NCBI GenBank assembly: GCA_003216175.1
Contig: QCJG01000001.1
Span: forward strand, 1 to 64,000
DNA from: Prochlorococcus sp. AG-409-A10
GTDB taxonomy: Bacteria; Cyanobacteriota; Cyanobacteriia; PCC-6307; Cyanobiaceae
Direction: 5' to 3'
Length of the DNA stretch: 64,000 bases
A program made the translations under genes and the position numbers. Numbering within the stretch: the stretch's first letter is position 1; the number at the start of each line of letters is the position of its first letter. The notes below the pieces were generated by a model. That model saw only the letters and a program-made list of their open reading frames with translations. It made no database searches and was not told the DNA's origin. Positions 1 through 64,000 of this stretch are shown in pieces.

Positions 1-60
1 GTTTTTTATAACTAGAAAATTTATTTTCAAAATTCAGGCTCACAACTAAAACTAATATTC

Positions 61-195
61 TTAAATTGGTTTATTATTTTTACTTAGAAGTTTATTTGAT
101 TTTATAAGTGCTTCATAAGGATCAAGTTGCTCTAATCTAATAATATCTTCATAAGGATCAGGATTGCTTTTATAATTTTTTTTGGTTTTTCTCAT
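61..195 (-). CDS. Small hypothetical protein, 44 aa
   Basis: An ATG-initiated frame of 44 codons reads leftward and ends in TAA. The product is polar and Lys/Asn-rich, with a near-repeat of Asp-Pro-Tyr-Glu around residues 13-16 and 26-29, which looks more like a real small protein than random AT-rich sequence. I recognise no family and see no membrane segment or signal peptide. It lies directly downstream of the broken small gene at 235-466 on the same strand. The assignment rests only on composition and an intact frame. Confidence 0.4.
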   Translation of the reverse strand: MRKTKKNYKSNPDPYEDIIRLEQLDPYEALIKSNKLLSKNNKPI

Positions 196-234
196 TTCTT
201 TTTTGTAGATAAATAATTAATTTTCTTTTCTTTT

Positions 235-466
235 TTATGCCGCGAAATCAGATCTTAAACCCCTATTATGACTAACTTTAAACCATCTCATTTGATTAGT
301 CATACGGTGTCCATTGGGATACAAGTAATTCAGATTTTCATCTGAATTAAACTTTTCAATTCTATTAACTATTTTCTGAAAATTATCAGTACTATCTTGA
401 TTTGAATCCACAATAGGTAAGCTATATAAACTATTAAAAACATCTGATCCATGGACTGGTGTTCAT
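235..466 (-). pseudogene. Frameshifted small hypothetical gene
   Basis: From the ATG at 466 the frame starts Met-Asn-Thr-Ser-Pro-Trp and stops after 10 codons. One base away, a second frame continues without stops for about 70 codons to TAA at 235, starting Ser-Asp-Val-Phe-Asn-Ser and containing a Trp-Phe-Lys-Val-Ser-His stretch near its end. Joining the two at the Trp codon gives a continuous polar protein of about 75 residues, so one inserted base would explain the break. A GTG inside the second frame could instead start an intact 58-residue product. The function is unknown. Confidence 0.35.
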
Positions 467-535
467 GATGAACAAAGTTGCGATTCGCAAACAAAAAACC
501 AAAAAATATTATGAAAATTAATTATTAATTCGATT

Positions 536-596
536 TCATTTTTTCATACATAAAAAAGCAGCTAATTGAGCTGCTTTTTTATGTATGAAAAAATGA
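536..596. terminator. Very long perfect hairpin, bidirectional terminator
   Basis: Positions 536-563 and 569-596 form a perfect 28-bp inverted repeat around a 5-nt loop (aattg). The core pairs agcagct with agctgct and is flanked by A and T runs on both sides, so it can act as an intrinsic terminator in either direction. It sits 18 bp beyond the stop of the leftward gene at 614-886. Most terminators have stems of 8-15 bp, so this one is unusually long. Confidence 0.75.
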
Positions 597-613
597 TTTT
601 ATTTATTTAAAAT

Positions 614-886
614 TTAAAAATATTTAAAAGGGAAAAATATCTTATCAGGGCCTGCAAGCATTACTGAAGCTGCAATAAGAGCAGTAACCACTTGAACACC
701 AATAAATTGCTTTTGAAGGTACTGATAAGAGCCTGTTTCAGAAAGCTCAACTGATGGTTCATTTTCAGGCAATCCATAATAATAAATTTGAGAGATCTGG
801 AAAAAGATCACTAAACCAGCAATTGCAGCCAAAGGATTAAATCCACCAAATGTGATTGTAGAGAAAGGGATTGTTGCGTAAAGCAT
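614..886 (-). CDS. Small two-helix membrane protein, 90 aa
   Basis: This is an intact ATG-initiated frame. It has one hydrophobic segment at about residues 15-35 and a second at about 62-80, joined by an acidic loop (Pro-Glu-Asn-Glu-Pro-Ser-Val-Glu). The two-helix layout resembles small thylakoid subunits, but I cannot match it to PsaK, NdhL or another named subunit. It stands alone between an RRM gene upstream and the long hairpin at 536-596, which probably ends its transcript. It is a real gene by codon pattern and its function is unassigned. Confidence 0.65.
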   Translation of the reverse strand: MLYATIPFSTITFGGFNPLAAIAGLVIFFQISQIYYYGLPENEPSVELSETGSYQYLQKQFIGVQVVTALIAASVMLAGPDKIFFPFKYF

Positions 887-1045
887 TAAAAAAGCATCAC
901 TCTAAACTTCTAATCATTACAGCATTAATTTGAGAAAATGCCTTAATCGCTAATAGACTGAAACCAAAAATTAATTAAAATTCAAAAAGTACTTATTCCG
1001 TATCATGCAATTAGCTAATGATTATATAAAAATTTCGGAATCTAA

Positions 1046-1294
1046 TTAATTGTTTTTTGGCCTAGCTTTTGTAACCCTTATGGCTCGGCCCATCCATTCA
1101 ACATCTTGAAGATCATCGATTGCTTTTTGTTCTTGAGCATCGTCGCCCATATCAACAAAAGCGAAACCTCTTTTCCTTCCAGTTTCCCTTTCTAAGGGAA
1201 GCTTACAATTAGTGACTTCACCATAACTACTAAACACACCAACAATATCTTCGACCTCAGCATCAAAAGAGAGATTCCCGATGTAAATAGTCAT
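1046..1294 (-). CDS. RRM-type RNA-binding protein
   Basis: The 82-residue product is a single RNA recognition motif. RNP2 is Ile-Tyr-Ile-Gly-Asn-Leu at residues 3-8 and RNP1 is Arg-Gly-Phe-Ala-Phe-Val-Asp-Met near residue 42, giving the aromatic residues that stack on RNA. Cyanobacterial proteins of this short Rbp type bind single-stranded RNA, and several are cold-induced. It is divergent from rpsU at 1491. RRM genes lie near rpsU in other cyanobacteria too, though there in the same direction. The basic tail Lys-Ala-Arg-Pro-Lys-Asn-Asn is short, without the glycine-rich extension of some relatives. Confidence 0.93.
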   Translation of the reverse strand: MTIYIGNLSFDAEVEDIVGVFSSYGEVTNCKLPLERETGRKRGFAFVDMGDDAQEQKAIDDLQDVEWMGRAIRVTKARPKNN

Positions 1295-1490
1295 TGGATA
1301 ACGGACCTATGAAGTAATAATGAATGGTCCGAAAAGGGGAAAACCTCAATGATTTTACTAATAAGCAAAACTTGAAGAAAGCTATTTGGATAATTCAGAA
1401 ATTATTCTAGATCTTTTTCTCCCAAAAAGGTCAAAACAAAAATTTGCTTTATCGTCCTGTAAAATTATCGAATAACATTTTTTTATCTTT

Positions 1491-1667
1491 TTGACTCAAG
1501 TAACTGTTGGAGAAAACGAAGGCATTGAATCAGCACTTCGCCGTTTTAAACGTCAAGTTTCCAAAGCTGGCATCTTTGGAGAATTGAAGCGCCTGCGTCA
1601 TCATGAAACTCCTGTTGAAAAATATAAGCGCAAATTGCAACAAAGGCGCAGAAGCAGAAGAAGGTAA
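1491..1667 (+). CDS. rpsU: 30S ribosomal protein S21 (TTG start)
   Basis: A 58-codon frame starting at TTG encodes [10 protein letters not shown], then Ala-Leu-Arg-Arg-Phe-Lys-Arg-Gln-Val, and ends in an Arg/Lys-rich tail (Gln-Gln-Arg-Arg-Arg-Ser-Arg-Arg-Arg). This is the normal architecture and length of S21, which binds near the 3' end of 16S rRNA and helps translation initiation. No ATG lies in frame near the expected N-terminus, so TTG is the likely start. The gene is divergent from the RRM gene at 1046-1294. Confidence 0.93.
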
Positions 1668-1726
1668 ACAAAAATAGAAAAATATGATCCAATTAAAATT
1701 TCAAAACTATATCTTGGCTTGATCAC

Positions 1727-1951
1727 ATGGAAAGAGAAAACTGTTGGGTTTGGTTTAAAGGTTCACTCAAAGATGGGGGAGTATGGAAGGGCGGTTTTAC
1801 TTACAAAAAAGATGAAAACCCAGGAGTCCTTATACAAAACCCAGGATATGTTCAGTGTCGTGTGCCAGGTTGGCGAATAAGCACTACGGAGCCCTTAGAT
1901 AAATATAAAGGGCCTAAAATACCAGAAGACTGTGTTTGGAAAATTTTATAA
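1727..1951 (+). CDS. Conserved-looking hypothetical protein, 74 aa
   Basis: This intact ATG frame lies 59 bp after rpsU on the same strand. The product is rich in Trp, Gly and Lys, has no membrane segment, and contains repeated short beta-strand-like stretches (Cys-Trp-Val-Trp-Phe-Lys-Gly, then Trp-Lys-Gly-Gly-Phe-Thr-Tyr). It could be a small beta-rich domain. I cannot name a family. Codon use and composition look coding. Confidence 0.6.
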   Translation: MERENCWVWFKGSLKDGGVWKGGFTYKKDENPGVLIQNPGYVQCRVPGWRISTTEPLDKYKGPKIPEDCVWKIL

Positions 1952-2000
1952 AATTTATAACCTTTATTGAAAAATTGTTCAAAACATATGTACTAAATTT

Positions 2001-2513
2001 CTAATAGCCATTAACAATAGGAGCTAGATACTTAACGACAGCTGGAGTGATTAATAAAACCGCTATTAATCTAAATGCATGAATTGCTGCCACTGCAGCT
2101 CCTACTCCAAGCTCTGCTCCTACCAAACTCATTCCAAGAGTTCCTCCAGGGGCTGAGCCTAGCAAGGCTATTAAAGGATCAATCCCAAACAAACGCACTA
2201 CTAGAAATCCAACAACTAGACCTGTAAAAATCAAAGTAATAGTAATTAAGATGGCTGGCTTCCAAAGGGTTTGTAACTCTGTAATAGTGTCCTTATTAAT
2301 ACCAGTACCAATAACAGTACCTACACCAATTCCAAGTAAAGTTTTGGTCCCCAAAGGCCATTGGGCAGGCTCAAATTGACCACTTATACTTAAAAATCCT
2401 GCCGCCAAAATCGAACCAAGAAGAGGAGCTGCAGGGATGCCGCTGAGCAGCATCAAACTTCCTAGAGTAGCTCCACTGAGAATGTATATTATCAAAGTCA
2501 TTGGAGGATTCAT
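2001..2513 (-). CDS. AbrB-duplication family membrane protein, single repeat
   Basis: The 170-residue product is almost entirely hydrophobic, with about five membrane segments. The Gly-Ser-Ala-Pro-Gly-Gly-Thr-Leu-Gly-Met stretch near residue 117 and the following Ala-His-Ala-Phe-Arg-Leu helix match the repeat unit of the bacterial AbrB/ammonia-monooxygenase-like membrane family (PF05145). Full members are about 350 residues with two such repeats, and this gene holds only one, so it may work as a dimer. The substrate is unknown. The frame starts at ATG and shows no sign of decay. Confidence 0.75.
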   Translation of the reverse strand: MNPPMTLIIYILSGATLGSLMLLSGIPAAPLLGSILAAGFLSISGQFEPAQWPLGTKTLLGIGVGTVIGTGINKDTITELQTLWKPAILITITLIFTGLVVGFLVVRLFGIDPLIALLGSAPGGTLGMSLVGAELGVGAAVAAIHAFRLIAVLLITPAVVKYLAPIVNGY

Positions 2514-2802
2514 AATCCAAGCATGAAATCTATATCCTTAGTTTGGTCTATTTTTTGTTTTTTAAACCAATTAATCCAAATCAATTTAAAAAGCATCAAA
2601 TAAACTTTGCCTTTCAATTAAATTATTATATAAATGGTTGCAAAAAATATGACAATAGCCTCTGCGACTAAGTTTTGAGTGGATCTGGAGTGAAATGGAA
2701 TTTACTTCCTTTTAACTATTAATCTAATTTTCAATCAAAAAGGTCAACATATTGTTAGTGTTTATCTCTAAATGATTGTTTTTGTTATCAATAGATGCCC
2801 TG

Positions 2803-4416
2803 ATGAAATCAAATTTAACTTCTGAATTAAAACTTCTTGGACCTACATCAGAGGTTAAGATCTTGTATATCAGACTGCCCTGTAACCCTATTTTCCCAAT
2901 TGGACCAATTTATTTAGCTGATCATGTTCATAAATGCTTTCCAAAAATCCAACAACTAATCTTAGATTTAGCTTCCTTGCCAATTTTAGATGTCGAAAGA
3001 ATACTAATAAATAGTATAAAAAATTTCAAACCTACATTACTAGTTTTTTCATGGAGAGACATACAAATATATGCTCCTGTAGATGGAAGAGGAGGAAATC
3101 CATTACAAAATTCATTTGAAATTTTTTATGCTCGAAATCCTCTTAAAAAAATTCGAGGTGCTTTAGGTGGCTTTCAACTGTTGAAAAGTCATTATGGAGA
3201 AATATGGAGAAACCAAAGATTAATCAGAAAGGGATTAAAATGTGCAAAGAAATACAAGCCAAATGCAAACTTAATATTAGGTGGAGGTGCTGTTAGTGTT
3301 TTTTATAATCAATTAAAAAAATCACTGCCTAAAGGTAGCATTATCTCACTTGGAGAAGGAGAACTATTAATAGAAAAGCTAATAAGAAATGAATCGATTA
3401 TGGATGAAAGATGTTTTATAGTTGGTGATTCTCCTAGAGAAAAACTAATTCATGAGAAACCAAATAATTTAATTAAAACTGCATGTAATTATGACTATAT
3501 TCAATCTATATGGCCTGAATTTAAATGGTATTTAGATGGTGGCGACTTTTATATTGGAGTTCAAACTAAGAGAGGTTGCCCTCATAACTGTTGTTATTGT
3601 ATTTACACTGTAATTGAAGGTAAAAAAGTCAGAATTAATCCTGTAAGTGAGGTTATTAAAGAAATCAAAGAGCTTTACAAGCTTGGTGTTCGTGGCTTTT
3701 GGTTTACAGATGCTCAATTCATACCATCTAGAGGACATATTCAAAATGCTAAAGATATTCTTCAAGCTATCTATGATGAAGGGTTACATGATATTCATTG
3801 GGCAGCATATATACGAGCTGACAATTTAGATGAAGAATTAGCCGAATTAATGGTTAGAACAGGTATGAGCTATTTCGAAATTGGAATAACTTCTGGATCC
3901 CAAGAACTTGTTAGGAAAATGAGAATGGGATACAATTTAAAAACAGTTCTAAAAAATTGCGAATTTCTAGCAAAAGCAGGTTTTAAAGCTCAAGTTTCAG
4001 TAAATTACTCATTCAATGTTATTGACGAGCGTCCAGAAACTATAAGACAAACAGTTGCTTACCATAGAGAATTAGAGAAGATTTTTGGAGCTGATATTGT
4101 TGAGCCTTCTATATTTTTTATAGGACTTCAACCACATACATTATTAGAAGAGTATGGATTGAAAAAAGGTTTATTAAAACCTGGTTATAACCCTATGAGT
4201 TTAATGCCTTGGACTGCCAGGAAACTACTTTGGAATCCAGAGCCAATGGGCAAAGAATTTGGACGGGTTTGTTTAGAAGCTTTTGACACAAAGCCACATG
4301 ATTTCGGTAGAACAGTTATGAACTTATTAGAAAGAGATTATGGAATTTCATCTTTAAATGAAGCATTAACTGTAGAGGCCAAAAATCGCCCCGTTCTTGC
4401 AAAAAACCTTCTTTGA
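2803..4416 (+). CDS. B12-binding-type radical SAM protein
   Basis: Counting from the ATG at 2803, the radical SAM cluster motif is C259-x3-C263-x2-C266 within Arg-Gly-Cys-Pro-His-Asn-Cys-Cys-Tyr-Cys. The N-terminal 200 residues include Leu-Ile-Leu-Gly-Gly-Gly and Ser-Leu-Gly-Glu-Gly-Glu motifs, as in cobalamin-binding domains of the BchE-like group. The product is about 537 residues. A cyanobacterial family of this kind carries the database name photosystem II high light acclimation radical SAM protein, which may apply here but is a recollection. An in-frame TTG at 2776 would add nine residues; I prefer the ATG. The 3' end overlaps the convergent CPBP gene by 79 bp. Confidence 0.85.
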   Translation: MKSNLTSELKLLGPTSEVKILYIRLPCNPIFPIGPIYLADHVHKCFPKIQQLILDLASLPILDVERILINSIKNFKPTLLVFSWRDIQIYAPVDGRGGNPLQNSFEIFYARNPLKKIRGALGGFQLLKSHYGEIWRNQRLIRKGLKCAKKYKPNANLILGGGAVSVFYNQLKKSLPKGSIISLGEGELLIEKLIRNESIMDERCFIVGDSPREKLIHEKPNNLIKTACNYDYIQSIWPEFKWYLDGGDFYIGVQTKRGCPHNCCYCIYTVIEGKKVRINPVSEVIKEIKELYKLGVRGFWFTDAQFIPSRGHIQNAKDILQAIYDEGLHDIHWAAYIRADNLDEELAELMVRTGMSYFEIGITSGSQELVRKMRMGYNLKTVLKNCEFLAKAGFKAQVSVNYSFNVIDERPETIRQTVAYHRELEKIFGADIVEPSIFFIGLQPHTLLEEYGLKKGLLKPGYNPMSLMPWTARKLLWNPEPMGKEFGRVCLEAFDTKPHDFGRTVMNLLERDYGISSLNEALTVEAKNRPVLAKNLL

Positions 4417-5189
4417 AAAAATATCGTAATTAATAAAATTGTTATCCCAAAAATGCTACCAATTGGGTTTACCATATTTTTACTCGGTCCTAATAAAAAA
4501 TAAGGAGTATCAATAGAAAAGACAAGCATTCCTGAATCAAATAGATACCAAATACCAACCAATCCACCGTGCAAACCTATACACCCCCATAATGAACCTC
4601 TATCAATAGTTCGTCTTAAAGTTAAAACTAATCCAAAAAGAAATAGGCCAGTAAAGAAAGGAATTAAAGCTAATAAACCAATATCAGACCTGTAATGGGC
4701 AAGACTAAAAATAGTAGATTGAATAATTATTCCTTTTCTCAAACCAAATAAAAGAATCATTTCCTCCATTAACCATCCTCGAAAAACTAGCTCTTCAGCA
4801 AAGACAATACCCACTATTAATAATATTGCGTTTAATATTTCAGTAAATTTGATATAGTCAATTCTATCAACCCAGTCGAATAAGAAAAAGAACAGAACCA
4901 GAATAAATAGCAGAAAAACTGAAAATATAAATCCACTAAGAAATATTTTTAATGCTGTATATTTATCTTTAATATCTAATCCTATAGATACCCAGAGATT
5001 ATTAGTTTTCCATCTAATTCTCCCCCAACTAGGCAGGATAGCTAAAAACAATATGAATGTTATAATGGTACCTATTATACTTAAATTGCTGGAACTAATA
5101 TCTGAATTAAATAAGAAAACAAAATGACTAATAAGCCATCCAGCAGGATATAAAAATAAGAAAAGAGTAAGTGGTGGTAACCATTGCAT
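4338..5189 (-). CDS. CPBP family intramembrane metalloprotease
   Basis: A polytopic membrane protein of about 283 residues. Counted from the ATG at 5189, it carries the CPBP (CAAX protease/bacteriocin-processing) motif Glu132-Glu133-x3-Arg137, followed by Ser-Leu-Ala-His and Gly-Leu-His-Gly-Gly motifs that supply the further metal or catalytic histidines. Proteins of this family cleave within or near membranes. The substrate cannot be inferred here. A TTG at 5201 is an alternative start. The last 26 codons lie opposite the end of the radical SAM gene, so the two 3' ends are encoded on both strands of one segment. Confidence 0.85.
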   Translation of the reverse strand: MQWLPPLTLFLFLYPAGWLISHFVFLFNSDISSSNLSIIGTIITFILFLAILPSWGRIRWKTNNLWVSIGLDIKDKYTALKIFLSGFIFSVFLLFILVLFFFLFDWVDRIDYIKFTEILNAILLIVGIVFAEELVFRGWLMEEMILLFGLRKGIIIQSTIFSLAHYRSDIGLLALIPFFTGLFLFGLVLTLRRTIDRGSLWGCIGLHGGLVGIWYLFDSGMLVFSIDTPYFLLGPSKNMVNPIGSIFGITILLITIFFQRRFFARTGRFLASTVNASFKDEIP

Positions 5190-5233
5190 CTTTTGATGCA
5201 ACCATCTATTCCAAAACCTGTTGATTGATAATT

Positions 5234-5545
5234 TCAGCTTTCTAATTCTATTGTACTTGTTAAGCCTTTTGACTTTAAAGATTCAGAGTAAAATTCAGCA
5301 GGCTCTAAATCACAAGTGATAACAAGTCCTACTCCATTGTTATGTGTCTCTAACATAATATTCAAAGCATCCTGTTCACTTAGTTGTGGAAGCACCTGCC
5401 TTAGAGTTTCAACTACATAATCCATAGTATTTACTGGATCATTATGAAGTAAAACCTTGTATCTTGGAGATAATTTTCTAACTCGCTGAACTTCCCTATC
5501 AATAACAGCAGTATCTCCATCAGTTTGATTTGCAGAATCAACCAT
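5234..5545 (-). CDS. clpS: ATP-dependent Clp protease adaptor ClpS
   Basis: The core Tyr-Lys-Val-Leu-Leu-His-Asn-Asp-Pro-Val-Asn-Thr-Met matches the ClpS N-degron-binding fold, including the Asn-Asp pair that holds the substrate amino terminus. ClpS docks on the ClpC N-domain and presents N-end-rule substrates. I chose the ATG at 5545 (Met-Val-Asp-Ser), preceded by a ggcagg that could act as a ribosome binding site, giving 103 residues. An ATG at 5605 overlaps the dapL stop as TAATG and would add 20 residues. That arrangement suggests translational coupling and cannot be excluded. The gene is probably cotranscribed with dapL. Confidence 0.9.
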   Translation of the reverse strand: MVDSANQTDGDTAVIDREVQRVRKLSPRYKVLLHNDPVNTMDYVVETLRQVLPQLSEQDALNIMLETHNNGVGLVITCDLEPAEFYSESLKSKGLTSTIELES

Positions 5546-5604
5546 AATTAACCTGCCAAGATAAATAGCACTCTTTAACAAGGAACTTACCATGAGATTA
5601 CGCA

Positions 5605-6828
5605 TTAAAGTTTTTCAATTCTTTGCATAGCTTTTTCAACATTTTCTCTACTATTAAAGGCAGATAATCGAAAATAACCTTCTCCCGCAGCTCCAAAGCC
5701 ACTTCCTGGCGTCCCAACGACATTTGCTTTTTCAAGCAATAAATCAAAGAAATCCCATGAACTCATGCTTTTCGGTGTTTTTATCCATGCATAAGGGGCA
5801 TTAATAGCGCCAAAAACTTCAAATCCTGCAGCAGTCAAATTTTCTTTAATTATTTGAGCATTATCCATATAAAAACTAACTAGTTTTTTGATTTGTTTTT
5901 GCCCTTCTTTAGAATAAACGGCCTCTGCTCCCCTCTGAACGATGTAACTTACACCATTGAATTTAGTGCTTTGTCTACGATTCCATAAGGACCACAAATC
6001 AACTTCTTCAATACCTGCTTTACCTTTTAAAGACTTGGGAATAACGGTAAAAGCACATCTTGTTCCAGTGAATCCTGCATTTTTTGAAAAAGAACGGAAT
6101 TCAATTGCACAATCTTTAGATCCCTCAATTTCAAAAATCGAATGAGGAATAGAGTCATCTTTAATGAAAGCCTCATAAGCAGCATCAAAAAGAATCAAAG
6201 AATTATTTTCTTTTGCATATTTAACCCAAGCAAATAATTGATCTCTAGTTGCTACTGCTCCAGTTGGGTTATTCGGAAAACAAAGATAAATTAAATCATA
6301 TTTTTCTTTTGGTATTGCTGCTTCAAACCCATTCTCTGAATTAATTGGGATATAACTTAAACCTTTATATTCTCCTGATGAGTTGACTTCTCCTGTCCTA
6401 CCTGTCATCACATTACTATCAACATATACAGGATAAACAGGATCAGTTACGGCTATCTTATTATCTTTGCCAAGAATATCTAAAATATTACTGCTATCGC
6501 ATTTCGAGCCATCTGAAACGAAGATTTCTTCTGCCGAAATCTCACAACCACGAGATAAATAATCATTTTTAGAAATGCTCTCGCGAAGCCATTGATATCC
6601 CTGCTCTGGTCCATAGCCCCTAAATCCAGGTTCTGTTCCCATCTCTTCAATCGCGGCTTTCATGGCTTCACGACAAGCCAAAGGAAGGGGTTCTGTAACA
6701 TCTCCGATTCCTAAGCGGATCAAATCAGCGTTTGGATTCTTAGAGTTAAAGTCTTTAATTCTTCTAGAAATCTCTGGAAAAAGATAGCCTGCTTTTAATT
6801 TCAGGTAATTAGCATTAACTTGTACCAC
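5605..6828 (-). CDS. dapL: LL-diaminopimelate aminotransferase
   Basis: The 407-residue product is a fold-type I PLP enzyme that converts tetrahydrodipicolinate and glutamate directly to LL-diaminopimelate for lysine and peptidoglycan synthesis, the route used by cyanobacteria and plants. Diagnostic stretches are [10 protein letters not shown] near the N-terminus, Cys-Phe-Pro-Asn-Asn-Pro-Thr-Gly for substrate and cofactor contacts, and Ser-Phe-Ser-Lys-Asn-Ala-Gly with the PLP lysine. The start is GTG, and length and N-terminus agree with the family. It is followed by clpS. Confidence 0.95.
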
Positions 6829-7217
6829 TTGAAAACCGCTTAAATTTAATTTAAGGATAATCCCTTAAACACCTTCAAATCTTCAAAAACAGATGATTAG
6901 GGAATGAACAATTAACTTTTTTATTGGACCTGAGTTTAAAAGCAATCTTATCGAAAGTGATCTTGTGTTAGTATGAATATAGAACTAAGAAAAGGGTTTT
7001 AGCCCCTAATGTTCTTAATTAACGTCAGTTTTTCTTAAAGAGACACCTAGATAAACGTTGGCAACTCCAACGATTTCAACCGGATAATATTTAATTCACA
7101 TTCCGAACAGTATTCAAAAATCTCTTTAATTTATTTGGCGTTAAAAATTTCCAACAGCTCTATTTGCAGTTTTTCTGCTAATCAATTTTCATAGCTTGAA
7201 AAAGCTCAACATTGTAT
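6829..7217 (+). promoter_or_regulatory. Long leader region of rne, divergent from dapL
   Basis: This 389-bp gap holds no gene I can support. It contains a hairpin at 7056-7072 (cgttgg, 5-nt loop, ccaacg), a weak gggtttta-gccc fold near 6999, and several T-rich tracts close to the rne start. A possible -10 like tatgaat lies near 6973. Cyanobacterial rne leaders are U-rich and are known targets of RNase E autoregulation, so a similar role is an inference. The divergent dapL promoter must also lie here. Confidence 0.4.
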
Positions 7218-9143
7218 ATGCCCCAGCAAATTGTTATTGCTGAGCATTTGCGAATTGCCGCTCTGCTCACTGATGAGAGAATAGATGAATTAATTGTGGC
7301 TCAAGGTAGCTACCAAATCGGAGATATTTTCTTAGGCACAGTTGAAAATGTTCTACCTGGAATAGATGCTGCTTTTGTCAATATTGGAGAAAGTGAAAAA
7401 AATGGTTTTATTCATGTTAATGATTTAGGTCCACTTAGATTAAAGAAGGCAACTGCAGGAATAACAGAGTTACTCGAACCAAAGCAAAAGGTTTTGGTTC
7501 AAGTAATGAAAGAGCCTACTGGTTCAAAAGGACCTAGATTAACTGGGAACATAGCTCTTCCTGGTAGATATCTTGTCCTCCAGCCTTATGGACAAGGTGT
7601 AAATATTTCTAGAAGAATAAGCACAGAGAATGAAAGAAATCGACTCAGAGCTTTGGGAGTACTAGTGAAGCCTCCAAGTACAGGGCTTTTATTAAGGACT
7701 GAAGCAGAAGATATTGCTGAAGAATTTTTAATTGATGATCTTGAAAATCTTCTTAAACAATGGGAGCTTATTCAACAAGCATCTGAGACTTGTAGTCCAC
7801 CAATCCTTTTAAATAGAGATGAAGACTTTATCCATAGAATTCTTAGAGATAATATGGGCCAAAATGTTACTCAAATTGTTGTAGACAATACTGAAGCAAT
7901 TGGTCGCGTTAAAAGTTTCCTTGGCAAGAATAGCAAGGAATTAGCAATAGAATTACATAGTGATTCGCAAAATATATTAGAGAAACATAGAGTCATTTCT
8001 GCAATTAATGATGCATTAAAACCCAGGGTAGATTTACCTTCTGGTGGATATATAATAATAGAACCAACAGAAGCATTGACGGTAATTGATGTTAACTCAG
8101 GCTCATTTACACGATCAGCAAATTCAAGAGAAACAGTTTTATGGACTAATTGTGAAGCAGCTATTGAGATCGCAAGGCAATTAAAATTAAGGAATATTGG
8201 TGGGGTTATTATTATTGATTTTATAGATATGGATACAAGAAGAGATCAACTTCAATTATTAGAACATTTCACATCTGCTATTAATGGAGACTCGGCGCGA
8301 CCACAAATTGCTTCACTCACGGAACTTGGACTTGTTGAGCTTACGAGGAAAAGACAAGGTCAAAATATATATGAATTATTTGGGAAAACTTCTCCTAATT
8401 ATCAAGGACAAAGTAATCTTCAGAACATTACAATTCAAGATATAAATCCAACATCCTCATCTGAATCTGGAGTCATCAATTCAACTTTAATCTCAGGTGA
8501 AGATATACAATCATTACAAGATAATAATACAAAAAAGAAGCGTTTAAATAAAACGAAAGATATAGAGGCAAATATATTTAATGAAGATCATAAATCATCT
8601 ATAGATAATTCAAAATCTATATACACAGAAACAACTGGAGAAGATATTTCTAAAGATAATAATAAAAAACAAGAACATAGAATAATAAATATAAATATGA
8701 ATGAGAACGAGGAAATAGTATATAGTTCAATGGGATTTGATCCTATTCTACTACTAGAAGAACCTCCACTTTCTGAGAACTACACAGTTAACATAATCAA
8801 GCCTGGGTTCGAAGCAGATACAGACAAAACTAATGAAATAAATGAAGAAACTAAACAAAACAAACTTATCAGCTCAAATGCCAAAAATAAAAAAAATCAT
8901 AAGGATATAATTCGTCTTAAAAACAATAACCTTATTGAGCAAATACCAACCTATTCTGAAGAAGAAGAAGAAGAGAATATCGACAAAGAAAATATCAATG
9001 TAGATTTAGATGAAAGTACAAATGAATTAATAAATCCTGATCACAATTCAATAGATGTAAAGAATGAACTAAGTGCCATCGAATCACAAGAAGTTATTGA
9101 GGATCCAAGACGAAAAAGAAGAAGATCTTCCGCTTCTTCTTAA
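7218..9143 (+). CDS. rne: Ribonuclease E/G
   Basis: Endoribonuclease that initiates mRNA decay and processes rRNA and tRNA precursors. An S1 RNA-binding segment follows the N-terminus (about residues 36-115), and the catalytic DNase I-like part carries D291 (Val-Ile-Asp-Val-Asn-Ser-Gly) and D334 (Ile-Ile-Asp-Phe-Ile-Asp-Met-Asp). The zinc-link CPxC of most relatives is Ser392-Pro-Asn-Tyr395 here. The C-terminal 230 residues are acidic, Asn/Lys-rich and probably disordered, ending [11 protein letters not shown], like the nonapeptide that tethers PNPase in cyanobacterial RNase E. I start at the ATG; a TTG two codons upstream is possible. rnhB follows after 2 bp. Confidence 0.95.
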
Positions 9144-9145
9144 CC

Positions 9146-9733
9146 ATGGAAGCCCAAGAATCTCTTATTGCAGGAGTTGATGAAGTAGGGAAAGGTTGTT
9201 TATTTGGACCTGTTTTCGCTGCAGCTGTAATCTTAAGCAAAGCGAACGAAATAAATCTCTTGCGTCAAGGTTTGAAAGACAGTAAACAATTAAGTCCCCG
9301 GAAAAGAAAGAGCTTAGTTCCTTTAATAAAAAAGCACTCAATAGCTTGGGCCCTAGGCCAAGCTTCAGCAAGAGAAATTGACAGTATCGGAATCCGAGAA
9401 GCTACGGAAAAAGCAATGTTGAGAGCATTAGAAAAATTCACATCTCCACCAGAATTAATTATTGTAGATGGAATATTACCCATTCGCTTGTGGCCAGGGA
9501 AACAAAAAACACAAGTTCGTGGGGAAAGTCATTTTGCCTCAATTGCTGCTGCAAGTGTGTTAGCGAAAGAAACCAGAGATGAATTAATTAAACAATTAGC
9601 TAGAAAATACTGTCATTATGGGCTGGAAAAAAACAAGGGTTATGGAACTGCTGTTCATAGAAAAAACTTAATTAAATCAGGTGCAACAAAACTCCACCGA
9701 AAAAGTTTCCTCTCCAAATTGGAAATCAGTTAA
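9146..9733 (+). CDS. rnhB: Ribonuclease HII
   Basis: The product removes ribonucleotides and RNA primers from RNA-DNA hybrids. The motif Ala-Gly-Val-Asp-Glu-Val-Gly-Lys-Gly near residue 10 supplies the first catalytic Asp-Glu pair, and Ile-Ile-Val-Asp-Gly near residue 107 supplies the next aspartate. The length of 195 residues is usual. It begins 2 bp after the rne stop, so the two are almost certainly cotranscribed. Its stop shares 4 bp with the convergent DUF1997 gene. Confidence 0.95.
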
Positions 9734-10260
9734 AATTTATTTTTTAACTGATTTTCTTTACACCAATTATTAAAGTCAACAATTAGCTGCTTCTCTACCC
9801 TTGACTTAATTCCTAATAAAATTCCATTTAATATTGATTTACCAGTTGACTCAAGCATTTGGGGAGGTATTAATCTTAATAGCTGCGGCTGACTGACTGT
9901 TACGCCCAAAAGCGCTTCGCCTTCAAGTCCTGATGGTTTTGCCTCCAAAATTGCATCTAAGGTTAAATCAAAATCCTCAACGAAGCCCAAGCCATCCAAG
10001 TGGCTTTCTGTAACAAACATTCTGATTTTTCTCTCAGTATTTTCCACTCCTATTGATACGACTGGATTTATTTGAAGTTGAAAAACCTTGAAACTTGTAA
10101 CTTCGTACCTAAAGCTCCCTGGCCCCAAAAGAGTCAATTTTGTAGGATCAAGCATTGCTCCTACAACTCTTTCCTGTTGTAGGAGATAATCAGGTAGTTG
10201 CTTCTGATTGTCTTGAACAACTAGATCAATTTTTTGTCGTGCTGTAAAGGCAAGAGACAT
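9730..10260 (-). CDS. DUF1997 family protein
   Basis: The 176-residue soluble protein matches the cyanobacterial and plant DUF1997 family by its overall pattern, including the central [11 protein letters not shown] and the Pro-Pro-x3-Leu-Glu-Ser-Thr-Gly stretch near the C-terminus. No biochemical role is established to my knowledge. I chose the ATG at 10260 (Met-Ser-Leu-Ala-Phe-Thr-Ala-Arg) because a longer frame to 10323 would overlap pheA and its extra residues look non-conserved. It is convergent with rnhB and divergent from pheA. Confidence 0.75.
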
Positions 10261-10316
10261 TATTAAAAACTTGCTCAGTTTGATCTTATCGGCATTTACA
10301 CCATTTTTTTTATCTA

Positions 10317-11150
10317 ATGTCAACTCGAGTGGCCTACCTAGGGCCTAAAGGTACATACGCAGAGAAGGCTGCAAATGCGTTAGCAGCCCTAGAAAACCTT
10401 GACTCGCCAGAGTTCTCGCCATGCAAAGGTTTAAGGTCTGTGGTAGATAATCTTGCAAACAATCTTTGTGAAGCAGCCGTAGTACCAATTGAAAATTCAG
10501 TAGAAGGTGGGGTTACTTCAACATTAGATTCTCTATGGAGACACAAAAATCTTTTCATCCATAGAGCGCTAGTACTCCCTATCAAACACTCATTAATGAG
10601 CAGTGGGTCAATAAATACTATTTCAGAGGTTCTTTCCCATCCTCAAGCTTTAGCTCAATGCAGTCAGTGGTTAAACGATAATATTCCAAATGCTGTTCAT
10701 TTACCAACTAATTCAACTGCGGAAGCGATAAGAATGGTAAAAGGCAGCTCATTTAGAGCAGCGATAGGGTCAAAAGATGCAAGTAATGAGCTGAATGTTC
10801 TGGCTTATCCTATTAATGATATTGAAGGTAATTGCACTAGATTCGTTCTTCTTAGTAAGAACAACATTAAAGTCAGCGGCAATAAAGCAAGTATGGCTTT
10901 TTCTCTTAAGTCAAATAGTCCAGGTGCATTACTAAAAGCATTGAATTGCATTGCAAATCTTGGCCTGAATATGAGTAGGATTGAATCTCGTCCTTCTAAA
11001 AGAGAGCTAGGAGAATATGTCTTTTTTATAGATCTTGATTTAACTAATGATAATAATAAAAAAGACTTTGAAAATATTAATGAGGAGTTATCTCCACTTT
11101 GCAATCAAATCATTAATTTTGGATGTTACTTCGGATCAGAAGTTGAGTAA
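10317..11150 (+). CDS. pheA: Prephenate dehydratase
   Basis: Converts prephenate to phenylpyruvate in phenylalanine synthesis. The 277-residue product starts Val-Ala-Tyr-Leu-Gly-Pro-Lys-Gly-Thr-Tyr, has Ile-Glu-Asn-Ser-Val-Glu-Gly-Gly-Val in the active-site region and Asn-Cys-Thr-Arg-Phe with the catalytic Thr-Arg-Phe motif. A C-terminal ACT domain with Glu-Ser-Arg-Pro is the usual phenylalanine sensor, so feedback inhibition is expected. There is no chorismate mutase domain, so it is the monofunctional form. The stop is 1 bp from the end of the convergent methyltransferase gene. Confidence 0.95.
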   Translation: MSTRVAYLGPKGTYAEKAANALAALENLDSPEFSPCKGLRSVVDNLANNLCEAAVVPIENSVEGGVTSTLDSLWRHKNLFIHRALVLPIKHSLMSSGSINTISEVLSHPQALAQCSQWLNDNIPNAVHLPTNSTAEAIRMVKGSSFRAAIGSKDASNELNVLAYPINDIEGNCTRFVLLSKNNIKVSGNKASMAFSLKSNSPGALLKALNCIANLGLNMSRIESRPSKRELGEYVFFIDLDLTNDNNKKDFENINEELSPLCNQIINFGCYFGSEVE

Positions 11151-11151
11151 T

Positions 11152-12084
11152 TTATCCTCTTGATTTAAATACTCCGAATTTCATCAACCCTCTTGAAAAA
11201 GACCATCTCATCATTAATATTGTTGGTATTTCTCTAAATGCTTTCAATACTGATCTAAGGCCTAATTTGATGATAGATGAAGGTCTTCTAAACCCTTCGT
11301 ATATCGATTCATTCCAAGATTGAATTGTATATTTTGTCCAATTGGAAGACACTACAGAAGTACCACAATAAGGACTATTTAATAAATTGTTTTTAAAACC
11401 TTCAATACTTGAAAATTCAGGATGGGTCCATTGGATTAGTAATTGATTCATAATGAACTTTTCAAAAAAGTTTAAGGGGTACTTTGTTGTATCTCTTTGA
11501 TTCCAATCTGCAACTGCTAAAACACCACCTGGTCTAAGAACTCTGAGCATCTCATCTGCAAACGTTTGTTTATCAAAGATATGAGGCCCAGCTTCAACAC
11601 TCCAAACGCCGTCAAAGCTTCCTTTTTCAAACTTTAAGTCAAGTGCATTCATCACCTCAAAACGGCAAAATTCCTTATTAGCTGTTAATTCATTCGCTCT
11701 TTTGATTTGTTCTTGACTGATGGAAATACCAATCACATCAAATCCATAATAATCAGATAATATTCTTGAACTTCCGCCTATTCCACATCCCACGTCTAAC
11801 ACCCTTGACCCTTTTGGTAATTTATTTAAACCACTCCAACGAACTAATTCGTGGACAAAATCAATCTTGGCTTTTCTAAAATCTTTTTTTATTCTTGGTT
11901 TTTCGTAAAAACCAAGATGAATATGTTCTCCCCAGAGATTTTCTAATAAACGATCATTAGTCCATGAATCATATGAGGCAGCAACACTATTAACCGACTC
12001 ATATTTACGACTTTTCCTAAGCCACTGAGTAGTTAAAGTGAAGAAAAAGAAAGAACTAAATAAAAAAATTAATGCCCATTGCAT
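11152..12084 (-). CDS. MPBQ/MSBQ methyltransferase (plastoquinone/tocopherol pathway)
   Basis: The 310-residue protein has an N-terminal hydrophobic anchor (about residues 3-19) and a class I SAM methyltransferase domain with motif I Val-Leu-Asp-Val-Gly-Cys-Gly-Ile-Gly-Gly-Ser. Stretches such as Gly-Glu-His-Ile-His-Leu-Gly, Trp-Ser-Val-Glu-Ala-Gly-Pro-His and Val-Ala-Asp-Trp-Asn-Gln-Arg-Asp closely follow Synechocystis Sll0418, which methylates 2-methyl-6-phytyl- and solanesyl-benzoquinol. The likely role is therefore in plastoquinone and tocopherol synthesis at the membrane, inferred by similarity. The Lon-N-domain gene ends next to its start in the same direction. Confidence 0.85.
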   Translation of the reverse strand: MQWALIFLFSSFFFFTLTTQWLRKSRKYESVNSVAASYDSWTNDRLLENLWGEHIHLGFYEKPRIKKDFRKAKIDFVHELVRWSGLNKLPKGSRVLDVGCGIGGSSRILSDYYGFDVIGISISQEQIKRANELTANKEFCRFEVMNALDLKFEKGSFDGVWSVEAGPHIFDKQTFADEMLRVLRPGGVLAVADWNQRDTTKYPLNFFEKFIMNQLLIQWTHPEFSSIEGFKNNLLNSPYCGTSVVSSNWTKYTIQSWNESIYEGFRRPSSIIKLGLRSVLKAFREIPTILMMRWSFSRGLMKFGVFKSRG

Positions 12085-12086
12085 AA

Positions 12087-12749
12087 TTAATTGTTGGCTT
12101 GATCGGCGTTTGAAAAAGTATCTTTTAAAGCAGTTCTTGCAGCTAATTGTCTTCTTGTGTGATCAAGAAGTTCAAATTCTCTTTCCAAGCGATGAAAAGT
12201 ATTAGTCAACTCTAATAAATTTTGCTGTTCACTTGCAACTGGACCTCCTAGATGAGCCGCTATCCAAAAAGACAACTCTCTAGGAATATCTGGCAAAGAA
12301 TCAGGGAGTTCCTTCTCAGATTCAGTTAATTTTGAAGTAAGTGAAACTACATCCTTAAGAGCAATGGCAACTGAATCCTTTAATTCCAATAGTTTGGTTT
12401 GATCTGAAATTTGTTCATCATCTACCCAGCTAACCAGCGCGTTAATAAAAGGATTTTCACTAAGAATTTCTAGAATCCTAAATCTCTGTTGGCCAATAGT
12501 AACAATATTGCTTCTACCATCTTGCGAAGTTTGATGCTTAATGATCTCAGCACAACAACCAACATCTGCCATTTGTTTTGCAATTGGATCCCATCTAACA
12601 ACTCCAAAACGGCTATCAGATTTCAAAACAGATTGAAGCATCAACCTGTAACGAGTCTCAAAGATATGAAGTGGCAAGTACTCCTGAGGAAAAAGCACAA
12701 CCTCAGGCAATGGGAAAAGAGGCAGCTCCCTAACTGAAAGTTCGCTCAA
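12087..12749 (-). CDS. Lon N-terminal (substrate-binding) domain protein
   Basis: The 220-residue protein consists of the Lon substrate-binding domain alone (PF02190), seen in Leu-Pro-Leu-Phe-Pro-Leu-Pro, then His-Ile-Phe-Glu-Thr-Arg-Tyr-Arg, then Gly-x-Gln-Arg-Phe-Arg-Ile. There is no ATPase or protease domain, so it is not Lon itself. Relatives are widespread in cyanobacteria and their function is not clear. The start appears to be TTG (Met-Ser-Glu-Leu), as no ATG fits. It follows rpsJ after 60 bp in the same direction, so it may be expressed with the str cluster. Confidence 0.85.
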   Translation of the reverse strand: MSELSVRELPLFPLPEVVLFPQEYLPLHIFETRYRLMLQSVLKSDSRFGVVRWDPIAKQMADVGCCAEIIKHQTSQDGRSNIVTIGQQRFRILEILSENPFINALVSWVDDEQISDQTKLLELKDSVAIALKDVVSLTSKLTESEKELPDSLPDIPRELSFWIAAHLGGPVASEQQNLLELTNTFHRLEREFELLDHTRRQLAARTALKDTFSNADQANN

Positions 12750-12809
12750 ATGGGTATTCCTAATTAAACATATCCTAGATAAACAATCTCTGGTTTGAGA
12801 GAAAAAGAT

Positions 12810-13130
12810 CTAGAGCTTAACTTCTATATCGACTCCGCTAGGAAGATCCAACTTCATTAAAGCATCTATAGTCTTGGCGGAAGGGCTATAAATATCAATA
12901 ATTCGTCTATGTGTTCTTGTCTCAAAATGCTCTCTTGAATCTTTATCAACATGAGGCGAACGAAGAACACAGTAAATTTTTCTTTTAGTTGGGAGAGGAA
13001 TAGGACCTATTGCTGAAGCAGCCGTTGTGTCTGCAGTCTCAATTATTTTATCGCAAGATAAATCAAGCATTCTTCTATCAAAAGCCTTTAGGCGTATGCG
13101 TATTTTTTGCTGTGCAATTGCGGTTGACAT
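12810..13130 (-). CDS. rpsJ: 30S ribosomal protein S10
   Basis: The 106-residue product contains the S10 signatures Ile-Arg-Ile-Arg-Leu-Lys-Ala-Phe-Asp and Ile-Gly-Pro-Ile-Pro-Leu-Pro-Thr, and ends [10 protein letters not shown]. S10 sits in the 30S head and in other bacteria also takes part in NusB antitermination. Here it ends the str cluster after tuf and does not head the S10 operon, the arrangement typical of cyanobacteria. Confidence 0.97.
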
Positions 13131-13211
13131 AATGGGATCACCAAAAGCTAATTAGATTTTCTAGGTTCTTTTGAGCATGAACTAACTAGTTCATATGTTT
13201 ATTTAATTTAG

Positions 13212-13242
13212 AGGATGACCTGAATAAATTACAAGTCATCCT
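13212..13242 (-). terminator. Hairpin just downstream of tuf
   Basis: aggatgac at 13212-13219 pairs with gtcatcct at 13235-13242 over a 15-nt AT-rich loop, 10 bp after the tuf stop on the leftward strand. No clear T run follows, so it may be a weak terminator, an attenuator that sets tuf over rpsJ, or an RNA-stability element. Confidence 0.35.
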
Positions 13243-13251
13243 AAGAATCAA

Positions 13252-14451
13252 TTATTCAATAATTTTTGAAACCACTCCCGCTCCAATGGTACGTCCACCT
13301 TCGCGAATAGCAAATCTCATACCTTGTTCAATAGCGACAGGGGCTATCAATTCTCCTGTCATTTTTATTCTGTCCCCAGGCATAACCATTTCAACATTAC
13401 TTCCATCATCAGATGTGAAGGCAGTAATTTGACCTGTTACATCTGTAGTACGAATATAAAACTGAGGGCGATAACCAGCAAAGAACGGAGTATGGCGGCC
13501 ACCCTCTTCTTTTTTCAAGACATAAACCTCACCCTCAAATTTCGTATGAGGTGTAATGGATCCTTTTTTAACAAGAACCATTCCTCTTTCAATATCTTCC
13601 TTCTGGATACCACGCAAAAGAAGTCCCACGTTATCCCCAGCCATACCTTCATCAAGAAGCTTTCTAAACATCTCAACACCAGTAACGGTTGTAAGTCTTG
13701 TATCTCTAATTCCTACAATTTCAACCTCTTCTCCAACTGTGACTTTTCCTCTTTCAATTCGTCCAGTAGCAACTGTTCCACGACCAGTAATTGAGAAGAC
13801 GTCCTCAACAGCCATTAAGAATGGCTTATCAACTTCACGCTCTGGCTCTGGAATTGAGGAATCAACAGCTGTCATCAATTCATCTATTTTTGTTTCCCAA
13901 TCTGCTTCTCCTTCAATAGCTTTTAATCCTGAAACTTGAACAACAGGTATATCATCGCCAGGGAAGTCATAACTTGTGAGAAGTTCGCGAATCTCCATCT
14001 CTACAAGTTCTATCATTTCTTCATCATCAACCATGTCACATTTATTTAATGCGACAACTAATGCAGGCACACCAACCTGCTTGGCCAAAAGAATATGTTC
14101 TTTTGTTTGTGCCATTGCTCCATCGGTAGCTGCTACAACAAGAATTGCACCATCCATCTGAGCAGCACCTGTGATCATGTTTTTCACATAATCAGCGTGA
14201 CCTGGGCAATCAACATGAGCGTAATGCCTGCCATCAGTTTCATATTCAACGTGAGCAGTGTTGATTGTTATACCGCGTTCACGCTCTTCTGGAGCTCCAT
14301 CAATTTCAGCGTAATCTTGCGCTTTGGCTTGACCTTTTTTGGCTAAAACCTTTGTAATTGCAGCAGTAAGTGTTGTTTTGCCATGGTCAACGTGGCCAAT
14401 AGTACCTATGTTGACATGAGGTTTGTTCCTCTCAAACTTCTCGCGAGCCAT
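13252..14451 (-). CDS. tuf: Elongation factor Tu
   Basis: The GTPase that delivers aminoacyl-tRNA to the ribosome. At 399 residues it shows the P-loop Gly-His-Val-Asp-His-Gly-Lys-Thr-Thr, the switch I Arg-Gly-Ile-Thr-Ile-Asn, the G3 Asp-Cys-Pro-Gly-His and the G4 Asn-Lys-Cys-Asp, followed by two beta-barrel domains. It lies between fusA and rpsJ in the str cluster, 41 bp from fusA. It shows no oddities. Confidence 0.98.
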
Positions 14452-14492
14452 TTTTTTTAAAGAATCGGGGGTTGGTTAGTAAATTTTAGAGA

Positions 14493-16568
14493 TCAGGAAT
14501 TGCCCTGATTCTTGGAGATAATTGCTTCGGCAACATTACGAGGAACTTCCTCGTAGGTGCTGAACTCCATTGAGAAAATACCCCGACCTTGAGTCATTGA
14601 TCGGAGTTGAGTGGCATAGCCAAACATTTCGGCTAATGGCACTTTTGCCTGGACTTTGGATTGTCCATCATCGATGGATTGACCTTCAACCTGGCCTCGT
14701 CTAGAGGACAGATCTCCAATTATAGAACCTAGGAAGTCCTCAGGCACTTCTACCTCAACTTTCATCATAGGTTCTAGAAGGACAGGATTGCACTTCTTGA
14801 TCCCATCTTTGAAAGCCATTGAGCCAGCAATCTTGAAAGCCATCTCTGATGAGTCAACATCATGATAAGAGCCATCAACCAATGTAACTTTTACATCAAT
14901 TAAAGGATAGCCAGCAATTACACCAGACTCACATGTTTCTTTCATTCCTGATTCAGCAGGTTTTATATATTCTTTTGGAACAGACCCACCGACAATTTTA
15001 TTGACAAACTCAAAACCAGTTCCTGGTTCACCTGGCTCAACTTCAATAACAACATGACCATACTGACCTTTACCGCCAGTTTGTCTTGCAAACTTACCTT
15101 CACCTGAAGAGCTGGCTCTAATCGTTTCTCTATATGAAACTTGAGGTGCTCCAATATTGGCCTCTACCTTAAATTCTCTCAACATACGATCAACCAAAAT
15201 CTCTAGGTGAAGTTCACCCATACCTGCAATTACTGTTTGATTTGTCTCTTGATCAGTACTGACTCTGAATGTTGGATCTTCCTCCGAAAGAGATGTCAGC
15301 GCTTTCCCTAACTTTTCCATATCACTTTTAGTCTTGGGCTCTACCGCAACTGAAATTACTGGCTCAGGGATATAAAGGGTTTCAAGAACAATTGCCTCTT
15401 CGGAAGCACATAAAGTATCTCCCGTTGTTGTATTTTTCAGGCCAAGCACAGCACCAAGGTCACCAGCTCTCAATTCATCGACTTCCTCACGGTCATCAGC
15501 TTTCAAAATTATCAACCTAGATATTCTCTCTTTTGCATCCTTAGTAGAGTTGAGAACATAACTTCCTTTTTCAAGGACACCAGAATACATACGAACAAAA
15601 GTCAATTTGCCGTATGGATCAGCCATTACCTTGAATGCAAGCGCGCTAAATGGAGCGCCATCATCGGAAGGCCTCACAGCTTCTTTTCCATTAGGAAGTA
15701 AGCCCTGAATAGGAGGTACATCAACAGGAGCAGGAAGATAATTAACTACTGCATCAAGTAATAACTGAACTCCTTTGTTTTTAAAAGCTGAACCACATAA
15801 CATTGGAACCAAGCCATGCTTAAGAACTCCTTCTCTAATACCAGTTTTGAGTTCTTCAATTGTCAACTCACCATTTTCTAGAAACGCTTCAAGTAATTCT
15901 TCCTCAGTTTCTGCTATTGACTCCATTAATTTTAATCGCCAATCAGATACTAAATCAACCATGTCTGATGGAACATCAGTCTGCTCAATATCTTTTCCCA
16001 GATCATCTTTATAAATATATGCTTTATTTTCTACTAGATCAATAATGCCCTTCAAGTCATTTTCGGCTCCAATAGGCAACTGAATTGGAACTGCATTAGC
16101 CTTTAATCTATCTTTAATTTGGCCATGGACTTTAAGGAAATCTGCTCCAGTTCTATCCATTTTATTGACAAATACCATCCTAGGTACTGAATACCTATCT
16201 GCTTGACGCCAAACCGTTTCAGATTGAGGCTGGACTCCACCAACCGCACAAAAGACAGCAATCACACCATCAAGAACTCTCATCGAGCGCTCAACTTCAA
16301 TAGTGAAGTCAACGTGTCCAGGAGTATCGATGATGTTTATACGATGATCGTCCCATGTGGTTGAAATCGCCGCAGCGGTAATTGTGATTCCTCTCTCTCT
16401 TTCTTGGGCCATCCAATCAGTGACAGCTGCACCATCATGGACCTCACCCATCTTATGAACCACACCTGAATAGAACAAAATTCTTTCAGTACAAGTGGTT
16501 TTACCAGCATCAATATGTGCAGCAATACCGATATTTCTTACTCGTTCCAAAGGAAAGGCGCGTGCCAC
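14493..16568 (-). CDS. fusA: Elongation factor G
   Basis: Translocase GTPase of 691 residues. The P-loop is [12 protein letters not shown], then Arg-Gly-Ile-Thr-Ile-Thr, Asp-Thr-Pro-Gly-His and Asn-Lys-Met-Asp. Domains II to V follow at normal length, with Gly-Gln-Tyr-Gly-His-Val in domain IV. It sits in the usual rpsG-fusA-tuf order. The 105-bp gap upstream to rpsG is AT-rich and holds no gene. Confidence 0.98.
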
Positions 16569-16673
16569 AGAAAATACTCCGACTAAAGGGCTTTAAAATG
16601 CGCATGGACTCTACAACTAAGCATGCTAAAAAAGAAATATTTTGAGGATTTAAATAGAAAAATTTGACCTAAA

Positions 16674-17144
16674 TCAATAGCGATAATGAGCAAAAGCTTT
16701 ATTTGCTTCGGCCATCTTATGGGTCTCTTCTCTCTTCCTCACTGCATTTCCAGCCTCATTTGCTGCATCCATGAGCTCGCCAGCAAGTTTTTGAGCCATG
16801 CTTCTACCATTTCTTGATCTTGAGAAATTAACCAACCATCTAAGTGCCATTGCAGTCCCTCTTTCTTGACGGACCTCCATTGGAACCTGATATGTTGCTC
16901 CACCAACTCTTCTTGCTCTTACTTCAACAAGAGGTGTGACATTTTTCACTGCTGTTTCAAATAATTCAATCGGGTCTGATCCAGTTCGTTCGTTAATCAA
17001 ACCAAAGGCATCAGAAAGAATTTTTTGAGCTGTTGATTTTTTACCGTGCTTCATCAATCGATGAACCATCATACTTGCCAAACGATTATTGAACTGTGGA
17101 TCAGGGAGAACAGGTCTTTTTTCTGCTGCGTTTCTTCTTGACAT
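16674..17144 (-). CDS. rpsG: 30S ribosomal protein S7
   Basis: The 156-residue protein nucleates assembly of the 30S head. It shows [11 protein letters not shown] and the C-terminal Lys-Ala-Phe-Ala-His-Tyr-Arg-Tyr typical of bacterial S7. It follows rpsL by 48 bp in the str cluster. In other bacteria S7 represses translation of this operon; no matching leader fold was identified here. Confidence 0.97.
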
Positions 17145-17192
17145 GAAATTAAATTTGTATAATGGGAAAAATCAATGAATCTAAATAAGTTT

Positions 17193-17567
17193 CTATTCCT
17201 TAGGAGATTTAGCTCCATATTTTGATCTTGACTGTCTACGGTCTTTAACCCCAGCGGTATCAAGAGTTCCTCTGACGATGTGATATCTGACTCCTGGTAG
17301 ATCCTTAACTCTTCCGCCTCTCAGCAAAACTACAGAGTGCTCTTGCAGGTTATGACCGATACCGCCGATATAAGCAGTAACTTCGAAACCAGAAGTTAAT
17401 CTGACACGAGCTACTTTTCTGAGAGCAGAGTTAGGTTTTTTGGGAGTCGAAGTGTATACCCTTGTACAAACTCCTCTCCTTTCAGGGCACCCTCGCAAAG
17501 CAGGCGATTTTGTCTTTGTTTTTAGAGTCTTTCGCTCTGTTCTTATCAACTGTTGAATGGTTGGCAT
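17193..17567 (-). CDS. rpsL: 30S ribosomal protein S12
   Basis: The decoding-centre protein, 124 residues from the ATG at 17567 (Met-Pro-Thr-Ile-Gln-Gln-Leu-Ile). Signatures are [11 protein letters not shown] and Pro-Lys-Lys-Pro-Asn-Ser-Ala-Leu-Arg, the loop where streptomycin-resistance changes arise in other bacteria. A longer frame to 17606 adds 13 residues without family support. It leads the str cluster, and its promoter must lie in the 280-bp gap shared with the divergent gltB. Confidence 0.97.
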
Positions 17568-17847
17568 TAATTTTATATTTGGTCTAGGTTCGACCAGATT
17601 CAACAATTCTCAAGATTACTTGGTCAAGCACCCAAATTAGTATTTTTTTTCAATTAATATTTTATTTTTATTCCGGTTTAAGCATAAGAAAGAAATATTT
17701 TAAAGAAAGTATTGAATAAAAAACTTGATGGTCGACAAAAATGTTTAAGATGTAACCCTAGGAACTATCAAATCAATCTAATCATTTATTTCAAAGTTTA
17801 CCAATAGCACTTTTGCAAGAAAAGAAAAAAATAGTAATTTAAAAAAC

Positions 17848-20800
17848 ATGCATCAAAGACTCTCAAGATCAAATTGGCCTTACTGCGATAGCACCTATCC
17901 AGATGCCTTTTCGGGAGAAAAAGATTCTTGCGGAGTTGGCTTCATAGCTAGCGTCGAAGGGAAACAAAACCATTGGGTCTTGTCTCAGGCATTACGTGGT
18001 CTGAGCTGTATGGAGCACAGAGGAGGATGCGGAGGAGATAGCGATTCAGGTGATGGTGCAGGGATTTTATGTGAAATTCCATGGTCATATCTAAAGCAAG
18101 TTTGGGAAACCGCTAAACAGTGCGAACCCCAATTGTCAGGAATAGGTATGATATTCATGCCTAAAGACTTAAAGAAAAGAGAAATAGCGAAGAAGATATG
18201 TGAGCAGGAAGCTGAGTTGTTAGGGTTAACCTCCAAAGGGTGGAGAGATGTTCCTGTTAATGATGAAGTTTTAGGAAAACTTGCAAAAGAAAATGAACCC
18301 TTTATTACACAATGGATAGTTAATATTAAAGATAAAAAAATTAATCTTGAGGCTTTACTTTTTAGATTAAGGCAAAGGATTTCAAATCGAGCATATATAG
18401 AATTAAAGGAAGATAAATTAGGGCTCTATATCTGCTCATTAAGTAACAAAACTATTGTTTATAAAGGAATGGTTAGATCTGAAATATTGGCTCCTTTTTA
18501 TAATGATTTAAAGGACGATAGATTTGAAGTTTCATATGCAGTTTACCATAGAAGATTTAGTACAAATACATTGCCTAAATGGCCTTTAGCTCAACCAATG
18601 AGACTTTTAGGGCATAATGGAGAAATAAATACATTACTCGGAAATATAAATTGGGCGAAAGCAACAGAAACAGATATAAGTTCAGTTTGGAAAGAGAATT
18701 CAAATGATCTAAAACCTATAGTTAATAATTTATATAGTGATTCAGCAAATCTAGATTTAAACCTTGAACTATTAGTTCGAAGTGGAAGGCCAATCACTGA
18801 TAGTTTATTAACACTTATTCCTGAAGCTTTTAGAGACCAACCAGAATTAATAAACAAGCCTGAAATAACTGCTTTTTATGAATATACTGCAGGAACGCAA
18901 GAGCCATGGGATGGTCCAGCTTTAATAGTCTTTACTGACGGAAGAAATATAGGCGCAACTCTTGATAGAAATGGTTTAAGACCAGCTCGCTATTGCATCA
19001 CTAGAAATGGATATGTTGTTATGGGCTCTGAAACAGGTGTTGTTGAATTAGAAGAAGATCTAATTCAAGAAAAAGGTCGCCTAGGTCCTGGTCAAATGCT
19101 TGCAGTAGATTTAGAGAATAAGAGGATTTTACGAAACTGGGAAGTTAAAGAAGAGTCAGCAAATAGATACCCATACTTAGATTGGTTAAAAGCAAATCGT
19201 ATAAACCTTAATAACCAAAGTTGGGAAATAAATAATAAATTTGATAAGCAAAAATTGCTTCAGCAACAAATTGCATTTGGCTTTAGCGCAGAAGATTTTG
19301 ATTACATAATTAATAGCATGGCAGCAAGTGCAAAAGAACCAACTTATTGCATGGGAGATGATATACCACTAGCAATCCTTTCTAATAAATCACATATTCT
19401 TTACGACTATTTCAAACAGAGATTTGCACAAGTTACCAATCCGCCAATTGATCCTCTCAGAGAAAAGCTAGTAACTAGCTTAGAAATGAATCTTGGGGTT
19501 AGGCAAGCACCTTTAAGGCCTAAAGCAGATTCTGCAAGACTAATTCATATTAAATCACCAATACTTAATGAAAAAGAATTAACTTCAATCATAAATTCAG
19601 AGCTTTCATGCAAGCAGATATCGACTTTAATTTCTATTAATGATGATAAAATTAATCTCGAAAAAGGTCTCAAAAATCTATGTCAAGAAGCAGAAGATAG
19701 TGTAATTAATGGTAAAGAGATATTAATCCTCTCGGATAGAGATATTAATCGAGAGAACTCCTATATTCCCCCTCTTCTTGCTGTTGGTGCAGTTCATCAT
19801 CACTTACTTAGAAAAGGACTAAGACTAAAAACCTCAATAATTATAGATACAGCTCAATGCTGGAGTACTCATCATATAGCCTGTCTGATCGGATTTGGAG
19901 CAAGTGCAATTTGTCCTTGGTTGACATGGGAAACTACTCGTCATTGGTGGCAATCACCTAAAACTCAAAAACTTATTACCGATGGAAAGTTATCCAATTT
20001 ATCGATAGAGATTGCTCAAGAAAATGTTAAAAAAGCAATGGAAGATGGCTTAAGAAAAATACTTTCGAAGATAGGAATCTCAGTATTAGCAAGTTATCAT
20101 GGAGCACAAATTTTTGAAGCCATAGGTATTGGTGCAGATCTAATTGATTTAGCTTTCAAGGGAACGACGAGTCGTATAGCTGGACTAACTCTTAGCGAAT
20201 TATCAATCGAGACAATTTCATTTCATAAAAAAGCATTTCCAGAGCTTGAGCAAAAAAAACTTGATTTTAATGGATTTGTTCAATATCGAAATAGTGGCGA
20301 ATTTCATTTAAATAATCCAGAAATGTCAAAGATTCTTCATGCTGCAGTCAAAGCTGGGCCTGGGTATGACCATTTCAAAACTTATCAACAACTTCTAGAA
20401 AGTCGTCCAGCTACAACCCTCAGAGATCTACTTACGTTTAAAAAAGCTCCACAGCCTTTACCTCTTGATCAAATAGAGAGTGTTGAGAGTATTTGTCAAA
20501 GATTTTGTACCGGTGGAATGAGCCTCGGTGCCCTATCAAGGGAAGCGCATGAAGTTCTTGCGATAGCAATGAATAGAATTGGAGGCAAAAGTAATAGTGG
20601 TGAAGGAGGAGAGGATCCTGCGAGATTCAATGTCCTCGAGGATGTTGATGAAAATAATCAATCAAAAACATTGCCTAATCTCAAAGGACTTTTAAATGGA
20701 GATACAGCATGTTCTGCAATTAAACAAATAGCATCTGGCCGATTTGGTGTAACCCCTGAATATTTAACTAGCGGCAAGCAATTAGAAATCAAAGTAGCTC

Positions 20801-22437
20801 AAGGTGCAAAACCTGGAGAAGGAGGACAATTGCCTGGGCCAAAGGTTGATGAATATATAGCAAAACTTCGTAATAGCAAGCCAGGAGTATCCCTTATTTC
20901 TCCTCCTCCTCATCATGATATCTATTCCATAGAGGATCTTGCCCAACTTATTCATGACCTACATCAAATCAATCCAACAGCAAAAGTCAGTGTGAAATTA
21001 GTTGCTGAGATAGGAATTGGCACAATTGCAGGAGGAGTAGCAAAAGCCAATGCTGATGTCATCCAAATTTCCGGGCATGATGGTGGGACGGGTGCATCTC
21101 CACTTAGTTCAATTAAACATGCTGGTTTGCCATGGGAACTTGGATTAACGGAAGTTCATCGCTCTTTATTAGAAAATGGTCTTCGCAAAAGGGTTTTATT
21201 AAGAGCAGATGGAGGCCTAAAGACAGGCTGGGATGTGCTTATTGCAGCTTTACTTGGAGCAGAAGAATATGGCTTTGGAACAATCGCAATGATTGCCGAA
21301 GGTTGCATCATGGCGAGGATTTGCCATACAAATAAATGTCCAGTCGGCATAGCAACTCAACAGGAAGGCTTAAGAAAAAGATTCCCTGGATTACCAGAGC
21401 ATGTGGTTAACTTTTTTATCTTCGTTGCTGAGGAAGTCAGGCAATTGATGAGTCAAATTGGAATATCAAAAGTTGAGGATCTTATTGGAAGAACAGATCT
21501 ATTAATCCCAAGAAATCTAGACTTAACAAAAACAAAAGAAGTTGACCTATCTAGCCTGCTCAAACCATTAGAAAACTCAACAGACCGTTCATGGTTGAGC
21601 CACGAAATACAAGCTCATAGTAATGGAGAAGTACTTGAAAATGCCCTACTCAAAGATCAAGAAATTTCTAATGCAATTCAAACTCAGCGAAGCATCACTA
21701 AAGAAATTCCAATTGTTAATACCGATAGAAGTGTTTGCGCACGAATCTCTGGACAAATAGCTAAAAAATATGGAAATAAAGGTTTTAATGGGAATTTAAA
21801 TTTGATATTTAAAGGTTCAGCTGGACAAAGTTTTGGTGCATTTATTTTAAAAGGAATGAATATTTCTTTGATAGGAGAGGCTAATGATTATGTAGGGAAA
21901 GGCATTAACGGAGGTTCTATTACAATTGTTCCCAAAATTATTAATGACTCATCTAACACTCAGGTAATACTTGGCAACACATGTTTATATGGAGCAACTG
22001 GTGGAAAATTATTCGCATTAGGCATAGCAGGGGAACGTTTTGGTGTTCGAAATAGTGGGGCTCATGCTGTTATCGAAGGAGCAGGCGACCATTGTTGCGA
22101 ATATATGACTGGAGGAGTAGTTGTTGTGCTTGGAAAAACTGGAAGAAACATAGGAGCAGGAATGACTGGAGGCATAGCTTTTATTCTTGATCAAAACAAT
22201 GAACTTGACTTAAGAATGAATAAAGAAATTGTTGAGGTATATCAACTAACTGCAACTAACCAAGAAAAATTCTTAAATGACTTAATTATTGAATATCATC
22301 AGAAAACTAACAGTCCTTTGGCACAAAAGATTCTCTCAGACTGGTCTTCGTGGAAAAAATTATTTAAAGTAGTAGTCCCTCCAAGCGAAAAAAATAAATT
22401 AGCAATTGAAGAACCTCTGAAAAAAGCAAAAATATAG
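17848..22437 (+). CDS. gltB: Ferredoxin-dependent glutamate synthase (Fd-GOGAT)
   Basis: Large 1529-residue enzyme that makes two glutamates from glutamine and 2-oxoglutarate with electrons from ferredoxin, completing ammonium assimilation. The type II amidotransferase nucleophile is Cys28 (Asp-Ser-Cys-Gly-Val-Gly-Phe), which implies removal of a 27-residue propeptide. The synthase domain carries Gly-Gln-Leu-Pro-Gly-Pro-Lys-Val, and a C-x5-C-x4-C set (Cys-Ile-Met-Ala-Arg-Ile-Cys-His-Thr-Asn-Lys-Cys) binds the 3Fe-4S cluster. A glycine-rich C-terminal beta-helix follows. No NADPH subunit gene is nearby, which fits ferredoxin use. I found no GTA-N8-TAC NtcA site in the upstream 280 bp. The name glsF is also used. 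Confidence 0.96.
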   Translation: MHQRLSRSNWPYCDSTYPDAFSGEKDSCGVGFIASVEGKQNHWVLSQALRGLSCMEHRGGCGGDSDSGDGAGILCEIPWSYLKQVWETAKQCEPQLSGIGMIFMPKDLKKREIAKKICEQEAELLGLTSKGWRDVPVNDEVLGKLAKENEPFITQWIVNIKDKKINLEALLFRLRQRISNRAYIELKEDKLGLYICSLSNKTIVYKGMVRSEILAPFYNDLKDDRFEVSYAVYHRRFSTNTLPKWPLAQPMRLLGHNGEINTLLGNINWAKATETDISSVWKENSNDLKPIVNNLYSDSANLDLNLELLVRSGRPITDSLLTLIPEAFRDQPELINKPEITAFYEYTAGTQEPWDGPALIVFTDGRNIGATLDRNGLRPARYCITRNGYVVMGSETGVVELEEDLIQEKGRLGPGQMLAVDLENKRILRNWEVKEESANRYPYLDWLKANRINLNNQSWEINNKFDKQKLLQQQIAFGFSAEDFDYIINSMAASAKEPTYCMGDDIPLAILSNKSHILYDYFKQRFAQVTNPPIDPLREKLVTSLEMNLGVRQAPLRPKADSARLIHIKSPILNEKELTSIINSELSCKQISTLISINDDKINLEKGLKNLCQEAEDSVINGKEILILSDRDINRENSYIPPLLAVGAVHHHLLRKGLRLKTSIIIDTAQCWSTHHIACLIGFGASAICPWLTWETTRHWWQSPKTQKLITDGKLSNLSIEIAQENVKKAMEDGLRKILSKIGISVLASYHGAQIFEAIGIGADLIDLAFKGTTSRIAGLTLSELSIETISFHKKAFPELEQKKLDFNGFVQYRNSGEFHLNNPEMSKILHAAVKAGPGYDHFKTYQQLLESRPATTLRDLLTFKKAPQPLPLDQIESVESICQRFCTGGMSLGALSREAHEVLAIAMNRIGGKSNSGEGGEDPARFNVLEDVDENNQSKTLPNLKGLLNGDTACSAIKQIASGRFGVTPEYLTSGKQLEIKVAQGAKPGEGGQLPGPKVDEYIAKLRNSKPGVSLISPPPHHDIYSIEDLAQLIHDLHQINPTAKVSVKLVAEIGIGTIAGGVAKANADVIQISGHDGGTGASPLSSIKHAGLPWELGLTEVHRSLLENGLRKRVLLRADGGLKTGWDVLIAALLGAEEYGFGTIAMIAEGCIMARICHTNKCPVGIATQQEGLRKRFPGLPEHVVNFFIFVAEEVRQLMSQIGISKVEDLIGRTDLLIPRNLDLTKTKEVDLSSLLKPLENSTDRSWLSHEIQAHSNGEVLENALLKDQEISNAIQTQRSITKEIPIVNTDRSVCARISGQIAKKYGNKGFNGNLNLIFKGSAGQSFGAFILKGMNISLIGEANDYVGKGINGGSITIVPKIINDSSNTQVILGNTCLYGATGGKLFALGIAGERFGVRNSGAHAVIEGAGDHCCEYMTGGVVVVLGKTGRNIGAGMTGGIAFILDQNNELDLRMNKEIVEVYQLTATNQEKFLNDLIIEYHQKTNSPLAQKILSDWSSWKKLFKVVVPPSEKNKLAIEEPLKKAKI

Positions 22438-22447
22438 ACAAACAAGA

Positions 22448-22774
22448 ATGCCAATATTTATCAAGACAGAGAAATTTAAAGATAAAACCCTAGAATTATC
22501 TAATAGTGAAAGAAAAAAATTCTTATTAATGCATAAAGAATGGGTGCAAGATATTAGTAAATCCGGCCATTACATCCATAGCGGATATTTAATAAATGAA
22601 AAAAAACAGCCAGGTGGAGGGGGTTTATTAATTTTTGAAGCGAAGGATTATTTAAACGCAAAACAAATCATAGAAAATGATCCAATGATTAAACATGAAT
22701 TAGTTATTTGGGATCTTCAAGAGTGGAAGTCAATTGATGGAAGTCAACCAAAGTTTTCAAATCATCTTGGATGA
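22448..22774 (+). CDS. YCII-domain protein
   Basis: The 108-residue protein has the YciI-like ferredoxin fold pattern: a first strand, an Arg-x3-Phe-Leu-Leu-Met-His-Lys-Glu-Trp helix with a conserved His, then [10 protein letters not shown], and Asp-Pro-Met-Ile near the end. The reaction is unknown in most members. It starts 10 bp after gltB on the same strand, so it is probably cotranscribed. Its 3' end overlaps convergent lipA by 13 bp. Confidence 0.8.
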
Positions 22775-23631
22775 GACATCATTAATTTTTTAACTTCTCC
22801 TGCGTGATAACTACTTCTAGTTAATGGGGAACTAATGACCTGCAAAAATCCTAATTTATTTTCTCCCTCAAAACGATAACTATCAAATTGAGAGGGAGAT
22901 ACAAATCTATTAACAGGTAAATGTTTTGGTCCTGGAGATAAATATTGGCCAATAGTTACTATATCAACTTTATTTAGATGCAAATCATAAAGAACACTCA
23001 AAATCTCTTCATCTGTTTCCCCTAATCCAGCCATTAATCCAGATTTTGTATATACTCTTGGCCAACCTTCACGAACTCTTTTTAATAACTCCAAAGACCT
23101 TTGATATTTTCCTTGAGGTCTAACTCTTGGATATAGCCTTGGAACTGTCTCGATATTGTGATTTAGTACATTTGGAGAGGCATCCAAAATAACTTTCAAA
23201 GCATCCCAATTTCCACAAAGATCAGGAATTAAAACTTCAATAGAGGTAAAAGGTGATCTGCTTTGAACAGCCTTAATACATTTCAAAAATTGACTAGCGC
23301 CACCATCTTCTAAGTCATCACGATTGACTGACGTTATAACGACATGAGTTAAGCCCATCCTTGAAACAGCCTCACCTAAACGATCAGGTTCTGATGGGTC
23401 TAAGAGCCTTTTCGAATTATCAAATGAGATATCGCAATAAGGGCATTTCCTAGTGCATGCTGGACCCATTATTAAAAAAGTAGCAGTACCTCCTGCAAAA
23501 CATTCTCCAATATTTGGACAACTTGCTTCCTGACAAACTGTATTGAGTTTTAAATCAACTAATAGATCAGCAACATTGCCAATCCTCTCTTGCTGTGGTG
23601 CCTTAACACGTAACCAGTGGGGTTTAAGCAA
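22762..23631 (-). CDS. lipA: Lipoyl synthase
   Basis: Radical SAM enzyme that inserts two sulfurs into octanoyl groups on 2-oxoacid dehydrogenase and glycine cleavage proteins. It shows both clusters: the auxiliary C-x4-C-x5-C ([12 protein letters not shown]) and the SAM C-x3-C-x2-C (Cys-Thr-Arg-Lys-Cys-Pro-Tyr-Cys). The length of 289 residues is usual. The start is TTG because an in-frame stop lies eight codons upstream with no ATG between. Confidence 0.95.
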
Positions 23632-23767
23632 AGCTCTTTTAATAACAAACTAACTTTAGAAAGAATTTCCAGATTGACTTGATTTTTTAACTTCTTCTAA
23701 ATTTGATAACTAAAAATAAGATTACAACTAAATATTCGATTTTCTGGTTCGTAGTAATCAAAAACAA

Positions 23768-25549
23768 TTAATTAGAAAAATAGCCTCTCGGAGTTAAAAA
23801 TTTATTGTTTTTAATAACACTTTGACTATTACCAATGACCAAAATAGTAAGCATATCGACCTGATCAAATGGCAAGGTTTCGAGTGTATAAATTTCAATA
23901 CTTTCTTCTGGCCTCCCAAGCTCTCTAGCTATAGCAACAGGTGTGGAAGGTTTGCGAAATTCGATTAGCAAATCAACTGTATTTTTTAACTGCCAATCAC
24001 GTTTTTTTGATTTTGGATTAAAGATTGCAATAACAAAGTCACCTATCGCTGCACTTTTAATTCTCCTCTCAATTTGATCCCACGGAGTCAAAAGATCACT
24101 TAAGGAAATAGAACAAAAATCATGCATTAAAGGAGCTCCTAGTTTTGCTGCAGCCATCTGAAAGGAGCTAATCCCTGGATGCACTTGAAATAAAGGCCTT
24201 GAATAAATCTTTTCATGTAGCCAAAGTTCAAGAGCCAACCCTGCCATTCCATAAATTCCACTATCGCCAGATGAAATAAGCGCAACTCTTACTCCCTCTT
24301 TTGCAAGATCAAGAGCGTATTTACATCGATCTTTTTCAAAAGTTAATTCAGAATCAATACGAACCTGATCAGGACGGCGAATTGAATCCAAATAATTTAA
24401 GTAAGGGGTATAACCAATCCAAGCAGAGCATCTAGTTAAAGCTCGACGTGAGTCAGAGGTAAGCATTTCCAAGTCTCCAGGTCCACTGCCAATTAAATGC
24501 AATTCTCCTTTATGAGGTGCAAAGGGAATTGATAACTCGACCAATGCAATTGTTACGGCACCACACTCATCCTCGTTGGAATAATAGATTTTTTTTTCTT
24601 GTATTAATCTTCCAGACTGACCTCCTAACAAAATTGCCGCAGCTTCAGCGACTGAGGCAGTTCCCATTTCATTCAAAACTACATTTGAAGGAGTTGGCAC
24701 ATTAACTTGTGAAAGTTCAGGGGCACTAAAAAAATAAATTGGCCATTTATTTTTTTTTGACAAATTCAATAATCCTATTTCATCATTTTTTTTATCAATC
24801 GTTGCTAAGCCACAGATTGAAAGAAGTGATAAGCCATTTTCATTCAAAGACTTATCAATTGCTCTTTGAATGACCATTTCATCTGTATTTCTCTCACAGC
24901 CAATTCCAATGATTAATGACGGTGGATGCCATGAACATATATTGGGATTTTCTTGACCTATATATAAGTTGATATTTTCAACAGAGATTGGATCGTTTTT
25001 CTCTAAAAAAGAAAAATTGGAACAACCTTTTAATTTTTGCCACAATTTTGAACCTTTTGATTGAAAAACTATATTTTTTTGCTCCTTAGACTGTCTAATC
25101 ATTAATTTTCGCCAATCTAAATCTGAACCACCTCTCTCCCAACCCCATCCTTTACCAAAACAATCCAAAGGAATTCTTCTTTCAGTAAATGAATCTGAGG
25201 TGCAAATTACTTCTGCCTCTAAAGCAGCTGCCAACTCATTAGCAAATGCGTCTCCTCCTTGTTTATGGCCTCCTAAAAGAGTAATAACATTTTTAGCTTT
25301 TGAATCCATTACCAGTATTGCTGGATCATTATGTTTCGATCTAACAAAAGGAGATATGAGCCTTACTACAGCTCCGATTGAACCTAAAAAAATTAATTTA
25401 TTATTTTTCTTCCAATGATCTTTTAAAAAATCAATTGGTGAGGATTCAACTAAACCTTCAATTTTTTTTTCTAAAGAAAGAGTTGAACCATTAGATATAA
25501 AGATTTGATCTACATGATTGCTTGCTTGCAATCTCTCAAGCAAAGGCAA
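23768..25549 (-). CDS. Fused CbiG (cobalt-precorrin 5A hydrolase) and CobJ (precorrin-3B C17-methyltransferase)
   Basis: Cobalamin (pseudocobalamin) corrin-ring enzyme. Residues 1-350 follow CbiG, with Gly-Ser-Ile-Gly-Ala-Val-Val-Arg-Leu and Leu-Leu-Gly-Gly-His-Lys-Gly. From about residue 353 a CobJ methyltransferase begins with Leu-Ile-Gly-Ser-Gly-Pro-Gly-Asp and later Ser-Ser-Gly-Asp-Ser-Gly-Ile-Tyr-Gly. Fusion of the two is common in picocyanobacteria. The coordinates start at the first TTG, but the frame stays open to 25639 and the residues just upstream (Arg-Ile-Ala-Phe-Gly-Phe-Ser-Leu-Ser-Ala-Leu) look like the true first strand of CbiG, with only ATT, ATA or CTG available as start. The real gene is therefore probably longer. 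Confidence 0.88.
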   Translation of the reverse strand: MPLLERLQASNHVDQIFISNGSTLSLEKKIEGLVESSPIDFLKDHWKKNNKLIFLGSIGAVVRLISPFVRSKHNDPAILVMDSKAKNVITLLGGHKQGGDAFANELAAALEAEVICTSDSFTERRIPLDCFGKGWGWERGGSDLDWRKLMIRQSKEQKNIVFQSKGSKLWQKLKGCSNFSFLEKNDPISVENINLYIGQENPNICSWHPPSLIIGIGCERNTDEMVIQRAIDKSLNENGLSLLSICGLATIDKKNDEIGLLNLSKKNKWPIYFFSAPELSQVNVPTPSNVVLNEMGTASVAEAAAILLGGQSGRLIQEKKIYYSNEDECGAVTIALVELSIPFAPHKGELHLIGSGPGDLEMLTSDSRRALTRCSAWIGYTPYLNYLDSIRRPDQVRIDSELTFEKDRCKYALDLAKEGVRVALISSGDSGIYGMAGLALELWLHEKIYSRPLFQVHPGISSFQMAAAKLGAPLMHDFCSISLSDLLTPWDQIERRIKSAAIGDFVIAIFNPKSKKRDWQLKNTVDLLIEFRKPSTPVAIARELGRPEESIEIYTLETLPFDQVDMLTILVIGNSQSVIKNNKFLTPRGYFSN

Positions 25550-25774
25550 AGCGCTTAAAGAAAATCCAAATGCAATCCTTTTTGGAGTTTTTATTAATGT
25601 TTTTTCCAGAACGAGAAATAAAATAAATTTTTTATTTGTCTACACAAGCTAGCCTCTAAAAGAAAGCTTTAGTAAAAATCAAACATCAAAAACCGTGAAA
25701 TAGTCTTTAAATAAATTTCTTGAAATCAATAAAAAACTCTTATCAAGAAATCCTATAGTATTTCTACCTATCAA

Positions 25775-25966
25775 TTATTGTCTAATTAAACTTTTCAAAG
25801 TCAAGAAAGCATTGTATAACTTGTGTTTGCACGAATTAATATTCACAAGAAGTAAAGCCTCTAGACCTAAATAAATTTTTTCCCTTCGTTCCACTAAAGG
25901 CAAAGATTTACTAATTAAGAAAAACCATTGATTCAATGGCCTGTTAGGAATAAAAGTGTAGAACAT
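25775..25966 (-). CDS. Small hypothetical protein, 63 aa
   Basis: An ATG frame in the gap between the cobalamin gene and psaA. The product has a plausible amphipathic pattern (Leu-Val-Glu-Arg-Arg-Glu, then Leu-Gly-Leu-Glu-Ala-Leu-Leu-Leu-Val-Asn) and a basic end, which reads more like a protein than noise in AT-rich DNA. No family is recognised. It is divergent from psaA. The stretches on either side (25640-25774 and 25967-26185) show no other gene. Confidence 0.35.
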   Translation of the reverse strand: MFYTFIPNRPLNQWFFLISKSLPLVERREKIYLGLEALLLVNINSCKHKLYNAFLTLKSLIRQ

Positions 25967-26185
25967 TTGTTACATGCTTCCGTAGTAACTGACTGTCTAC
26001 TTTATGCTTATGTCATAACCCTTATATAGGTTTTCAAGTAACTTCAAAGGTAGGTCTTGAATTCCTAAAATCTTTCACAAAGTAATCCCACTGCATAAGT
26101 AGAATTACTTACTAAAGATTTAACCCTGATCTTTACAAGATTAGGCCCCAAAAAACCTCGATCACATTCCTGAAGGAATCACTCG
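25967..26185 (+). promoter_or_regulatory. psaA upstream region and ribosome binding site
   Basis: The 219 bp before psaA contain no frame worth calling. A gaaggaat Shine-Dalgarno-like stretch about 10 bp before the ATG supports the psaA start. Light-responsive HLR1 elements are known upstream of psa genes in other cyanobacteria, but I could not identify a convincing tandem pair here. Confidence 0.4.
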
Positions 26186-28492
26186 ATGACCATTAGCCCA
26201 CCAGAAAGAGAACAAAAAAAAGAACCAGTTCTCGATAAACCTATCGAAACTGATGCAATCCCTGTAGATTTTTCCAAGCTTGATAAGCCTGGTTTTTGGT
26301 CCAAGACCCTTGCAAAGGGTCCAAAGACCACAACTTGGATATGGAATCTTCATGCTGATGCGCATGATTTTGATACCCATGTTGGAGATCTACAAGAAAC
26401 CAGTAGAAAAATCTTTTCTGCTCACTTTGGACATTTAGCAGTCATCTTCATTTGGATGAGCGCTGCCTTCTTTCACGGGGCACGCTTTTCGAATTATTCT
26501 GGCTGGCTAGCTGATCCTACCCATGTCAAACCTGGCGCTCAAGTTGTTTGGCCAATAGTTGGCCAAGAAATGCTTAACGCTGATTTAGGTGCAAACTATC
26601 ACGGCATTCAGATCACATCAGGAATTTTCCAGATGTGGAGAGGCTGGGGAATTACAAATGAGACTGAGTTAATGGCTCTTGCTATTGGCGCTCTTCTCAT
26701 GGCAGCAATAATGCTTCATGGTGGTATTTATCACTATCACAAAGCAGCTCCTAAACTTGACTGGTTCAGAAATCTTGAATCGATGCTCAACCATCATCAA
26801 GCTGGACTAATTGGTTTAGGTTCCATTGCATGGGCAGGGCACTGTATTCATATTGGTGCTCCTACTGCAGCATTAATGGATGCAATAGATGCAGGCAAAC
26901 CACTTGTAATTGATGGAGTATCAATTGCAAGCATTGCAGATATGCCTCTTCCTCATGAATTTTGCAATCCACAAATAGCTAGTCAGATCTTCCCAGGTCT
27001 TGCAGGAAGAACTGTTGAAAACTTCTTCAGTGGAAATTGGTGGGCATTTACAGATTTCCTTACCTTTAAAGGAGGATTAAACCCTGTTACTGGAAGTCTA
27101 TGGATGACAGACATATCTCACCATCATTTGGCTTTTGGGGTGCTAGCTGTATTTGGAGGACATATATATAGAACTATGTTTGGTATTGGTCATAGCCTTA
27201 AAGAAATAGTTGATAACCATGCAGGAGACCCAATACTTTTCCCTGCTCCAAATGGACATAAAGGAATTTACGAATTCCTTGCAGATAGTTGGCATGCACA
27301 ATTAGCAATCAACCTGGCAATGGTTGGTTCTTTGAGCATTATCATTTCGCATCACATGTATGCGATGCCTCCTTATCCATACTTATCTGTTGATTATCCA
27401 ACAGTACTAGGTTTATTTACTCATCATATGTGGATTGGAGGTTTGTTTATTGTTGGTGCGGCAGCACATGCTGGCATTGCAATGATTAGAGACTATGACC
27501 CAGCAATGCATATAGATAATGTCCTAGATAGAATTTTGAAAGCAAGAGATGCATTAATTAGTCATCTTAATTGGGCTTGCATGTTCTTAGGTTTCCATAG
27601 TTTTGGTCTTTATATCCATAACGATGTAATGCGAGCCTTAGGAAGACCTGCAGACATGTTCAGTGATAAAGGAATCCAACTTCAACCTGTTTTTGCTCAA
27701 TGGATTCAAAATATCCATCATTCCGCAGCAGGACAAACCACTCTTAATGGTTTCAATGTAAATCTTCAACCTGGTTTAGTAAGTGAAGTTTTCAATGGTT
27801 CTGTAAGTCAAGTTGGCGGAAAAATTGGAATTGCTCCTATACCTCTAGGAACTGCTGATTTCATGATTCACCATATCCATGCTTTTACTATCCATGTAAC
27901 CCTTCTTATTCTTCTCAAGGGAGTTTTATTTGCAAGGAGCTCCAGACTAATTCCTGATAAAGCGAATCTTGGATTTAGGTTCCCATGTGATGGACCAGGA
28001 AGAGGAGGTACATGCCAAGTTTCATCTTGGGATCATGTTTTCCTTGGATTGTTCTGGATGTATAACGGCTTATCAGTAGTTATCTTCCACTTCTCATGGA
28101 AAATGCAAAGTGATGTATGGGGACTTACCGGAGGCAACTTTGCTCAAAGCTCCATAACCATTAATGGATGGCTTAGAGATTTCCTCTGGGCGCAGTCATC
28201 GCAGGTCCTTACAAGTTATGGTCAACCCATAAGTATGTATGGTTTGATGTTCTTAGGAGCTCATTTCGTTTGGGCATTTAGTCTTATGTTCCTATTCAGT
28301 GGCCGTGGTTACTGGCAAGAATTATTTGAGTCAATTATTTGGGCTCACAATAAACTTAAGTTGGCACCAACTATTCAACCAAGAGCTCTATCTATCACTC
28401 AAGGTCGTGCAGTAGGCGCAGCTCATTTCCTTCTAGGAGGAATTGCTACAACTTGGGCCTTCTTCCATGCTCGCTTAATCGGTCTCGGCTGA
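26186..28492 (+). CDS. psaA: Photosystem I P700 apoprotein A1
   Basis: Core subunit of photosystem I, 768 residues with eleven membrane helices. Together with PsaB it binds P700, the primary electron chain and most antenna chlorophylls. The [12 protein letters not shown] loop gives the two cysteines for the shared 4Fe-4S cluster FX. Many His ligands appear in paired form (His-His-His-Leu-Ala, Asn-His-His-Gln). psaB follows after 21 bp, so the two form one operon. Confidence 0.98.
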
Positions 28493-28513
28493 CCCTCTCT
28501 GATCTTTTATAAA

Positions 28514-30742
28514 ATGGCAACTAAATTTCCATCTTTTAGTCAGGGTCTTGCTCAAGACCCTACAACCAGAAGAATCTGGTACGGCATAGCTACCGCTCAT
28601 GACTTCGAAAGTCATGACGGTATGACAGAGGAACAGTTATATCAAAAACTCTTCTCTACTCATTTTGGTCACTTAGCCATCATTGGTCTTTGGGTGGCAG
28701 GAAACCTTTTTCACATTGCTTGGCAAGGAAACTTTGAGCAATGGGTTCTAGATCCTACTCATACTCGTCCAATTGCTCATGCAATTTGGGATCCCCATTT
28801 TGGACAAGGTCTTACTGATGCGCTGACTCAGGCAGGAGCAACTTCTCCGGTCAATATTGCTTACTCAGGCTTATACCACTGGTGGTACACAATTGGCATG
28901 AGAACTAATGAGCAGCTTTTCCAGGGTGCAATCTTTATTAACATCCTTGTCTGCTGGTTATTGTTTGCTGGATGGCTTCATCTTCAGCCTAAATACCGAC
29001 CTTCATTAGCATGGTTTAAAAATGCAGAATCTCAGTTAAACCATCACTTAGCTGTTCTTTTTGGATTCAGCAGTATTGCTTGGACTGGTCACTTAATTCA
29101 CGTAGCTATTCCTGAATCAAGAGGAATACATGTTGGCTGGGATAACTGGTTAACTGTTATGCCTCATCCAGAAGGTCTAACTCCATTTTTCTCAGGGAAC
29201 TGGGGAGCTTATGCTCAAAACCCTGATTCACTTGATGCGGTTTTTGGAACTACTCAAGGAGCTGGTACAGCTATATTTACATTCTTAGGTGGACTTCACC
29301 CTCAAAGTGAATCACTTTGGCTAACAGATATTGCTCACCATCATTTAGCTATAGGAGTTGTATTTATAATTGCAGGCCATATGTATAGGACTAACTTTGG
29401 TATTGGCCATAGCCTTAAAGAAATTGTTGAATCTCATAATACAAGTCATCCAAAAGATCCACATAAGGGTTATTTCGGTATCAAGCACAATGGACTATTC
29501 GAGACAGTTAACAATTCACTCCATTTTCAACTTGGACTTGCATTAGCTTCTTTAGGTGTAGCTTGTAGTTTGGTCGCCCAGCATATGGGTGCACTTCCAT
29601 CATATGCATTTATCGCAAGGGATTACACAACTCAGTCAGCTCTATATACCCATCATCAATACATAGCAATGTTCTTGATGGTTGGTGCGTTCTCTCACGG
29701 AGCAATTTTCTTTGTCAGAGATTATGATCCAGAACTGAATAAAGATAATGTATTAGCAAGAATCCTTAGTACAAAAGAAGCTTTAATTAGCCACTTAAGC
29801 TGGGTAACAATGCTTCTAGGCTTCCATACTCTTGGGATTTATGTTCACAATGATGTAGTTGTAGCCTTTGGCACGCCTGAAAAGCAAATTCTTATTGAAC
29901 CAGTATTTGCACAGTTCGCGCAGGCTGCTAGTGGAAAAATGATGTATGGATTTAATGCTTTGCTAGCGAATGCATCAAGTTCTGCATCTATAGCTGCGAA
30001 TTCCATGCCAGGTAATCACTACTGGATGGATATGATCAATAGACCAGATGCACTAACCAATTTCTTACCTATTGGACCTGCAGATTTCTTGGTTCATCAT
30101 GCTATTGCACTAGGACTACATACAACTGCTTTGATTCTTATAAAGGGTGCTCTTGATGCTAGAGGAACAAAACTAATTCCAGATAAAAAGGATTTAGGTT
30201 TTGCTTTCCCTTGTGATGGACCAGGCCGTGGTGGTACTTGTGATAGTTCTTCTTGGGACGCTACTTATTTAGCAATGTTCTGGGCCTTAAATACTATTGC
30301 TTGGATTACCTTTTATTGGCATTGGAAACATCTAGCAATTTGGATGGGTAATACTGCTCAATTCAATGAATCTGGTACCTATTTAATGGGTTGGTTTAGA
30401 GATTATCTGTGGCTAAATAGTTCTCAGCTAATTAATGGATATAACCCATTTGGTGTAAATGCTTTATCTCCATGGGCTTGGATGTTCTTATTTGGTCATC
30501 TCATTTGGGCGACTGGATTTATGTTCCTAATCTCTTGGAGAGGTTATTGGCAAGAACTAATAGAAACTCTTGTTTGGGCTCATCAAAGAACTCCAATAGC
30601 TAATTTAGTTGGTTGGAGAGATAAGCCTGTTGCATTATCAATTGTCCAAGCAAGATTAGTTGGTTTAACCCATTTCACAGTAGGAAACTTTGTAACCTTT
30701 GGAGCCTTTGTTATCGCATCTACTTCAGGTAAGTTCGGATAA
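28514..30742 (+). CDS. psaB: Photosystem I P700 apoprotein A2
   Basis: Partner of PsaA in the reaction-centre heterodimer, 742 residues. It carries its own [12 protein letters not shown] loop for FX and the same helix plan and His-rich chlorophyll ligands (Asn-His-His-Leu-Ala). The start at ATG-Ala-Thr-Lys-Phe-Pro is canonical. An intrinsic terminator lies 24 bp after the stop, closing the psaAB operon. Confidence 0.98.
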
Positions 30743-30765
30743 ATCCCTAACAAAAGCGTCCAATC

Positions 30766-30801
30766 AAAGAACACTGTCTTCATAAGCAGTGTTCTTTTTT
30801 T
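30766..30801 (+). terminator. psaAB intrinsic terminator
   Basis: aaagaacactg at 30766-30776 pairs with cagtgttcttt at 30787-30797 across a 10-nt loop, with a T run to 30801. It follows the psaB stop by 24 bp. The next 165 bp, to the psaL terminator, hold nothing I can identify. Confidence 0.8.
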
Positions 30802-30970
30802 ATGGGAAATAATACTTATATTTATCAGATTATCTATTGATATTCATAAGCAAATTAGATCCATTTAAGATCAATAAATTAGGTCTAGAACAATATAAAA
30901 ACCAAATAAATTAATCTCAGTTAAAACTTTTGAAAAAATATCAGCCAATTAAAGTAAATAATATTTAGAG

Positions 30971-31006
30971 AATTAAAAAGCCCCTTAATGAAGGGGCTTT
31001 TTAATT
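30971..31006. terminator. psaI-psaL intrinsic terminator
   Basis: A perfect 16-bp inverted repeat (30971-30986 with 30991-31006) around the loop aatg has the GC core gcccctt/aaggggc flanked by A/T tracts on both sides. It lies 22 bp past the psaL stop on the leftward strand and could also stop readthrough from psaAB, so it is probably bidirectional. Confidence 0.8.
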
Positions 31007-31027
31007 AAAATTCTTCTAAAAAAGATT

Positions 31028-31555
31028 TTAAGCTCCAAGTAAATGATATTCCTTAATCAAAGGGAGAACAGTATCTAGATGCAAAGTACCAATTAGCAAC
31101 CAAGCAAAAACAACACCTCCTGTGCCTCCTAACCAAAAACCATTTGTAAAATCACTCCATCCTGCTCTAGTGAATAAATCAGAAGGAGGATTAGCTACTG
31201 TTGCATCAGGCGGTTGAACATTAGGAGACTTACCAGCAGCGTTGTAAAGAATAAAAAGAGCAGTCAATATTTGAATAGCTCCCACACCGCCAAGCAAACC
31301 TGCCGTTAAGGCAAAATCCGTATTCCTAAGAGGCCCTGTCATAGAAAAAGGACCAAAAAGTAAATAACCAAAAATTGCGCCTGTTTCTAGACCTCTGAAG
31401 TTCGGAGATAGGCCCTCTCTATAGACAGGAAGATTATTTATAACCATCTTTGTAAACCAACCACTATTAACTGGGGTTTGAAGATTACCAACAGTCGGGT
31501 CTGAGACTGTTTTCACAGCCCACTTTTGCATAAGTGTTTCTTGAGATTTAGTCAT
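31028..31555 (-). CDS. psaL: Photosystem I subunit XI
   Basis: The 175-residue product has the PsaL pattern: a polar N-terminus with Thr-Pro-Val-Asn-Ser, Leu-Pro-x-Tyr-Arg-Glu-Gly-Leu-Ser-Pro, Arg-Gly-Leu-Glu-x-Gly, and three membrane segments. PsaL forms the trimer interface of photosystem I. The C-terminal Trp-Ser-Asp-Phe-Thr-Asn-Gly-Phe-Trp-x-Gly-Gly-Thr-Gly is also typical. It follows psaI by 37 bp and is the last gene of that small operon. Confidence 0.95.
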
Positions 31556-31592
31556 GAGCTAAAAGAATTGGTAGAAAATTAAATTTTTGAAA

Positions 31593-31709
31593 TTACTCAG
31601 TAGCGGTTATGTACCTACCAATTAAAACAATGAAAACGGCTGGACCCATTATTCCAACTAATGGAATCAGAATAGCGGGAAGCAAACCTGTAGCTAGTTC
31701 ACTAGTCAT
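31593..31709 (-). CDS. psaI: Photosystem I subunit VIII
   Basis: A 38-codon ATG frame immediately upstream of psaL encodes a single-helix protein with Leu-Leu-Pro-Ala-Ile-Leu-Ile-Pro-Leu-Val-Gly near its start and Ile-Gly-Arg-Tyr-Ile at the end of the helix, as in PsaI, which packs against PsaL in the trimerisation domain. The psaI-psaL order is the standard cyanobacterial arrangement. It is easily missed because of its length. Confidence 0.93.
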   Translation of the reverse strand: MTSELATGLLPAILIPLVGIMGPAVFIVLIGRYITATE

Positions 31710-31845
31710 TACTTATTTCAATAAATCCACATTTATTTTATAGAATTATGATCTAATCAGACCAAATACAACCCATTGATGACATAAAAGTTCAATCCGT
31801 ATATCTTCTTTATCGAAGATGCATTACTAAACAGATTTTCTAATC

Positions 31846-32328
31846 ATGAATCAAGTTTTTGCTGGTGGTTTAGCTCTAATTATTGCTTTAATCTTTTGGA
31901 GTTCAAAAAAACAATACAAGACATCAGCTTTTTTCAAATCTCAAAACGATTCCTTATCAAAGGCTCAGGTGACATCATCCGCATTAATAATCGACAAGAA
32001 TTTACAAAATCAAAAATCAACAAAACTGAATAATAAAAAATCCAAGACTTTTTCATATAACCCTTCACTGACCTCAATAGAAACAAAAAAACAATTAACT
32101 AAATTAATCTCTAGCAATCCCAATGATCGTCTATTAGCTATTCAACTTGCTAATCAATGGGACAACACTAAAGCATTGCCTTTTTTAAGAAGAGGATTGA
32201 AAGATTCTGACAGTAGAGTTGTTATTGCTGCTGCTGCTGGCATTTCATCTTACAAAGGGAAAACTATTGATTTACATAAAAAACCTCACGCTTCTCGTCC
32301 GCCTCGAAATGTATCTCTAATGCGATAA
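31846..32328 (+). CDS. Membrane-anchored HEAT-repeat protein
   Basis: The 160-residue protein has an N-terminal hydrophobic anchor (residues 3-18), a Lys/Ser-rich linker, and a C-terminal helical repeat of HEAT type (Leu-Arg-Arg-Gly-Leu-Lys-Asp-Ser-Asp-Ser-Arg-Val-Val). Such repeats usually mediate protein contacts. Its role is unknown. The last 43 bp overlap the convergent glycosyltransferase gene. It is divergent from psaI. Confidence 0.7.
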   Translation: MNQVFAGGLALIIALIFWSSKKQYKTSAFFKSQNDSLSKAQVTSSALIIDKNLQNQKSTKLNNKKSKTFSYNPSLTSIETKKQLTKLISSNPNDRLLAIQLANQWDNTKALPFLRRGLKDSDSRVVIAAAAGISSYKGKTIDLHKKPHASRPPRNVSLMR

Positions 32329-33248
32329 ATTGGTCTATTTTGACTTTCATGGTAAGTGCGGATTTGCAATTCTCCAAGCAATCCAAACCCAAAAAGTTGA
32401 ACTCCAGTTACTGCAAGAAGTAAAGCAAAAATAAGTAAAGGTCTATTACCTATATCTTCTCCTAAAAGTTTTATTGTTAAAAGGTAAAAGCTTGTTATGA
32501 AGCTGCCAATAATTGCAAGAATTCCACCAAAACCAAAAACATACATAGGTCTAGTTAAAAATCTATTCATAAACCAAACAGTCAACAAGTCCATCAAGAC
32601 TCTAAAAGTTCTATCTATTCCATACTTACTAGATCCAAATTGACGGGCTCTATGATTTACTTTAACTTCCGTAATTCTTGCTCCTTCAATATTTGCAAGA
32701 ACAGGCAAGAATCTATGTAATTCTCCATATAATCTCATGTCTGTCAGCACTTCTTTCCTATAAGCCTTTAAAGAACATCCATAATCATGAAGTCGCACAC
32801 CAGTAACCTTCCCAATCAATCGGTTAGCAATTTTTGATGGTAGTTTTCTACTTATCTCAGCATCTTGCCTTCGATATCTCCATCCACTTACAAGATCAAA
32901 TCCATCCCTAATCTTATTAACTAATAACGGAATATCTGCAGGATCGTTTTGCAAATCACCATCAAGTGTGACAACTATCTCTCCAGAAGAAATATCAAAT
33001 CCTGCTGCCATCGCTGCAGTCTGTCCGTAGTTTTTACGTAGAAGAACTCCTACTATTTCTGGCATCTCAAAGCTTAGTTTTCTAATTACTTCTGCACTGT
33101 TATCTGATGAACCATCATTAACTAAAACCAATTCAAAAGTTTCCTCCATAGGCTGTAAGACTTCTAATAACTGATTCACTAAGAAAGGAAGACTTTCCTC
33201 TTCGTTATAGATAGGAACAACTATTGATAGTGCGACATTAGAATTCAT
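32286..33248 (-). CDS. Family 2 glycosyltransferase, polyprenyl-phosphate type
   Basis: The 320-residue protein has a GT-A domain starting Val-Val-Pro-Ile-Tyr-Asn-Glu-Glu-Glu-Ser with Val-Asn-Asp-Gly-Ser-Ser-Asp and the metal-binding Leu-Asp-Gly-Asp-Leu-Gln-Asp/Asn-Asp-Pro, then two C-terminal membrane helices (about residues 230-300). This plan matches DPM1/GtrB/ArnC-like enzymes that load a sugar on undecaprenyl phosphate for envelope glycan synthesis. The sugar is unknown. The NlpC/P60 gene lies 33 bp upstream on the same strand. Confidence 0.87.
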   Translation of the reverse strand: MNSNVALSIVVPIYNEEESLPFLVNQLLEVLQPMEETFELVLVNDGSSDNSAEVIRKLSFEMPEIVGVLLRKNYGQTAAMAAGFDISSGEIVVTLDGDLQNDPADIPLLVNKIRDGFDLVSGWRYRRQDAEISRKLPSKIANRLIGKVTGVRLHDYGCSLKAYRKEVLTDMRLYGELHRFLPVLANIEGARITEVKVNHRARQFGSSKYGIDRTFRVLMDLLTVWFMNRFLTRPMYVFGFGGILAIIGSFITSFYLLTIKLLGEDIGNRPLLIFALLLAVTGVQLFGFGLLGELQIRTYHESQNRPIYRIRDTFRGGREA

Positions 33249-33281
33249 TCAAAACTCCTCATAAGGGTCAATTCATCTTCT

Positions 33282-34034
33282 TTAGAGTTTTTCACTCTGA
33301 TAACAAGAGATCACTCTTCCAGCAGATCTAAATTTAGATCTGTAAAAAGAAGCAATTTTTCCAAGGTTCGGTTGAAATAAATTATCAATCTCTATTCCAT
33401 TATGCCCATGAGTTACCCCTGAACTATGAATATAAAAACCATTCTCAAGATGCAATCCAACGTGGGTACATTTTTCAGATGATCCAAAGAAAAGTAAATC
33501 GCCAGGTTTTAATTCTTCGCCTAAAGCTTCAATATCCAATGCAATATTTTTACAGAATTTTTCCTGCTGATAAGCATCTCTTGGTATCCAAATGCCTGAA
33601 CTAGCAAAAGCAGATTGAACCAAGCCAGAGCAATCAAAATTTGGACCTATAGTTCCACCCCACAAATATTCATTACTTAGTTTTTTCGCAGCCTTAGTCC
33701 AAGACAACACCTCAGGAATCCTAGAAATAATTTTCTCTTCAGTAAAAAAAGCAGATTCCCATGATTCTATTTTTGAAGCTTGATGAATTAATTCAGGAAA
33801 TCTAAACCAACAAATATAATCATCTTCCAAAAGACGAACTTTAACTCTATCGATAATTTCCTTATTTTTAAAATTTGATTTCAAACAATCAATCAATTGA
33901 AAACTCCTACCACTCCTTACTTGCGTAACTAATTCATCACTATTTTCACTTTTAAATCCATCAATATTTATTCGCAGTTTCCATAAACTTCCCAAAACAA
34001 ATGAAGCTTTAGTTAGCAAAACCTCTAAGGTCAT
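33282..34034 (-). CDS. NlpC/P60 family cell-wall peptidase
   Basis: The C-terminal domain carries the catalytic Cys in Asn-Phe-Asp-Cys-Ser-Gly-Leu-Val, the His in Cys-Thr-His-Val-Gly-Leu, and a later His in Ile-His-Ser-Ser-Gly. The upstream 100 residues probably hold an SH3-like binding domain. These enzymes cut D-gamma-glutamyl-diaminopimelate bonds in peptidoglycan stem peptides. No signal peptide is evident. I chose the ATG at 34034 because a start at 34073 would run into the divergent hydrolase gene. The product is about 250 residues. Confidence 0.85.
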   Translation of the reverse strand: MTLEVLLTKASFVLGSLWKLRINIDGFKSENSDELVTQVRSGRSFQLIDCLKSNFKNKEIIDRVKVRLLEDDYICWFRFPELIHQASKIESWESAFFTEEKIISRIPEVLSWTKAAKKLSNEYLWGGTIGPNFDCSGLVQSAFASSGIWIPRDAYQQEKFCKNIALDIEALGEELKPGDLLFFGSSEKCTHVGLHLENGFYIHSSGVTHGHNGIEIDNLFQPNLGKIASFYRSKFRSAGRVISCYQSEKL

Positions 34035-34055
34035 ATTGAATTCTTCTCGAGCGCT

Positions 34056-34955
34056 ATGGCGTTCTACCGACAAGACCCAGAGATGGCATATTGCCTAAAA
34101 GGTCTCCTCGATAGATTTGAAAAAGAGGGTCGTCCCAACCTTCAAGAAAATATTGCAATAACATGCATACGTTACGACAATCAAAGTCCATCGACATCTA
34201 GTGGATATGGGACAGGGTGGAATTCAAACAAGACTTTTTATCCTGCTAGCGTAGTAAAAATAGTTTATGCATTGGCAACTCAGGTATGGCTTCAACAAGA
34301 CTTAATTGTTGACTCAAAAGAGCTTAAAAGAGCATTACATGAAATGATCGCAAACTCCAATAATGACGCCACAAGTTATATTTTAGATCTTTTAACAGGT
34401 ACAACAAGTGGTCCATCTCTTAATGAGTCAAACTATCAAGCATGGAAAATCCAAAGACAATTAATTAACAACTGGCTAAATGATCTTAGATGGCCTGAAA
34501 TAAAAAATTGGAACTGCAGTCAAAAGACATGGAATGAAGGACCTTTTGGAAGGGAAAAAGATTTTTATGGAAAAAAAAATGAAAATCGAAACAGTATGAC
34601 AACCGATGGGAGTGCCAGAATCTTTGAATCATTAATGACTCTTGAAATGCTTCCAAGATTAGCAAGCGAGCATTTAATCAAAGTTTTTCAACGCTCACTC
34701 GATCCGGTTGCTCGCAAGCAAGATTTGGAAAATCAAGTAGATGGTTTTTTAGGCGCAGGAATCCCTTTAGCTTCTAAACTTTGGAGCAAAGCAGGTCTAA
34801 TGAGTGAAGTTCGCCATGATGTCGCATGGTGGGAAGCGCCTAACAAGAATCCTATGCTTGCAGTCGTCTTTACAACTGGCAAAGAATTAGTCAAAGATCA
34901 ATTTTTACTTCCTGCAATTAGCTATGAGTTAAACAAATTAGCTATTTTGCAATAA
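34056..34955 (+). CDS. Serine hydrolase related to class A beta-lactamases
   Basis: The 299-residue protein has the Ser-x-x-Lys motif (Pro-Ala-Ser-Val-Val-Lys) near residue 67, a Ser-Asn-Asn stretch in the place of the SDN loop, and Lys-Ala-Gly near the C-terminus in the place of KTG. No signal peptide is present. It is probably a cytosolic or divergent penicillin-recognising hydrolase, not a true resistance enzyme. It is divergent from the peptidoglycan peptidase, 21 bp apart, which suggests a common role in wall turnover. Confidence 0.78.
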   Translation: MAFYRQDPEMAYCLKGLLDRFEKEGRPNLQENIAITCIRYDNQSPSTSSGYGTGWNSNKTFYPASVVKIVYALATQVWLQQDLIVDSKELKRALHEMIANSNNDATSYILDLLTGTTSGPSLNESNYQAWKIQRQLINNWLNDLRWPEIKNWNCSQKTWNEGPFGREKDFYGKKNENRNSMTTDGSARIFESLMTLEMLPRLASEHLIKVFQRSLDPVARKQDLENQVDGFLGAGIPLASKLWSKAGLMSEVRHDVAWWEAPNKNPMLAVVFTTGKELVKDQFLLPAISYELNKLAILQ

Positions 34956-35076
34956 GTAAAATTCCAGCGAATAAAATAGATCCCAAAAGAAATCCAACAG
35001 CCAAAAGGACGGCTATTATTGGTGTATTTAAGTAAACAGATATAGTTGCGAGTTGATTACCCTTTGCTTCAGACAC
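34942..35076 (-). CDS. Single-helix small membrane protein, 44 aa
   Basis: A GTG frame of 44 codons encodes a polar start (Ser-Glu-Ala-Lys-Gly-Asn-Gln) followed by a long hydrophobic helix to the C-terminal Lys. The pattern resembles the small thylakoid proteins that are abundant in this group, but I cannot match it to a named Psb, Pet or Psa subunit. Its end overlaps the convergent hydrolase by 14 bp. The remaining 120 bp up to 35199 show no gene. Confidence 0.45.
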   Translation of the reverse strand: MSEAKGNQLATISVYLNTPIIAVLLAVGFLLGSILFAGILLIAK

Positions 35077-35199
35077 CTTTAAAACTCATAAAAATCACTT
35101 TGATTAAAGCATCTAACTCTGCCATAAAACAAAAAAAGTTTAACTGATAAAACAATTTTTAAAAAACCAAAGAATTTTTATTGATATCAATAAAATACT

Positions 35200-35763
35200 T
35201 CAAATAAAATTTGATTTTGGTTTCTTACTTTGTAAAATTTTAATATCTTTATTACCTTCACTTTCTATTATTAAATTATCTTTTTTATCTATATTTTTAT
35301 TTATTATTTTTTCATCTTCTTTCTTTAAATCATCATCTAACGAATTTATTTTGTTTACTTTACCTAAGTTTTTTGTCTCAAGATTTTTTTGATTTTTTGA
35401 ATTCTTAGAATCCATATTCTTTATGCTAATTATATTTAGAGCCTTCTTTCCATCAACATTTACAATCTCGTTAATTCCAAAATTATTAAATAAATTAAAA
35501 TCTAATCTACCTTTTGCAAAAGATACTGAGGTAAATACAAGTAGCGACCCTAGAATAATAATAATAAATATATTCGATAATAAACTACTTATTGGAGGCC
35601 AAAATAGTGTTACTTTTGCAGCTTCATTTGTTTGTTTATATGTATCATCTGAGGGACTTAAATCTAAAAATATATCTTGATTAATCCAACCTTTATTAGC
35701 TTTCCTATAAGGAGACTCACTTTTAGTGAACTCAAAAATCTCCTGGATTCTTTCTTTAAGCAC
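35200..35763 (-). CDS. Hypothetical single-pass membrane protein
   Basis: The 187-residue product starts at GTG and has one hydrophobic segment near residues 55-80. Before it lies a charged 50-residue part with Trp-Ile-Asn-Gln-Asp. After it is a low-complexity Lys/Asn/Asp-rich tail of 90 residues that is probably disordered and extremely AT-rich in coding. I recognise no family. It may be lineage-specific. Confidence 0.5.
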   Translation of the reverse strand: MLKERIQEIFEFTKSESPYRKANKGWINQDIFLDLSPSDDTYKQTNEAAKVTLFWPPISSLLSNIFIIIILGSLLVFTSVSFAKGRLDFNLFNNFGINEIVNVDGKKALNIISIKNMDSKNSKNQKNLETKNLGKVNKINSLDDDLKKEDEKIINKNIDKKDNLIIESEGNKDIKILQSKKPKSNFI

Positions 35764-35854
35764 AGCTTAGGTTTATCTAAAACTATAAGAAAGAAAACAT
35801 AGCAGAAAGTCAGAATAAAAGAGTTGCTTTCGTATAGATATTCGTCAAATTGAA

Positions 35855-36178
35855 TTACCCAGCAATAAATACCATCGCAGAAACAAGAATAGCTGAAGCC
35901 AAAATCCCTATAGAAGCTATCGTTATGATCTTCCCAGTATTAAAGGAGACTGATACCGTTAACAATTCAGTTCTTGAGTCTCTTTTCTGTTGTGAATCAA
36001 TTTGAGTTCGAGAATTAACTTTCTTGCTGGCTCGAGATTTCTTCTCTGCCAAAGCTTTCTTTTCTGCTAAAGCTTTCTTCTCTGCCGCAGCTTTCTTCTC
36101 TGCTAAAGCCTTCTTCTCTGCCGCAGCTTTCTTTTCTGCTAAAGCTTTCTTTTCTGCCTGAGCTGTTTTCGCTTGCAC
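35855..36178 (-). CDS. Lys/Ala/Glu hexapeptide-repeat protein with C-terminal membrane helix
   Basis: Seven tandem Ala-Glu-Lys-Lys-Ala-(Leu/Ala) units cover residues 8-49, predicted as a continuous charged helix or coiled coil. A basic linker follows, then a hydrophobic segment at the C-terminus (about residues 83-106). It starts at GTG, with an in-frame TGA three codons upstream, so no longer start exists. The plan recalls TolA-like stalks but in reverse orientation (tail-anchored). The function is unknown. Confidence 0.6.
   Translation of the reverse strand: MQAKTAQAEKKALAEKKAAAEKKALAEKKAAAEKKALAEKKALAEKKSRASKKVNSRTQIDSQQKRDSRTELLTVSVSFNTGKIITIASIGILASAILVSAMVFIAG
36032..36157 (-). repeat. 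Seven-unit 18-bp in-frame tandem repeat
   Basis: Seven 18-bp units of the pattern GCA-GAR-AAR-AAR-KCT-NNN encode hexapeptides. Third-base changes between units show that the array is not freshly expanded. A change of copy number would keep the frame and only lengthen or shorten the helix. Confidence 0.85.
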
Positions 36179-36310
36179 TTTAAATCAAAAAATTTTGACC
36201 CATTCAAGCACCCAAATCACAATGATTTTAAAAATATTGGCTAGTTGCAATGAAGTAATGCAATAGATTTTCTTTTCTTTTAAATGCATAATGACCTCTC
36301 ACACTAAACA

Positions 36311-36327
36311 AGCACGGAGAGGGTGGA
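36311..36327. repeat. Degenerate tRNA-Ser 3'-end copy (outer)
   Basis: This 17-bp segment matches the copy at 37184-37200 at 15 positions (agcacggagagggtgga against agaacggagagggagga). It carries the acceptor-stem end of tRNA-Ser in the same orientation as the real gene at 40992-41080. I take it as a decayed attachment site. Confidence 0.45.
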
Positions 36328-36396
36328 CTTTTCAATGACAACAAGTGGACTGTGGTGAAGCAGCATGACGCAAGGTGATGGGATTTTGTGGTTATT

Positions 36397-36418
36397 CCAC
36401 CCAACATCCCACCCAACA
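36397..36418. repeat. Direct repeat pair with 12-bp period
   Basis: ccacccaaca occurs at 36397-36406 and again at 36409-36418. A similar C-rich pair with the same 12-bp period lies at 40849-40868, in both cases to the right of a partial tRNA-Ser copy. The remainder of 36179-36528 holds no gene I trust. Confidence 0.5.
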
Positions 36419-36528
36419 CAATTCAAATGTTATTTAAGGAGTACAATTACTGTCTAAAATAGACCTTCAAAATGAAGTGAGGGTCTCAAGGTCGCTGAAG
36501 CAGCAGGGTCCCTTTCTTAATGCAAAAA

Positions 36529-36699
36529 TTAAGGTTTCCAATACTCATCCCATTCATCCTGAAGTTGTGTCTGCGATAAAGAGTTGTAGAAACCTCTCCA
36601 CTTCTTTTCGGAATTTGCGTCAGTTGCACTCAATGAAACCATTAGGTCTATTGCTTCTTCTTTGGTAAAGGATTTACCTTGATTTGATTTGAATATCAC
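36529..36699 (-). CDS. Small hypothetical protein, 56 aa, in frame behind the 76-aa gene
   Basis: A GTG directly after the TAA of the upstream gene opens a 56-codon frame: polar, with Phe-Thr-Lys-Glu-Glu-Ala-Ile-Asp-Leu-Met and a Trp-rich end (Asp-Glu-Trp-Asp-Glu-Tyr-Trp). Composition looks coding. It shares the frame of the upstream gene, so it could be its C-terminal half behind a premature stop, or a separate coupled gene. Confidence 0.4.
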   Translation of the reverse strand: MIFKSNQGKSFTKEEAIDLMVSLSATDANSEKKWRGFYNSLSQTQLQDEWDEYWKP

Positions 36700-36930
36700 T
36701 TACGAAGCAATCTCTTCCCAAGGATCACGTGAAGACAGTTCCTTAAATGGTATCAATTTAAAATCACCTCTCCTGATACCACTACAGATCAATCCATCTG
36801 GATGTTCTCTCTTGAATATTTCAACTGCATCTTCTTTTCGTTCTGATGGAATAGTGACTTTATAAATCACATCACCTGAATCACGAATCTTGTAAACAAA
36901 AATCCAATCATATTCTTTGCTATCCATCAT
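36700..36930 (-). CDS. Hypothetical protein, 76 aa
   Basis: An ATG frame with a coding-like composition: Tyr-Asp-Trp-Ile-Phe-Val-Tyr-Lys-Ile-Arg, then Val-Thr-Ile-Pro-Ser-Glu-Arg-Lys-Glu-Asp-Ala-Val-Glu, alternating strand and helix. It is a small soluble protein of unknown function inside the tRNA-Ser island. It is followed without gap by the 56-codon frame. Confidence 0.55.
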   Translation of the reverse strand: MMDSKEYDWIFVYKIRDSGDVIYKVTIPSERKEDAVEIFKREHPDGLICSGIRRGDFKLIPFKELSSRDPWEEIAS

Positions 36931-37182
36931 CAGTTTGTGCTGACTAACTTTGTTTTAACTCACTTTGGTCTGATGAACCAATTACACAAATGGAAACAGG
37001 TGTTTTCTCTCATGTCCCAATGATTTTGTTTGATTAGAAATGGGTTGGAGTTCTAGCACTTGTCTTCCCGTAGGTCAGGGAAGTGGTTAGTTAAAGGGAA
37101 TCGGATTGTTTACACGGATACACAAGTGCTGAACTTAAAGGGGGCAACCAAAATCTTGCCCCCTTCTTTAATGGAAGAAATT
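36931..37182. other. Island intergenic region without supported gene
   Basis: I find no convincing gene here. A TTG frame from 37060 to 37308 exists, but it runs through a terminator hairpin and the tRNA-derived repeat, so I do not call it. The region contains the hairpin at 37140-37163. Confidence 0.5.
37140..37169 (+). terminator. Hairpin next to the left attachment copy
   Basis: gggggcaa (37140-37147) pairs with ttgccccc (37156-37163), followed by ttcttt. It has the form of an intrinsic terminator for rightward transcription and lies 14 bp before the 17-bp tRNA-derived repeat. Confidence 0.6.
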
Positions 37183-37199
37183 AAGAACGGAGAGGGAGG
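37183..37199. repeat. Left copy of 17-bp tRNA-Ser direct repeat (candidate attL)
   Basis: aagaacggagagggagg is identical to 40987-41003 and in the same orientation. Twelve of the 17 bp are the 3' end of the tRNA-Ser gene and five are its flank. The copies are 3804 bp apart. From here to 37386 only AT-rich sequence without a trusted gene is seen. Confidence 0.75.
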
Positions 37200-37386
37200 A
37201 CGAAAAAATATTTTCAACCCAAGTAAAAATCTAAAAAATATATATAATAATTTTGGGAATGATAGGAATTTTATGCGTGTGGTGCTCCCTATTCTTCTTA
37301 ATCATTAGTATGATCTTATTGTAAGTATTCATAAGAATAAAAAACAATAAGGTGAGATAAGTTTTTCAATAGAGATCAATTAAGTG

Positions 37387-38058
37387 ATGTTAGGTAATTC
37401 TATTAATTATTCTGAGAGAGTTGAAGAAAGTAGGCAAGTAGAGAAGATAAAGAAAGTATCGATTACAAAGGCATTGAGTTCCTACCTTCTTATTATGCTG
37501 TTTGTTATTATGGTAAATCTTCTTCTGGCAGATTATTAAAACCTGAAGAATATAGAAAAAGATGGGATAGAAACGAAGTTATTAAGACTCATAACTTTAT
37601 TAGCAATAGAGTTAGAAAATGTTTTGGTGATATTCCTTTATTTTGGTTTAGTAATAGGCACAATGATTATGAGGGTATTGGGGGCAACTGTAAGAAGGGT
37701 TCTTTTCATTCCGATCTACTACATAGGTAAAATACCAAACGAAACAATCACAACGCCTTCTGATGCCCTCTTGGGACTCTTAGGTAAATCAGATCAATCA
37801 GGGATTCCGATAAATATCAAAGAGGTAGGAATGAGAGGGTTAAAACTTCTTTTATTGGAATTGTCTCTTAGAGAAGCAAGGTGGATTGGGAAGCGCCCAA
37901 ACTCACCAAAACTTCAGAAAGTTCCAATAGAAGAGTTTGAACAAACCTTTGACTCTGGGTTAAAGGACATAACCAAATTGGATGAATTCAATCAAGTAGT
38001 TGATTGGGAAAAAAGTTCTTTTTATCAAACAAGCACTGAGCAATTAAATAAAACCTGA
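37387..38058 (+). pseudogene. Frameshifted gene, possibly replication-initiator-like
   Basis: Three frames join into one protein-like sequence of about 220 residues. Part one starts at the ATG at 37387 (Met-Leu-Gly-Asn-Ser). Part two, open from 37434 to 37730, has no start of its own and reads Tyr-Tyr-Gly-Lys, Trp-Asp-Arg-Asn-Glu-Val-Ile-Lys-Thr-His-Asn-Phe and Gly-Ser-Phe-His-Ser-Asp-Leu-Leu. Part three continues from about 37725 (Ile-Gly-Lys-Ile-Pro-Asn-Glu-Thr) to TGA at 38058, ending Val-Val-Asp-Trp-Glu-Lys-Ser. Two single-base frameshifts suffice. The Ser-Phe-His-Ser-x-Leu-Leu context recalls the His motif of rolling-circle replication proteins, but this is a weak guess. Confidence 0.55.
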
Positions 38059-38087
38059 TATATTAACCCTATATTAGGATTTAAGAC

Positions 38088-40649
38088 TTGGAAGCGAATA
38101 TAGAATTAGCCCAAACGCTCTTTAAACAAAATAAATATCAAGAAACAATTGAAACTTGTAATCAAATATTAACTACGGATAGCAATTCATTAGAAGCTAC
38201 AAAATTAATCGCAAAATCTTTTGTAGCAACAAGAAAGATAGATGATGCCCGTTTATATTTAAATAAAGCTCTTAATATTAAGCCTGATGATTGTGAAGTA
38301 ATTAAAGACCTAGGTAATACCTATCAAGCTATTGGCGATGCTAATACTGCTAAAAACTATTATCAAAAAGCGATAGCCATTAATAGTTCTTATGCTCCAG
38401 CATTAACAAATCTAGGGAGCATTGAACTCACTACAGGAAACAAACAAGACGGATTATCTTTATTAATCAAAGCGACTGAATCAGATCCACAATTAGCTCC
38501 TGCTTGGGGGAACCTTGCTAATGGTTATGTTCAACTAGGAAAGACGCAAGAAGCTGAAATTGCTTGCCGCAAATCAATAGAACTTAACCCCAATCTCTTT
38601 AACTCTCATTTCCTTCTTGGAACCATCCTACTTGGGCAAAAGAGATTAAAAGAGGCAGAGCAATCCCTAAGAAAAACTATTGAACTGAATCCCAATCTCT
38701 TTAATGCTCATTTCCTTCTCTCAACAATTCTCATTGGACAAAAGAAACTTCAAGAAGCAGAACAACCCTTACGCAAAGCAATTGAACTCAAATCTGATTT
38801 CTTTCAGGCTCATCTAAACCTTGGAGCAGTTTTAAAAGACCTAGGACAATTACAAGAAGCAGAAATATCAACTCGCAGAGCAATTGAACTGAATCCTAAT
38901 TTTGCGCAAGCGCATTACAATCTAGGAAACATAATGAATAATTTTGGCAATCTAAAAGAAGCAGAGTTTTCATACCGCAATGCAATTGAAATCAAACCTG
39001 ATTTCGCAGAGGCGCATTCCAATTTGGGAGGCATATTAAGTGATCTAGGCAAATTACAAGAAGCATTTGCTTCTTATCTGAAAGTAATTGATATCAATCC
39101 AACATTTTCTAATATTTATGCCTCAATAACTAGATTTCTACAAGATTCAGATCCATCCCAATTAAATAAATCAAAATTAAAATATATAATAAATATTCTG
39201 GTAGAAAGAAATGATATTTCCCATAAAGAATTAACAAGAGTATTTAACTTTATTTATAGCAATGAAATAATCATTAGTCTAGAAAAATTAGATTCAGACT
39301 TTTCTAAAATAGAATTACTTGCAAATGAAAAAGTTATAATTAATGCACTTAAAAAAATAACTTTTAAGGATATTAGATTAGAGAAAGTGCTAACCAATGC
39401 AAGAAAATATATATGCGATAGAATTACCAAAAGTAAAGAAAAAATAAGTTTCTCTCAATTACAATTTATTATTGCTTTAGGAGAACAATGCTTCCTGAAT
39501 GAATATGTTTATTCTCTCACTGAAGAAGAAAAAGTATCTCTAGAAACCATCATCAAAAGATGTCAAAATAATGAATTAAACGAATCAAATATTTCAATTT
39601 TATCTTGTTATTTTCCACTAAATAAACTTCTTGATAAAATACCATCGTTAACATCTTTTAATTCTTCTAATCAAAGTTTCAAAGAACTAATAGAGTTACA
39701 AATAACAGAACCTCTAAAAGAAATTGAATTATCCAAAAATATCAAAAAATTAGGGTCAATTAATGATGACATCTCTCAAAAAGTAAAATCTCAATATGAA
39801 GACAATCCATATCCTAGATGGAGATATGGAAGTCATCAAGAAAGCCAAAATTTATCTATTAACCAAGCAATTAATCTTGAAATAAAACCTAACTACATCA
39901 AAACAAATGAAGATGAGCATCAATTAAAAGTCCTCATTGCTGGATGTGGCACAGGTAATCAAATCTTACAATCACAGAGATATAAGAATGCTCAAGTAAC
40001 TGCTATTGATTTAAGTTTATCTAGTCTTGCTTATGCTCAAAGGAAGCTAAATGAGCTTGGGATTGATAATGTTGAACTGATTGAGATGGATATCTTAGAA
40101 GTGAGTTTATTAAAAGAACAATTTGACATTATTGAATGTGGAGGTGTTCTACACCATATGAATAATCCTTCAAAGGGTTTGAGAGCATTATTGGATATTT
40201 TAAACAATAATGGTTTTCTTAAATTGGGTTTATATAGCGAACTAGCAAGAAAAGATATTGTTAAAGCAAAAGAGTATATAACCACTAAGAATCTTCAACC
40301 AAATGATGAAGACATCAAAGATTTTAGAGAGGATGTTTTTTCTAACAAAATTGAACAAATAAGTAATCTTAGGAATTGGGGTAATTTTTATACGATGTCT
40401 GAATGCCGTGATCTATGCTTTCACGCACAAGAATATAGATTCACAATTAACCAACTACAAGAAACCCTTAAATCTAATGAATTAGAGTTTCTTGGATTCC
40501 TACTTCCCCAATCAATTAAATCTCTCTACACGAAATATTTCCCAGAAGATAAAACACAAACCAACTTACAAAACTGGGCAAAGTTTGAAGAGAAATATCC
40601 CAACACTTTCAGAGCAATGTATCAATTCTGGGTTTCTAAAAGTGAATAA
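38088..40649 (+). CDS. TPR-repeat protein with C-terminal SAM methyltransferase
   Basis: An 853-residue protein starting at TTG, the only choice because TAA lies two codons before it. Residues 1-350 hold about ten 34-residue TPR units with Ala-His-Leu/Tyr-Asn-Leu-Gly cores. Units four and five are nearly identical, so they duplicated recently. A helical Lys/Ile-rich middle follows. The C-terminal domain starts at Tyr570-Glu-Asp-Asn-Pro-Tyr-Pro-Arg-Trp, with SAM motif I Ala-Gly-Cys-Gly-Thr-Gly-Asn near residue 619 and Gly-Gly-Val-Leu-His-His-Met later. TPR-methyltransferase fusions recur in picocyanobacterial islands, and the substrate is unknown. It appears to be the cargo gene of the island. 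Confidence 0.85.
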   Translation: MEANIELAQTLFKQNKYQETIETCNQILTTDSNSLEATKLIAKSFVATRKIDDARLYLNKALNIKPDDCEVIKDLGNTYQAIGDANTAKNYYQKAIAINSSYAPALTNLGSIELTTGNKQDGLSLLIKATESDPQLAPAWGNLANGYVQLGKTQEAEIACRKSIELNPNLFNSHFLLGTILLGQKRLKEAEQSLRKTIELNPNLFNAHFLLSTILIGQKKLQEAEQPLRKAIELKSDFFQAHLNLGAVLKDLGQLQEAEISTRRAIELNPNFAQAHYNLGNIMNNFGNLKEAEFSYRNAIEIKPDFAEAHSNLGGILSDLGKLQEAFASYLKVIDINPTFSNIYASITRFLQDSDPSQLNKSKLKYIINILVERNDISHKELTRVFNFIYSNEIIISLEKLDSDFSKIELLANEKVIINALKKITFKDIRLEKVLTNARKYICDRITKSKEKISFSQLQFIIALGEQCFLNEYVYSLTEEEKVSLETIIKRCQNNELNESNISILSCYFPLNKLLDKIPSLTSFNSSNQSFKELIELQITEPLKEIELSKNIKKLGSINDDISQKVKSQYEDNPYPRWRYGSHQESQNLSINQAINLEIKPNYIKTNEDEHQLKVLIAGCGTGNQILQSQRYKNAQVTAIDLSLSSLAYAQRKLNELGIDNVELIEMDILEVSLLKEQFDIIECGGVLHHMNNPSKGLRALLDILNNNGFLKLGLYSELARKDIVKAKEYITTKNLQPNDEDIKDFREDVFSNKIEQISNLRNWGNFYTMSECRDLCFHAQEYRFTINQLQETLKSNELEFLGFLLPQSIKSLYTKYFPEDKTQTNLQNWAKFEEKYPNTFRAMYQFWVSKSE

Positions 40650-40677
40650 ATAATTATTCTAAAAACAAGAAGATCAA

Positions 40678-40776
40678 ATGAGAACAAAAGGCATTTACAT
40701 AAATATTTCACGCAGAAATGATGATTTACCTGAAATGATTGAGGAGTATTCAGAAAAGTTCAATCTATCCAAACGG
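40678..40776 (+). pseudogene. Truncated small gene, possibly ribbon-helix-helix type
   Basis: The ATG is preceded by an aagaag stretch. The first 33 codons look like a small DNA-binding protein: a strand Gly-Ile-Tyr-Ile-Asn-Ile-Ser, then helix Asp-Leu-Pro-Glu-Met-Ile-Glu-Glu-Tyr-Ser and Phe-Asn-Leu-Ser-Lys-Arg. After that the frame enters low-complexity sequence and the partial tRNA copy at 40804, giving a Cys/Pro/His-rich tail to 40959 that looks non-coding. I read it as a gene cut off at an old recombination point. Confidence 0.45.
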
Positions 40777-40803
40777 GTGCTCTTTTTTTGTGCCTTCTTT
40801 GAA

Positions 40804-40815
40804 GGAGAGGGAGGA
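40804..40815. repeat. Partial tRNA-Ser 3'-end copy (inner)
   Basis: ggagagggagga matches 12 bp of the left repeat (37189-37200), 11 of which are also in the real tRNA end. It lies 183 bp left of the intact copy and just beyond the truncated small gene. It is probably a scar of an earlier insertion or excision. Confidence 0.45.
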
Positions 40816-40824
40816 GAAAAGAAA

Positions 40825-40868
40825 CCCCCACATCCTCAAAAAAGTTTCCCCCCACATTTTCCCCCACA
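40825..40868. repeat. Three cccccaca direct repeats
   Basis: cccccaca occurs at 40825-40832, 40849-40856 and 40861-40868, with 24- and 12-bp spacing. The pair at 40849 and 40861 and its flanks align with the pair at 36397-36418. Placed between two tRNA-end copies, these could be recombinase arm-type binding sites. Otherwise the 210 bp before the tRNA hold nothing recognisable. Confidence 0.5.
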
Positions 40869-40986
40869 CAGAACTCGGAATCTGTGGCACACTACGAACA
40901 GGTGCGAACTCTTCATTCTTCTAATCCCTTACTGCTACTGCGTTATTTCTGTTTTCTGAACTTATACGAACTTACCTGAACCAATA

Positions 40987-41003
40987 AAGAACGGAGAGGG
41001 AGG
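40987..41003. repeat. Right copy of 17-bp direct repeat (candidate attR at tRNA-Ser)
   Basis: Identical to 37183-37199. It spans the last 12 nt of the tRNA-Ser gene and 5 nt of flank, the usual position of a tRNA attachment core. Confidence 0.75.
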
Positions 41004-41080
41004 GATTCGAACCCTCGACAGAAGTTACCTCCTGTAACTCCTTAGCAGGGAGCCGCTTTCAACCACTCAGCCACCTCTCC
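40992..41080 (-). tRNA. tRNA-Ser (anticodon GCT)
   Basis: Read leftward, the 89-nt gene starts ggagagg and its acceptor stem closes with cctctcc plus discriminator G. The anticodon loop is within ccctgctaagg (anticodon GCT, for AGC/AGT codons). A long variable arm (gttacaggaggtaac) identifies a class II serine tRNA, and the T arm is gggttcgaatccc. CCA is not encoded. Its 3' end is the repeated core of the neighbouring island and remains intact. Confidence 0.97.
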
Positions 41081-41141
41081 ATTGTAAATACCTTATCAAG
41101 TCAAAGCTCAATTTTTTTAGATTGTGCTCCTCTACAAATTT

Positions 41142-42341
41142 TTAAGTGACAACTCGAGGAAGACGATTTCTAAAACTACAAAGAACTTCCCATGGAATTG
41201 ATCCAGACAAATCGCACCAATTCTGGGGTGAAATACTAACTTCACCATCCTTTCCAAGAAGGGTTAAAACTTGACCTGTTTTAATATCTGGTTTATCAGT
41301 TATGTCAAAAACCATTTGATCCATTGCAATTGCGCCTACTTGAGGCACCAAAACCCCATCTATTAAGGCTGATATTTTCCCAGAAAGATTTCTGCTAACT
41401 CCATCTGCATAGCCAATAGCAACTACAGCAAGCTTACTTTTCCTTTGAGTTTTAAAAAAATGTCCATACCCAACTCCTATACCTTTCTCTACCTCCCTAA
41501 CCAAAGTAACTCGAGCCTGAACTTTTAAAGCTGGTTGAAGACTCAAATCAGACTCAAAATCAGTTGCAGGTAAGTAACCATACAAGCTAAGACCTACACG
41601 AACCATATCAAAATGAAGACGACTATCTGAAAGTGTCCCCGCAGAATTTGCTAGGTGTCTACATAGAAGCCTATTTCTTGGGCCCAAATCCTTTAATACC
41701 TTCTCAAATCTACTTAACTGAATCTGTGTAAAATTTAGTTGAGTCTTGTTTCCTAGATCTTTGTCAGCAATAGCCAAATGACTATATATGCCTTTTAAGG
41801 ATATGTTCTCTAAATAATCAATTTTAGAAATCAATTCGTTTACCTCATCGCAATCACAGCCAAGTCTCGTCATACCCGTATCAACTTTTAAGTGAATATC
41901 AAATTTTTTATGATTATTTTCAGCGATGTTATTGCAAATTATTGCTTCACGTATCCCACTAATCGTAGGGATCAAATCCCAGCAAAAGGAAGAATAAAGT
42001 TCTTCTGCATTAATTAAATTTCCAAGAATTAATATCTGACAATTCAAGCCAGCATTCCTTAATTGAATACCCTCTTCTAAAGTTGCTACTCCAAGACTAT
42101 CAGCACCTCCAGCCAAAGCAAACTTAGCAACCGTCTCTGCACCATGCCCATATCCATCAGCTTTTACAACCGCCATTAGTAAACAATCTTCGCCAATAAA
42201 GTTTTTCAAAACTCTTGAATTCTTTTCAATAACTTTCGAATCGACCTCAACCCATGCACGACTGCGTGGATCAGGGTTCATTACATTTTCAGTAGTCTCA
42301 CTCAAAGTGAAAGATCTTTCACTTTTATTCATCTTTGACAT
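41142..42341 (-). CDS. alr: Alanine racemase
   Basis: Fold-type III PLP enzyme that makes D-alanine for peptidoglycan. The PLP lysine lies in Val-Val-Lys-Ala-Asp-Gly-Tyr-Gly-His-Gly, and the second catalytic base is the Tyr of Gly-Val-Gly-Tyr-Gly-His. Gln-Val-Gly-Ala-Ile-Ala-Met-Asp-Gln is in the C-terminal barrel. At 399 residues it carries about 25 extra residues at the N-terminus; a start at Met4 or at Met21 is possible. It is divergent from the HNH gene. Confidence 0.95.
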   Translation of the reverse strand: MSKMNKSERSFTLSETTENVMNPDPRSRAWVEVDSKVIEKNSRVLKNFIGEDCLLMAVVKADGYGHGAETVAKFALAGGADSLGVATLEEGIQLRNAGLNCQILILGNLINAEELYSSFCWDLIPTISGIREAIICNNIAENNHKKFDIHLKVDTGMTRLGCDCDEVNELISKIDYLENISLKGIYSHLAIADKDLGNKTQLNFTQIQLSRFEKVLKDLGPRNRLLCRHLANSAGTLSDSRLHFDMVRVGLSLYGYLPATDFESDLSLQPALKVQARVTLVREVEKGIGVGYGHFFKTQRKSKLAVVAIGYADGVSRNLSGKISALIDGVLVPQVGAIAMDQMVFDITDKPDIKTGQVLTLLGKDGEVSISPQNWCDLSGSIPWEVLCSFRNRLPRVVT

Positions 42342-42424
42342 ACTTCCTCATGCAATCAATGTAATAAGGGAAACTGCGAAAAAGTTGTAATACCACTAGC
42401 ATGCCGCTTAAATAGCTTGCTTGC

Positions 42425-42931
42425 ATGGGTCAAGTTCTTGTTTTGAATGCGTCCTATGAGCCATTGAACATCACTTCGTGGCGTCGCGCGACTGTTTTAA
42501 TGCTTAAAGGCAAGGCTGAAAGTCTTGAAGAAGATGCTTCACACAATATTAGGCAAGATGTCAAAGCCCCTACGGTAATAAGATTAAGACAATTTATTAG
42601 AGTTCCATATCGTGATATTCCACTCTCTAGAAAAAATATATTTCAAAGAGATGATAACTGTTGTCAATATTGTGGCCAGAAAAATAAAAAACTTTCAATT
42701 GATCATGTTTTACCCCGCAGTAGAGGAGGAACCGACAATTGGGAAAATGTGATTACTGCATGTCTTCAATGCAACGTAATGAAGGGTAATAGAACTCCTG
42801 AAGAGGCAAAGATGCCTTTAAAAACAAAACCTTATAAACCTTTAAATAACATGAGTTTTGAAACCACAAAACAAATTCATTCTGGTCGTCATAAAGAATG
42901 GAGTAAATACGTAATAGGATGGGTAGCTTAA
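42425..42931 (+). CDS. HNH endonuclease family protein
   Basis: The 168-residue protein has an N-terminal domain starting Val-Leu-Val-Leu-Asn-Ala-Ser-Tyr-Glu-Pro-Leu. The HNH domain follows, with a Cys-x2-Cys pair (Cys-Gln-Tyr-Cys-Gly), Ile-Asp-His-Val-Leu-Pro-Arg-Ser-Arg-Gly-Gly and Cys-Leu-Gln-Cys-Asn. This form is widely conserved in cyanobacteria as a stand-alone chromosomal gene, so it is not evidence of a mobile intron. The target is unknown. Confidence 0.88.
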   Translation: MGQVLVLNASYEPLNITSWRRATVLMLKGKAESLEEDASHNIRQDVKAPTVIRLRQFIRVPYRDIPLSRKNIFQRDDNCCQYCGQKNKKLSIDHVLPRSRGGTDNWENVITACLQCNVMKGNRTPEEAKMPLKTKPYKPLNNMSFETTKQIHSGRHKEWSKYVIGWVA

Positions 42932-42937
42932 TTTCAT

Positions 42938-44035
42938 TTACTCCTCAGATTGATTACTAAGCTCTTCCATTTGCCTTTTTTGTTCTTCTGCAATACATGC
43001 GCCAATCACATCTTCTAATTGACCTGCTAAAACTTGTTCAAGGGGAAAATTAATTCCTAATCTATGATCAGTGGTTCGATTATCTTTGTAGTTATAAGTC
43101 CGTATCTTTTCGCTTCTATCACCTGTCCCAACCTGAGATAGCCGAGCTGATCTCTCTTTTGCATTAGCTTCTGCGATTTCTAATTCTAATAATTTAGCTC
43201 TTAAAATTTCCATTGCTCTTTCTCTATTTTGCAATTGAGAACGTTCCTGTGTACAAAAAACTCTTATGCCTGAGGGCTTATGAAATAAATCAATAGCTGT
43301 TTCTACTTTATTTACATTTTGTCCACCAGCACCACCAGATCGTGCCGTACTAATTTCTAAGTCAGTAGATTCTATTTTTACCTCCACCGGATCAGCTTCT
43401 GGCATTACCGCAACAGTTGCGGTAGAGGTATGAACTCGTCCTTGAGATTCAGTTGAAGGAACTCTTTGAACTCTATGAACACCTGCTTCAAATTTTAATT
43501 GGCTATAAACAGACTCTCCTTTGACTGAAATGATCATTTCTCGAAAACCACCCATATCTGCTTCTGTTGAACTTATGGGTTTTACATTCCAACCTAGCTT
43601 TTGTCCATATCTCTCATACATTCTTGCTAAATCACCAGCCCATAAACAAGCTTCATTACCTCCTGCTCCAGCTCTTATTTCAAGCATCACACTTTTTTCA
43701 TCTCTTGGATCTTTGGGTAAGAGAGCCAAAGTCAATTTTTGAATTAATTCATTTTTTGCAAGTTCGAGATTCTCAAGTTCTTCTCTAGCCAAAAGTTCCA
43801 TCTCTTTATCATCTCTACTTTCTTTTACTAAACCTTTAGCTTCTATGCACTCTCTCTCAATGGTTTGGAGTTTGACATAATCATTAACCAATGGCTCTAA
43901 ACGTGATCTTTCTCTAGCAATTTTCTCTAATTGTTTAGGATCGGATGCAACGTCTGGATCAGCTAGTTGCACCTCCAAGTTTTGAAAACTACTTTTAGCT
44001 GTTTCTAATCGTTTTATTAGGGTTGAAGAATCCAT
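42938..44035 (-). CDS. prfA: Peptide chain release factor 1
   Basis: Recognises UAA and UAG stop codons and triggers peptide release. The 365-residue product carries the catalytic Gly-Gly-Gln in [11 protein letters not shown] and [10 protein letters not shown] in the C-terminal part. The motifs favour RF1 over RF2, and no programmed frameshift is seen. It ends the long ribosomal gene run. Confidence 0.95.
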
Positions 44036-44067
44036 TCTTTTTATTCCCTAAATCTTTAGCTCAAGTG

Positions 44068-44334
44068 CTATGAAGTTTCTTTTTTTTCCTCTTTTTGAGA
44101 TTTATTTTTTTCTTCACTTGAGTCAGATGACGCCATTCCATATTTTCTCATGAATCTATCCACTCTTCCTTCCGTATCTAAAATCTTTTGAGTCCCTGTA
44201 AAGAAAGGATGATTGCCACTCCAAACATCAACTTGAATTTCAGGTTGCGTTGATCCTGTAGTCATAACAACTTCTCCATTACAAATAACTTTTGCATCTG
44301 GGTACCAAGTTGGATGTATATTTGATTTAGGCAT
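44068..44334 (-). CDS. rpmE: 50S ribosomal protein L31 (Cys-less form)
   Basis: From the ATG at 44334 (Met-Pro-Lys-Ser-Asn-Ile-His-Pro) the product is 88 residues with Ser-Gly-Asn-His-Pro-Phe-Phe-Thr-Gly-Thr-Gln and a charged Glu/Lys/Ser tail. The zinc-binding CxxC of the C+ type is absent, so this is a zinc-independent L31. The longer frame to 44448 overlaps rpsI and lacks family support. Confidence 0.93.
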   Translation of the reverse strand: MPKSNIHPTWYPDAKVICNGEVVMTTGSTQPEIQVDVWSGNHPFFTGTQKILDTEGRVDRFMRKYGMASSDSSEEKNKSQKEEKKETS

Positions 44335-44371
44335 GATAAGAAAATAACAAGATTTAAGTTGAAAAGTACAA

Positions 44372-44779
44372 TTATCTCTTCGAGAATTGTGGAGCTTTAC
44401 GAGCTTTTTTAAGACCATATTTACGTCTCTCTTTTGCTCTAGGATCACGACTAAGATGACCCTCTATTTTCAGAGGCTTACGGTTATCAAGTGACAAATC
44501 ACATAAAGCCCTAGCAGCTCCTTGCTTTATCGCATCAGACTGACCAGTCAAACCTCCTCCATATACATTTACTAAAACATCATATGATTCACTCAGGCCT
44601 AAGGTTTTTAATGGAGCTTTGACAGCAGATATATAAGCAGGATTAAAATTCAAATAATGTTCACCTGGACGACCATTGATGATTATTTCACCTTTCCCAG
44701 GGGTTAACCTTACTCTAGCTACTGATGTCTTACGTCTACCAGTCCCCCAGTAAACTACTTTGTTTGTGGAACTAGTCAT
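44372..44779 (-). CDS. rpsI: 30S ribosomal protein S9
   Basis: The 135-residue product shows [13 protein letters not shown] and the C-terminal [16 protein letters not shown], whose last residue reaches the P-site tRNA. Its ATG overlaps the rplM stop by 4 bp (ATGA), so translation is probably coupled. Confidence 0.97.
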
Positions 44780-45228
44780 TTCGATACAGATTCAGAATTT
44801 AGATTGAGAATTTTAGGTTCTTGAGCTGAATGAGGGTGATCAGAGCCTTTATAGACTTTTAGTTTAGTAAATAATTGCCTTCCTAGCCTTGTGTGAGGCA
44901 ACATTCCTTTAATTGCCTTTTCAACTATTCTCTCTGGAATTCTAGATTGAAGAGCCTTGAAGTTTTCAACTTTCATTCCTCCAGGACGTCCAGAGTGTCT
45001 GCGATAAAGTTTTTGATCAGATTTTTTGCCGGTGACTTTGATCTTTTCTGCATTCACCACAATGACAAAATCACCGGTATCTAAATGAGGAGTGAAATTT
45101 GGCTTGGTTTTACCCCTAAGAACACTAGCAACTTCGGTTGCTAATCTCCCTAGAGTCTGATTCTCTGCATCCACCAGAAACCACTGGCGATCTATTGAAT
45201 CCGACGATGGAACGGATGTCTTGTTCAT
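44776..45228 (-). CDS. rplM: 50S ribosomal protein L13
   Basis: The 150-residue product includes Trp-Phe-Leu-Val-Asp-Ala near residue 15, Leu-Arg-Gly-Lys, and Gly-Met-Leu-Pro-His-Thr-Arg-Leu-Gly, normal for L13, an early 50S assembly protein. The 217-bp gap upstream to truA is AT-rich, shows no gene, and may contain a secondary promoter for rplM-rpsI-rpmE-prfA. Confidence 0.97.
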
Positions 45229-45445
45229 TTCTCCTGAACACCTTTAACACTGAATAAGCATTATCGGTTTGACAATGCTGTTTGTGGAAGTTATCAAGTC
45301 AAAAAATTGATCTGATTCTTCAGAAAAATGATTCTACACTTTCATGGCTTAAAACTGACCTTTTTTTTCGCATAAAATTTAAATTACTGATTTAACAAAA
45401 TTGCCAATTTTTAATTCACTCATCTTTTATGTGGTTTGTATATTT

Positions 45446-46261
45446 TTAAGATTCAAATATTGGTAAAGAAAAACTAGGAAAAGTGTCAAAACTTTTCTCT
45501 TTTGAAAAGATTTTTTCCTCATAACCAACTCTTATCAAACACAGACCATGGGATGGAGCAGACTCTTTCACCTCAGAGCGCAAACCCTTTCTCCATCTAT
45601 ATCTAAATTTTTCAAGAGAAAGTCGTTTTTCTCCAACAGCAACTAATTGGCCCATCAAAAGCCTTACCATCCCATACAAAAAGCCACTGGCCTGAATTTC
45701 AACTGTAACTATATCCCCATGACGAAAAATAGAAACCTCTTGCACTGTGGTCAATGAATTACTCCTTTTACTTCCTGCTTTTTGAAACGCTGCAAAATCA
45801 TGTAAACCTAACAAATCATTCAGAGCATGCCTCATTAAATTGATATCCAATCTAAATCTATATTTATGCCAACTTATGTTTTGAAGAAAAAGATTTGGAC
45901 AAGAACCATTAAAAATAGAATATCTATACCTTCTATATTTTGCCGAATAGCATGCATGCCAATCACTGGGAACACTTACTGCCTCAAGAACATTAATTGA
46001 TATTGGAAGTCGGCCATTCAGGGCTGGTGCCCATTTATGTATAGGAATTGGGCCAGAACAATCAAAATGAACAACTTGTCCTGAAGCATGAACTCCAGCA
46101 TCAGTTCTGCCTGCTGCTACTACCTTGACTGGTCTGATTGGATCAAGCTCTGAAATTTTTTCTTCTAAAGTTCCTTGAACGGTTATTGAATCTTTTTGAT
46201 TTTGCCAGCCTCTAAAACCTGATCCATCATACTGAATAACAAGAGCAATTCTATTTGTCAA
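45446..46261 (-). CDS. truA: tRNA pseudouridine(38-40) synthase
   Basis: Modifies positions 38-40 in the tRNA anticodon arm. The catalytic Asp is in [10 protein letters not shown]. Tyr-Asp-Gly-Ser-Gly-Phe-x-Gly-Trp-Gln opens the protein, and Tyr-Gly-Met-Val-Arg-Leu-Leu-Met-Gly lies in the C-terminal half. The 271-residue length is usual. It follows rplQ by 52 bp, the standard position at the end of the alpha operon. Confidence 0.95.
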
Positions 46262-46313
46262 ATTGAACTAAAAAAGAAACAATATTGATTTATATTTTTA
46301 GAAAATTTATATC

Positions 46314-46664
46314 CTATACAAGCTCAACAATTGCCATTTCTGAATTATCACCGCGTCTTGGAGTAGTTCTAACGATCCTGGTATAACCTCCTTGACGATC
46401 ACCATATCGCTCTTGGGCCTTTTCAAAAAGCGCATGAACTAACTGCTTATCATAAACATAACCAATAGCTCTTCTTCTGGAAGAAAGGCTTCCATCTTTA
46501 GCTAAAGTAATCATTCTTTCAGTCTCGTCTCTCAAAGCTTTGGCTCTTGCTTTAGTAGTTGTAACCCTACCTTCACGAATTAGTTGAGTGGTTAATCCTC
46601 TTAAAAGTGCCTTCCTTTGATCAGCAGGGCGACTCAATTGTGGAATTCGACGTTGATGACGCAT
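46314..46664 (-). CDS. rplQ: 50S ribosomal protein L17
   Basis: A 116-residue protein of the exit-tunnel rim, with [12 protein letters not shown] and [11 protein letters not shown] near the start and Gly-Gly-Tyr-Thr-Arg-Ile near the end. It follows rpoA by 39 bp, as in nearly all bacteria. Confidence 0.97.
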
Positions 46665-46703
46665 TGGCTTAGCTTTGGAATGTAGTAGGAATAAAACTGA
46701 AAG

Positions 46704-47642
46704 TCATGCAGAAGTTCTACTTTGCGGAATAGAAATTCCAATTCTCTCTAGAGCTTCAATAACTTCATCAGCAGATTTAGAACCGAAGTTCTTAATTTCC
46801 AACAAATCCTCATAACTGAAACCCATCAAGTCTGAAACAGAGTTCACTTGGGCTCGTTTTAGGCAGTTATAAGCTCTTACGGATAAGTTTAACTCCTCAA
46901 GGGGTATTTGCGCCTCTGCTGCAGGCTCAGGCTCTTCAGGAATCTCTTCTACCATTGAAACAGTGGCAAGAGGCTGAAAAAGTTCGATTAATTGATTTGC
47001 AGCTTCCGCCAATGCATCATCTGGAGAGGTAGATCCATCAGTTACTAACTCCATTTTCAATCTTTCTCTAGTAGAACCCCCCTCTGCCACTGCTGTTTCA
47101 TCAATAGTAAAATTAACTCTATTTATGGGCATAAATACTGCATCAATTTGAAGCAAATCAATTGCGCTTGTCTCTTCGTTCCTTCTATCAACTGGTCGAT
47201 ATCCAACACCTCTTTCTACATGCAACTCTAGTTCTAGGTTGTGTCCCTCGTGCACTGTTGCTATTGGGCGATCACCATCAACAACTTCAACTTGAGAAGA
47301 GAACTGAATATCCTTTGCTTTTACTTCAGCTGGACCAGTAACCACAATTCTTCCTATCTCAAGCTCTTGACTACGACTATCAACTGAAATTTGTTTGCAA
47401 TTAAGAAGAATGTCTAAAACGTCCTCTCTTACTCCAGGGATTGTTGCATATTCATGATTAACTCCTGCAATCCTTACAGCAGTAACTGCGCTGCCTTCAA
47501 GGCCTCCCATCAATACTCTGCGTAAAGAATTACCCAAAGTTGTTGCTTGGCCTCTTTCAAGAGGTCCGATTAGGAAAACGCCGGTTTGGGAACGATCCTT
47601 AGAAACTTGATGATCGATCCTGTCTATCTGGTATTGCAACAC
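46704..47642 (-). CDS. rpoA: RNA polymerase alpha subunit
   Basis: The 312-residue product has the dimerising N-terminal domain with [10 protein letters not shown], an acidic Pro/Glu linker near residues 230-245, and the alpha-CTD with [10 protein letters not shown] and Ile-Lys-Asn-Phe-Gly-Ser-Lys-Ser, which contacts DNA and activators. Length and order (rpsK-rpoA-rplQ) are canonical. Confidence 0.98.
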
Positions 47643-47693
47643 GGTCTAATGCGATGTGGAAAAAAAGAAAATTTCACTTAAGTGAATAGATTT

Positions 47694-48086
47694 TTAAACG
47701 CGTCTGCGTTTAGGCCTCCTACAACCGTTATGAGGGAGAGGAGTTACATCTCTAATCAAAGTAATTTCTAGACCAGCTACTTGCAACGCCCTTATTGCGG
47801 TTTCACGACCTGAGCCTGGTCCTCTTACTAGAACTTCTATTTGACGCATTCCTTGCTCTAGAGCCCTTCGGGCAGCAACTTCAGCAGCGGTTTGAGCAGC
47901 AAAAGGAGTGCCCTTTCGAGCTCCTTTAAAACCGCTTGCTCCTGCTGATGACCAGGAAATGACTTCACCAGAAGTGTCAGTAATTGAGACTATGGTGTTA
48001 TTGAAGGTACTTTGAATATGCACAACTCCATTAGGAACGTTGCGCTTTGACTTCTTAGAACCGGATTTCTTTGAGGTTGTAGCCAT
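47694..48086 (-). CDS. rpsK: 30S ribosomal protein S11
   Basis: The 130-residue platform protein shows [10 protein letters not shown], [10 protein letters not shown] and the end [12 protein letters not shown]. It lies between rpsM and rpoA. Confidence 0.97.
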
Positions 48087-48151
48087 TAGGCTGTGCCTTA
48101 TTAAAAAAAAGATTTAGTAAATTACCAGATGGTAACAGGAGACTTAAGAAA

Positions 48152-48517
48152 TTATTTCTTTCTTCCTGCAACAGTTTTCCTCGCTCCTCTCCGTGTACGA
48201 GCGTTAGTTCTAGTTCGTTGTCCACGAACAGGAAGACTCATTCTATGCCTTCTTCCTCGAACACATCCGATATCTTGAAGACGTTTCAGGGCCATTCCTT
48301 CTTGGCGCCTCAAATCTCCTTCAAGTGTGAATTCTTCAGTAACCGCTCTGAGCTTCTGAACATCACTGTCGTCTAAATCCTTTACACGAATATCAGGATT
48401 AACGCCCGATTTTTCGAGGATAGTCTGAGCTCTGGTTAAGCCGATACCGTAGATGTAAGTAAGGGCAACTTCTACCCGCTTTTCGCGAGGTATGTCGATG
48501 CCTGAGATCCGTGCCAC
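48152..48517 (-). CDS. rpsM: 30S ribosomal protein S13 (GTG start)
   Basis: From the GTG at 48517 the product begins (Met)-Ala-Arg-Ile-Ser-Gly-Ile-Asp-Ile-Pro, the canonical S13 N-terminus, and runs 121 residues with the basic end Arg-Thr-Asn-Ala-Arg-Thr-Arg-Arg-Gly. A TTG eight codons upstream gives a longer frame but no family support. S13 bridges the 30S head to the 50S subunit. Confidence 0.95.
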
Positions 48518-48631
48518 GTAAGGATTAATCGAAGAGGACAATAAAAATCATCATAATTTAATGATGACCTTGTTGTAAGAAGCAAACGAAAAGAAAATTA
48601 ATCGTTCAATGCTTCTTATGAAAGCCAGGAA

Positions 48632-48748
48632 TCAACCCTGACGCTGTTTATTTCGAGGCCTTTTCTTGTTGATCACATAGATCCGACCTCTGCGCCTGAC
48701 GATCTGATCGTCAGGACTAATTTTTTTGACTGAGGATCTAACCTTCAT
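48632..48748 (-). CDS. rpmJ: 50S ribosomal protein L36 (Cys-less form)
   Basis: A 38-codon ATG frame between adk and rpsM reads [10 protein letters not shown], then [10 protein letters not shown], ending Asn-Lys-Gln-Arg-Gln-Gly. All zinc-binding Cys and His residues of the C+ form are replaced, so this is the zinc-independent type. infA, often found here in other bacteria, is absent. Confidence 0.95.
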
Positions 48749-48773
48749 TTGGTGAGACTCTCCTATTTCCAAA

Positions 48774-49340
48774 CTACAACTTTACTACATCATCCGCCAA
48801 AGCTTTCTCGATACATGAAAAAACAACATCTATGTCAGCATTACCTTCTATCTCTTCAAGAATTCCTTGCTTAGCATACAAATCAATAAGGGGAGATGTT
48901 TGTTCTCTATAAATTTTGAGTCTATTTATTATTACTTGTTCATTATCATCCTGTCTTCCTCTTCCTAAAAGCCTTTTGATTAAATACTCATCGGCAATTT
49001 TTATAAATAATACACCCTCTAAAGGTTGATTGATTTTTTCTAAAAGACTTTTTAGAGAATTAGCTTGATTGACATTTCGGGGGAAACCATCAAGCAACCA
49101 CCCATCATTAATATTTGCCAATCTTCTTTCAACAATTGAGAGAACTAATTCATCACTTACTAATTCTCCTTTATTCATAACGTCCGCAGCTTTAAGACCT
49201 AAAACTGATCCAGAAGAGACCTCATCTCTAAGTAAATCTCCAGTTGAAAGATGATCTAATCCGTACTTCTTGCAAAAAAGATTTGCTTGCGTACCTTTAC
49301 CCGCACCAGGGGGGCCTAGGAATAATAATTTCTTTTTCAT
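48774..49340 (-). CDS. adk: Adenylate kinase, short-lid type
   Basis: Equilibrates ATP, AMP and ADP. The P-loop is [10 protein letters not shown], the AMP site Leu-Ser-Thr-Gly-Asp-Leu-Leu-Arg, and Asp-Gly-Phe-Pro-Arg-Asn follows. At 188 residues it lacks the long zinc-type lid, seen as Gly-Arg-Gly-Arg-x-Asp-Asp. It follows secY by 26 bp, as in many spc operons. Confidence 0.96.
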
Positions 49341-49366
49341 TTAAATAAAAATCATAGTTAAAGATT

Positions 49367-50686
49367 TTATTGACTTACTAATCCTTCATATCTTTGAGAA
49401 ATTACATAAGTCTGAATCTGCTTAGATGTATCAATTGCAACTCCTACCAAGATTAACAATGAAGTCGCCCCAAGACCTTGAAAAGTTTGAACATTAGTTG
49501 CTCTCTCGACTGCCGCAGGAACAATAGCAACTGAACCAAGGAATAAACCACCAAGTAAAGTGAGGCGGTTTTGAACACCAGAAAGGTAATTAGAAGTCGA
49601 CCCTCCAGGCCTCACTCCTGGAATTGCAACACCACCCTTTTTTAAATTAGAAGCAATATCTATTGGATTAATTGTTAAGGAAGCATAAAAATAAGCAAAC
49701 CCCAAAATCAATGCAAAAAAGGTAATTGCATATGGCCAGGGATTGGATGAACCTGGATTAAGTGAACTAGCAGCCTTAATAAGTAAAGGGTTTTGGGTGA
49801 AATTTGCGATTGTTATGGGGAGGAAAATTAATGCAGAGGCAAAAATTATTGGCATGACGCCACCAGCATTTAACTTAAGAGGTAGATAACTTTGCCTACT
49901 AGGCAAAAGCGCTGTACCGCCCATTTGGCTTTTTGCGCTTACTATGGGAATTCGTCTAGCACCTTCTTGAACAAAAATAATCCCCACAATAGTAATTAAA
50001 AAAACTATCAAAAGAATTATTATCCCAAGTACATCGGCTCGATCTCCTGTTTGAGCTTTTTCAACAGTAGAGCTAAGTGCCTTGGGTAAAGTAGCAACAA
50101 TATTCAAGAAAATAACTAATGAAGCACCTTGTCCTATCCCTTTTTCAGTAATAATTTCACTAAGCCACATAACTATCATCGATCCAGTGACTAATGCAAG
50201 TGATGTTTGAATAACAAATTCAGTTTCGCCAAGACCTTCGACGGCATACTTTCTAAGAATCAAAGCAAAAACCGTGCTTTGAACCAATCCCCAGCCCAAA
50301 GCAACGTATCTAGTGATTTGAGCAATCTTCCTTCTCCCTGCCTCCCCCTCATTTTTCTGTAGATCTTCCAATTGAGGTAAAGAGGCAGTAAGCAATTGAA
50401 TAATTATTGACGCATTAATAAATGGAAGAATACCTAATGCAAAAATACCTAAAGTTGAAATTCCACCACCTGTAAAAATATCAAGGAAACCAATCAATTG
50501 CCCTCCCTGGTCAATAAAAGTTTTAAAAGCCTCTCTATCTATTCCAGGCATAGGAATATAAATTCCTAATCGAACAATTAACAATAAACCCAGAGTCGTA
50601 AAGACTCTTCCCCTTAGCTCCTCATTACTGAAAAGCTGGGTAATCACTTCCCCTGCACTTGGATTTCTACCACGACTAATTAACAT
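49367..50686 (-). CDS. secY: Preprotein translocase SecY
   Basis: The channel subunit of the Sec translocon, 439 residues with ten membrane helices. It includes the plug-region pattern Pro-Met-Pro-Gly-Ile-Asp and the conserved Val-Gln-Glu-Gly-Ala-Arg-Arg-Ile-Pro loop, then Gly-Val-Arg-Pro-Gly in the later cytoplasmic loop. It serves both the plasma and thylakoid membranes in cyanobacteria. It is placed between rplO and adk in the spc cluster. Confidence 0.97.
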   Translation of the reverse strand: MLISRGRNPSAGEVITQLFSNEELRGRVFTTLGLLLIVRLGIYIPMPGIDREAFKTFIDQGGQLIGFLDIFTGGGISTLGIFALGILPFINASIIIQLLTASLPQLEDLQKNEGEAGRRKIAQITRYVALGWGLVQSTVFALILRKYAVEGLGETEFVIQTSLALVTGSMIVMWLSEIITEKGIGQGASLVIFLNIVATLPKALSSTVEKAQTGDRADVLGIIILLIVFLITIVGIIFVQEGARRIPIVSAKSQMGGTALLPSRQSYLPLKLNAGGVMPIIFASALIFLPITIANFTQNPLLIKAASSLNPGSSNPWPYAITFFALILGFAYFYASLTINPIDIASNLKKGGVAIPGVRPGGSTSNYLSGVQNRLTLLGGLFLGSVAIVPAAVERATNVQTFQGLGATSLLILVGVAIDTSKQIQTYVISQRYEGLVSQ

Positions 50687-50745
50687 TTAATAAGAATAAT
50701 TTATTAGAGGCTAATGTGAAAAATCAAATTTTTGTGTTAAACAAA

Positions 50746-51198
50746 TTAGTTATATAGCTCACAGACACCCCCGGCTTCTTCAATTTTCTTTTTGGCAGAT
50801 GTTGTAAAAGCGGCTGCTTGAACAGTCAATTTTACCTCTAATTTACCGTTACCAAGAATTTTTAAAGGATGTTTTGGTTTAGTCAAAATACCCTCCTTGA
50901 CCAATGAATCCATATTAACAACAGTCCCATCTTTCAATTCATTCAAGCTAGAAACATTGAGGACAGTAAAATTTTTCTGATTAACTATTGGGAAATGCTT
51001 TAGTTTTGGAACTCTTCTATATAAAGGCATCTGACCACCCTCAAAGCCTGGACGAGTAGGTCTACCTGATCGAGATTTTTGCCCCCTCATTCCAAAGCCA
51101 CAACTAGCTCCCTGGCCAGCAGCTATACCTCGACCTTTACGCGTTTTTTTGCGTCTAGATCCTTTATTTGATTGAAGAGATTCTAATTTAATAGTCAT
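50746..51198 (-). CDS. rplO: 50S ribosomal protein L15
   Basis: The 150-residue product has the Gly/Lys/Arg-rich N-terminus (Gly-Arg-Gly-Ile-Ala-Ala-Gly-Gln-Gly) and Gly-Phe-Glu-Gly-Gly-Gln-Met-Pro-Leu of L15. rpsE lies directly upstream by 5 bp. rpmD (L30), which sits between them in many bacteria, is absent, as usual in cyanobacteria. Confidence 0.97.
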
Positions 51199-51203
51199 GG
51201 TTT

Positions 51204-51830
51204 TTAAGAATAAATCTGCTCAAGTGAAATACCACGCTCTTTTGCTGTGGCTTTATGAGTTCTTAACTCGCTTAAAGCAACCATTGCAGCACGAGCATTG
51301 TTAAGAGGGGTCTTACTACCTAATCGCTTCGCAAGTACATTTTTAATTCCAGCCAACTCTAAAACAGTTCGAATTGAGCCCCCGGCAATTACTCCTGTTC
51401 CAGGAGCTGCAGGACGAATTAATACACTTGCTGCTCCATCTCTACCGTTAGAAAGAGTTGGGATCGAGCTATTTCGAGTTAAAGGAACACGCACTAGATG
51501 TTTTTTTCCATCAGCAACTCCTTTACGAACTGCACCAATAACATCTCCAGCTTTGCCTACACCAACGCCAACTTGTCCTTTTTCATTGCCTACTACAACT
51601 ATTGCCCTAAAGCTCATTTTCTTTCCACCTTTGACTGTTTTCGAAACCCTTCTAATTTGTACAACTCTTTCTTGCCATTCAGAATCTCTTTCTTGACCTC
51701 TTCTATCTCGTCTTCCTCCGCGTTTTTCACCACGGCTGCGACGATTTTCCTGCTTACCATCTGCAGCAGGAGGAGTATCTGATGATCCAGAAGCTCTTTT
51801 ATTTTGGGACTGGTTTTTAGAGTCTGTCAT
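51204..51830 (-). CDS. rpsE: 30S ribosomal protein S5
   Basis: The 208-residue product has an extended Arg/Gly/Asp-rich N-terminus (about 55 residues, probably disordered) before the double-stranded RNA-binding fold with [12 protein letters not shown] and Gly-Thr-Gly-Val-Ile-Ala-Gly-Gly. S5 lines the mRNA entry channel. The extension makes it longer than the usual 165-175 residues. Confidence 0.97.
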
Positions 51831-51844
51831 TATTCAAGCAATGA

Positions 51845-52213
51845 TTAAAAATTCAAGCCTGCCACTCTGGCAGCTTCGGCTAGAGCTTTAACCCTGCCAT
51901 GATAGATGTTCCCACCTCTGTCAAAGATAACTTGTTTGATGCCTTTTGATAAAGCTTTTTTTGCAACAAGCTCTCCTACTGCTGTAGAAGCGTCACAGCT
52001 GCCAGCATTAACTTTTAAAGAAGCTTTCAAATCTTTATCAAGGGTTGATGCAGCACATATAGTGCTTTGAGCATCATCATCAATTATTTGAGCATAGATA
52101 TGGTTGTTAGAACGAAATACAGCAAGTCTTGGTCGAGCTTCTGTTCCGCTTAAGTTTCTCCTTAAGCGTTTATGTCGTTTTTGGGTCTGTTGTTTTCTAG
52201 AAAGTTTTGACAT
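51845..52213 (-). CDS. rplR: 50S ribosomal protein L18
   Basis: The 5S rRNA-binding protein, 122 residues, with [10 protein letters not shown]-x-His-Ile-Tyr-Ala-Gln and the C-terminal Val-Ala-Gly-Leu-Asn-Phe. It lies 14 bp before rpsE and 33 bp after rplF. Confidence 0.97.
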
Positions 52214-52246
52214 GGCTAAAAAATTTTAAAAGGCGAATAAGCAAAA

Positions 52247-52786
52247 TTAAGATTTGCCAGACTTACCAGCTTTTCTAATTATCTGTTCTCCTTCATACTT
52301 GATACCTTTACCTTTATAAGGTTCTGGGGGCCTAATTGCTCTTATTTTGGCAGCTTCATTGCCAACTAATTCTTTATCAGGTCCAGTTACAATCACATTT
52401 GTATTATTTTCAACTTTAAAAGTTATACCTTCTGGAGGAACAACCTCGACTGGATGACTATAACCGGCACTAACAACAAGAGTTTTTCCTTTTACTTGGG
52501 CTCTTGATCCAACACCAACAATCTCAAGTTTTTTTGTAAAACCACTACTAACTCCTTCGACCATATTGGCAACAAGAGATCTACATAGCCCATGCATTTC
52601 TCTGGATTGTCGCTTTTCATTTATTGGTTTAACAACAATGGTGTTGTCATTTTTACTTAGGCTTACTCCATCAGGAAGAGTACGTTGGAGTTCCCCTTTG
52701 GGACCTTTTACAATGATGGAAAGTCCTTCGAGTTTTACATCTACCTTTTCAGGAAGGGAGATTGGTTTTTTGCCAGTACGAGACAT
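52247..52786 (-). CDS. rplF: 50S ribosomal protein L6
   Basis: The 179-residue product starts Met-Ser-Arg-x-Gly-Lys-Lys-Pro-Ile and ends with the 23S-binding [11 protein letters not shown] and Arg-Lys-Ala-Gly-Lys-Ser-Gly-Lys. Two copies of the L6 fold fit the length. It is in the standard rpsH-rplF-rplR order. Confidence 0.97.
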
Positions 52787-52803
52787 AATAAATACCTAAT
52801 CAA

Positions 52804-53205
52804 TCAACAGACGTAGCAGAGGACTTCTCCTCCAACACCTTGTTTGCGAGCATCACGATCACTCATGACTCCCTTAGAGGTAGAAATTATTGCAACTCCA
52901 AGGCCTCCTAAAACTTTTGGTAATCCTCGAGTATTTTTATAAATCCTCAATCCTGGTTTACTTACTCGCTGCATTGAACGAATAATGGGTGAGCGATGCT
53001 TACCAGTGTATTTCAATCCAAGAATGAGCTGCTTTCGAAAGCCTTCTCCCTCTTCATTGATTTCTGCAATAAATCCCTCACGTTGAAGAACCTTAGCAAT
53101 ACTAAGAGACATTCTTGAGGCAGGGACTTTGGTTTTTTCATGACGTTTTTCACTTGCATTTCGTATGCGAGTGAGCATGTCTGAAATTGGATCGTGGTTG
53201 GCCAT
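52804..53205 (-). CDS. rpsH: 30S ribosomal protein S8
   Basis: The 133-residue protein has [12 protein letters not shown] and the C-terminal Ser-Thr-Ser-Lys-Gly-Val-Met-x-Asp. In other bacteria S8 is a primary 16S binder and translational regulator of the spc operon. rpsN (S14), which lies between rplE and rpsH in many bacteria, is missing here, as in cyanobacteria generally. Confidence 0.97.
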
Positions 53206-53224
53206 AGTATTTAGCTAATCAAAC

Positions 53225-53764
53225 TCATTTTTTACGGAAGGGCATTCCCATTTCACTCAGAAGAGCCTTGCCTTGTTCATCAGAGGAAGCACTTGTCACG
53301 ATTGTGATATCCATGCCTCGAATGGCGTCGACTTTGTCAAAAGTAATCTCAGGGAAGATCAGTTGCTCTTTGACTCCAATGGTGTAATTTCCTCGGCCAT
53401 CAAAGCTTTTTGGACTGACACCACGAAAATCTCTAATTCTTGGAAGTGCCAAGTTAATGAACCTTTCCAAGAATGCATACATGCGATCACCTCTAAGTGT
53501 GACTGCACAACCTATAGGCATTCCTTGTCTGATCTTAAAAGTAGCGATTGCTTTCTTAGCCCTTGTCACAAGGGCTTTTTGCCCAGAAATTGTTGCCATT
53601 TCAGCCAGAGAAGCTTCTAAAGCTTTTGAATTTGATGCAGCTTCACCAAGTCCTCTATTTAAGGTAACTTTCTGCACCTTAGGGACTTGATGAACATTTT
53701 TCAGACCAAGATCTTTTAAAAGCTTTGGTCTAATTGTCTCTCGATAACGGGTTTTAAGTGACAT
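53225..53764 (-). CDS. rplE: 50S ribosomal protein L5
   Basis: The 179-residue 5S rRNA-binding protein of the central protuberance shows Asn-Arg-Gly-Leu-Gly-Glu, [11 protein letters not shown] and Gly-Met-Asp-Ile-Thr-Ile-Val-Thr. It follows rplX after 92 bp, the longest gap inside this part of the cluster, which holds no gene. Confidence 0.97.
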
Positions 53765-53856
53765 GGCTGGAAAAAAATTAATTCTGGTCTTGGTCAGAAT
53801 TTCATTGGGAGAAGAAAGTCTGCTTTAGTTAATTCAGACAAAGGAATAGTGATGAA

Positions 53857-54213
53857 TTAATCAATTAATTCCCCAGTCTTTTTTAATCGTCGTTTCTTTG
53901 ATCCGTCTTTATCTACAAAAATTTCAACCTTACTAGCAACTTTCTCTTTAGTTGAGTAGATCATTACATTTGAGGCATGCAAGGAAAATTCTTTGGTCTC
54001 TATTCGACCAGTTTCTCCTTCCTGTGAAGGTTTTACATGCTTTGTTCTTTGGTTAATTCCTTGTACTAACACTCTATTTTCATAGGGAAGTGTTTTAAGG
54101 ACTTCACCAGTTTTACCCTTGTCCTTTCCAGAAATAATCTGAACTGTATCTCCTTTACGGATTTTCATTTTGATCCGATCAGCAGGAGCTTTGGATTTGT
54201 TAATTGCTGGCAT
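53857..54213 (-). CDS. rplX: 50S ribosomal protein L24
   Basis: The 118-residue product has the KOW motif [17 protein letters not shown] near the N-terminus, with a 12-residue extension before it. L24 starts 50S assembly. It lies 2 bp after rplN. Confidence 0.97.
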
Positions 54214-54215
54214 GA

Positions 54216-54581
54216 CTAAATAACCTCCGGAGCTAAAGAGACAATTTTAGTGAAATTGCGCTCTCTTAATTCTCGTGCGACGGGACCAAACACCCTAGTA
54301 CCTCTTGGGTTTTGATCATCATTGATAAGAACAGCTGCGTTGTCATCAAACCGAATGGAATTTCCAGTCTCTCTACGCATTGTTGCTCTAGTACGAACTA
54401 CAACCGCTTTAACGACATCTGATTTTTTGACTCCCATATTTGGCATCGCATCTTTAACAGAAGCAACAATCACATCGCCTACATGGGCATACCTACGATT
54501 GGAGCCCAAGACCCTAATGCATTGTAAACGCTTGGCACCACTGTTATCTGCAACGGTTAAGAATGTTTCTTGCTGAATCAT
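54216..54581 (-). CDS. rplN: 50S ribosomal protein L14
   Basis: The 121-residue product starts Met-Ile-Gln-Gln-Glu-Thr and has Val-Ala-Asp-Asn-Ser-Gly-Ala and Arg-Gly-Thr-Arg-Val-Phe-Gly-Pro-Val, the bacterial L14 pattern. Its ATG overlaps the end of rpsQ by 4 bp, so translation is probably coupled. Confidence 0.97.
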
Positions 54582-54844
54582 TTTGCAGCCTCCTTAGATT
54601 TCATGCCCTGAACGAGAACATCTGTAACCGTCCATCGTTTGTGAGCGCTCATTGGAGGAGACTCTTTAATCCGAACTCTGTCTCCAACTTTGCAATGGTT
54701 TTCTGCATCATGGGCTTTATATCTAGTCGTACGACTAATAATTTTTTGGTAGATAGGATGTGGAAATCTATTTTCCACAGCCACAACTACTGTTTTTTGC
54801 ATTTTGTCACTGACAACAGTGCCAACCATTTCCTTAAGTGCCAT
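54578..54844 (-). CDS. rpsQ: 30S ribosomal protein S17
   Basis: The 88-residue OB-fold protein shows [11 protein letters not shown] and [12 protein letters not shown]. S17 binds 16S rRNA early in assembly. It lies 10 bp after rpmC. Confidence 0.97.
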
Positions 54845-54854
54845 AACTAAAAAA

Positions 54855-55067
54855 TCAAGATGATGTGTTGGAGCGGCTTCGCTCGTTAGAAACCGTTAAA
54901 AGCTGAGCCAATTCGGTTCGTGCCTCTTTGAAACGGTGAGTTTTCGCTAGCTGTCTAGTGGCTTGCTTAAAACGAAGATCAAAAAGTTCTTTACGAAGAT
55001 TTTCAATTTTTTCTGATATCTCGGAATCAGAGAGATTCCTTACATCTTTCGTAGTTGTTTTGCTCAT
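54855..55067 (-). CDS. rpmC: 50S ribosomal protein L29
   Basis: The 70-residue two-helix protein at the exit tunnel has [14 protein letters not shown]. Its ATG overlaps the rplP stop by 4 bp (ATGA). Confidence 0.96.
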
Positions 55068-55549
55068 GATGATGACTCCGAATCATCTGCTGTAACTGAC
55101 GTTTTAGCAGGTTTATAATTTCCCTCATTGAGATCTTTCTCTAGGGAAATAAATTTTGTTTTTACTGGCAGCTTGTATTGAGCAAGACGCATTGCCTCTT
55201 TTGCAATTTCCTCTGTAATTTCTTCGCCACCCATTTCAAACAAGATTCGACCAGGCTTGACAACTGCAACCCAAAATTCTGGGTTACCTTTACCAGATCC
55301 CATTCTTGTTTCAGCAGGCCTCATCGTTACTGGCTTGTCGGGGAAAATACGAATCCAAATTTGTCCTCCCCTTTTTACATAACGAGTCATAGCTCGACGA
55401 CTTGCCTCAATTTGCCTTGAGGTAACCCATCCACAGTCTTGAGCTTGCAAAGCAAACTGACCAAAAGAGATTTTGTTGCCTCTTGTCGCAACACCGCGCA
55501 TACGGCCTCTTTGTTGTTTACGAAATTTGGTTCTTTTTGGACTAAGCAT
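55064..55549 (-). CDS. rplP: 50S ribosomal protein L16
   Basis: The 161-residue product has [11 protein letters not shown] and Gly-x-Gly-Lys-Gly-Asn-Pro-Glu-Phe-Trp, contacting the A-site side of the peptidyl transferase centre. A polar C-terminal tail of about 20 residues exceeds the usual length of 136-140. Confidence 0.97.
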
Positions 55550-55561
55550 GATTAAAACTCC

Positions 55562-56296
55562 TTATTTACCTTCATTGGAACGATCCTCAAATTGTTGAGG
55601 TCTTCGATTCCCCCTAGTGCGCCTGGGAGACGAACCAACAGGTAAGGGCTGTTCCTCTTTCGGAAGAACTTCCCCTTTAAAAACCCATACTTTGATTCCT
55701 AAAACGCCATAGGTTGTACTAGCTACTTTGGTGGCATAATCGATTTCTGCTCTCAAAGTGTGGAGAGGGACTCTACCTTCACGGGTCCATTCGGAACGAG
55801 CAATTTCAGCACCATTCAACCTTCCACCAACTTGTATTTTCAAACCTAAAACACCAGCTCTTTGTGCTCTTTGCACCGCCATTCGAATTGTTCGTCTAAA
55901 CGCAACACGCTTTTCTAATTGCTGAGCAATATATTCTGCAAGAAGATAAGCATCTGCATCGACTTTTTCTACTTCAACTACATTTATACGTACTTGTCGA
56001 TTTCTATCTCCGATTGTTTTTTGAATACCAGATCTAAGTTCTTCAATCCCGCTTCCTTGCCTACCAACAATTACTCCAGGTCGAGCAGTTTTTAATTCGA
56101 CCTCAAGTTGATCTGCTTTTCGAGCAATCAATACATCACTAATACCTGCTGCTCCATACTTTTTCTTAATGAAAGTACGGATCCGATCATCTTCTTGGAG
56201 TAGTAAAGGGTAGGTTTTAGGTGGTGCGTACCATTTAGAACGATGCTCCTGGGTGATGCCAAGCCTAATTCCAGTGGGGTGAATTTTATGTCCCAT
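55562..56296 (-). CDS. rpsC: 30S ribosomal protein S3
   Basis: The 244-residue product has [12 protein letters not shown], a KH domain with Val-Ile-Val-Gly-Arg-Gln-Gly, and a C-terminal domain with [10 protein letters not shown]. It helps unwind mRNA at the entry channel. Its start abuts the rplV stop with 1 bp shared. Confidence 0.97.
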
Positions 56297-56676
56297 CAGT
56301 CTGAGTCCTCAGAATTGGTTAATTGAGTAGTCGAAACAGAAATGCTGATGTGGCATGTCTGTTTTTTTATAGCAAATGCTCTACCTTGAGCCCTAGGCCT
56401 ATAACGTTTCATTGGTGGGCCCATATCAGCCGTAGCAGTACTAATCATCAAAGAAGAAGGATCAAGTCCAAGATTGTTTTCTGCATTAGCAACAGCTGAT
56501 CGCAATACCTTTGTTATTGGCTCAGTTGATCGATAAGGCATGAATTCAAGCATGATTAATGCATCCCTGTAAGTTCTTCCTCTTATTTGATCAAGGACAC
56601 GACGTACTTTTGAAGCAGATCCGCGAATGTAACGACCATGAGCTTGGGCCGTAGTTTTAGTAGATGAAGTAGTCAT
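56296..56676 (-). CDS. rplV: 50S ribosomal protein L22
   Basis: The 126-residue product includes [10 protein letters not shown] and the tunnel loop region [11 protein letters not shown]. The loop reaches the peptide tunnel constriction. It lies 2 bp after rpsS and shares 1 bp with rpsC. Confidence 0.97.
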
Positions 56677-56678
56677 GA

Positions 56679-56954
56679 TTAGCGTGCTCCTTTTTTATCT
56701 CTGATGTGACCTCTATAGGTTCGGGTTGGTGCAAACTCACCTAACTTGTGCCCAACCATTTGCTCAGTTATGAAAACAGGTATATGGCTCTTTCCATTGT
56801 GAACAGCAATTGTATGGCCAATCATCATTGGCAAAATTGTTGAAGCTCTTGACCATGTTTTGATGACAGTTTTATCGTCATTAGAATTTTGCTTCTCGAT
56901 TTTACGAAGCAAACTGTCTGAAATAAATGGCCCTTTTTTTAGTGAACGTCCCAT
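56679..56954 (-). CDS. rpsS: 30S ribosomal protein S19
   Basis: The 91-residue product starts [10 protein letters not shown] and has Thr-Trp-Ser-Arg-Ala-Ser and [10 protein letters not shown]. It binds the 30S head with S13. It is placed between rplB and rplV as usual. Confidence 0.97.
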
Positions 56955-56989
56955 AACGGTTTAAAAGAATTGGTAAAGAAAGATAGAAA

Positions 56990-57853
56990 TCATGAATCGC
57001 GACCTCCTCTACTCCGTTTAGATACTTTGCGTCGTTTTCGAAGAACGTATTTATTACTGGGCTTATTTTTCTTCCTGGTTTTCAAACCAAGAGCTGCTTT
57101 ACCCCAAGGGGTCACAGGGCCAGCACGTCCAACGGGTGCTTTACCCTCTCCTCCTCCATGAGGGTGATCACATGGATTCATAACACTTCCTCTAACTTGA
57201 GGTCGTCTGCCAAGCCATCTTCTTCTTCCAGCTTTTCCTAGGCTTGTATTTCTAATTTCAGAATTACCAACCTCTCCAAGCGTGGCGTAGCATTCTTTTC
57301 TAACCAAACGAACCTCAGTTGAAGGTAATTTCAATGCAACATAATCTCCTTCTTTAGCCATAACTTGCGCACTAGCTCCAGCTGTGCGAACCATCTGACC
57401 ACCTCGACCTGGATAAAGTTCAACACAATGAACGCTCGAACCTAAAGGCATTGAAGAAAGTGGTAAGGCATTACCAGTTTCAATTGGAGCATCTGGTCCT
57501 GAAATAACTTCTTGCCCCACTGCTATGTCTGCAGGTGCAAGTATGTATCTCTTTTCACCATCGGAGTAAAAGAGTAGCGCAAGTCTCGCATTGCGATGTG
57601 GGTCATAATGTATTGCCGCAACTTTGGCCGCAACACCATGTTTGTTTCTACGAAAATCAACAATCCTATATAACCTTTTGTGGCCTCCTCCTCTATGACG
57701 ACAAGTAATTACCCCTCTATTGTTGCGCCCTTTCTTTCGATGTTTAGATACTACCAGTGAGCGTTCAGGTTTATTAGCTGTAACTTCACTAAAGTCAGTT
57801 ACTACTCTTGTACGAGTACCAGGTGTGTAAGGTTTGAAACTTCTTATTGCCAT
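56990..57853 (-). CDS. rplB: 50S ribosomal protein L2
   Basis: The 287-residue protein needed for peptidyl transferase activity carries the functional loop His-Pro-His-Gly-Gly-Gly-Glu-Gly near residue 230. It is preceded by Asn-Pro-Cys-Asp where most bacteria have Asn-Pro-Val-Asp. It ends in a strongly basic tail. It lies 4 bp after rplW. Confidence 0.97.
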
Positions 57854-57857
57854 TGTT

Positions 57858-58169
57858 TTAAGCCTCCTCTGATTCTGGGAACAACTGTATGGAGTTGCCT
57901 TCTGCTAGGCGGACCACAGCCTTCTTCACTTGAGGTCTCTTTCCAGAAAACCTACCAACCCTCCTGCTTTTTCTTGGGGGATTCATAGTACTAATCCCAA
58001 GAACCTTGACATCAAACATTTTTTCTACAGCAGCTTTTATGTCAGGCTTAGCTGCTCTTGGATCGACTTCAAAAGTGTACTGATTTAAATCCAAAGCTTT
58101 TGTAGCCTTCTCAGTTATCAAAGGACGCTTAATCACATCAGTTAGCCGTTTATCAAAAAATTTAGTCAT
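57858..58169 (-). CDS. rplW: 50S ribosomal protein L23
   Basis: From the ATG at 58169 (Met-Thr-Lys-Phe-Phe) the product is 103 residues with [10 protein letters not shown] and Lys-Val-Leu-Gly-Ile-Ser-Thr-Met-Asn. A ggagg lies 9 bp before this ATG, whereas the ATG two codons upstream would have only 3 bp spacing, so I prefer the shorter form. L23 docks the signal recognition particle and trigger factor at the tunnel exit. The start overlaps the rplD end by 8 bp. Confidence 0.95.
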
Positions 58170-58797
58170 TACCATAGACCTCCTTAATGGTTGATAATGC
58201 GTCTTCGCCTATTACCAAAGAATTGGCATTGAGAAGGTCAAACACATTTAATTGATCAGCAGAGATAAGCTTTATTTTTTCTAGGTTTCTAATTGAGCGC
58301 TTTATAATTTCAGATGGTTTATTCAGAATAATAAGAATTTTCCCATCAGAATCAATTCCTACTCGCTTGAGTAAAGCAACAATTTCACTTGTTTTAGGAA
58401 CTTCAAGCTTTGACCCGAAGTCTTTAATTATTTTTGCATCTGAAATTCTACTCATTAGAGCGGTACGAAGAGCTAACCTTCGTTCCTTCCTATTCATTGC
58501 CAAGTTATATTGGCGAGGCTTAGGGCCAAATATAATTCCACCTCCTGGTCGAAGAGGAGTTCTAATTGAGCCTTGCCTTGCTCTACCAGTACCCTTTTGC
58601 TTGTAGGGTTTTCGGCCACCGCCTCGAACTTCAGATCTAGTCAAGGTACTTGCAGTACCTTGACGGCTGTGAGCCTGTTGACGCAAAACAGCACGATGTA
58701 ATAAATCTGCTGTCGAGGATTCTTTGGCAATTTTTAAATCAATTGATGATTCTCCAGCCTCTTTTCCTTGCCAATCAAGAACAGTAAAGTTAGCCAT
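58162..58797 (-). CDS. rplD: 50S ribosomal protein L4
   Basis: The 211-residue product shows [19 protein letters not shown], the extended loop that lines the peptide tunnel. Two adjacent ATGs (58800 and 58797) follow a ggagg inside the end of rplC. I chose the second because of its better spacing. In E. coli L4 represses the S10 operon; whether that applies here is unknown. Confidence 0.96.
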
Positions 58798-59453
58798 CAT
58801 TTACCTCCTTCTTGGGTAGAGACGCCAACTCTTTTGGCAGGTCTTATGTTTAAAAGAGATCCAGGCTTACCTGGCACAGATCCTTTTACTACTAATAAAT
58901 TGTGAGTTGTATCTATCTTTAAAATTTCAAGGCCTCTGGTAGTGACTTTTTTACCGCCCATACGACCAGCCATCCTTTTCCCAGGATAAACACGACCAGG
59001 AGTTGTTCCAGCTCCTGTCGAACCAGGCAATCGATGATTCTTTGAACCGTGGCTCATAGGACCTCGGCTAAAACCATGTCGCTTTTGATAACCTGCAAAT
59101 CCTCTACCCATAGTGTCGCCACTAACATCAACTTTTTGACCTTTTTCGAAATCATCAACAGTTATTGAAGCTCCAAGTTGAAATTCACCAGAATTTTCTA
59201 CTCGGTACTCTCGAAGATGGCGCAAAAGACCATCACCTGATTTTTCAAGATGACCTTTTGAAGGCTTGTTAATAAGTTTTTCACGAATTAATTGAAAGCC
59301 AATCTGAACAGCAGCATAGCCATCCGTATCAGCAGATTTCAATTGAGTGATTCGACAGGGACCCGCTTCGATCAAAGTGACTGGAACGGCTCTGCCTTGA
59401 TCATCGAAGAGTTGGGACATGCCCAACTTCTTACCTAAGATTCCTAAAGACAT
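58797..59453 (-). CDS. rplC: 50S ribosomal protein L3
   Basis: The 218-residue product begins [12 protein letters not shown] and has Gly-Phe-Ala-Gly-x-Gln-Lys-Arg-His-Gly-Phe and Ala-Gly-Arg-Met-Gly-Gly. It is the first gene of the long leftward ribosomal cluster, as rpsJ is placed with the str genes. Its promoter must lie in the 370-bp gap before ndhN. Confidence 0.97.
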
Positions 59454-59671
59454 GAGTTAAATAAACGCCAGCTATAAGGTCATCAATCTGTAAAGAGAGA
59501 GACTTGGAATCTGAATCAAATCGCCTATCTAGCCAAAAAAGTTGAAGTTAATAGAAGTTCAATTTATTTGGAAAAATGCTAGCGACAATCAGCTGGCTGA
59601 GACTTTTTTAAACTTTTCAAAAAGTTCAAAGAGTATCTCGACAAAAGAAAATAAATTCTTCTGCACTGGCC

Positions 59672-59754
59672 AAAAAGACTAAACGCAAACGCTTAGTCTG
59701 CTCAAGCGTCTAGAGGCCCGGCTAGCGAGCGGGCATAGAAAAGCTTTAGCAACT
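59672..59754 (-). ncRNA. Candidate small RNA or leader with two hairpins upstream of rplC
   Basis: Read leftward, gcccg and cgggc (59716-59734) form a first stem. agactaa and ttagtct (59676-59699) form a second that is followed at once by a run of five T, the form of an intrinsic terminator. A tgtaat at 59761-59766 could be a -10 element. Terminated RNA of about 80 nt would end 220 bp before rplC. It could be a free small RNA or an attenuator of the ribosomal operon. The rest of 59454-59826 shows no gene. Confidence 0.3.
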
Positions 59755-59826
59755 TAAAAGATTACACTATTAACACCCATTTTGTGTGATGCTTCACTTG
59801 AATAAGATAAAGAATTTGATTTAAGG

Positions 59827-60291
59827 ATGCCTTTATTACTCTCTGGTCAGAAATTTCGCACTGATCTTGAATCCTTCGGCTGCCTTGCCATCCTTAGTCC
59901 ATTAGAAGGTGGAGCAGAGACTCGTTTACTTCGAAGACTTAGAGCTAGCGGATATCAAACACAGATAACTTCCGCCAGAGGATTAGGAGATCCAGTTGTC
60001 TTTCTTACCCAATTACATGGAATCAGGCCACCACATTTGGGACATCAAAATGTTGGGAGAAATGGTGCATTAGGGGAAGTTCAACAAGTTATTCCTCAAT
60101 TAAATGAATTATTAGTTGAAGATAAACCCTTGGTTCTATGGTTATTAGAGGGTCAAGTCTTATCCAAGTCAGAACTATCAGCAATAAATAATCTTTGCCA
60201 AAAGGAACCTCGAATCAAAATTGTTATTGAGATGGGAGGGGCTCGAAGTATTAGATGGCAACCATTAAATGAATTCATCAATAGAAATTAG
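59827..60291 (+). CDS. ndhN: NDH-1 complex subunit N
   Basis: The 154-residue product matches NdhN, a peripheral subunit specific to cyanobacterial and chloroplast NDH-1, with [12 protein letters not shown] and Ser-Ala-Arg-Gly-Leu-Gly-Asp. NDH-1 drives cyclic electron flow and respiration from ferredoxin to plastoquinone. It is followed 12 bp later by ldpA, a pairing seen in other cyanobacteria. Confidence 0.95.
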
Positions 60292-60303
60292 AACTTCATC
60301 AAG

Positions 60304-61326
60304 GTGATTAGTCAAAATTCGATTTGCAATTCTGAAGCTCTCAAAACAGGTAACTGGGTAAAATTAATTTGTGGCGCAAGTAATCAAGACTTACCTGCAA
60401 TAAATGATCTTTGCTCAATTTATGGGGCTGCAGGGGTGCATTGCATTGACCTCGCTGCCGACGAAGCTGTTATCCATGCAGCTCGCAATGCTATTGATTG
60501 GGTTTTCGAAACTTATGGAAAAAAACCATGGCTGATGATCAGCTTAAGTGATGGGAAAGATGCGCATTTTCGCAAAGCTTGGTTTAATCAAGACCTGTGT
60601 CCTTCGAATTGCTTACGACCCTGTCAAAGCATTTGTCCGGCTCACGCGATTGAGAACGAAGGTGGTGTAAAGGCTAATAAATGCTATGGATGTGGCCGAT
60701 GTATTGATACATGCCCATTAGGAATCATTCAAGAAAAGGATCGAAGATTAACTCTGAAAGATTTTGGTCCGTTGTTAACAACTGTCAAACCAGATGCACT
60801 AGAAATTCATACTGCTCCAGGAAGAGGCCAAGAATTTGAAAAAACAATCAATGAAATTTTTAAAGTCAATCTGGAGCTACAACGATTATCTGTTAGCTGC
60901 GGATTACAGGGGCATGGAATAAACCATGAAAAATTAGCAGAAGAACTTTGGCTGCGTCATAAATTCCTGAGAATTCATAATCAAAAACCTCTTTGGCAAA
61001 TTGATGGACGTCGAATGAGTGGAGATCTCGGAGCAGGTGCGGCCAAAATTGCAGTCAAACTCTGGGAAAGAATACGCCCAATAGCTCCACCAGGCCCCTT
61101 ACAACTTGCTGGAGGGACTAATGAATCGACCATTAAGTTCCTACCAGAGATTAAGGGGCCTGAAGGAGTTGCTTTTGGAGGGAAAGCAAGAAAGATAATC
61201 CAACCATGGTTAGAAGAGGCTCAACGAAAAAGAATTAGTCTTAGGGAGTGGCCTGAAGGTTGGGAGGCAGCTCTTGCAGAGGCAAAACGGCTTATAAATC
61301 CTTGGCTTGTAAGGAAATCTTTATAA
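60304..61326 (+). CDS. ldpA: Light-dependent period protein LdpA
   Basis: The 340-residue protein has cysteine-rich ferredoxin-like stretches (Cys-x3-Cys-x3-Cys-x3-Cys-Pro from about residue 100, then Cys-Tyr-Gly-Cys-Gly-Arg-Cys-Ile-Asp-Thr-Cys-Pro) for two iron-sulfur clusters. In Synechococcus elongatus LdpA senses redox state and adjusts the circadian period in response to light. Prochlorococcus has a reduced clock without KaiA, so its role here is open. The start is GTG. Confidence 0.92.
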   Translation: MISQNSICNSEALKTGNWVKLICGASNQDLPAINDLCSIYGAAGVHCIDLAADEAVIHAARNAIDWVFETYGKKPWLMISLSDGKDAHFRKAWFNQDLCPSNCLRPCQSICPAHAIENEGGVKANKCYGCGRCIDTCPLGIIQEKDRRLTLKDFGPLLTTVKPDALEIHTAPGRGQEFEKTINEIFKVNLELQRLSVSCGLQGHGINHEKLAEELWLRHKFLRIHNQKPLWQIDGRRMSGDLGAGAAKIAVKLWERIRPIAPPGPLQLAGGTNESTIKFLPEIKGPEGVAFGGKARKIIQPWLEEAQRKRISLREWPEGWEAALAEAKRLINPWLVRKSL

Positions 61327-61509
61327 TTGGATTTCCCCTAGCTAAATCAATCATTGAAAAGCCCAAGTTGAGATGTATTAATGAAGAAATCTTCCGATTA
61401 ACTAAAAAAAACTGGATAAAGACATGACAGGATTGAATCAAATATGCAATTATCAAATAGAAAGAATCCAAATCTATGTCTTTCAATTGCAAACATAGAT
61501 CTGGAACAA

Positions 61510-61581
61510 TGGGCCGTCGCCAAGTGGTAAGGCATCGGGTTTTGGTCTCGACATTCCTAGGTTCGAATCCTAGCGGCCCAG
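61510..61581 (+). tRNA. tRNA-Gln (anticodon TTG)
   Basis: The 72-nt gene has acceptor strands tgggccg and cggccca with discriminator G, a D arm with aagtggtaaggc, an anticodon loop with ttttggt (anticodon TTG) and the T arm aggttcgaatcct. CCA is not encoded. The 183 bp between ldpA and this gene hold nothing else, and no repeated copy of its 3' end was noticed in the window. Confidence 0.96.
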
Positions 61582-61594
61582 TTTTCAACAGTTA

Positions 61595-62374
61595 GTGATA
61601 GAGCAACCTCTACTTGTTCTTGATTTTGATGGCGTCATCGTTGACGGCATTGAGGAGTATTGGTCAAGTTCTCAACAAACTTGTCTAAACATAATTTCTC
61701 CCAAAGAAAAAGAAATTATTTCTTTGCCTAGTGAGATTCCCCAAGATTTTAAGGCCATGAGGCCATGGGTTCATTATGGGTGGGAAATGGTTGTCCTGGC
61801 TGCTGAATGTTCAGATCAAACTAGTCGATTAAACTTAAAAGGTTTACAAAATTTCTCAAGGAATTATCAAATAGAATGCTCATTAGCTCTTGAAAAATGG
61901 GGTTGGACCCCTTTTCAATTACAAGAAGCTTTAAATCAAACAAGAAGAGAGGCAATATCAAATAATTTCAATCAGTGGTTAAATTTTCATCAGCCTTTTT
62001 CTTTAGTCACTCAACGTCTCAAGACACTTGAGAAGGAAGGCATTGAATTTGCTGTTTTAACAACAAAAAGTATTGAGTTCACAAAAAAACTTTTGGATTG
62101 TTTCGATCTTCAGCCAAAGCTTGTTTTCGGTCACGAATCAGGGAGTAAAGTCGATGTCTTGAATCAACTCTTACAGACAAACATAATTCAAGGATTTATT
62201 GAAGATCGAAGAACTACTTTAGAAAAAGTCTTGAAAGATCCAAAGCTGAAATCTATCCCGTGTTTCTTAGCAAGCTGGGGATACTTAAAACCTCAGGATA
62301 AAAATAATCTTCCTTCCGGTATTAAATTATTAAATTCAGATACTTTACGAGAACCTATTTCAAAGTGGTCTTGA
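61595..62374 (+). CDS. HAD superfamily hydrolase
   Basis: The 259-residue product starts at GTG and has HAD motif I Leu-Asp-Phe-Asp-Gly-Val-Ile-Val-Asp at residues 9-17. Motif II-like Leu-Thr-Thr-Lys-Ser follows near residue 153, with Phe-Ile-Glu-Asp-Arg in the place of motif IV. It is probably a small-molecule phosphatase of unknown substrate. It begins 13 bp after tRNA-Gln, so the two could be read together. Confidence 0.82.
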   Translation: MIEQPLLVLDFDGVIVDGIEEYWSSSQQTCLNIISPKEKEIISLPSEIPQDFKAMRPWVHYGWEMVVLAAECSDQTSRLNLKGLQNFSRNYQIECSLALEKWGWTPFQLQEALNQTRREAISNNFNQWLNFHQPFSLVTQRLKTLEKEGIEFAVLTTKSIEFTKKLLDCFDLQPKLVFGHESGSKVDVLNQLLQTNIIQGFIEDRRTTLEKVLKDPKLKSIPCFLASWGYLKPQDKNNLPSGIKLLNSDTLREPISKWS

Positions 62375-62398
62375 CTTAATAGCGTACGTCTGTACTAT
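62371..62398 (+). promoter_or_regulatory. recA promoter with LexA-type box
   Basis: ttgact at 62371-62376 and tactat at 62393-62398 form a sigma70-type promoter with a 16-bp spacer. Inside it, cgtacgtctgtact at 62383-62396 has the symmetric gtac-N4-gtac core of the cyanobacterial LexA box. Repressor bound there would block the -10, so SOS control of recA is likely. Confidence 0.65.
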
Positions 62399-62486
62399 CG
62401 GTTTAATTGCTATTCGTTGAGGAACTGAGTATTTCATCATCAATCCCAACGTCTGTTGTTATCCCTCTGAATTAACGTTATTTATC

Positions 62487-63620
62487 ATGTCAAATGAAGG
62501 TAAGTCACTCCAATCAACTGAACCTAAGAAAATAGATGCAAAATCTGGAGAGAAAGAAAAAGCATTGAGCTTAGTGGTTGGGCAAATAGAACGCAATTTC
62601 GGGAAGGGTTCGATCATGCGTCTTGGGGACGCGTCAAAGATGCGGGTAGAAACAATATCTACGGGTGCTTTAACTCTTGATTTAGCTCTTGGTGGCGGCT
62701 ATCCCAAAGGACGTGTCATAGAAGTTTATGGTCCCGAAAGTTCTGGAAAAACAACGCTGACATTACATGCGATAGCTGAGATTCAACGTAACGGTGGAGT
62801 TGCTGCATTTGTAGATGCAGAACATGCTCTTGACCCAGTTTATGCAGCTTCTCTTGGTGTTGATGTAGAGAATCTTCTCGTATCTCAACCGGATACAGGC
62901 GAGATGGCATTGGAAATCGTTGACCAACTTATTAGATCTGCTGCAGTCGATCTAGTTGTTGTTGATTCAGTCGCTGCACTTACGCCCCGTTCAGAGATAG
63001 AAGGCGAAATGGGTGATCATTCTGTTGGCGCTCAAGCTCGTCTAATGAGTCAAGCAATGAGAAAAATCACTGGAAATATTGGCAAGTCTGGTTGCACAGT
63101 AATTTTCTTAAATCAATTACGTCTAAAAATTGGTATTACATACGGGAATCCAGAAACGACAACTGGTGGAAATGCTCTTAAATTTTACGCCTCTGTAAGA
63201 TTAGATATTCGTCGTATTCAAACGTTAAAGAGAGGAACTGAAGAATATGGAATTCGTGCAAAAGTGAAAGTGGCAAAAAACAAAGTTGCACCTCCATTCC
63301 GAATAGCCGAATTTGATATTCTTTTTGGGAAAGGAATTAGTACTCTTGGTTGTCTTCTCGATTTAGCAGATGAGACTAATGTCGTTACTCGGAAAGGAGC
63401 TTGGTATAGCTATGAAGGTGACAATATTGGACAAGGGAGAGACAATACCATTACTTGGCTTGAACAAAATCCTGAATCAAAAGAAATAATTGAAAAGTTA
63501 GTTAAAGAAAAATTAACTGAAGGCTCAGAAGTAAGTGCTAATTCAATGAGACCATTAGCAGCAGCTGCACGACAGGCTTCATCACGACCAATCCTAACCC
63601 AAGTTTCAGCGAACGGTTAA
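62487..63620 (+). CDS. recA: Recombinase RecA
   Basis: Strand-exchange and SOS coprotease protein of 377 residues. Walker A is Gly-Pro-Glu-Ser-Ser-Gly-Lys-Thr-Thr, Walker B is Leu-Val-Val-Val-Asp-Ser, and the L2 region holds Gly-Asn-Ala-Leu-Lys-Phe-Tyr. The N-terminus has a 25-residue charged extension before the core, common in cyanobacterial RecA. No intein is present. Confidence 0.98.
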
Positions 63621-63640
63621 AGGTAAAAACATACTTGTCT

Positions 63641-63880
63641 TTATCTGATATCAGCAGGAATCCACCACCCTGCAGCAGGTCCAACAAAGCGGACAATGAT
63701 CCAAAGAACAACTAAAACAGCAATACCTACCCATCCTGCACTAATACTTAATTGTATAAATTGATCTCTTTGCGCTTGCGTAACAGGGAACCAAGAGACA
63801 ATACGAGGTGACTCATTTCTAGGATTTTTCTTACTACGAGGTTTTACACCTTGCTCAGATCTTCGGCGTGCTTCTCCCAT
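63641..63880 (-). CDS. DUF2839 family small membrane protein
   Basis: The 79-residue product has a basic N-terminus beginning Met-Gly-Glu-Ala-Arg-Arg-Arg, as in DUF2839 proteins, a polar stretch, and one helix at about residues 47-67 followed by Ala-Gly-Trp-Trp-Ile-Pro. It is found in cyanobacteria and has no known role. It is convergent with recA, 20 bp between the stops. Confidence 0.8.
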   Translation of the reverse strand: MGEARRRSEQGVKPRSKKNPRNESPRIVSWFPVTQAQRDQFIQLSISAGWVGIAVLVVLWIIVRFVGPAAGWWIPADIR

Positions 63881-63918
63881 TATAAAAAAAGAATATTTTT
63901 TAATCTAAGAGATTCATT

Positions 63919-64000
63919 TTAATAAGGCAATAAACGCTCTAAAGCGACCCACGGTTCAAGAGCTTCGAATATTAGTTTTCCCCAACTTCTATAGTGCATA
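63919..64000 (-). CDS. C-terminal end of a gene running out of the window (partial)
   Basis: Read leftward from the window edge, an open frame of 27 codons ends Trp-Val-Ala-Leu-Glu-Arg-Leu-Leu-Pro-Tyr and TAA. It has a coding-like composition (Ser-Trp-Gly-Lys-Leu-Ile-Phe-Glu-Ala-Leu-Glu-Pro-Trp). It could be the end of a DinG-type helicase, by memory of neighbourhoods in this group, but the piece is too short to decide. Confidence 0.45.
   Translation of the reverse strand, partial: MHYRSWGKLIFEALEPWVALERLLPY

Follow-up and report, generated by a model that had tools for sequence, protein, structure and literature searches.

We find that positions 36310-41003 of the window (the whole 64,000-nucleotide stretch of the Prochlorococcus sp. 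AG-409-A10 contig analysed here) are very probably an additive island of two cassettes seated on the tRNA-Ser(GCT) 3' end, made of non-autonomous cassettes served by a site-specific recombinase in trans. Ocean Prochlorococcus gather short integrase-free cassettes at one tRNA gene, and the present locus is one case. Genomic islands hold much of the flexible gene content of Prochlorococcus. The locus bears on how small cargo enters and leaves such islands without an integrase of its own, and it is a clean example, with a single target, a large number of short units whose ends are defined, empty loci to compare with and complete genomes that bear arrays.

Repeats, tRNA target and island boundaries

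The sequence-only reading of this DNA had reported a 17-bp repeat, AAGAACGGAGAGGGAGG, with 12 bp matching the 3' end of tRNA-Ser. This is confirmed, as two exact copies lie at 37183-37199 and 40987-41003 and ARAGORN calls tRNA-Ser(GCT) on the minus strand at 40991-41081. Chance origin of the repeat is excluded (three matches in the window with up to 2 mismatches allowed versus none in 100 dinucleotide shuffles). The third match (36310-36326, 2 mismatches) was overlooked by that reading, which had bounded the element at 37183 and 41003. Because this copy adjoins the conserved chromosome flank, the island spans 36310-41003 and comprises two tandem cassettes. A degenerate att-like core at 40801-40813, also overlooked, lies inside cassette 1, which may thus itself be composite. 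The target, its copies and the flank are as follows.

40991-41081, minus strand: intact tRNA-Ser(GCT), the attachment target (ARAGORN)
40987-41003, minus strand: att copy 1, the 3' end of the tRNA with the next four or five downstream bases
37183-37199, minus strand: att copy 2, separating the two cassettes
36310-36326, minus strand: att copy 3 (2 mismatches), where the island meets the conserved chromosome
35855-36178, minus strand: o107, first conserved chromosomal ORF past the island

Cassette content

Cassette 1 has these features.

37200-40986, minus strand: cassette 1, att-to-att period 3804 bp
40927-40986, minus strand: START arm of cassette 1, class s0, with 10-bp-phased TTC repeats
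40801-40813, minus strand: degenerate internal att-like core, preceded by sequence resembling END class e7
40678-40790, plus strand: o37, truncated ORF start that recurs next to TPR genes in other cassettes
38088-40649, plus strand: TPR protein of 853 aa (TTG start) whose C-terminal domain is a methyltransferase
37624-38058, plus strand: o144, remnant ORF, pieces of which adjoin TPR genes in other cassettes

The TPR-methyltransferase, the remnant ORF and the truncated ORF described earlier are all present; the small split gene (36529-36930) lies outside the coordinates then proposed, in cassette 2. When 7 island ORFs were scanned against PHROGs, the TPR-methyltransferase ORF was the only one with matches (a methyltransferase, a glycosyltransferase and families of unknown function), which provides no phage-gene support for a prophage or satellite. 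The cargo of the cassettes would serve surface or small-molecule chemistry.

Cassette 2 is much shorter.

36327-37182, minus strand: cassette 2, att-to-att period 873 bp, two small ORFs; recurs att to att in loci L033, L044 and L055
37138-37166, minus strand: inverted repeat that looks like a hairpin by eye, within the cassette 2 START (class s5)
36529-36930, minus strand: o76 and o56, two short ORFs sharing one frame, separated by TAA-GTG

The in-frame TAA-GTG between o76 and o56 is kept in 14/14 aligned copies; therefore, the split gene is not a private lesion of the present genome. The identities of the three full copies of cassette 2 (94.6, 95.6 and 96.0%, versus 90.1, 87.2 and 74.0% for the alr genes of their hosts) demonstrate that the 873-bp cassette has moved horizontally in recent times. 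Its length is constant (867-878 bp in 4 bounded copies). Since it keeps its size and moves whole between hosts, cassette 2 behaves as a unit.

Occupied and empty loci

Within the genus of the window, 29 of 32 tRNA-anchored loci are occupied and three are empty (L032, L049 and L047). Of 23 genome-contig matches, 4 came from unrelated taxa and were left out. Two further tRNA-bearing loci with less than 400 bp of downstream DNA (L010 in G028 and L012 in G023) were never classed, and L176 has no tRNA match. Past the flank of L047, 13.5 kb align with window positions 46504-60000 in the sense opposite to that expected, and this rearranged contig is probably a single-cell chimera. In another genus, g41, the occupied loci L157 and L174 align with 8/8 empty loci after their last core. 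The alignments start 11-46 bp from the start of that core and extend over 2478-2762 bp at 74-93% identity.

Integration at tRNA-Ser, as proposed from the sequence, is thus supported by the three empty loci of the same genus and the eight of g41. The exact join of 37183 to 41003 with cassette 2 kept, which had been suggested as a check, is not seen among 31 classed loci; the entire array, by contrast, is lost or absent in some of them. The location stays the same while cassette number and content vary and the array is absent in some genomes. Only ten occupied arrays are visible from the tRNA through to the chromosome.

Repeats beside the cores

Lag-10 self-similarity is raised to the right of the core (z = 8.0, 21 START classes) and to the left (z = 3.9, 25 END classes), in a test that is not fully independent because the START and END classes may have a common origin. 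On the right, lags 9 and 20 are raised as well, and on the left lag 5. In the window, decamers are not clearly recognisable in the cassette 2 START (s5) or in the cassette 1 END (e11). The 10-bp-phased repeats beside cores are possibly recombinase arm sites. One att-like site with arms occurs on another contig (L240). Arms were flagged at none of 26 of the 36 listed tRNAs of the same genome as the window, a weak negative because the flag detects 11/28 occupied tRNA-Ser loci (and 0/3 empty ones).

Modules and their exchange between genomes

The array pieces contain 60 internal and 31 tRNA att sites, from which a PSSM was built (their recovery is by construction); it has no match in 364,020 shuffled bases, and six PSSM sites scoring below 20 were excluded from classes and modules. 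The sites delimit 56 modules, which are spread over 27 array pieces and measure 201-7052 bp (median 1777.5 bp). Ten modules are shorter than 300 bp and lack a closed ORF of more than 53 aa, and those of 201-257 bp have, in several cases, the same start-end pairs as longer modules. These recurrent minimal units are ready assay substrates. START and END classes are common to many modules, and the 56 modules represent 37 distinct start-end pairs, including mosaic ones. The same pairs recur more often than by permutation (32 versus 11.4, p 0.0002). Homologous recombination between the repeats could also shuffle modules.

At the level of aligned sequence, some segments shared between genomes end at cores. 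Counting same-strand matches between array pieces of at least 88% identity and at least 300 bp (other HSPs and L047 left out), 139 of 428 segment ends fall within 40 bp of a core, about 8 times the null (mean fraction 0.043, maximum 0.077), in a set where many shared segments are copies of one cassette. The other 289/428 ends are farther than 40 bp from any core. No relation is seen between module identity and the identity of alr (r = -0.04 over 278 of 351 pairs, 73 pairs having no match, with L047 dropped and L032 and L049 bearing no array): 101/278 best module matches fall short of alr identity by over 5 points, and another 101/278 come within 5 points of it. The identity of the chromosomal flank tracks that of alr (r = 0.44, 55 pairs).

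Core decay shows no trend with distance from the tRNA (Spearman 0.03, p 0.84, 45 internal sites): distal att copies are not more decayed than proximal ones, which gives no evidence of insertion polarity.

Search for a recombinase

The absence of an integrase from the window island, noted earlier, holds, as no tyrosine recombinase was matched there. A PF00589 search of 36/41 genus genomes gave no tyrosine-recombinase match in any fetched array, nor did a 462-aa tyrosine recombinase used as query across all 41, although many fetched arrays end at contig ends and an integrase could lie beyond. The genome under study encodes this 462-aa protein elsewhere than in the island. Integrase-free array pieces are the rule among those fetched and cassette 2 was recently mobile, so that the view of a single decayed element is not supported.

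A resolvase-like serine recombinase ORF was identified in one array contig (L132, in G019) and one locus of another genus (L171) only, and is thus not a general driver. Integrase context likewise did not yield a driver: the elements beside a pair of tRNA genes, Thr-Tyr (L177, L180 and L188), have PF00589 matches and no arm flag.

Proposed mechanism and alternatives

In the explanation that we favour, every cassette would be non-autonomous and lie between two copies of the tRNA 3' end, with 10-bp-phased repeats at many junctions. A site-specific recombinase, encoded by the chromosome, a phage or a tycheposon-like element, would release cassettes as circles, and these would insert at an att core with the tRNA end restored every time. 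We infer both the circular intermediate and the action in trans.

A possible but distinctly less probable account, which concerns origin and partly overlaps with the favoured one, is that the modules descend from tycheposons, prophages or satellites that had integrases of their own, entered serially and then lost those integrases, a CIME-like tandem decay. The remnant ORFs o144 and o37 that accompany TPR genes, and the 462-aa recombinase elsewhere in the genome, are consistent with this. The relevant part of one source describes tandem accretion at tRNA genes via decay and re-integration for ICE/IME (PMC5704250), and a passage of another describes, in Synechococcus RS9917, a relic prophage with a P-SS2-like integrase that lies within a 42-kb island with a tRNA-Ser of unspecified anticodon at its border (PMC2784084). 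However, both recombinase searches of the fetched arrays argue against serial decay, as do the constant size of cassette 2, which travels whole as a unit, and the start-end pairs that the smallest modules share with longer ones.

That homologous recombination between repeated START and END sequences is the main shuffler, with att cores as old scars, appears improbable. The classes common to many modules, the mosaic pairs and the shared-segment ends inside modules are compatible with it, but the excess of ends near cores, the recurrence of pairs above permutation and the rejoining of occupied and empty sites at the core are not readily so. Slightly less probable again is an integron-like resident system, in which a family-conserved chromosomal tyrosine recombinase of ~386 aa moves the cassettes. 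This protein is the only full-length tyrosine-recombinase match in G032, a genome with four att matches (the other is a fragment in a 70-aa frame), and 69/81 family genomes have a match below 1e-100, with 7 more only weaker. However, its neighbours look like housekeeping genes (named by eye), it may be an Xer-like protein, and it occurs in many genomes without an att-pattern match (tRNA-end sequences may differ there), so that its presence is not specific.

Building on the reading of cassettes moved in trans, we tentatively entertain, as a rather doubtful extension, a tRNA-seated capture system distinct from integrons and tycheposons. Here, units as small as ~200 bp, made of hardly more than a core and 10-bp-phased arms, and one recombinase or small family in trans, possibly chromosomal, would shuffle surface-modifying enzymes through Prochlorococcus populations.

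Comparison with known systems

The hallmark of tycheposons is a site-specific tyrosine recombinase. The island had been read as fitting this type, and it shares with tycheposons the integration at a tRNA gene, the cargo and the host group; however, membership is not supported because the hallmark recombinase has no match in the window island or in any fetched array, many of them cut by contig ends. Tycheposons are described in a passage of PMC10872708 as 4-200 kbp long with seven tRNA targets, whereas the cassettes are mostly smaller (3804 and 873 bp in the window). A phage origin was also rejected, as blastn of 36300-41010 against 50,697 phage records gave no match. In viral contigs, the exact 17-mer of the repeat has 0 matches, a 16-mer 7 and an arm 17-mer 1, and these 8 are taken as possible chance.

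The island resembles published additive islands and CIMEs. Like CIMEs, as portrayed in part of PMC5704250, it has att sites on both sides, lacks integration and transfer genes in the window island and shows tandem accretion. Unlike them, it bears no trace of an ancestral ICE or IME (no conjugation families among the part of the ORFs scanned), its modules measure 0.2-7 kb, and units without a recognisable gene recur. Additive flexible genomic islands include Alteromonas fGI1, Methylopumilus fGI-2 and Actinomarinales fGI1 (passages of PMC4119200, PMC10872708 and PMC7771536); in Methylopumilus fGI-2, which spans 330 bp to 42 kb, the repeats are the last 20 nt of tRNA-Lys. They share with the present locus a conserved tRNA target, varying cassette number and direct repeats of the tRNA end, and we identified here both the conserved tRNA with recurring 3'-end repeats and the variable content of such islands. 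The present locus differs in its units down to 201 bp, 10-bp-phased junction repeats and junction classes recurring across the genus, none of which the passages of these three sources mention. The small cassettes behind one fixed site are also a functional analogy to an integron array, although no integron integrase was matched in the fetched arrays and the sites are tRNA 3'-end cores.

Island structure and distribution

The segment 36310-41003 is a real, widespread, additive island of non-autonomous cassettes. The exact 17-bp repeat bounding the element proposed in the sequence-only reading stands at both positions, and 100 shuffles of the window yielded no match to it. That reading placed the element at 37183-41003; the end at 41003 holds, but a third copy of the repeat moves the other end to 36310, and the island therefore consists of two cassettes in tandem, measuring 3804 bp (cassette 1) and 873 bp (cassette 2) from att to att.

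Features of the island
36310-36326, third repeat copy, two mismatches
36529-36930, two short ORFs in the same frame
37183-37199, 17-bp repeat, exact
40801-40813, degenerate core inside cassette 1
40987-41003, 17-bp repeat, exact
40991-41081, tRNA-Ser(GCT)

Given its degenerate core, cassette 1 may itself be composite. The two short ORFs are separated by TAA-GTG; all 14 aligned copies have this stop-start, and the second ORF is free of a further stop in 12 of the 14 (exceptions in array pieces L126 and L037). Reinitiation or readthrough is possible.

Of 60 genomes, 54 (own genome counted) have a match to alr, the gene beside tRNA-Ser; the tRNA side of the locus was retrieved for 27 relatives, with further pieces added later. 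Cassette-type DNA follows the tRNA at 29 of 32 tRNA-anchored loci (31 classed plus L241), several of which end early at contig ends, and chromosomal flank follows it at three (L032, L047, L049). Ten of the occupied arrays could be followed all the way from the tRNA into the chromosome (those of the window, L034, L036, L038, L040, L043, L044, L046, L048 and that of genome G033, pieced together from L042 and L122). In five of six one-contig genomes (G002, G011, G020, G032, G033) all att-pattern matches lie at the tRNA-Ser locus; the sixth, G026, has no match to this pattern. Among named genomes, the 19-base core pattern occurs in 23 records, 19 from Prochlorococcus and four from unrelated taxa. 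Beyond the empty site of L047, 13.5 kb aligns with 46504-60000 of the window in the sense opposite to that expected; this part of L047 is probably a single-cell assembly chimera.

A clean comparison of occupied and empty loci comes from another genus, g41, which we take to be the high-light type. Ten loci were chosen from att-pattern matches, not at random; eight lack a second core and two are occupied (L157 and L174, the second core of L174 having three mismatches). The DNA after the last core of L157 and L174 aligns with all eight empty loci, over 2478-2762 bp at 74-93% identity, starting 11-46 bp from the core start. In genus g34, a second core is also present in L167 and L168.

Modules and arms

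Att sites were gathered by core similarity. The PSSM derived from them (60 internal and 31 tRNA sites) gave no match in 364,020 shuffled bases. The flanks of the cores sort into START and END classes. Counting sites with PSSM scores of at least 20, 27 array pieces contain 56 bounded modules of 201-7052 bp (median 1777.5), ten of them below 300 bp with longest closed ORFs of 26-53 aa. The modules represent 37 distinct start-end pairs, and recurrence of pairs was 32 against 11.4 by permutation (p 0.0002).

With each class represented once (21 START, 25 END), lag-10 self-similarity was 0.392 in START flanks, with shuffles at 0.265 (z 8.0), and 0.337 in END flanks, with shuffles at 0.284 (z 3.9); random array windows (n = 106) gave 0.274. 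Other lags are also raised (9 and 20 to the right of the core, 5 to the left). The helical phasing of these 10-bp repeats suggests putative protein-binding arm sites. In the window, the decamers are present in the START of cassette 1 (class s0), and that of cassette 2 (s5) has no clear ones. Matches to the arm pattern of class s1 number 18, spread over 13 of 41 genus genomes; 17 of them fall on contigs with att cores, and three of these contigs stop short of the tRNA (G016:C22, G063:C46, G019:C18). The one exception is G005:C14, where a lone att-like core with s1-type arms lies at about 10360 of L240 (G005:C14:30359); this contig has a tRNA-Arg(TCT) gene and is not the tRNA-Ser contig.

Mobility

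Cassette 2 is 94.6, 95.6 and 96.0% identical to its full copies in L033, L044 and L055, against alr identities of 90.1, 87.2 and 74.0%, and its similarity to L044 and L055 begins and ends within 22 bp of the core centres. A 1.4-kb cassette is common to L048 and L126 from att to att; it adjoins the tRNA in L048 and lies between the fifth and sixth cores in L126, a piece that stops short of the tRNA. Across the array pairs that had a match (278 of 351), module identity does not correlate with alr identity (r = -0.04), whereas chromosomal flank identity tracks it (r = 0.44; 55 pairs). In 76 of the 278 pairs module identity exceeds alr identity by more than 5 points; in 101 it falls short by more than 5, and in another 101 the two differ by no more than 5. 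Ends of shared segments fall within 40 bp of a core in 139 of 428 cases (null mean fraction 0.043) and farther away in the other 289, the segments being non-independent because many are copies of one cassette.

Recombinases and alternative explanations

Two alternatives overlap partly with our reading of the island as non-autonomous cassettes: that it is a tandem of decayed integrase-bearing elements, and that a chromosomal tyrosine recombinase of about 386 aa is the mover. Bearing on the former, neither PF00589 (36 of 41 genus genomes, all but G024, G029, G035, G062 and G063) nor the 462-aa recombinase of the own genome (41 of 41) matched inside any fetched array, as judged by comparing the listed match positions with array positions. 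Resolvase-like serine recombinases do occur, one (PF00239) in the G019 array contig 376 bp from a core (L132 5952-6509, G019:C18), the other at L171 3768-4280, within the tRNA-Ser island of a different genus. The tRNA-Ser island of Synechococcus RS9917 is described as containing a relic prophage with an integrase (PMC2784084), which is a possible lead toward the driver of the cassettes. As for the latter, the 386-aa protein is matched in 76 of 81 family genomes, in 69 of those below 1e-100, and its neighbours look like housekeeping genes.

The non-autonomous cassette island is of a known kind, unusual in its very small units, its phased repeats and the absence of any integrase match in the fetched arrays. 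A literature search found the tRNA-Ser array named in no title or abstract opening among the papers listed; the original tycheposon paper may treat the locus. Comparison was with portions of PMC10872708, PMC4119200, PMC7771536, PMC2784084 and PMC5704250.

The 462-aa tyrosine recombinase, at L178 6932-8320 (G000:C5), is 73% identical to proteins of G036 and G063 and is perhaps of the tycheposon type. Elsewhere in the own genome, the whole tRNA-Thr(GGT)-tRNA-Tyr(GTA) pair is duplicated in the same orientation at L177 7674-11564 (G000:C4:74173-78063), as it is in L180 and L188; a tyrosine recombinase gene lies near the two copies or between them.

Cargo

The TPR-type ORFs, 66 from 32 loci, fall into a single cluster. 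Three were scanned: the one in the window ends in a methyltransferase domain and the one in L044 in a sulfotransferase domain, and the one in L051 has no second domain. Other scanned ORFs encode a 2OG-Fe(II) oxygenase, an FkbM methyltransferase, a radical SAM/SPASM protein and DUF1651, and cargo domains in g41 include acyltransferase-SGNH, carbamoyltransferase and sulfotransferase. Judging from these domains, the cargo would act in surface or small-molecule chemistry.
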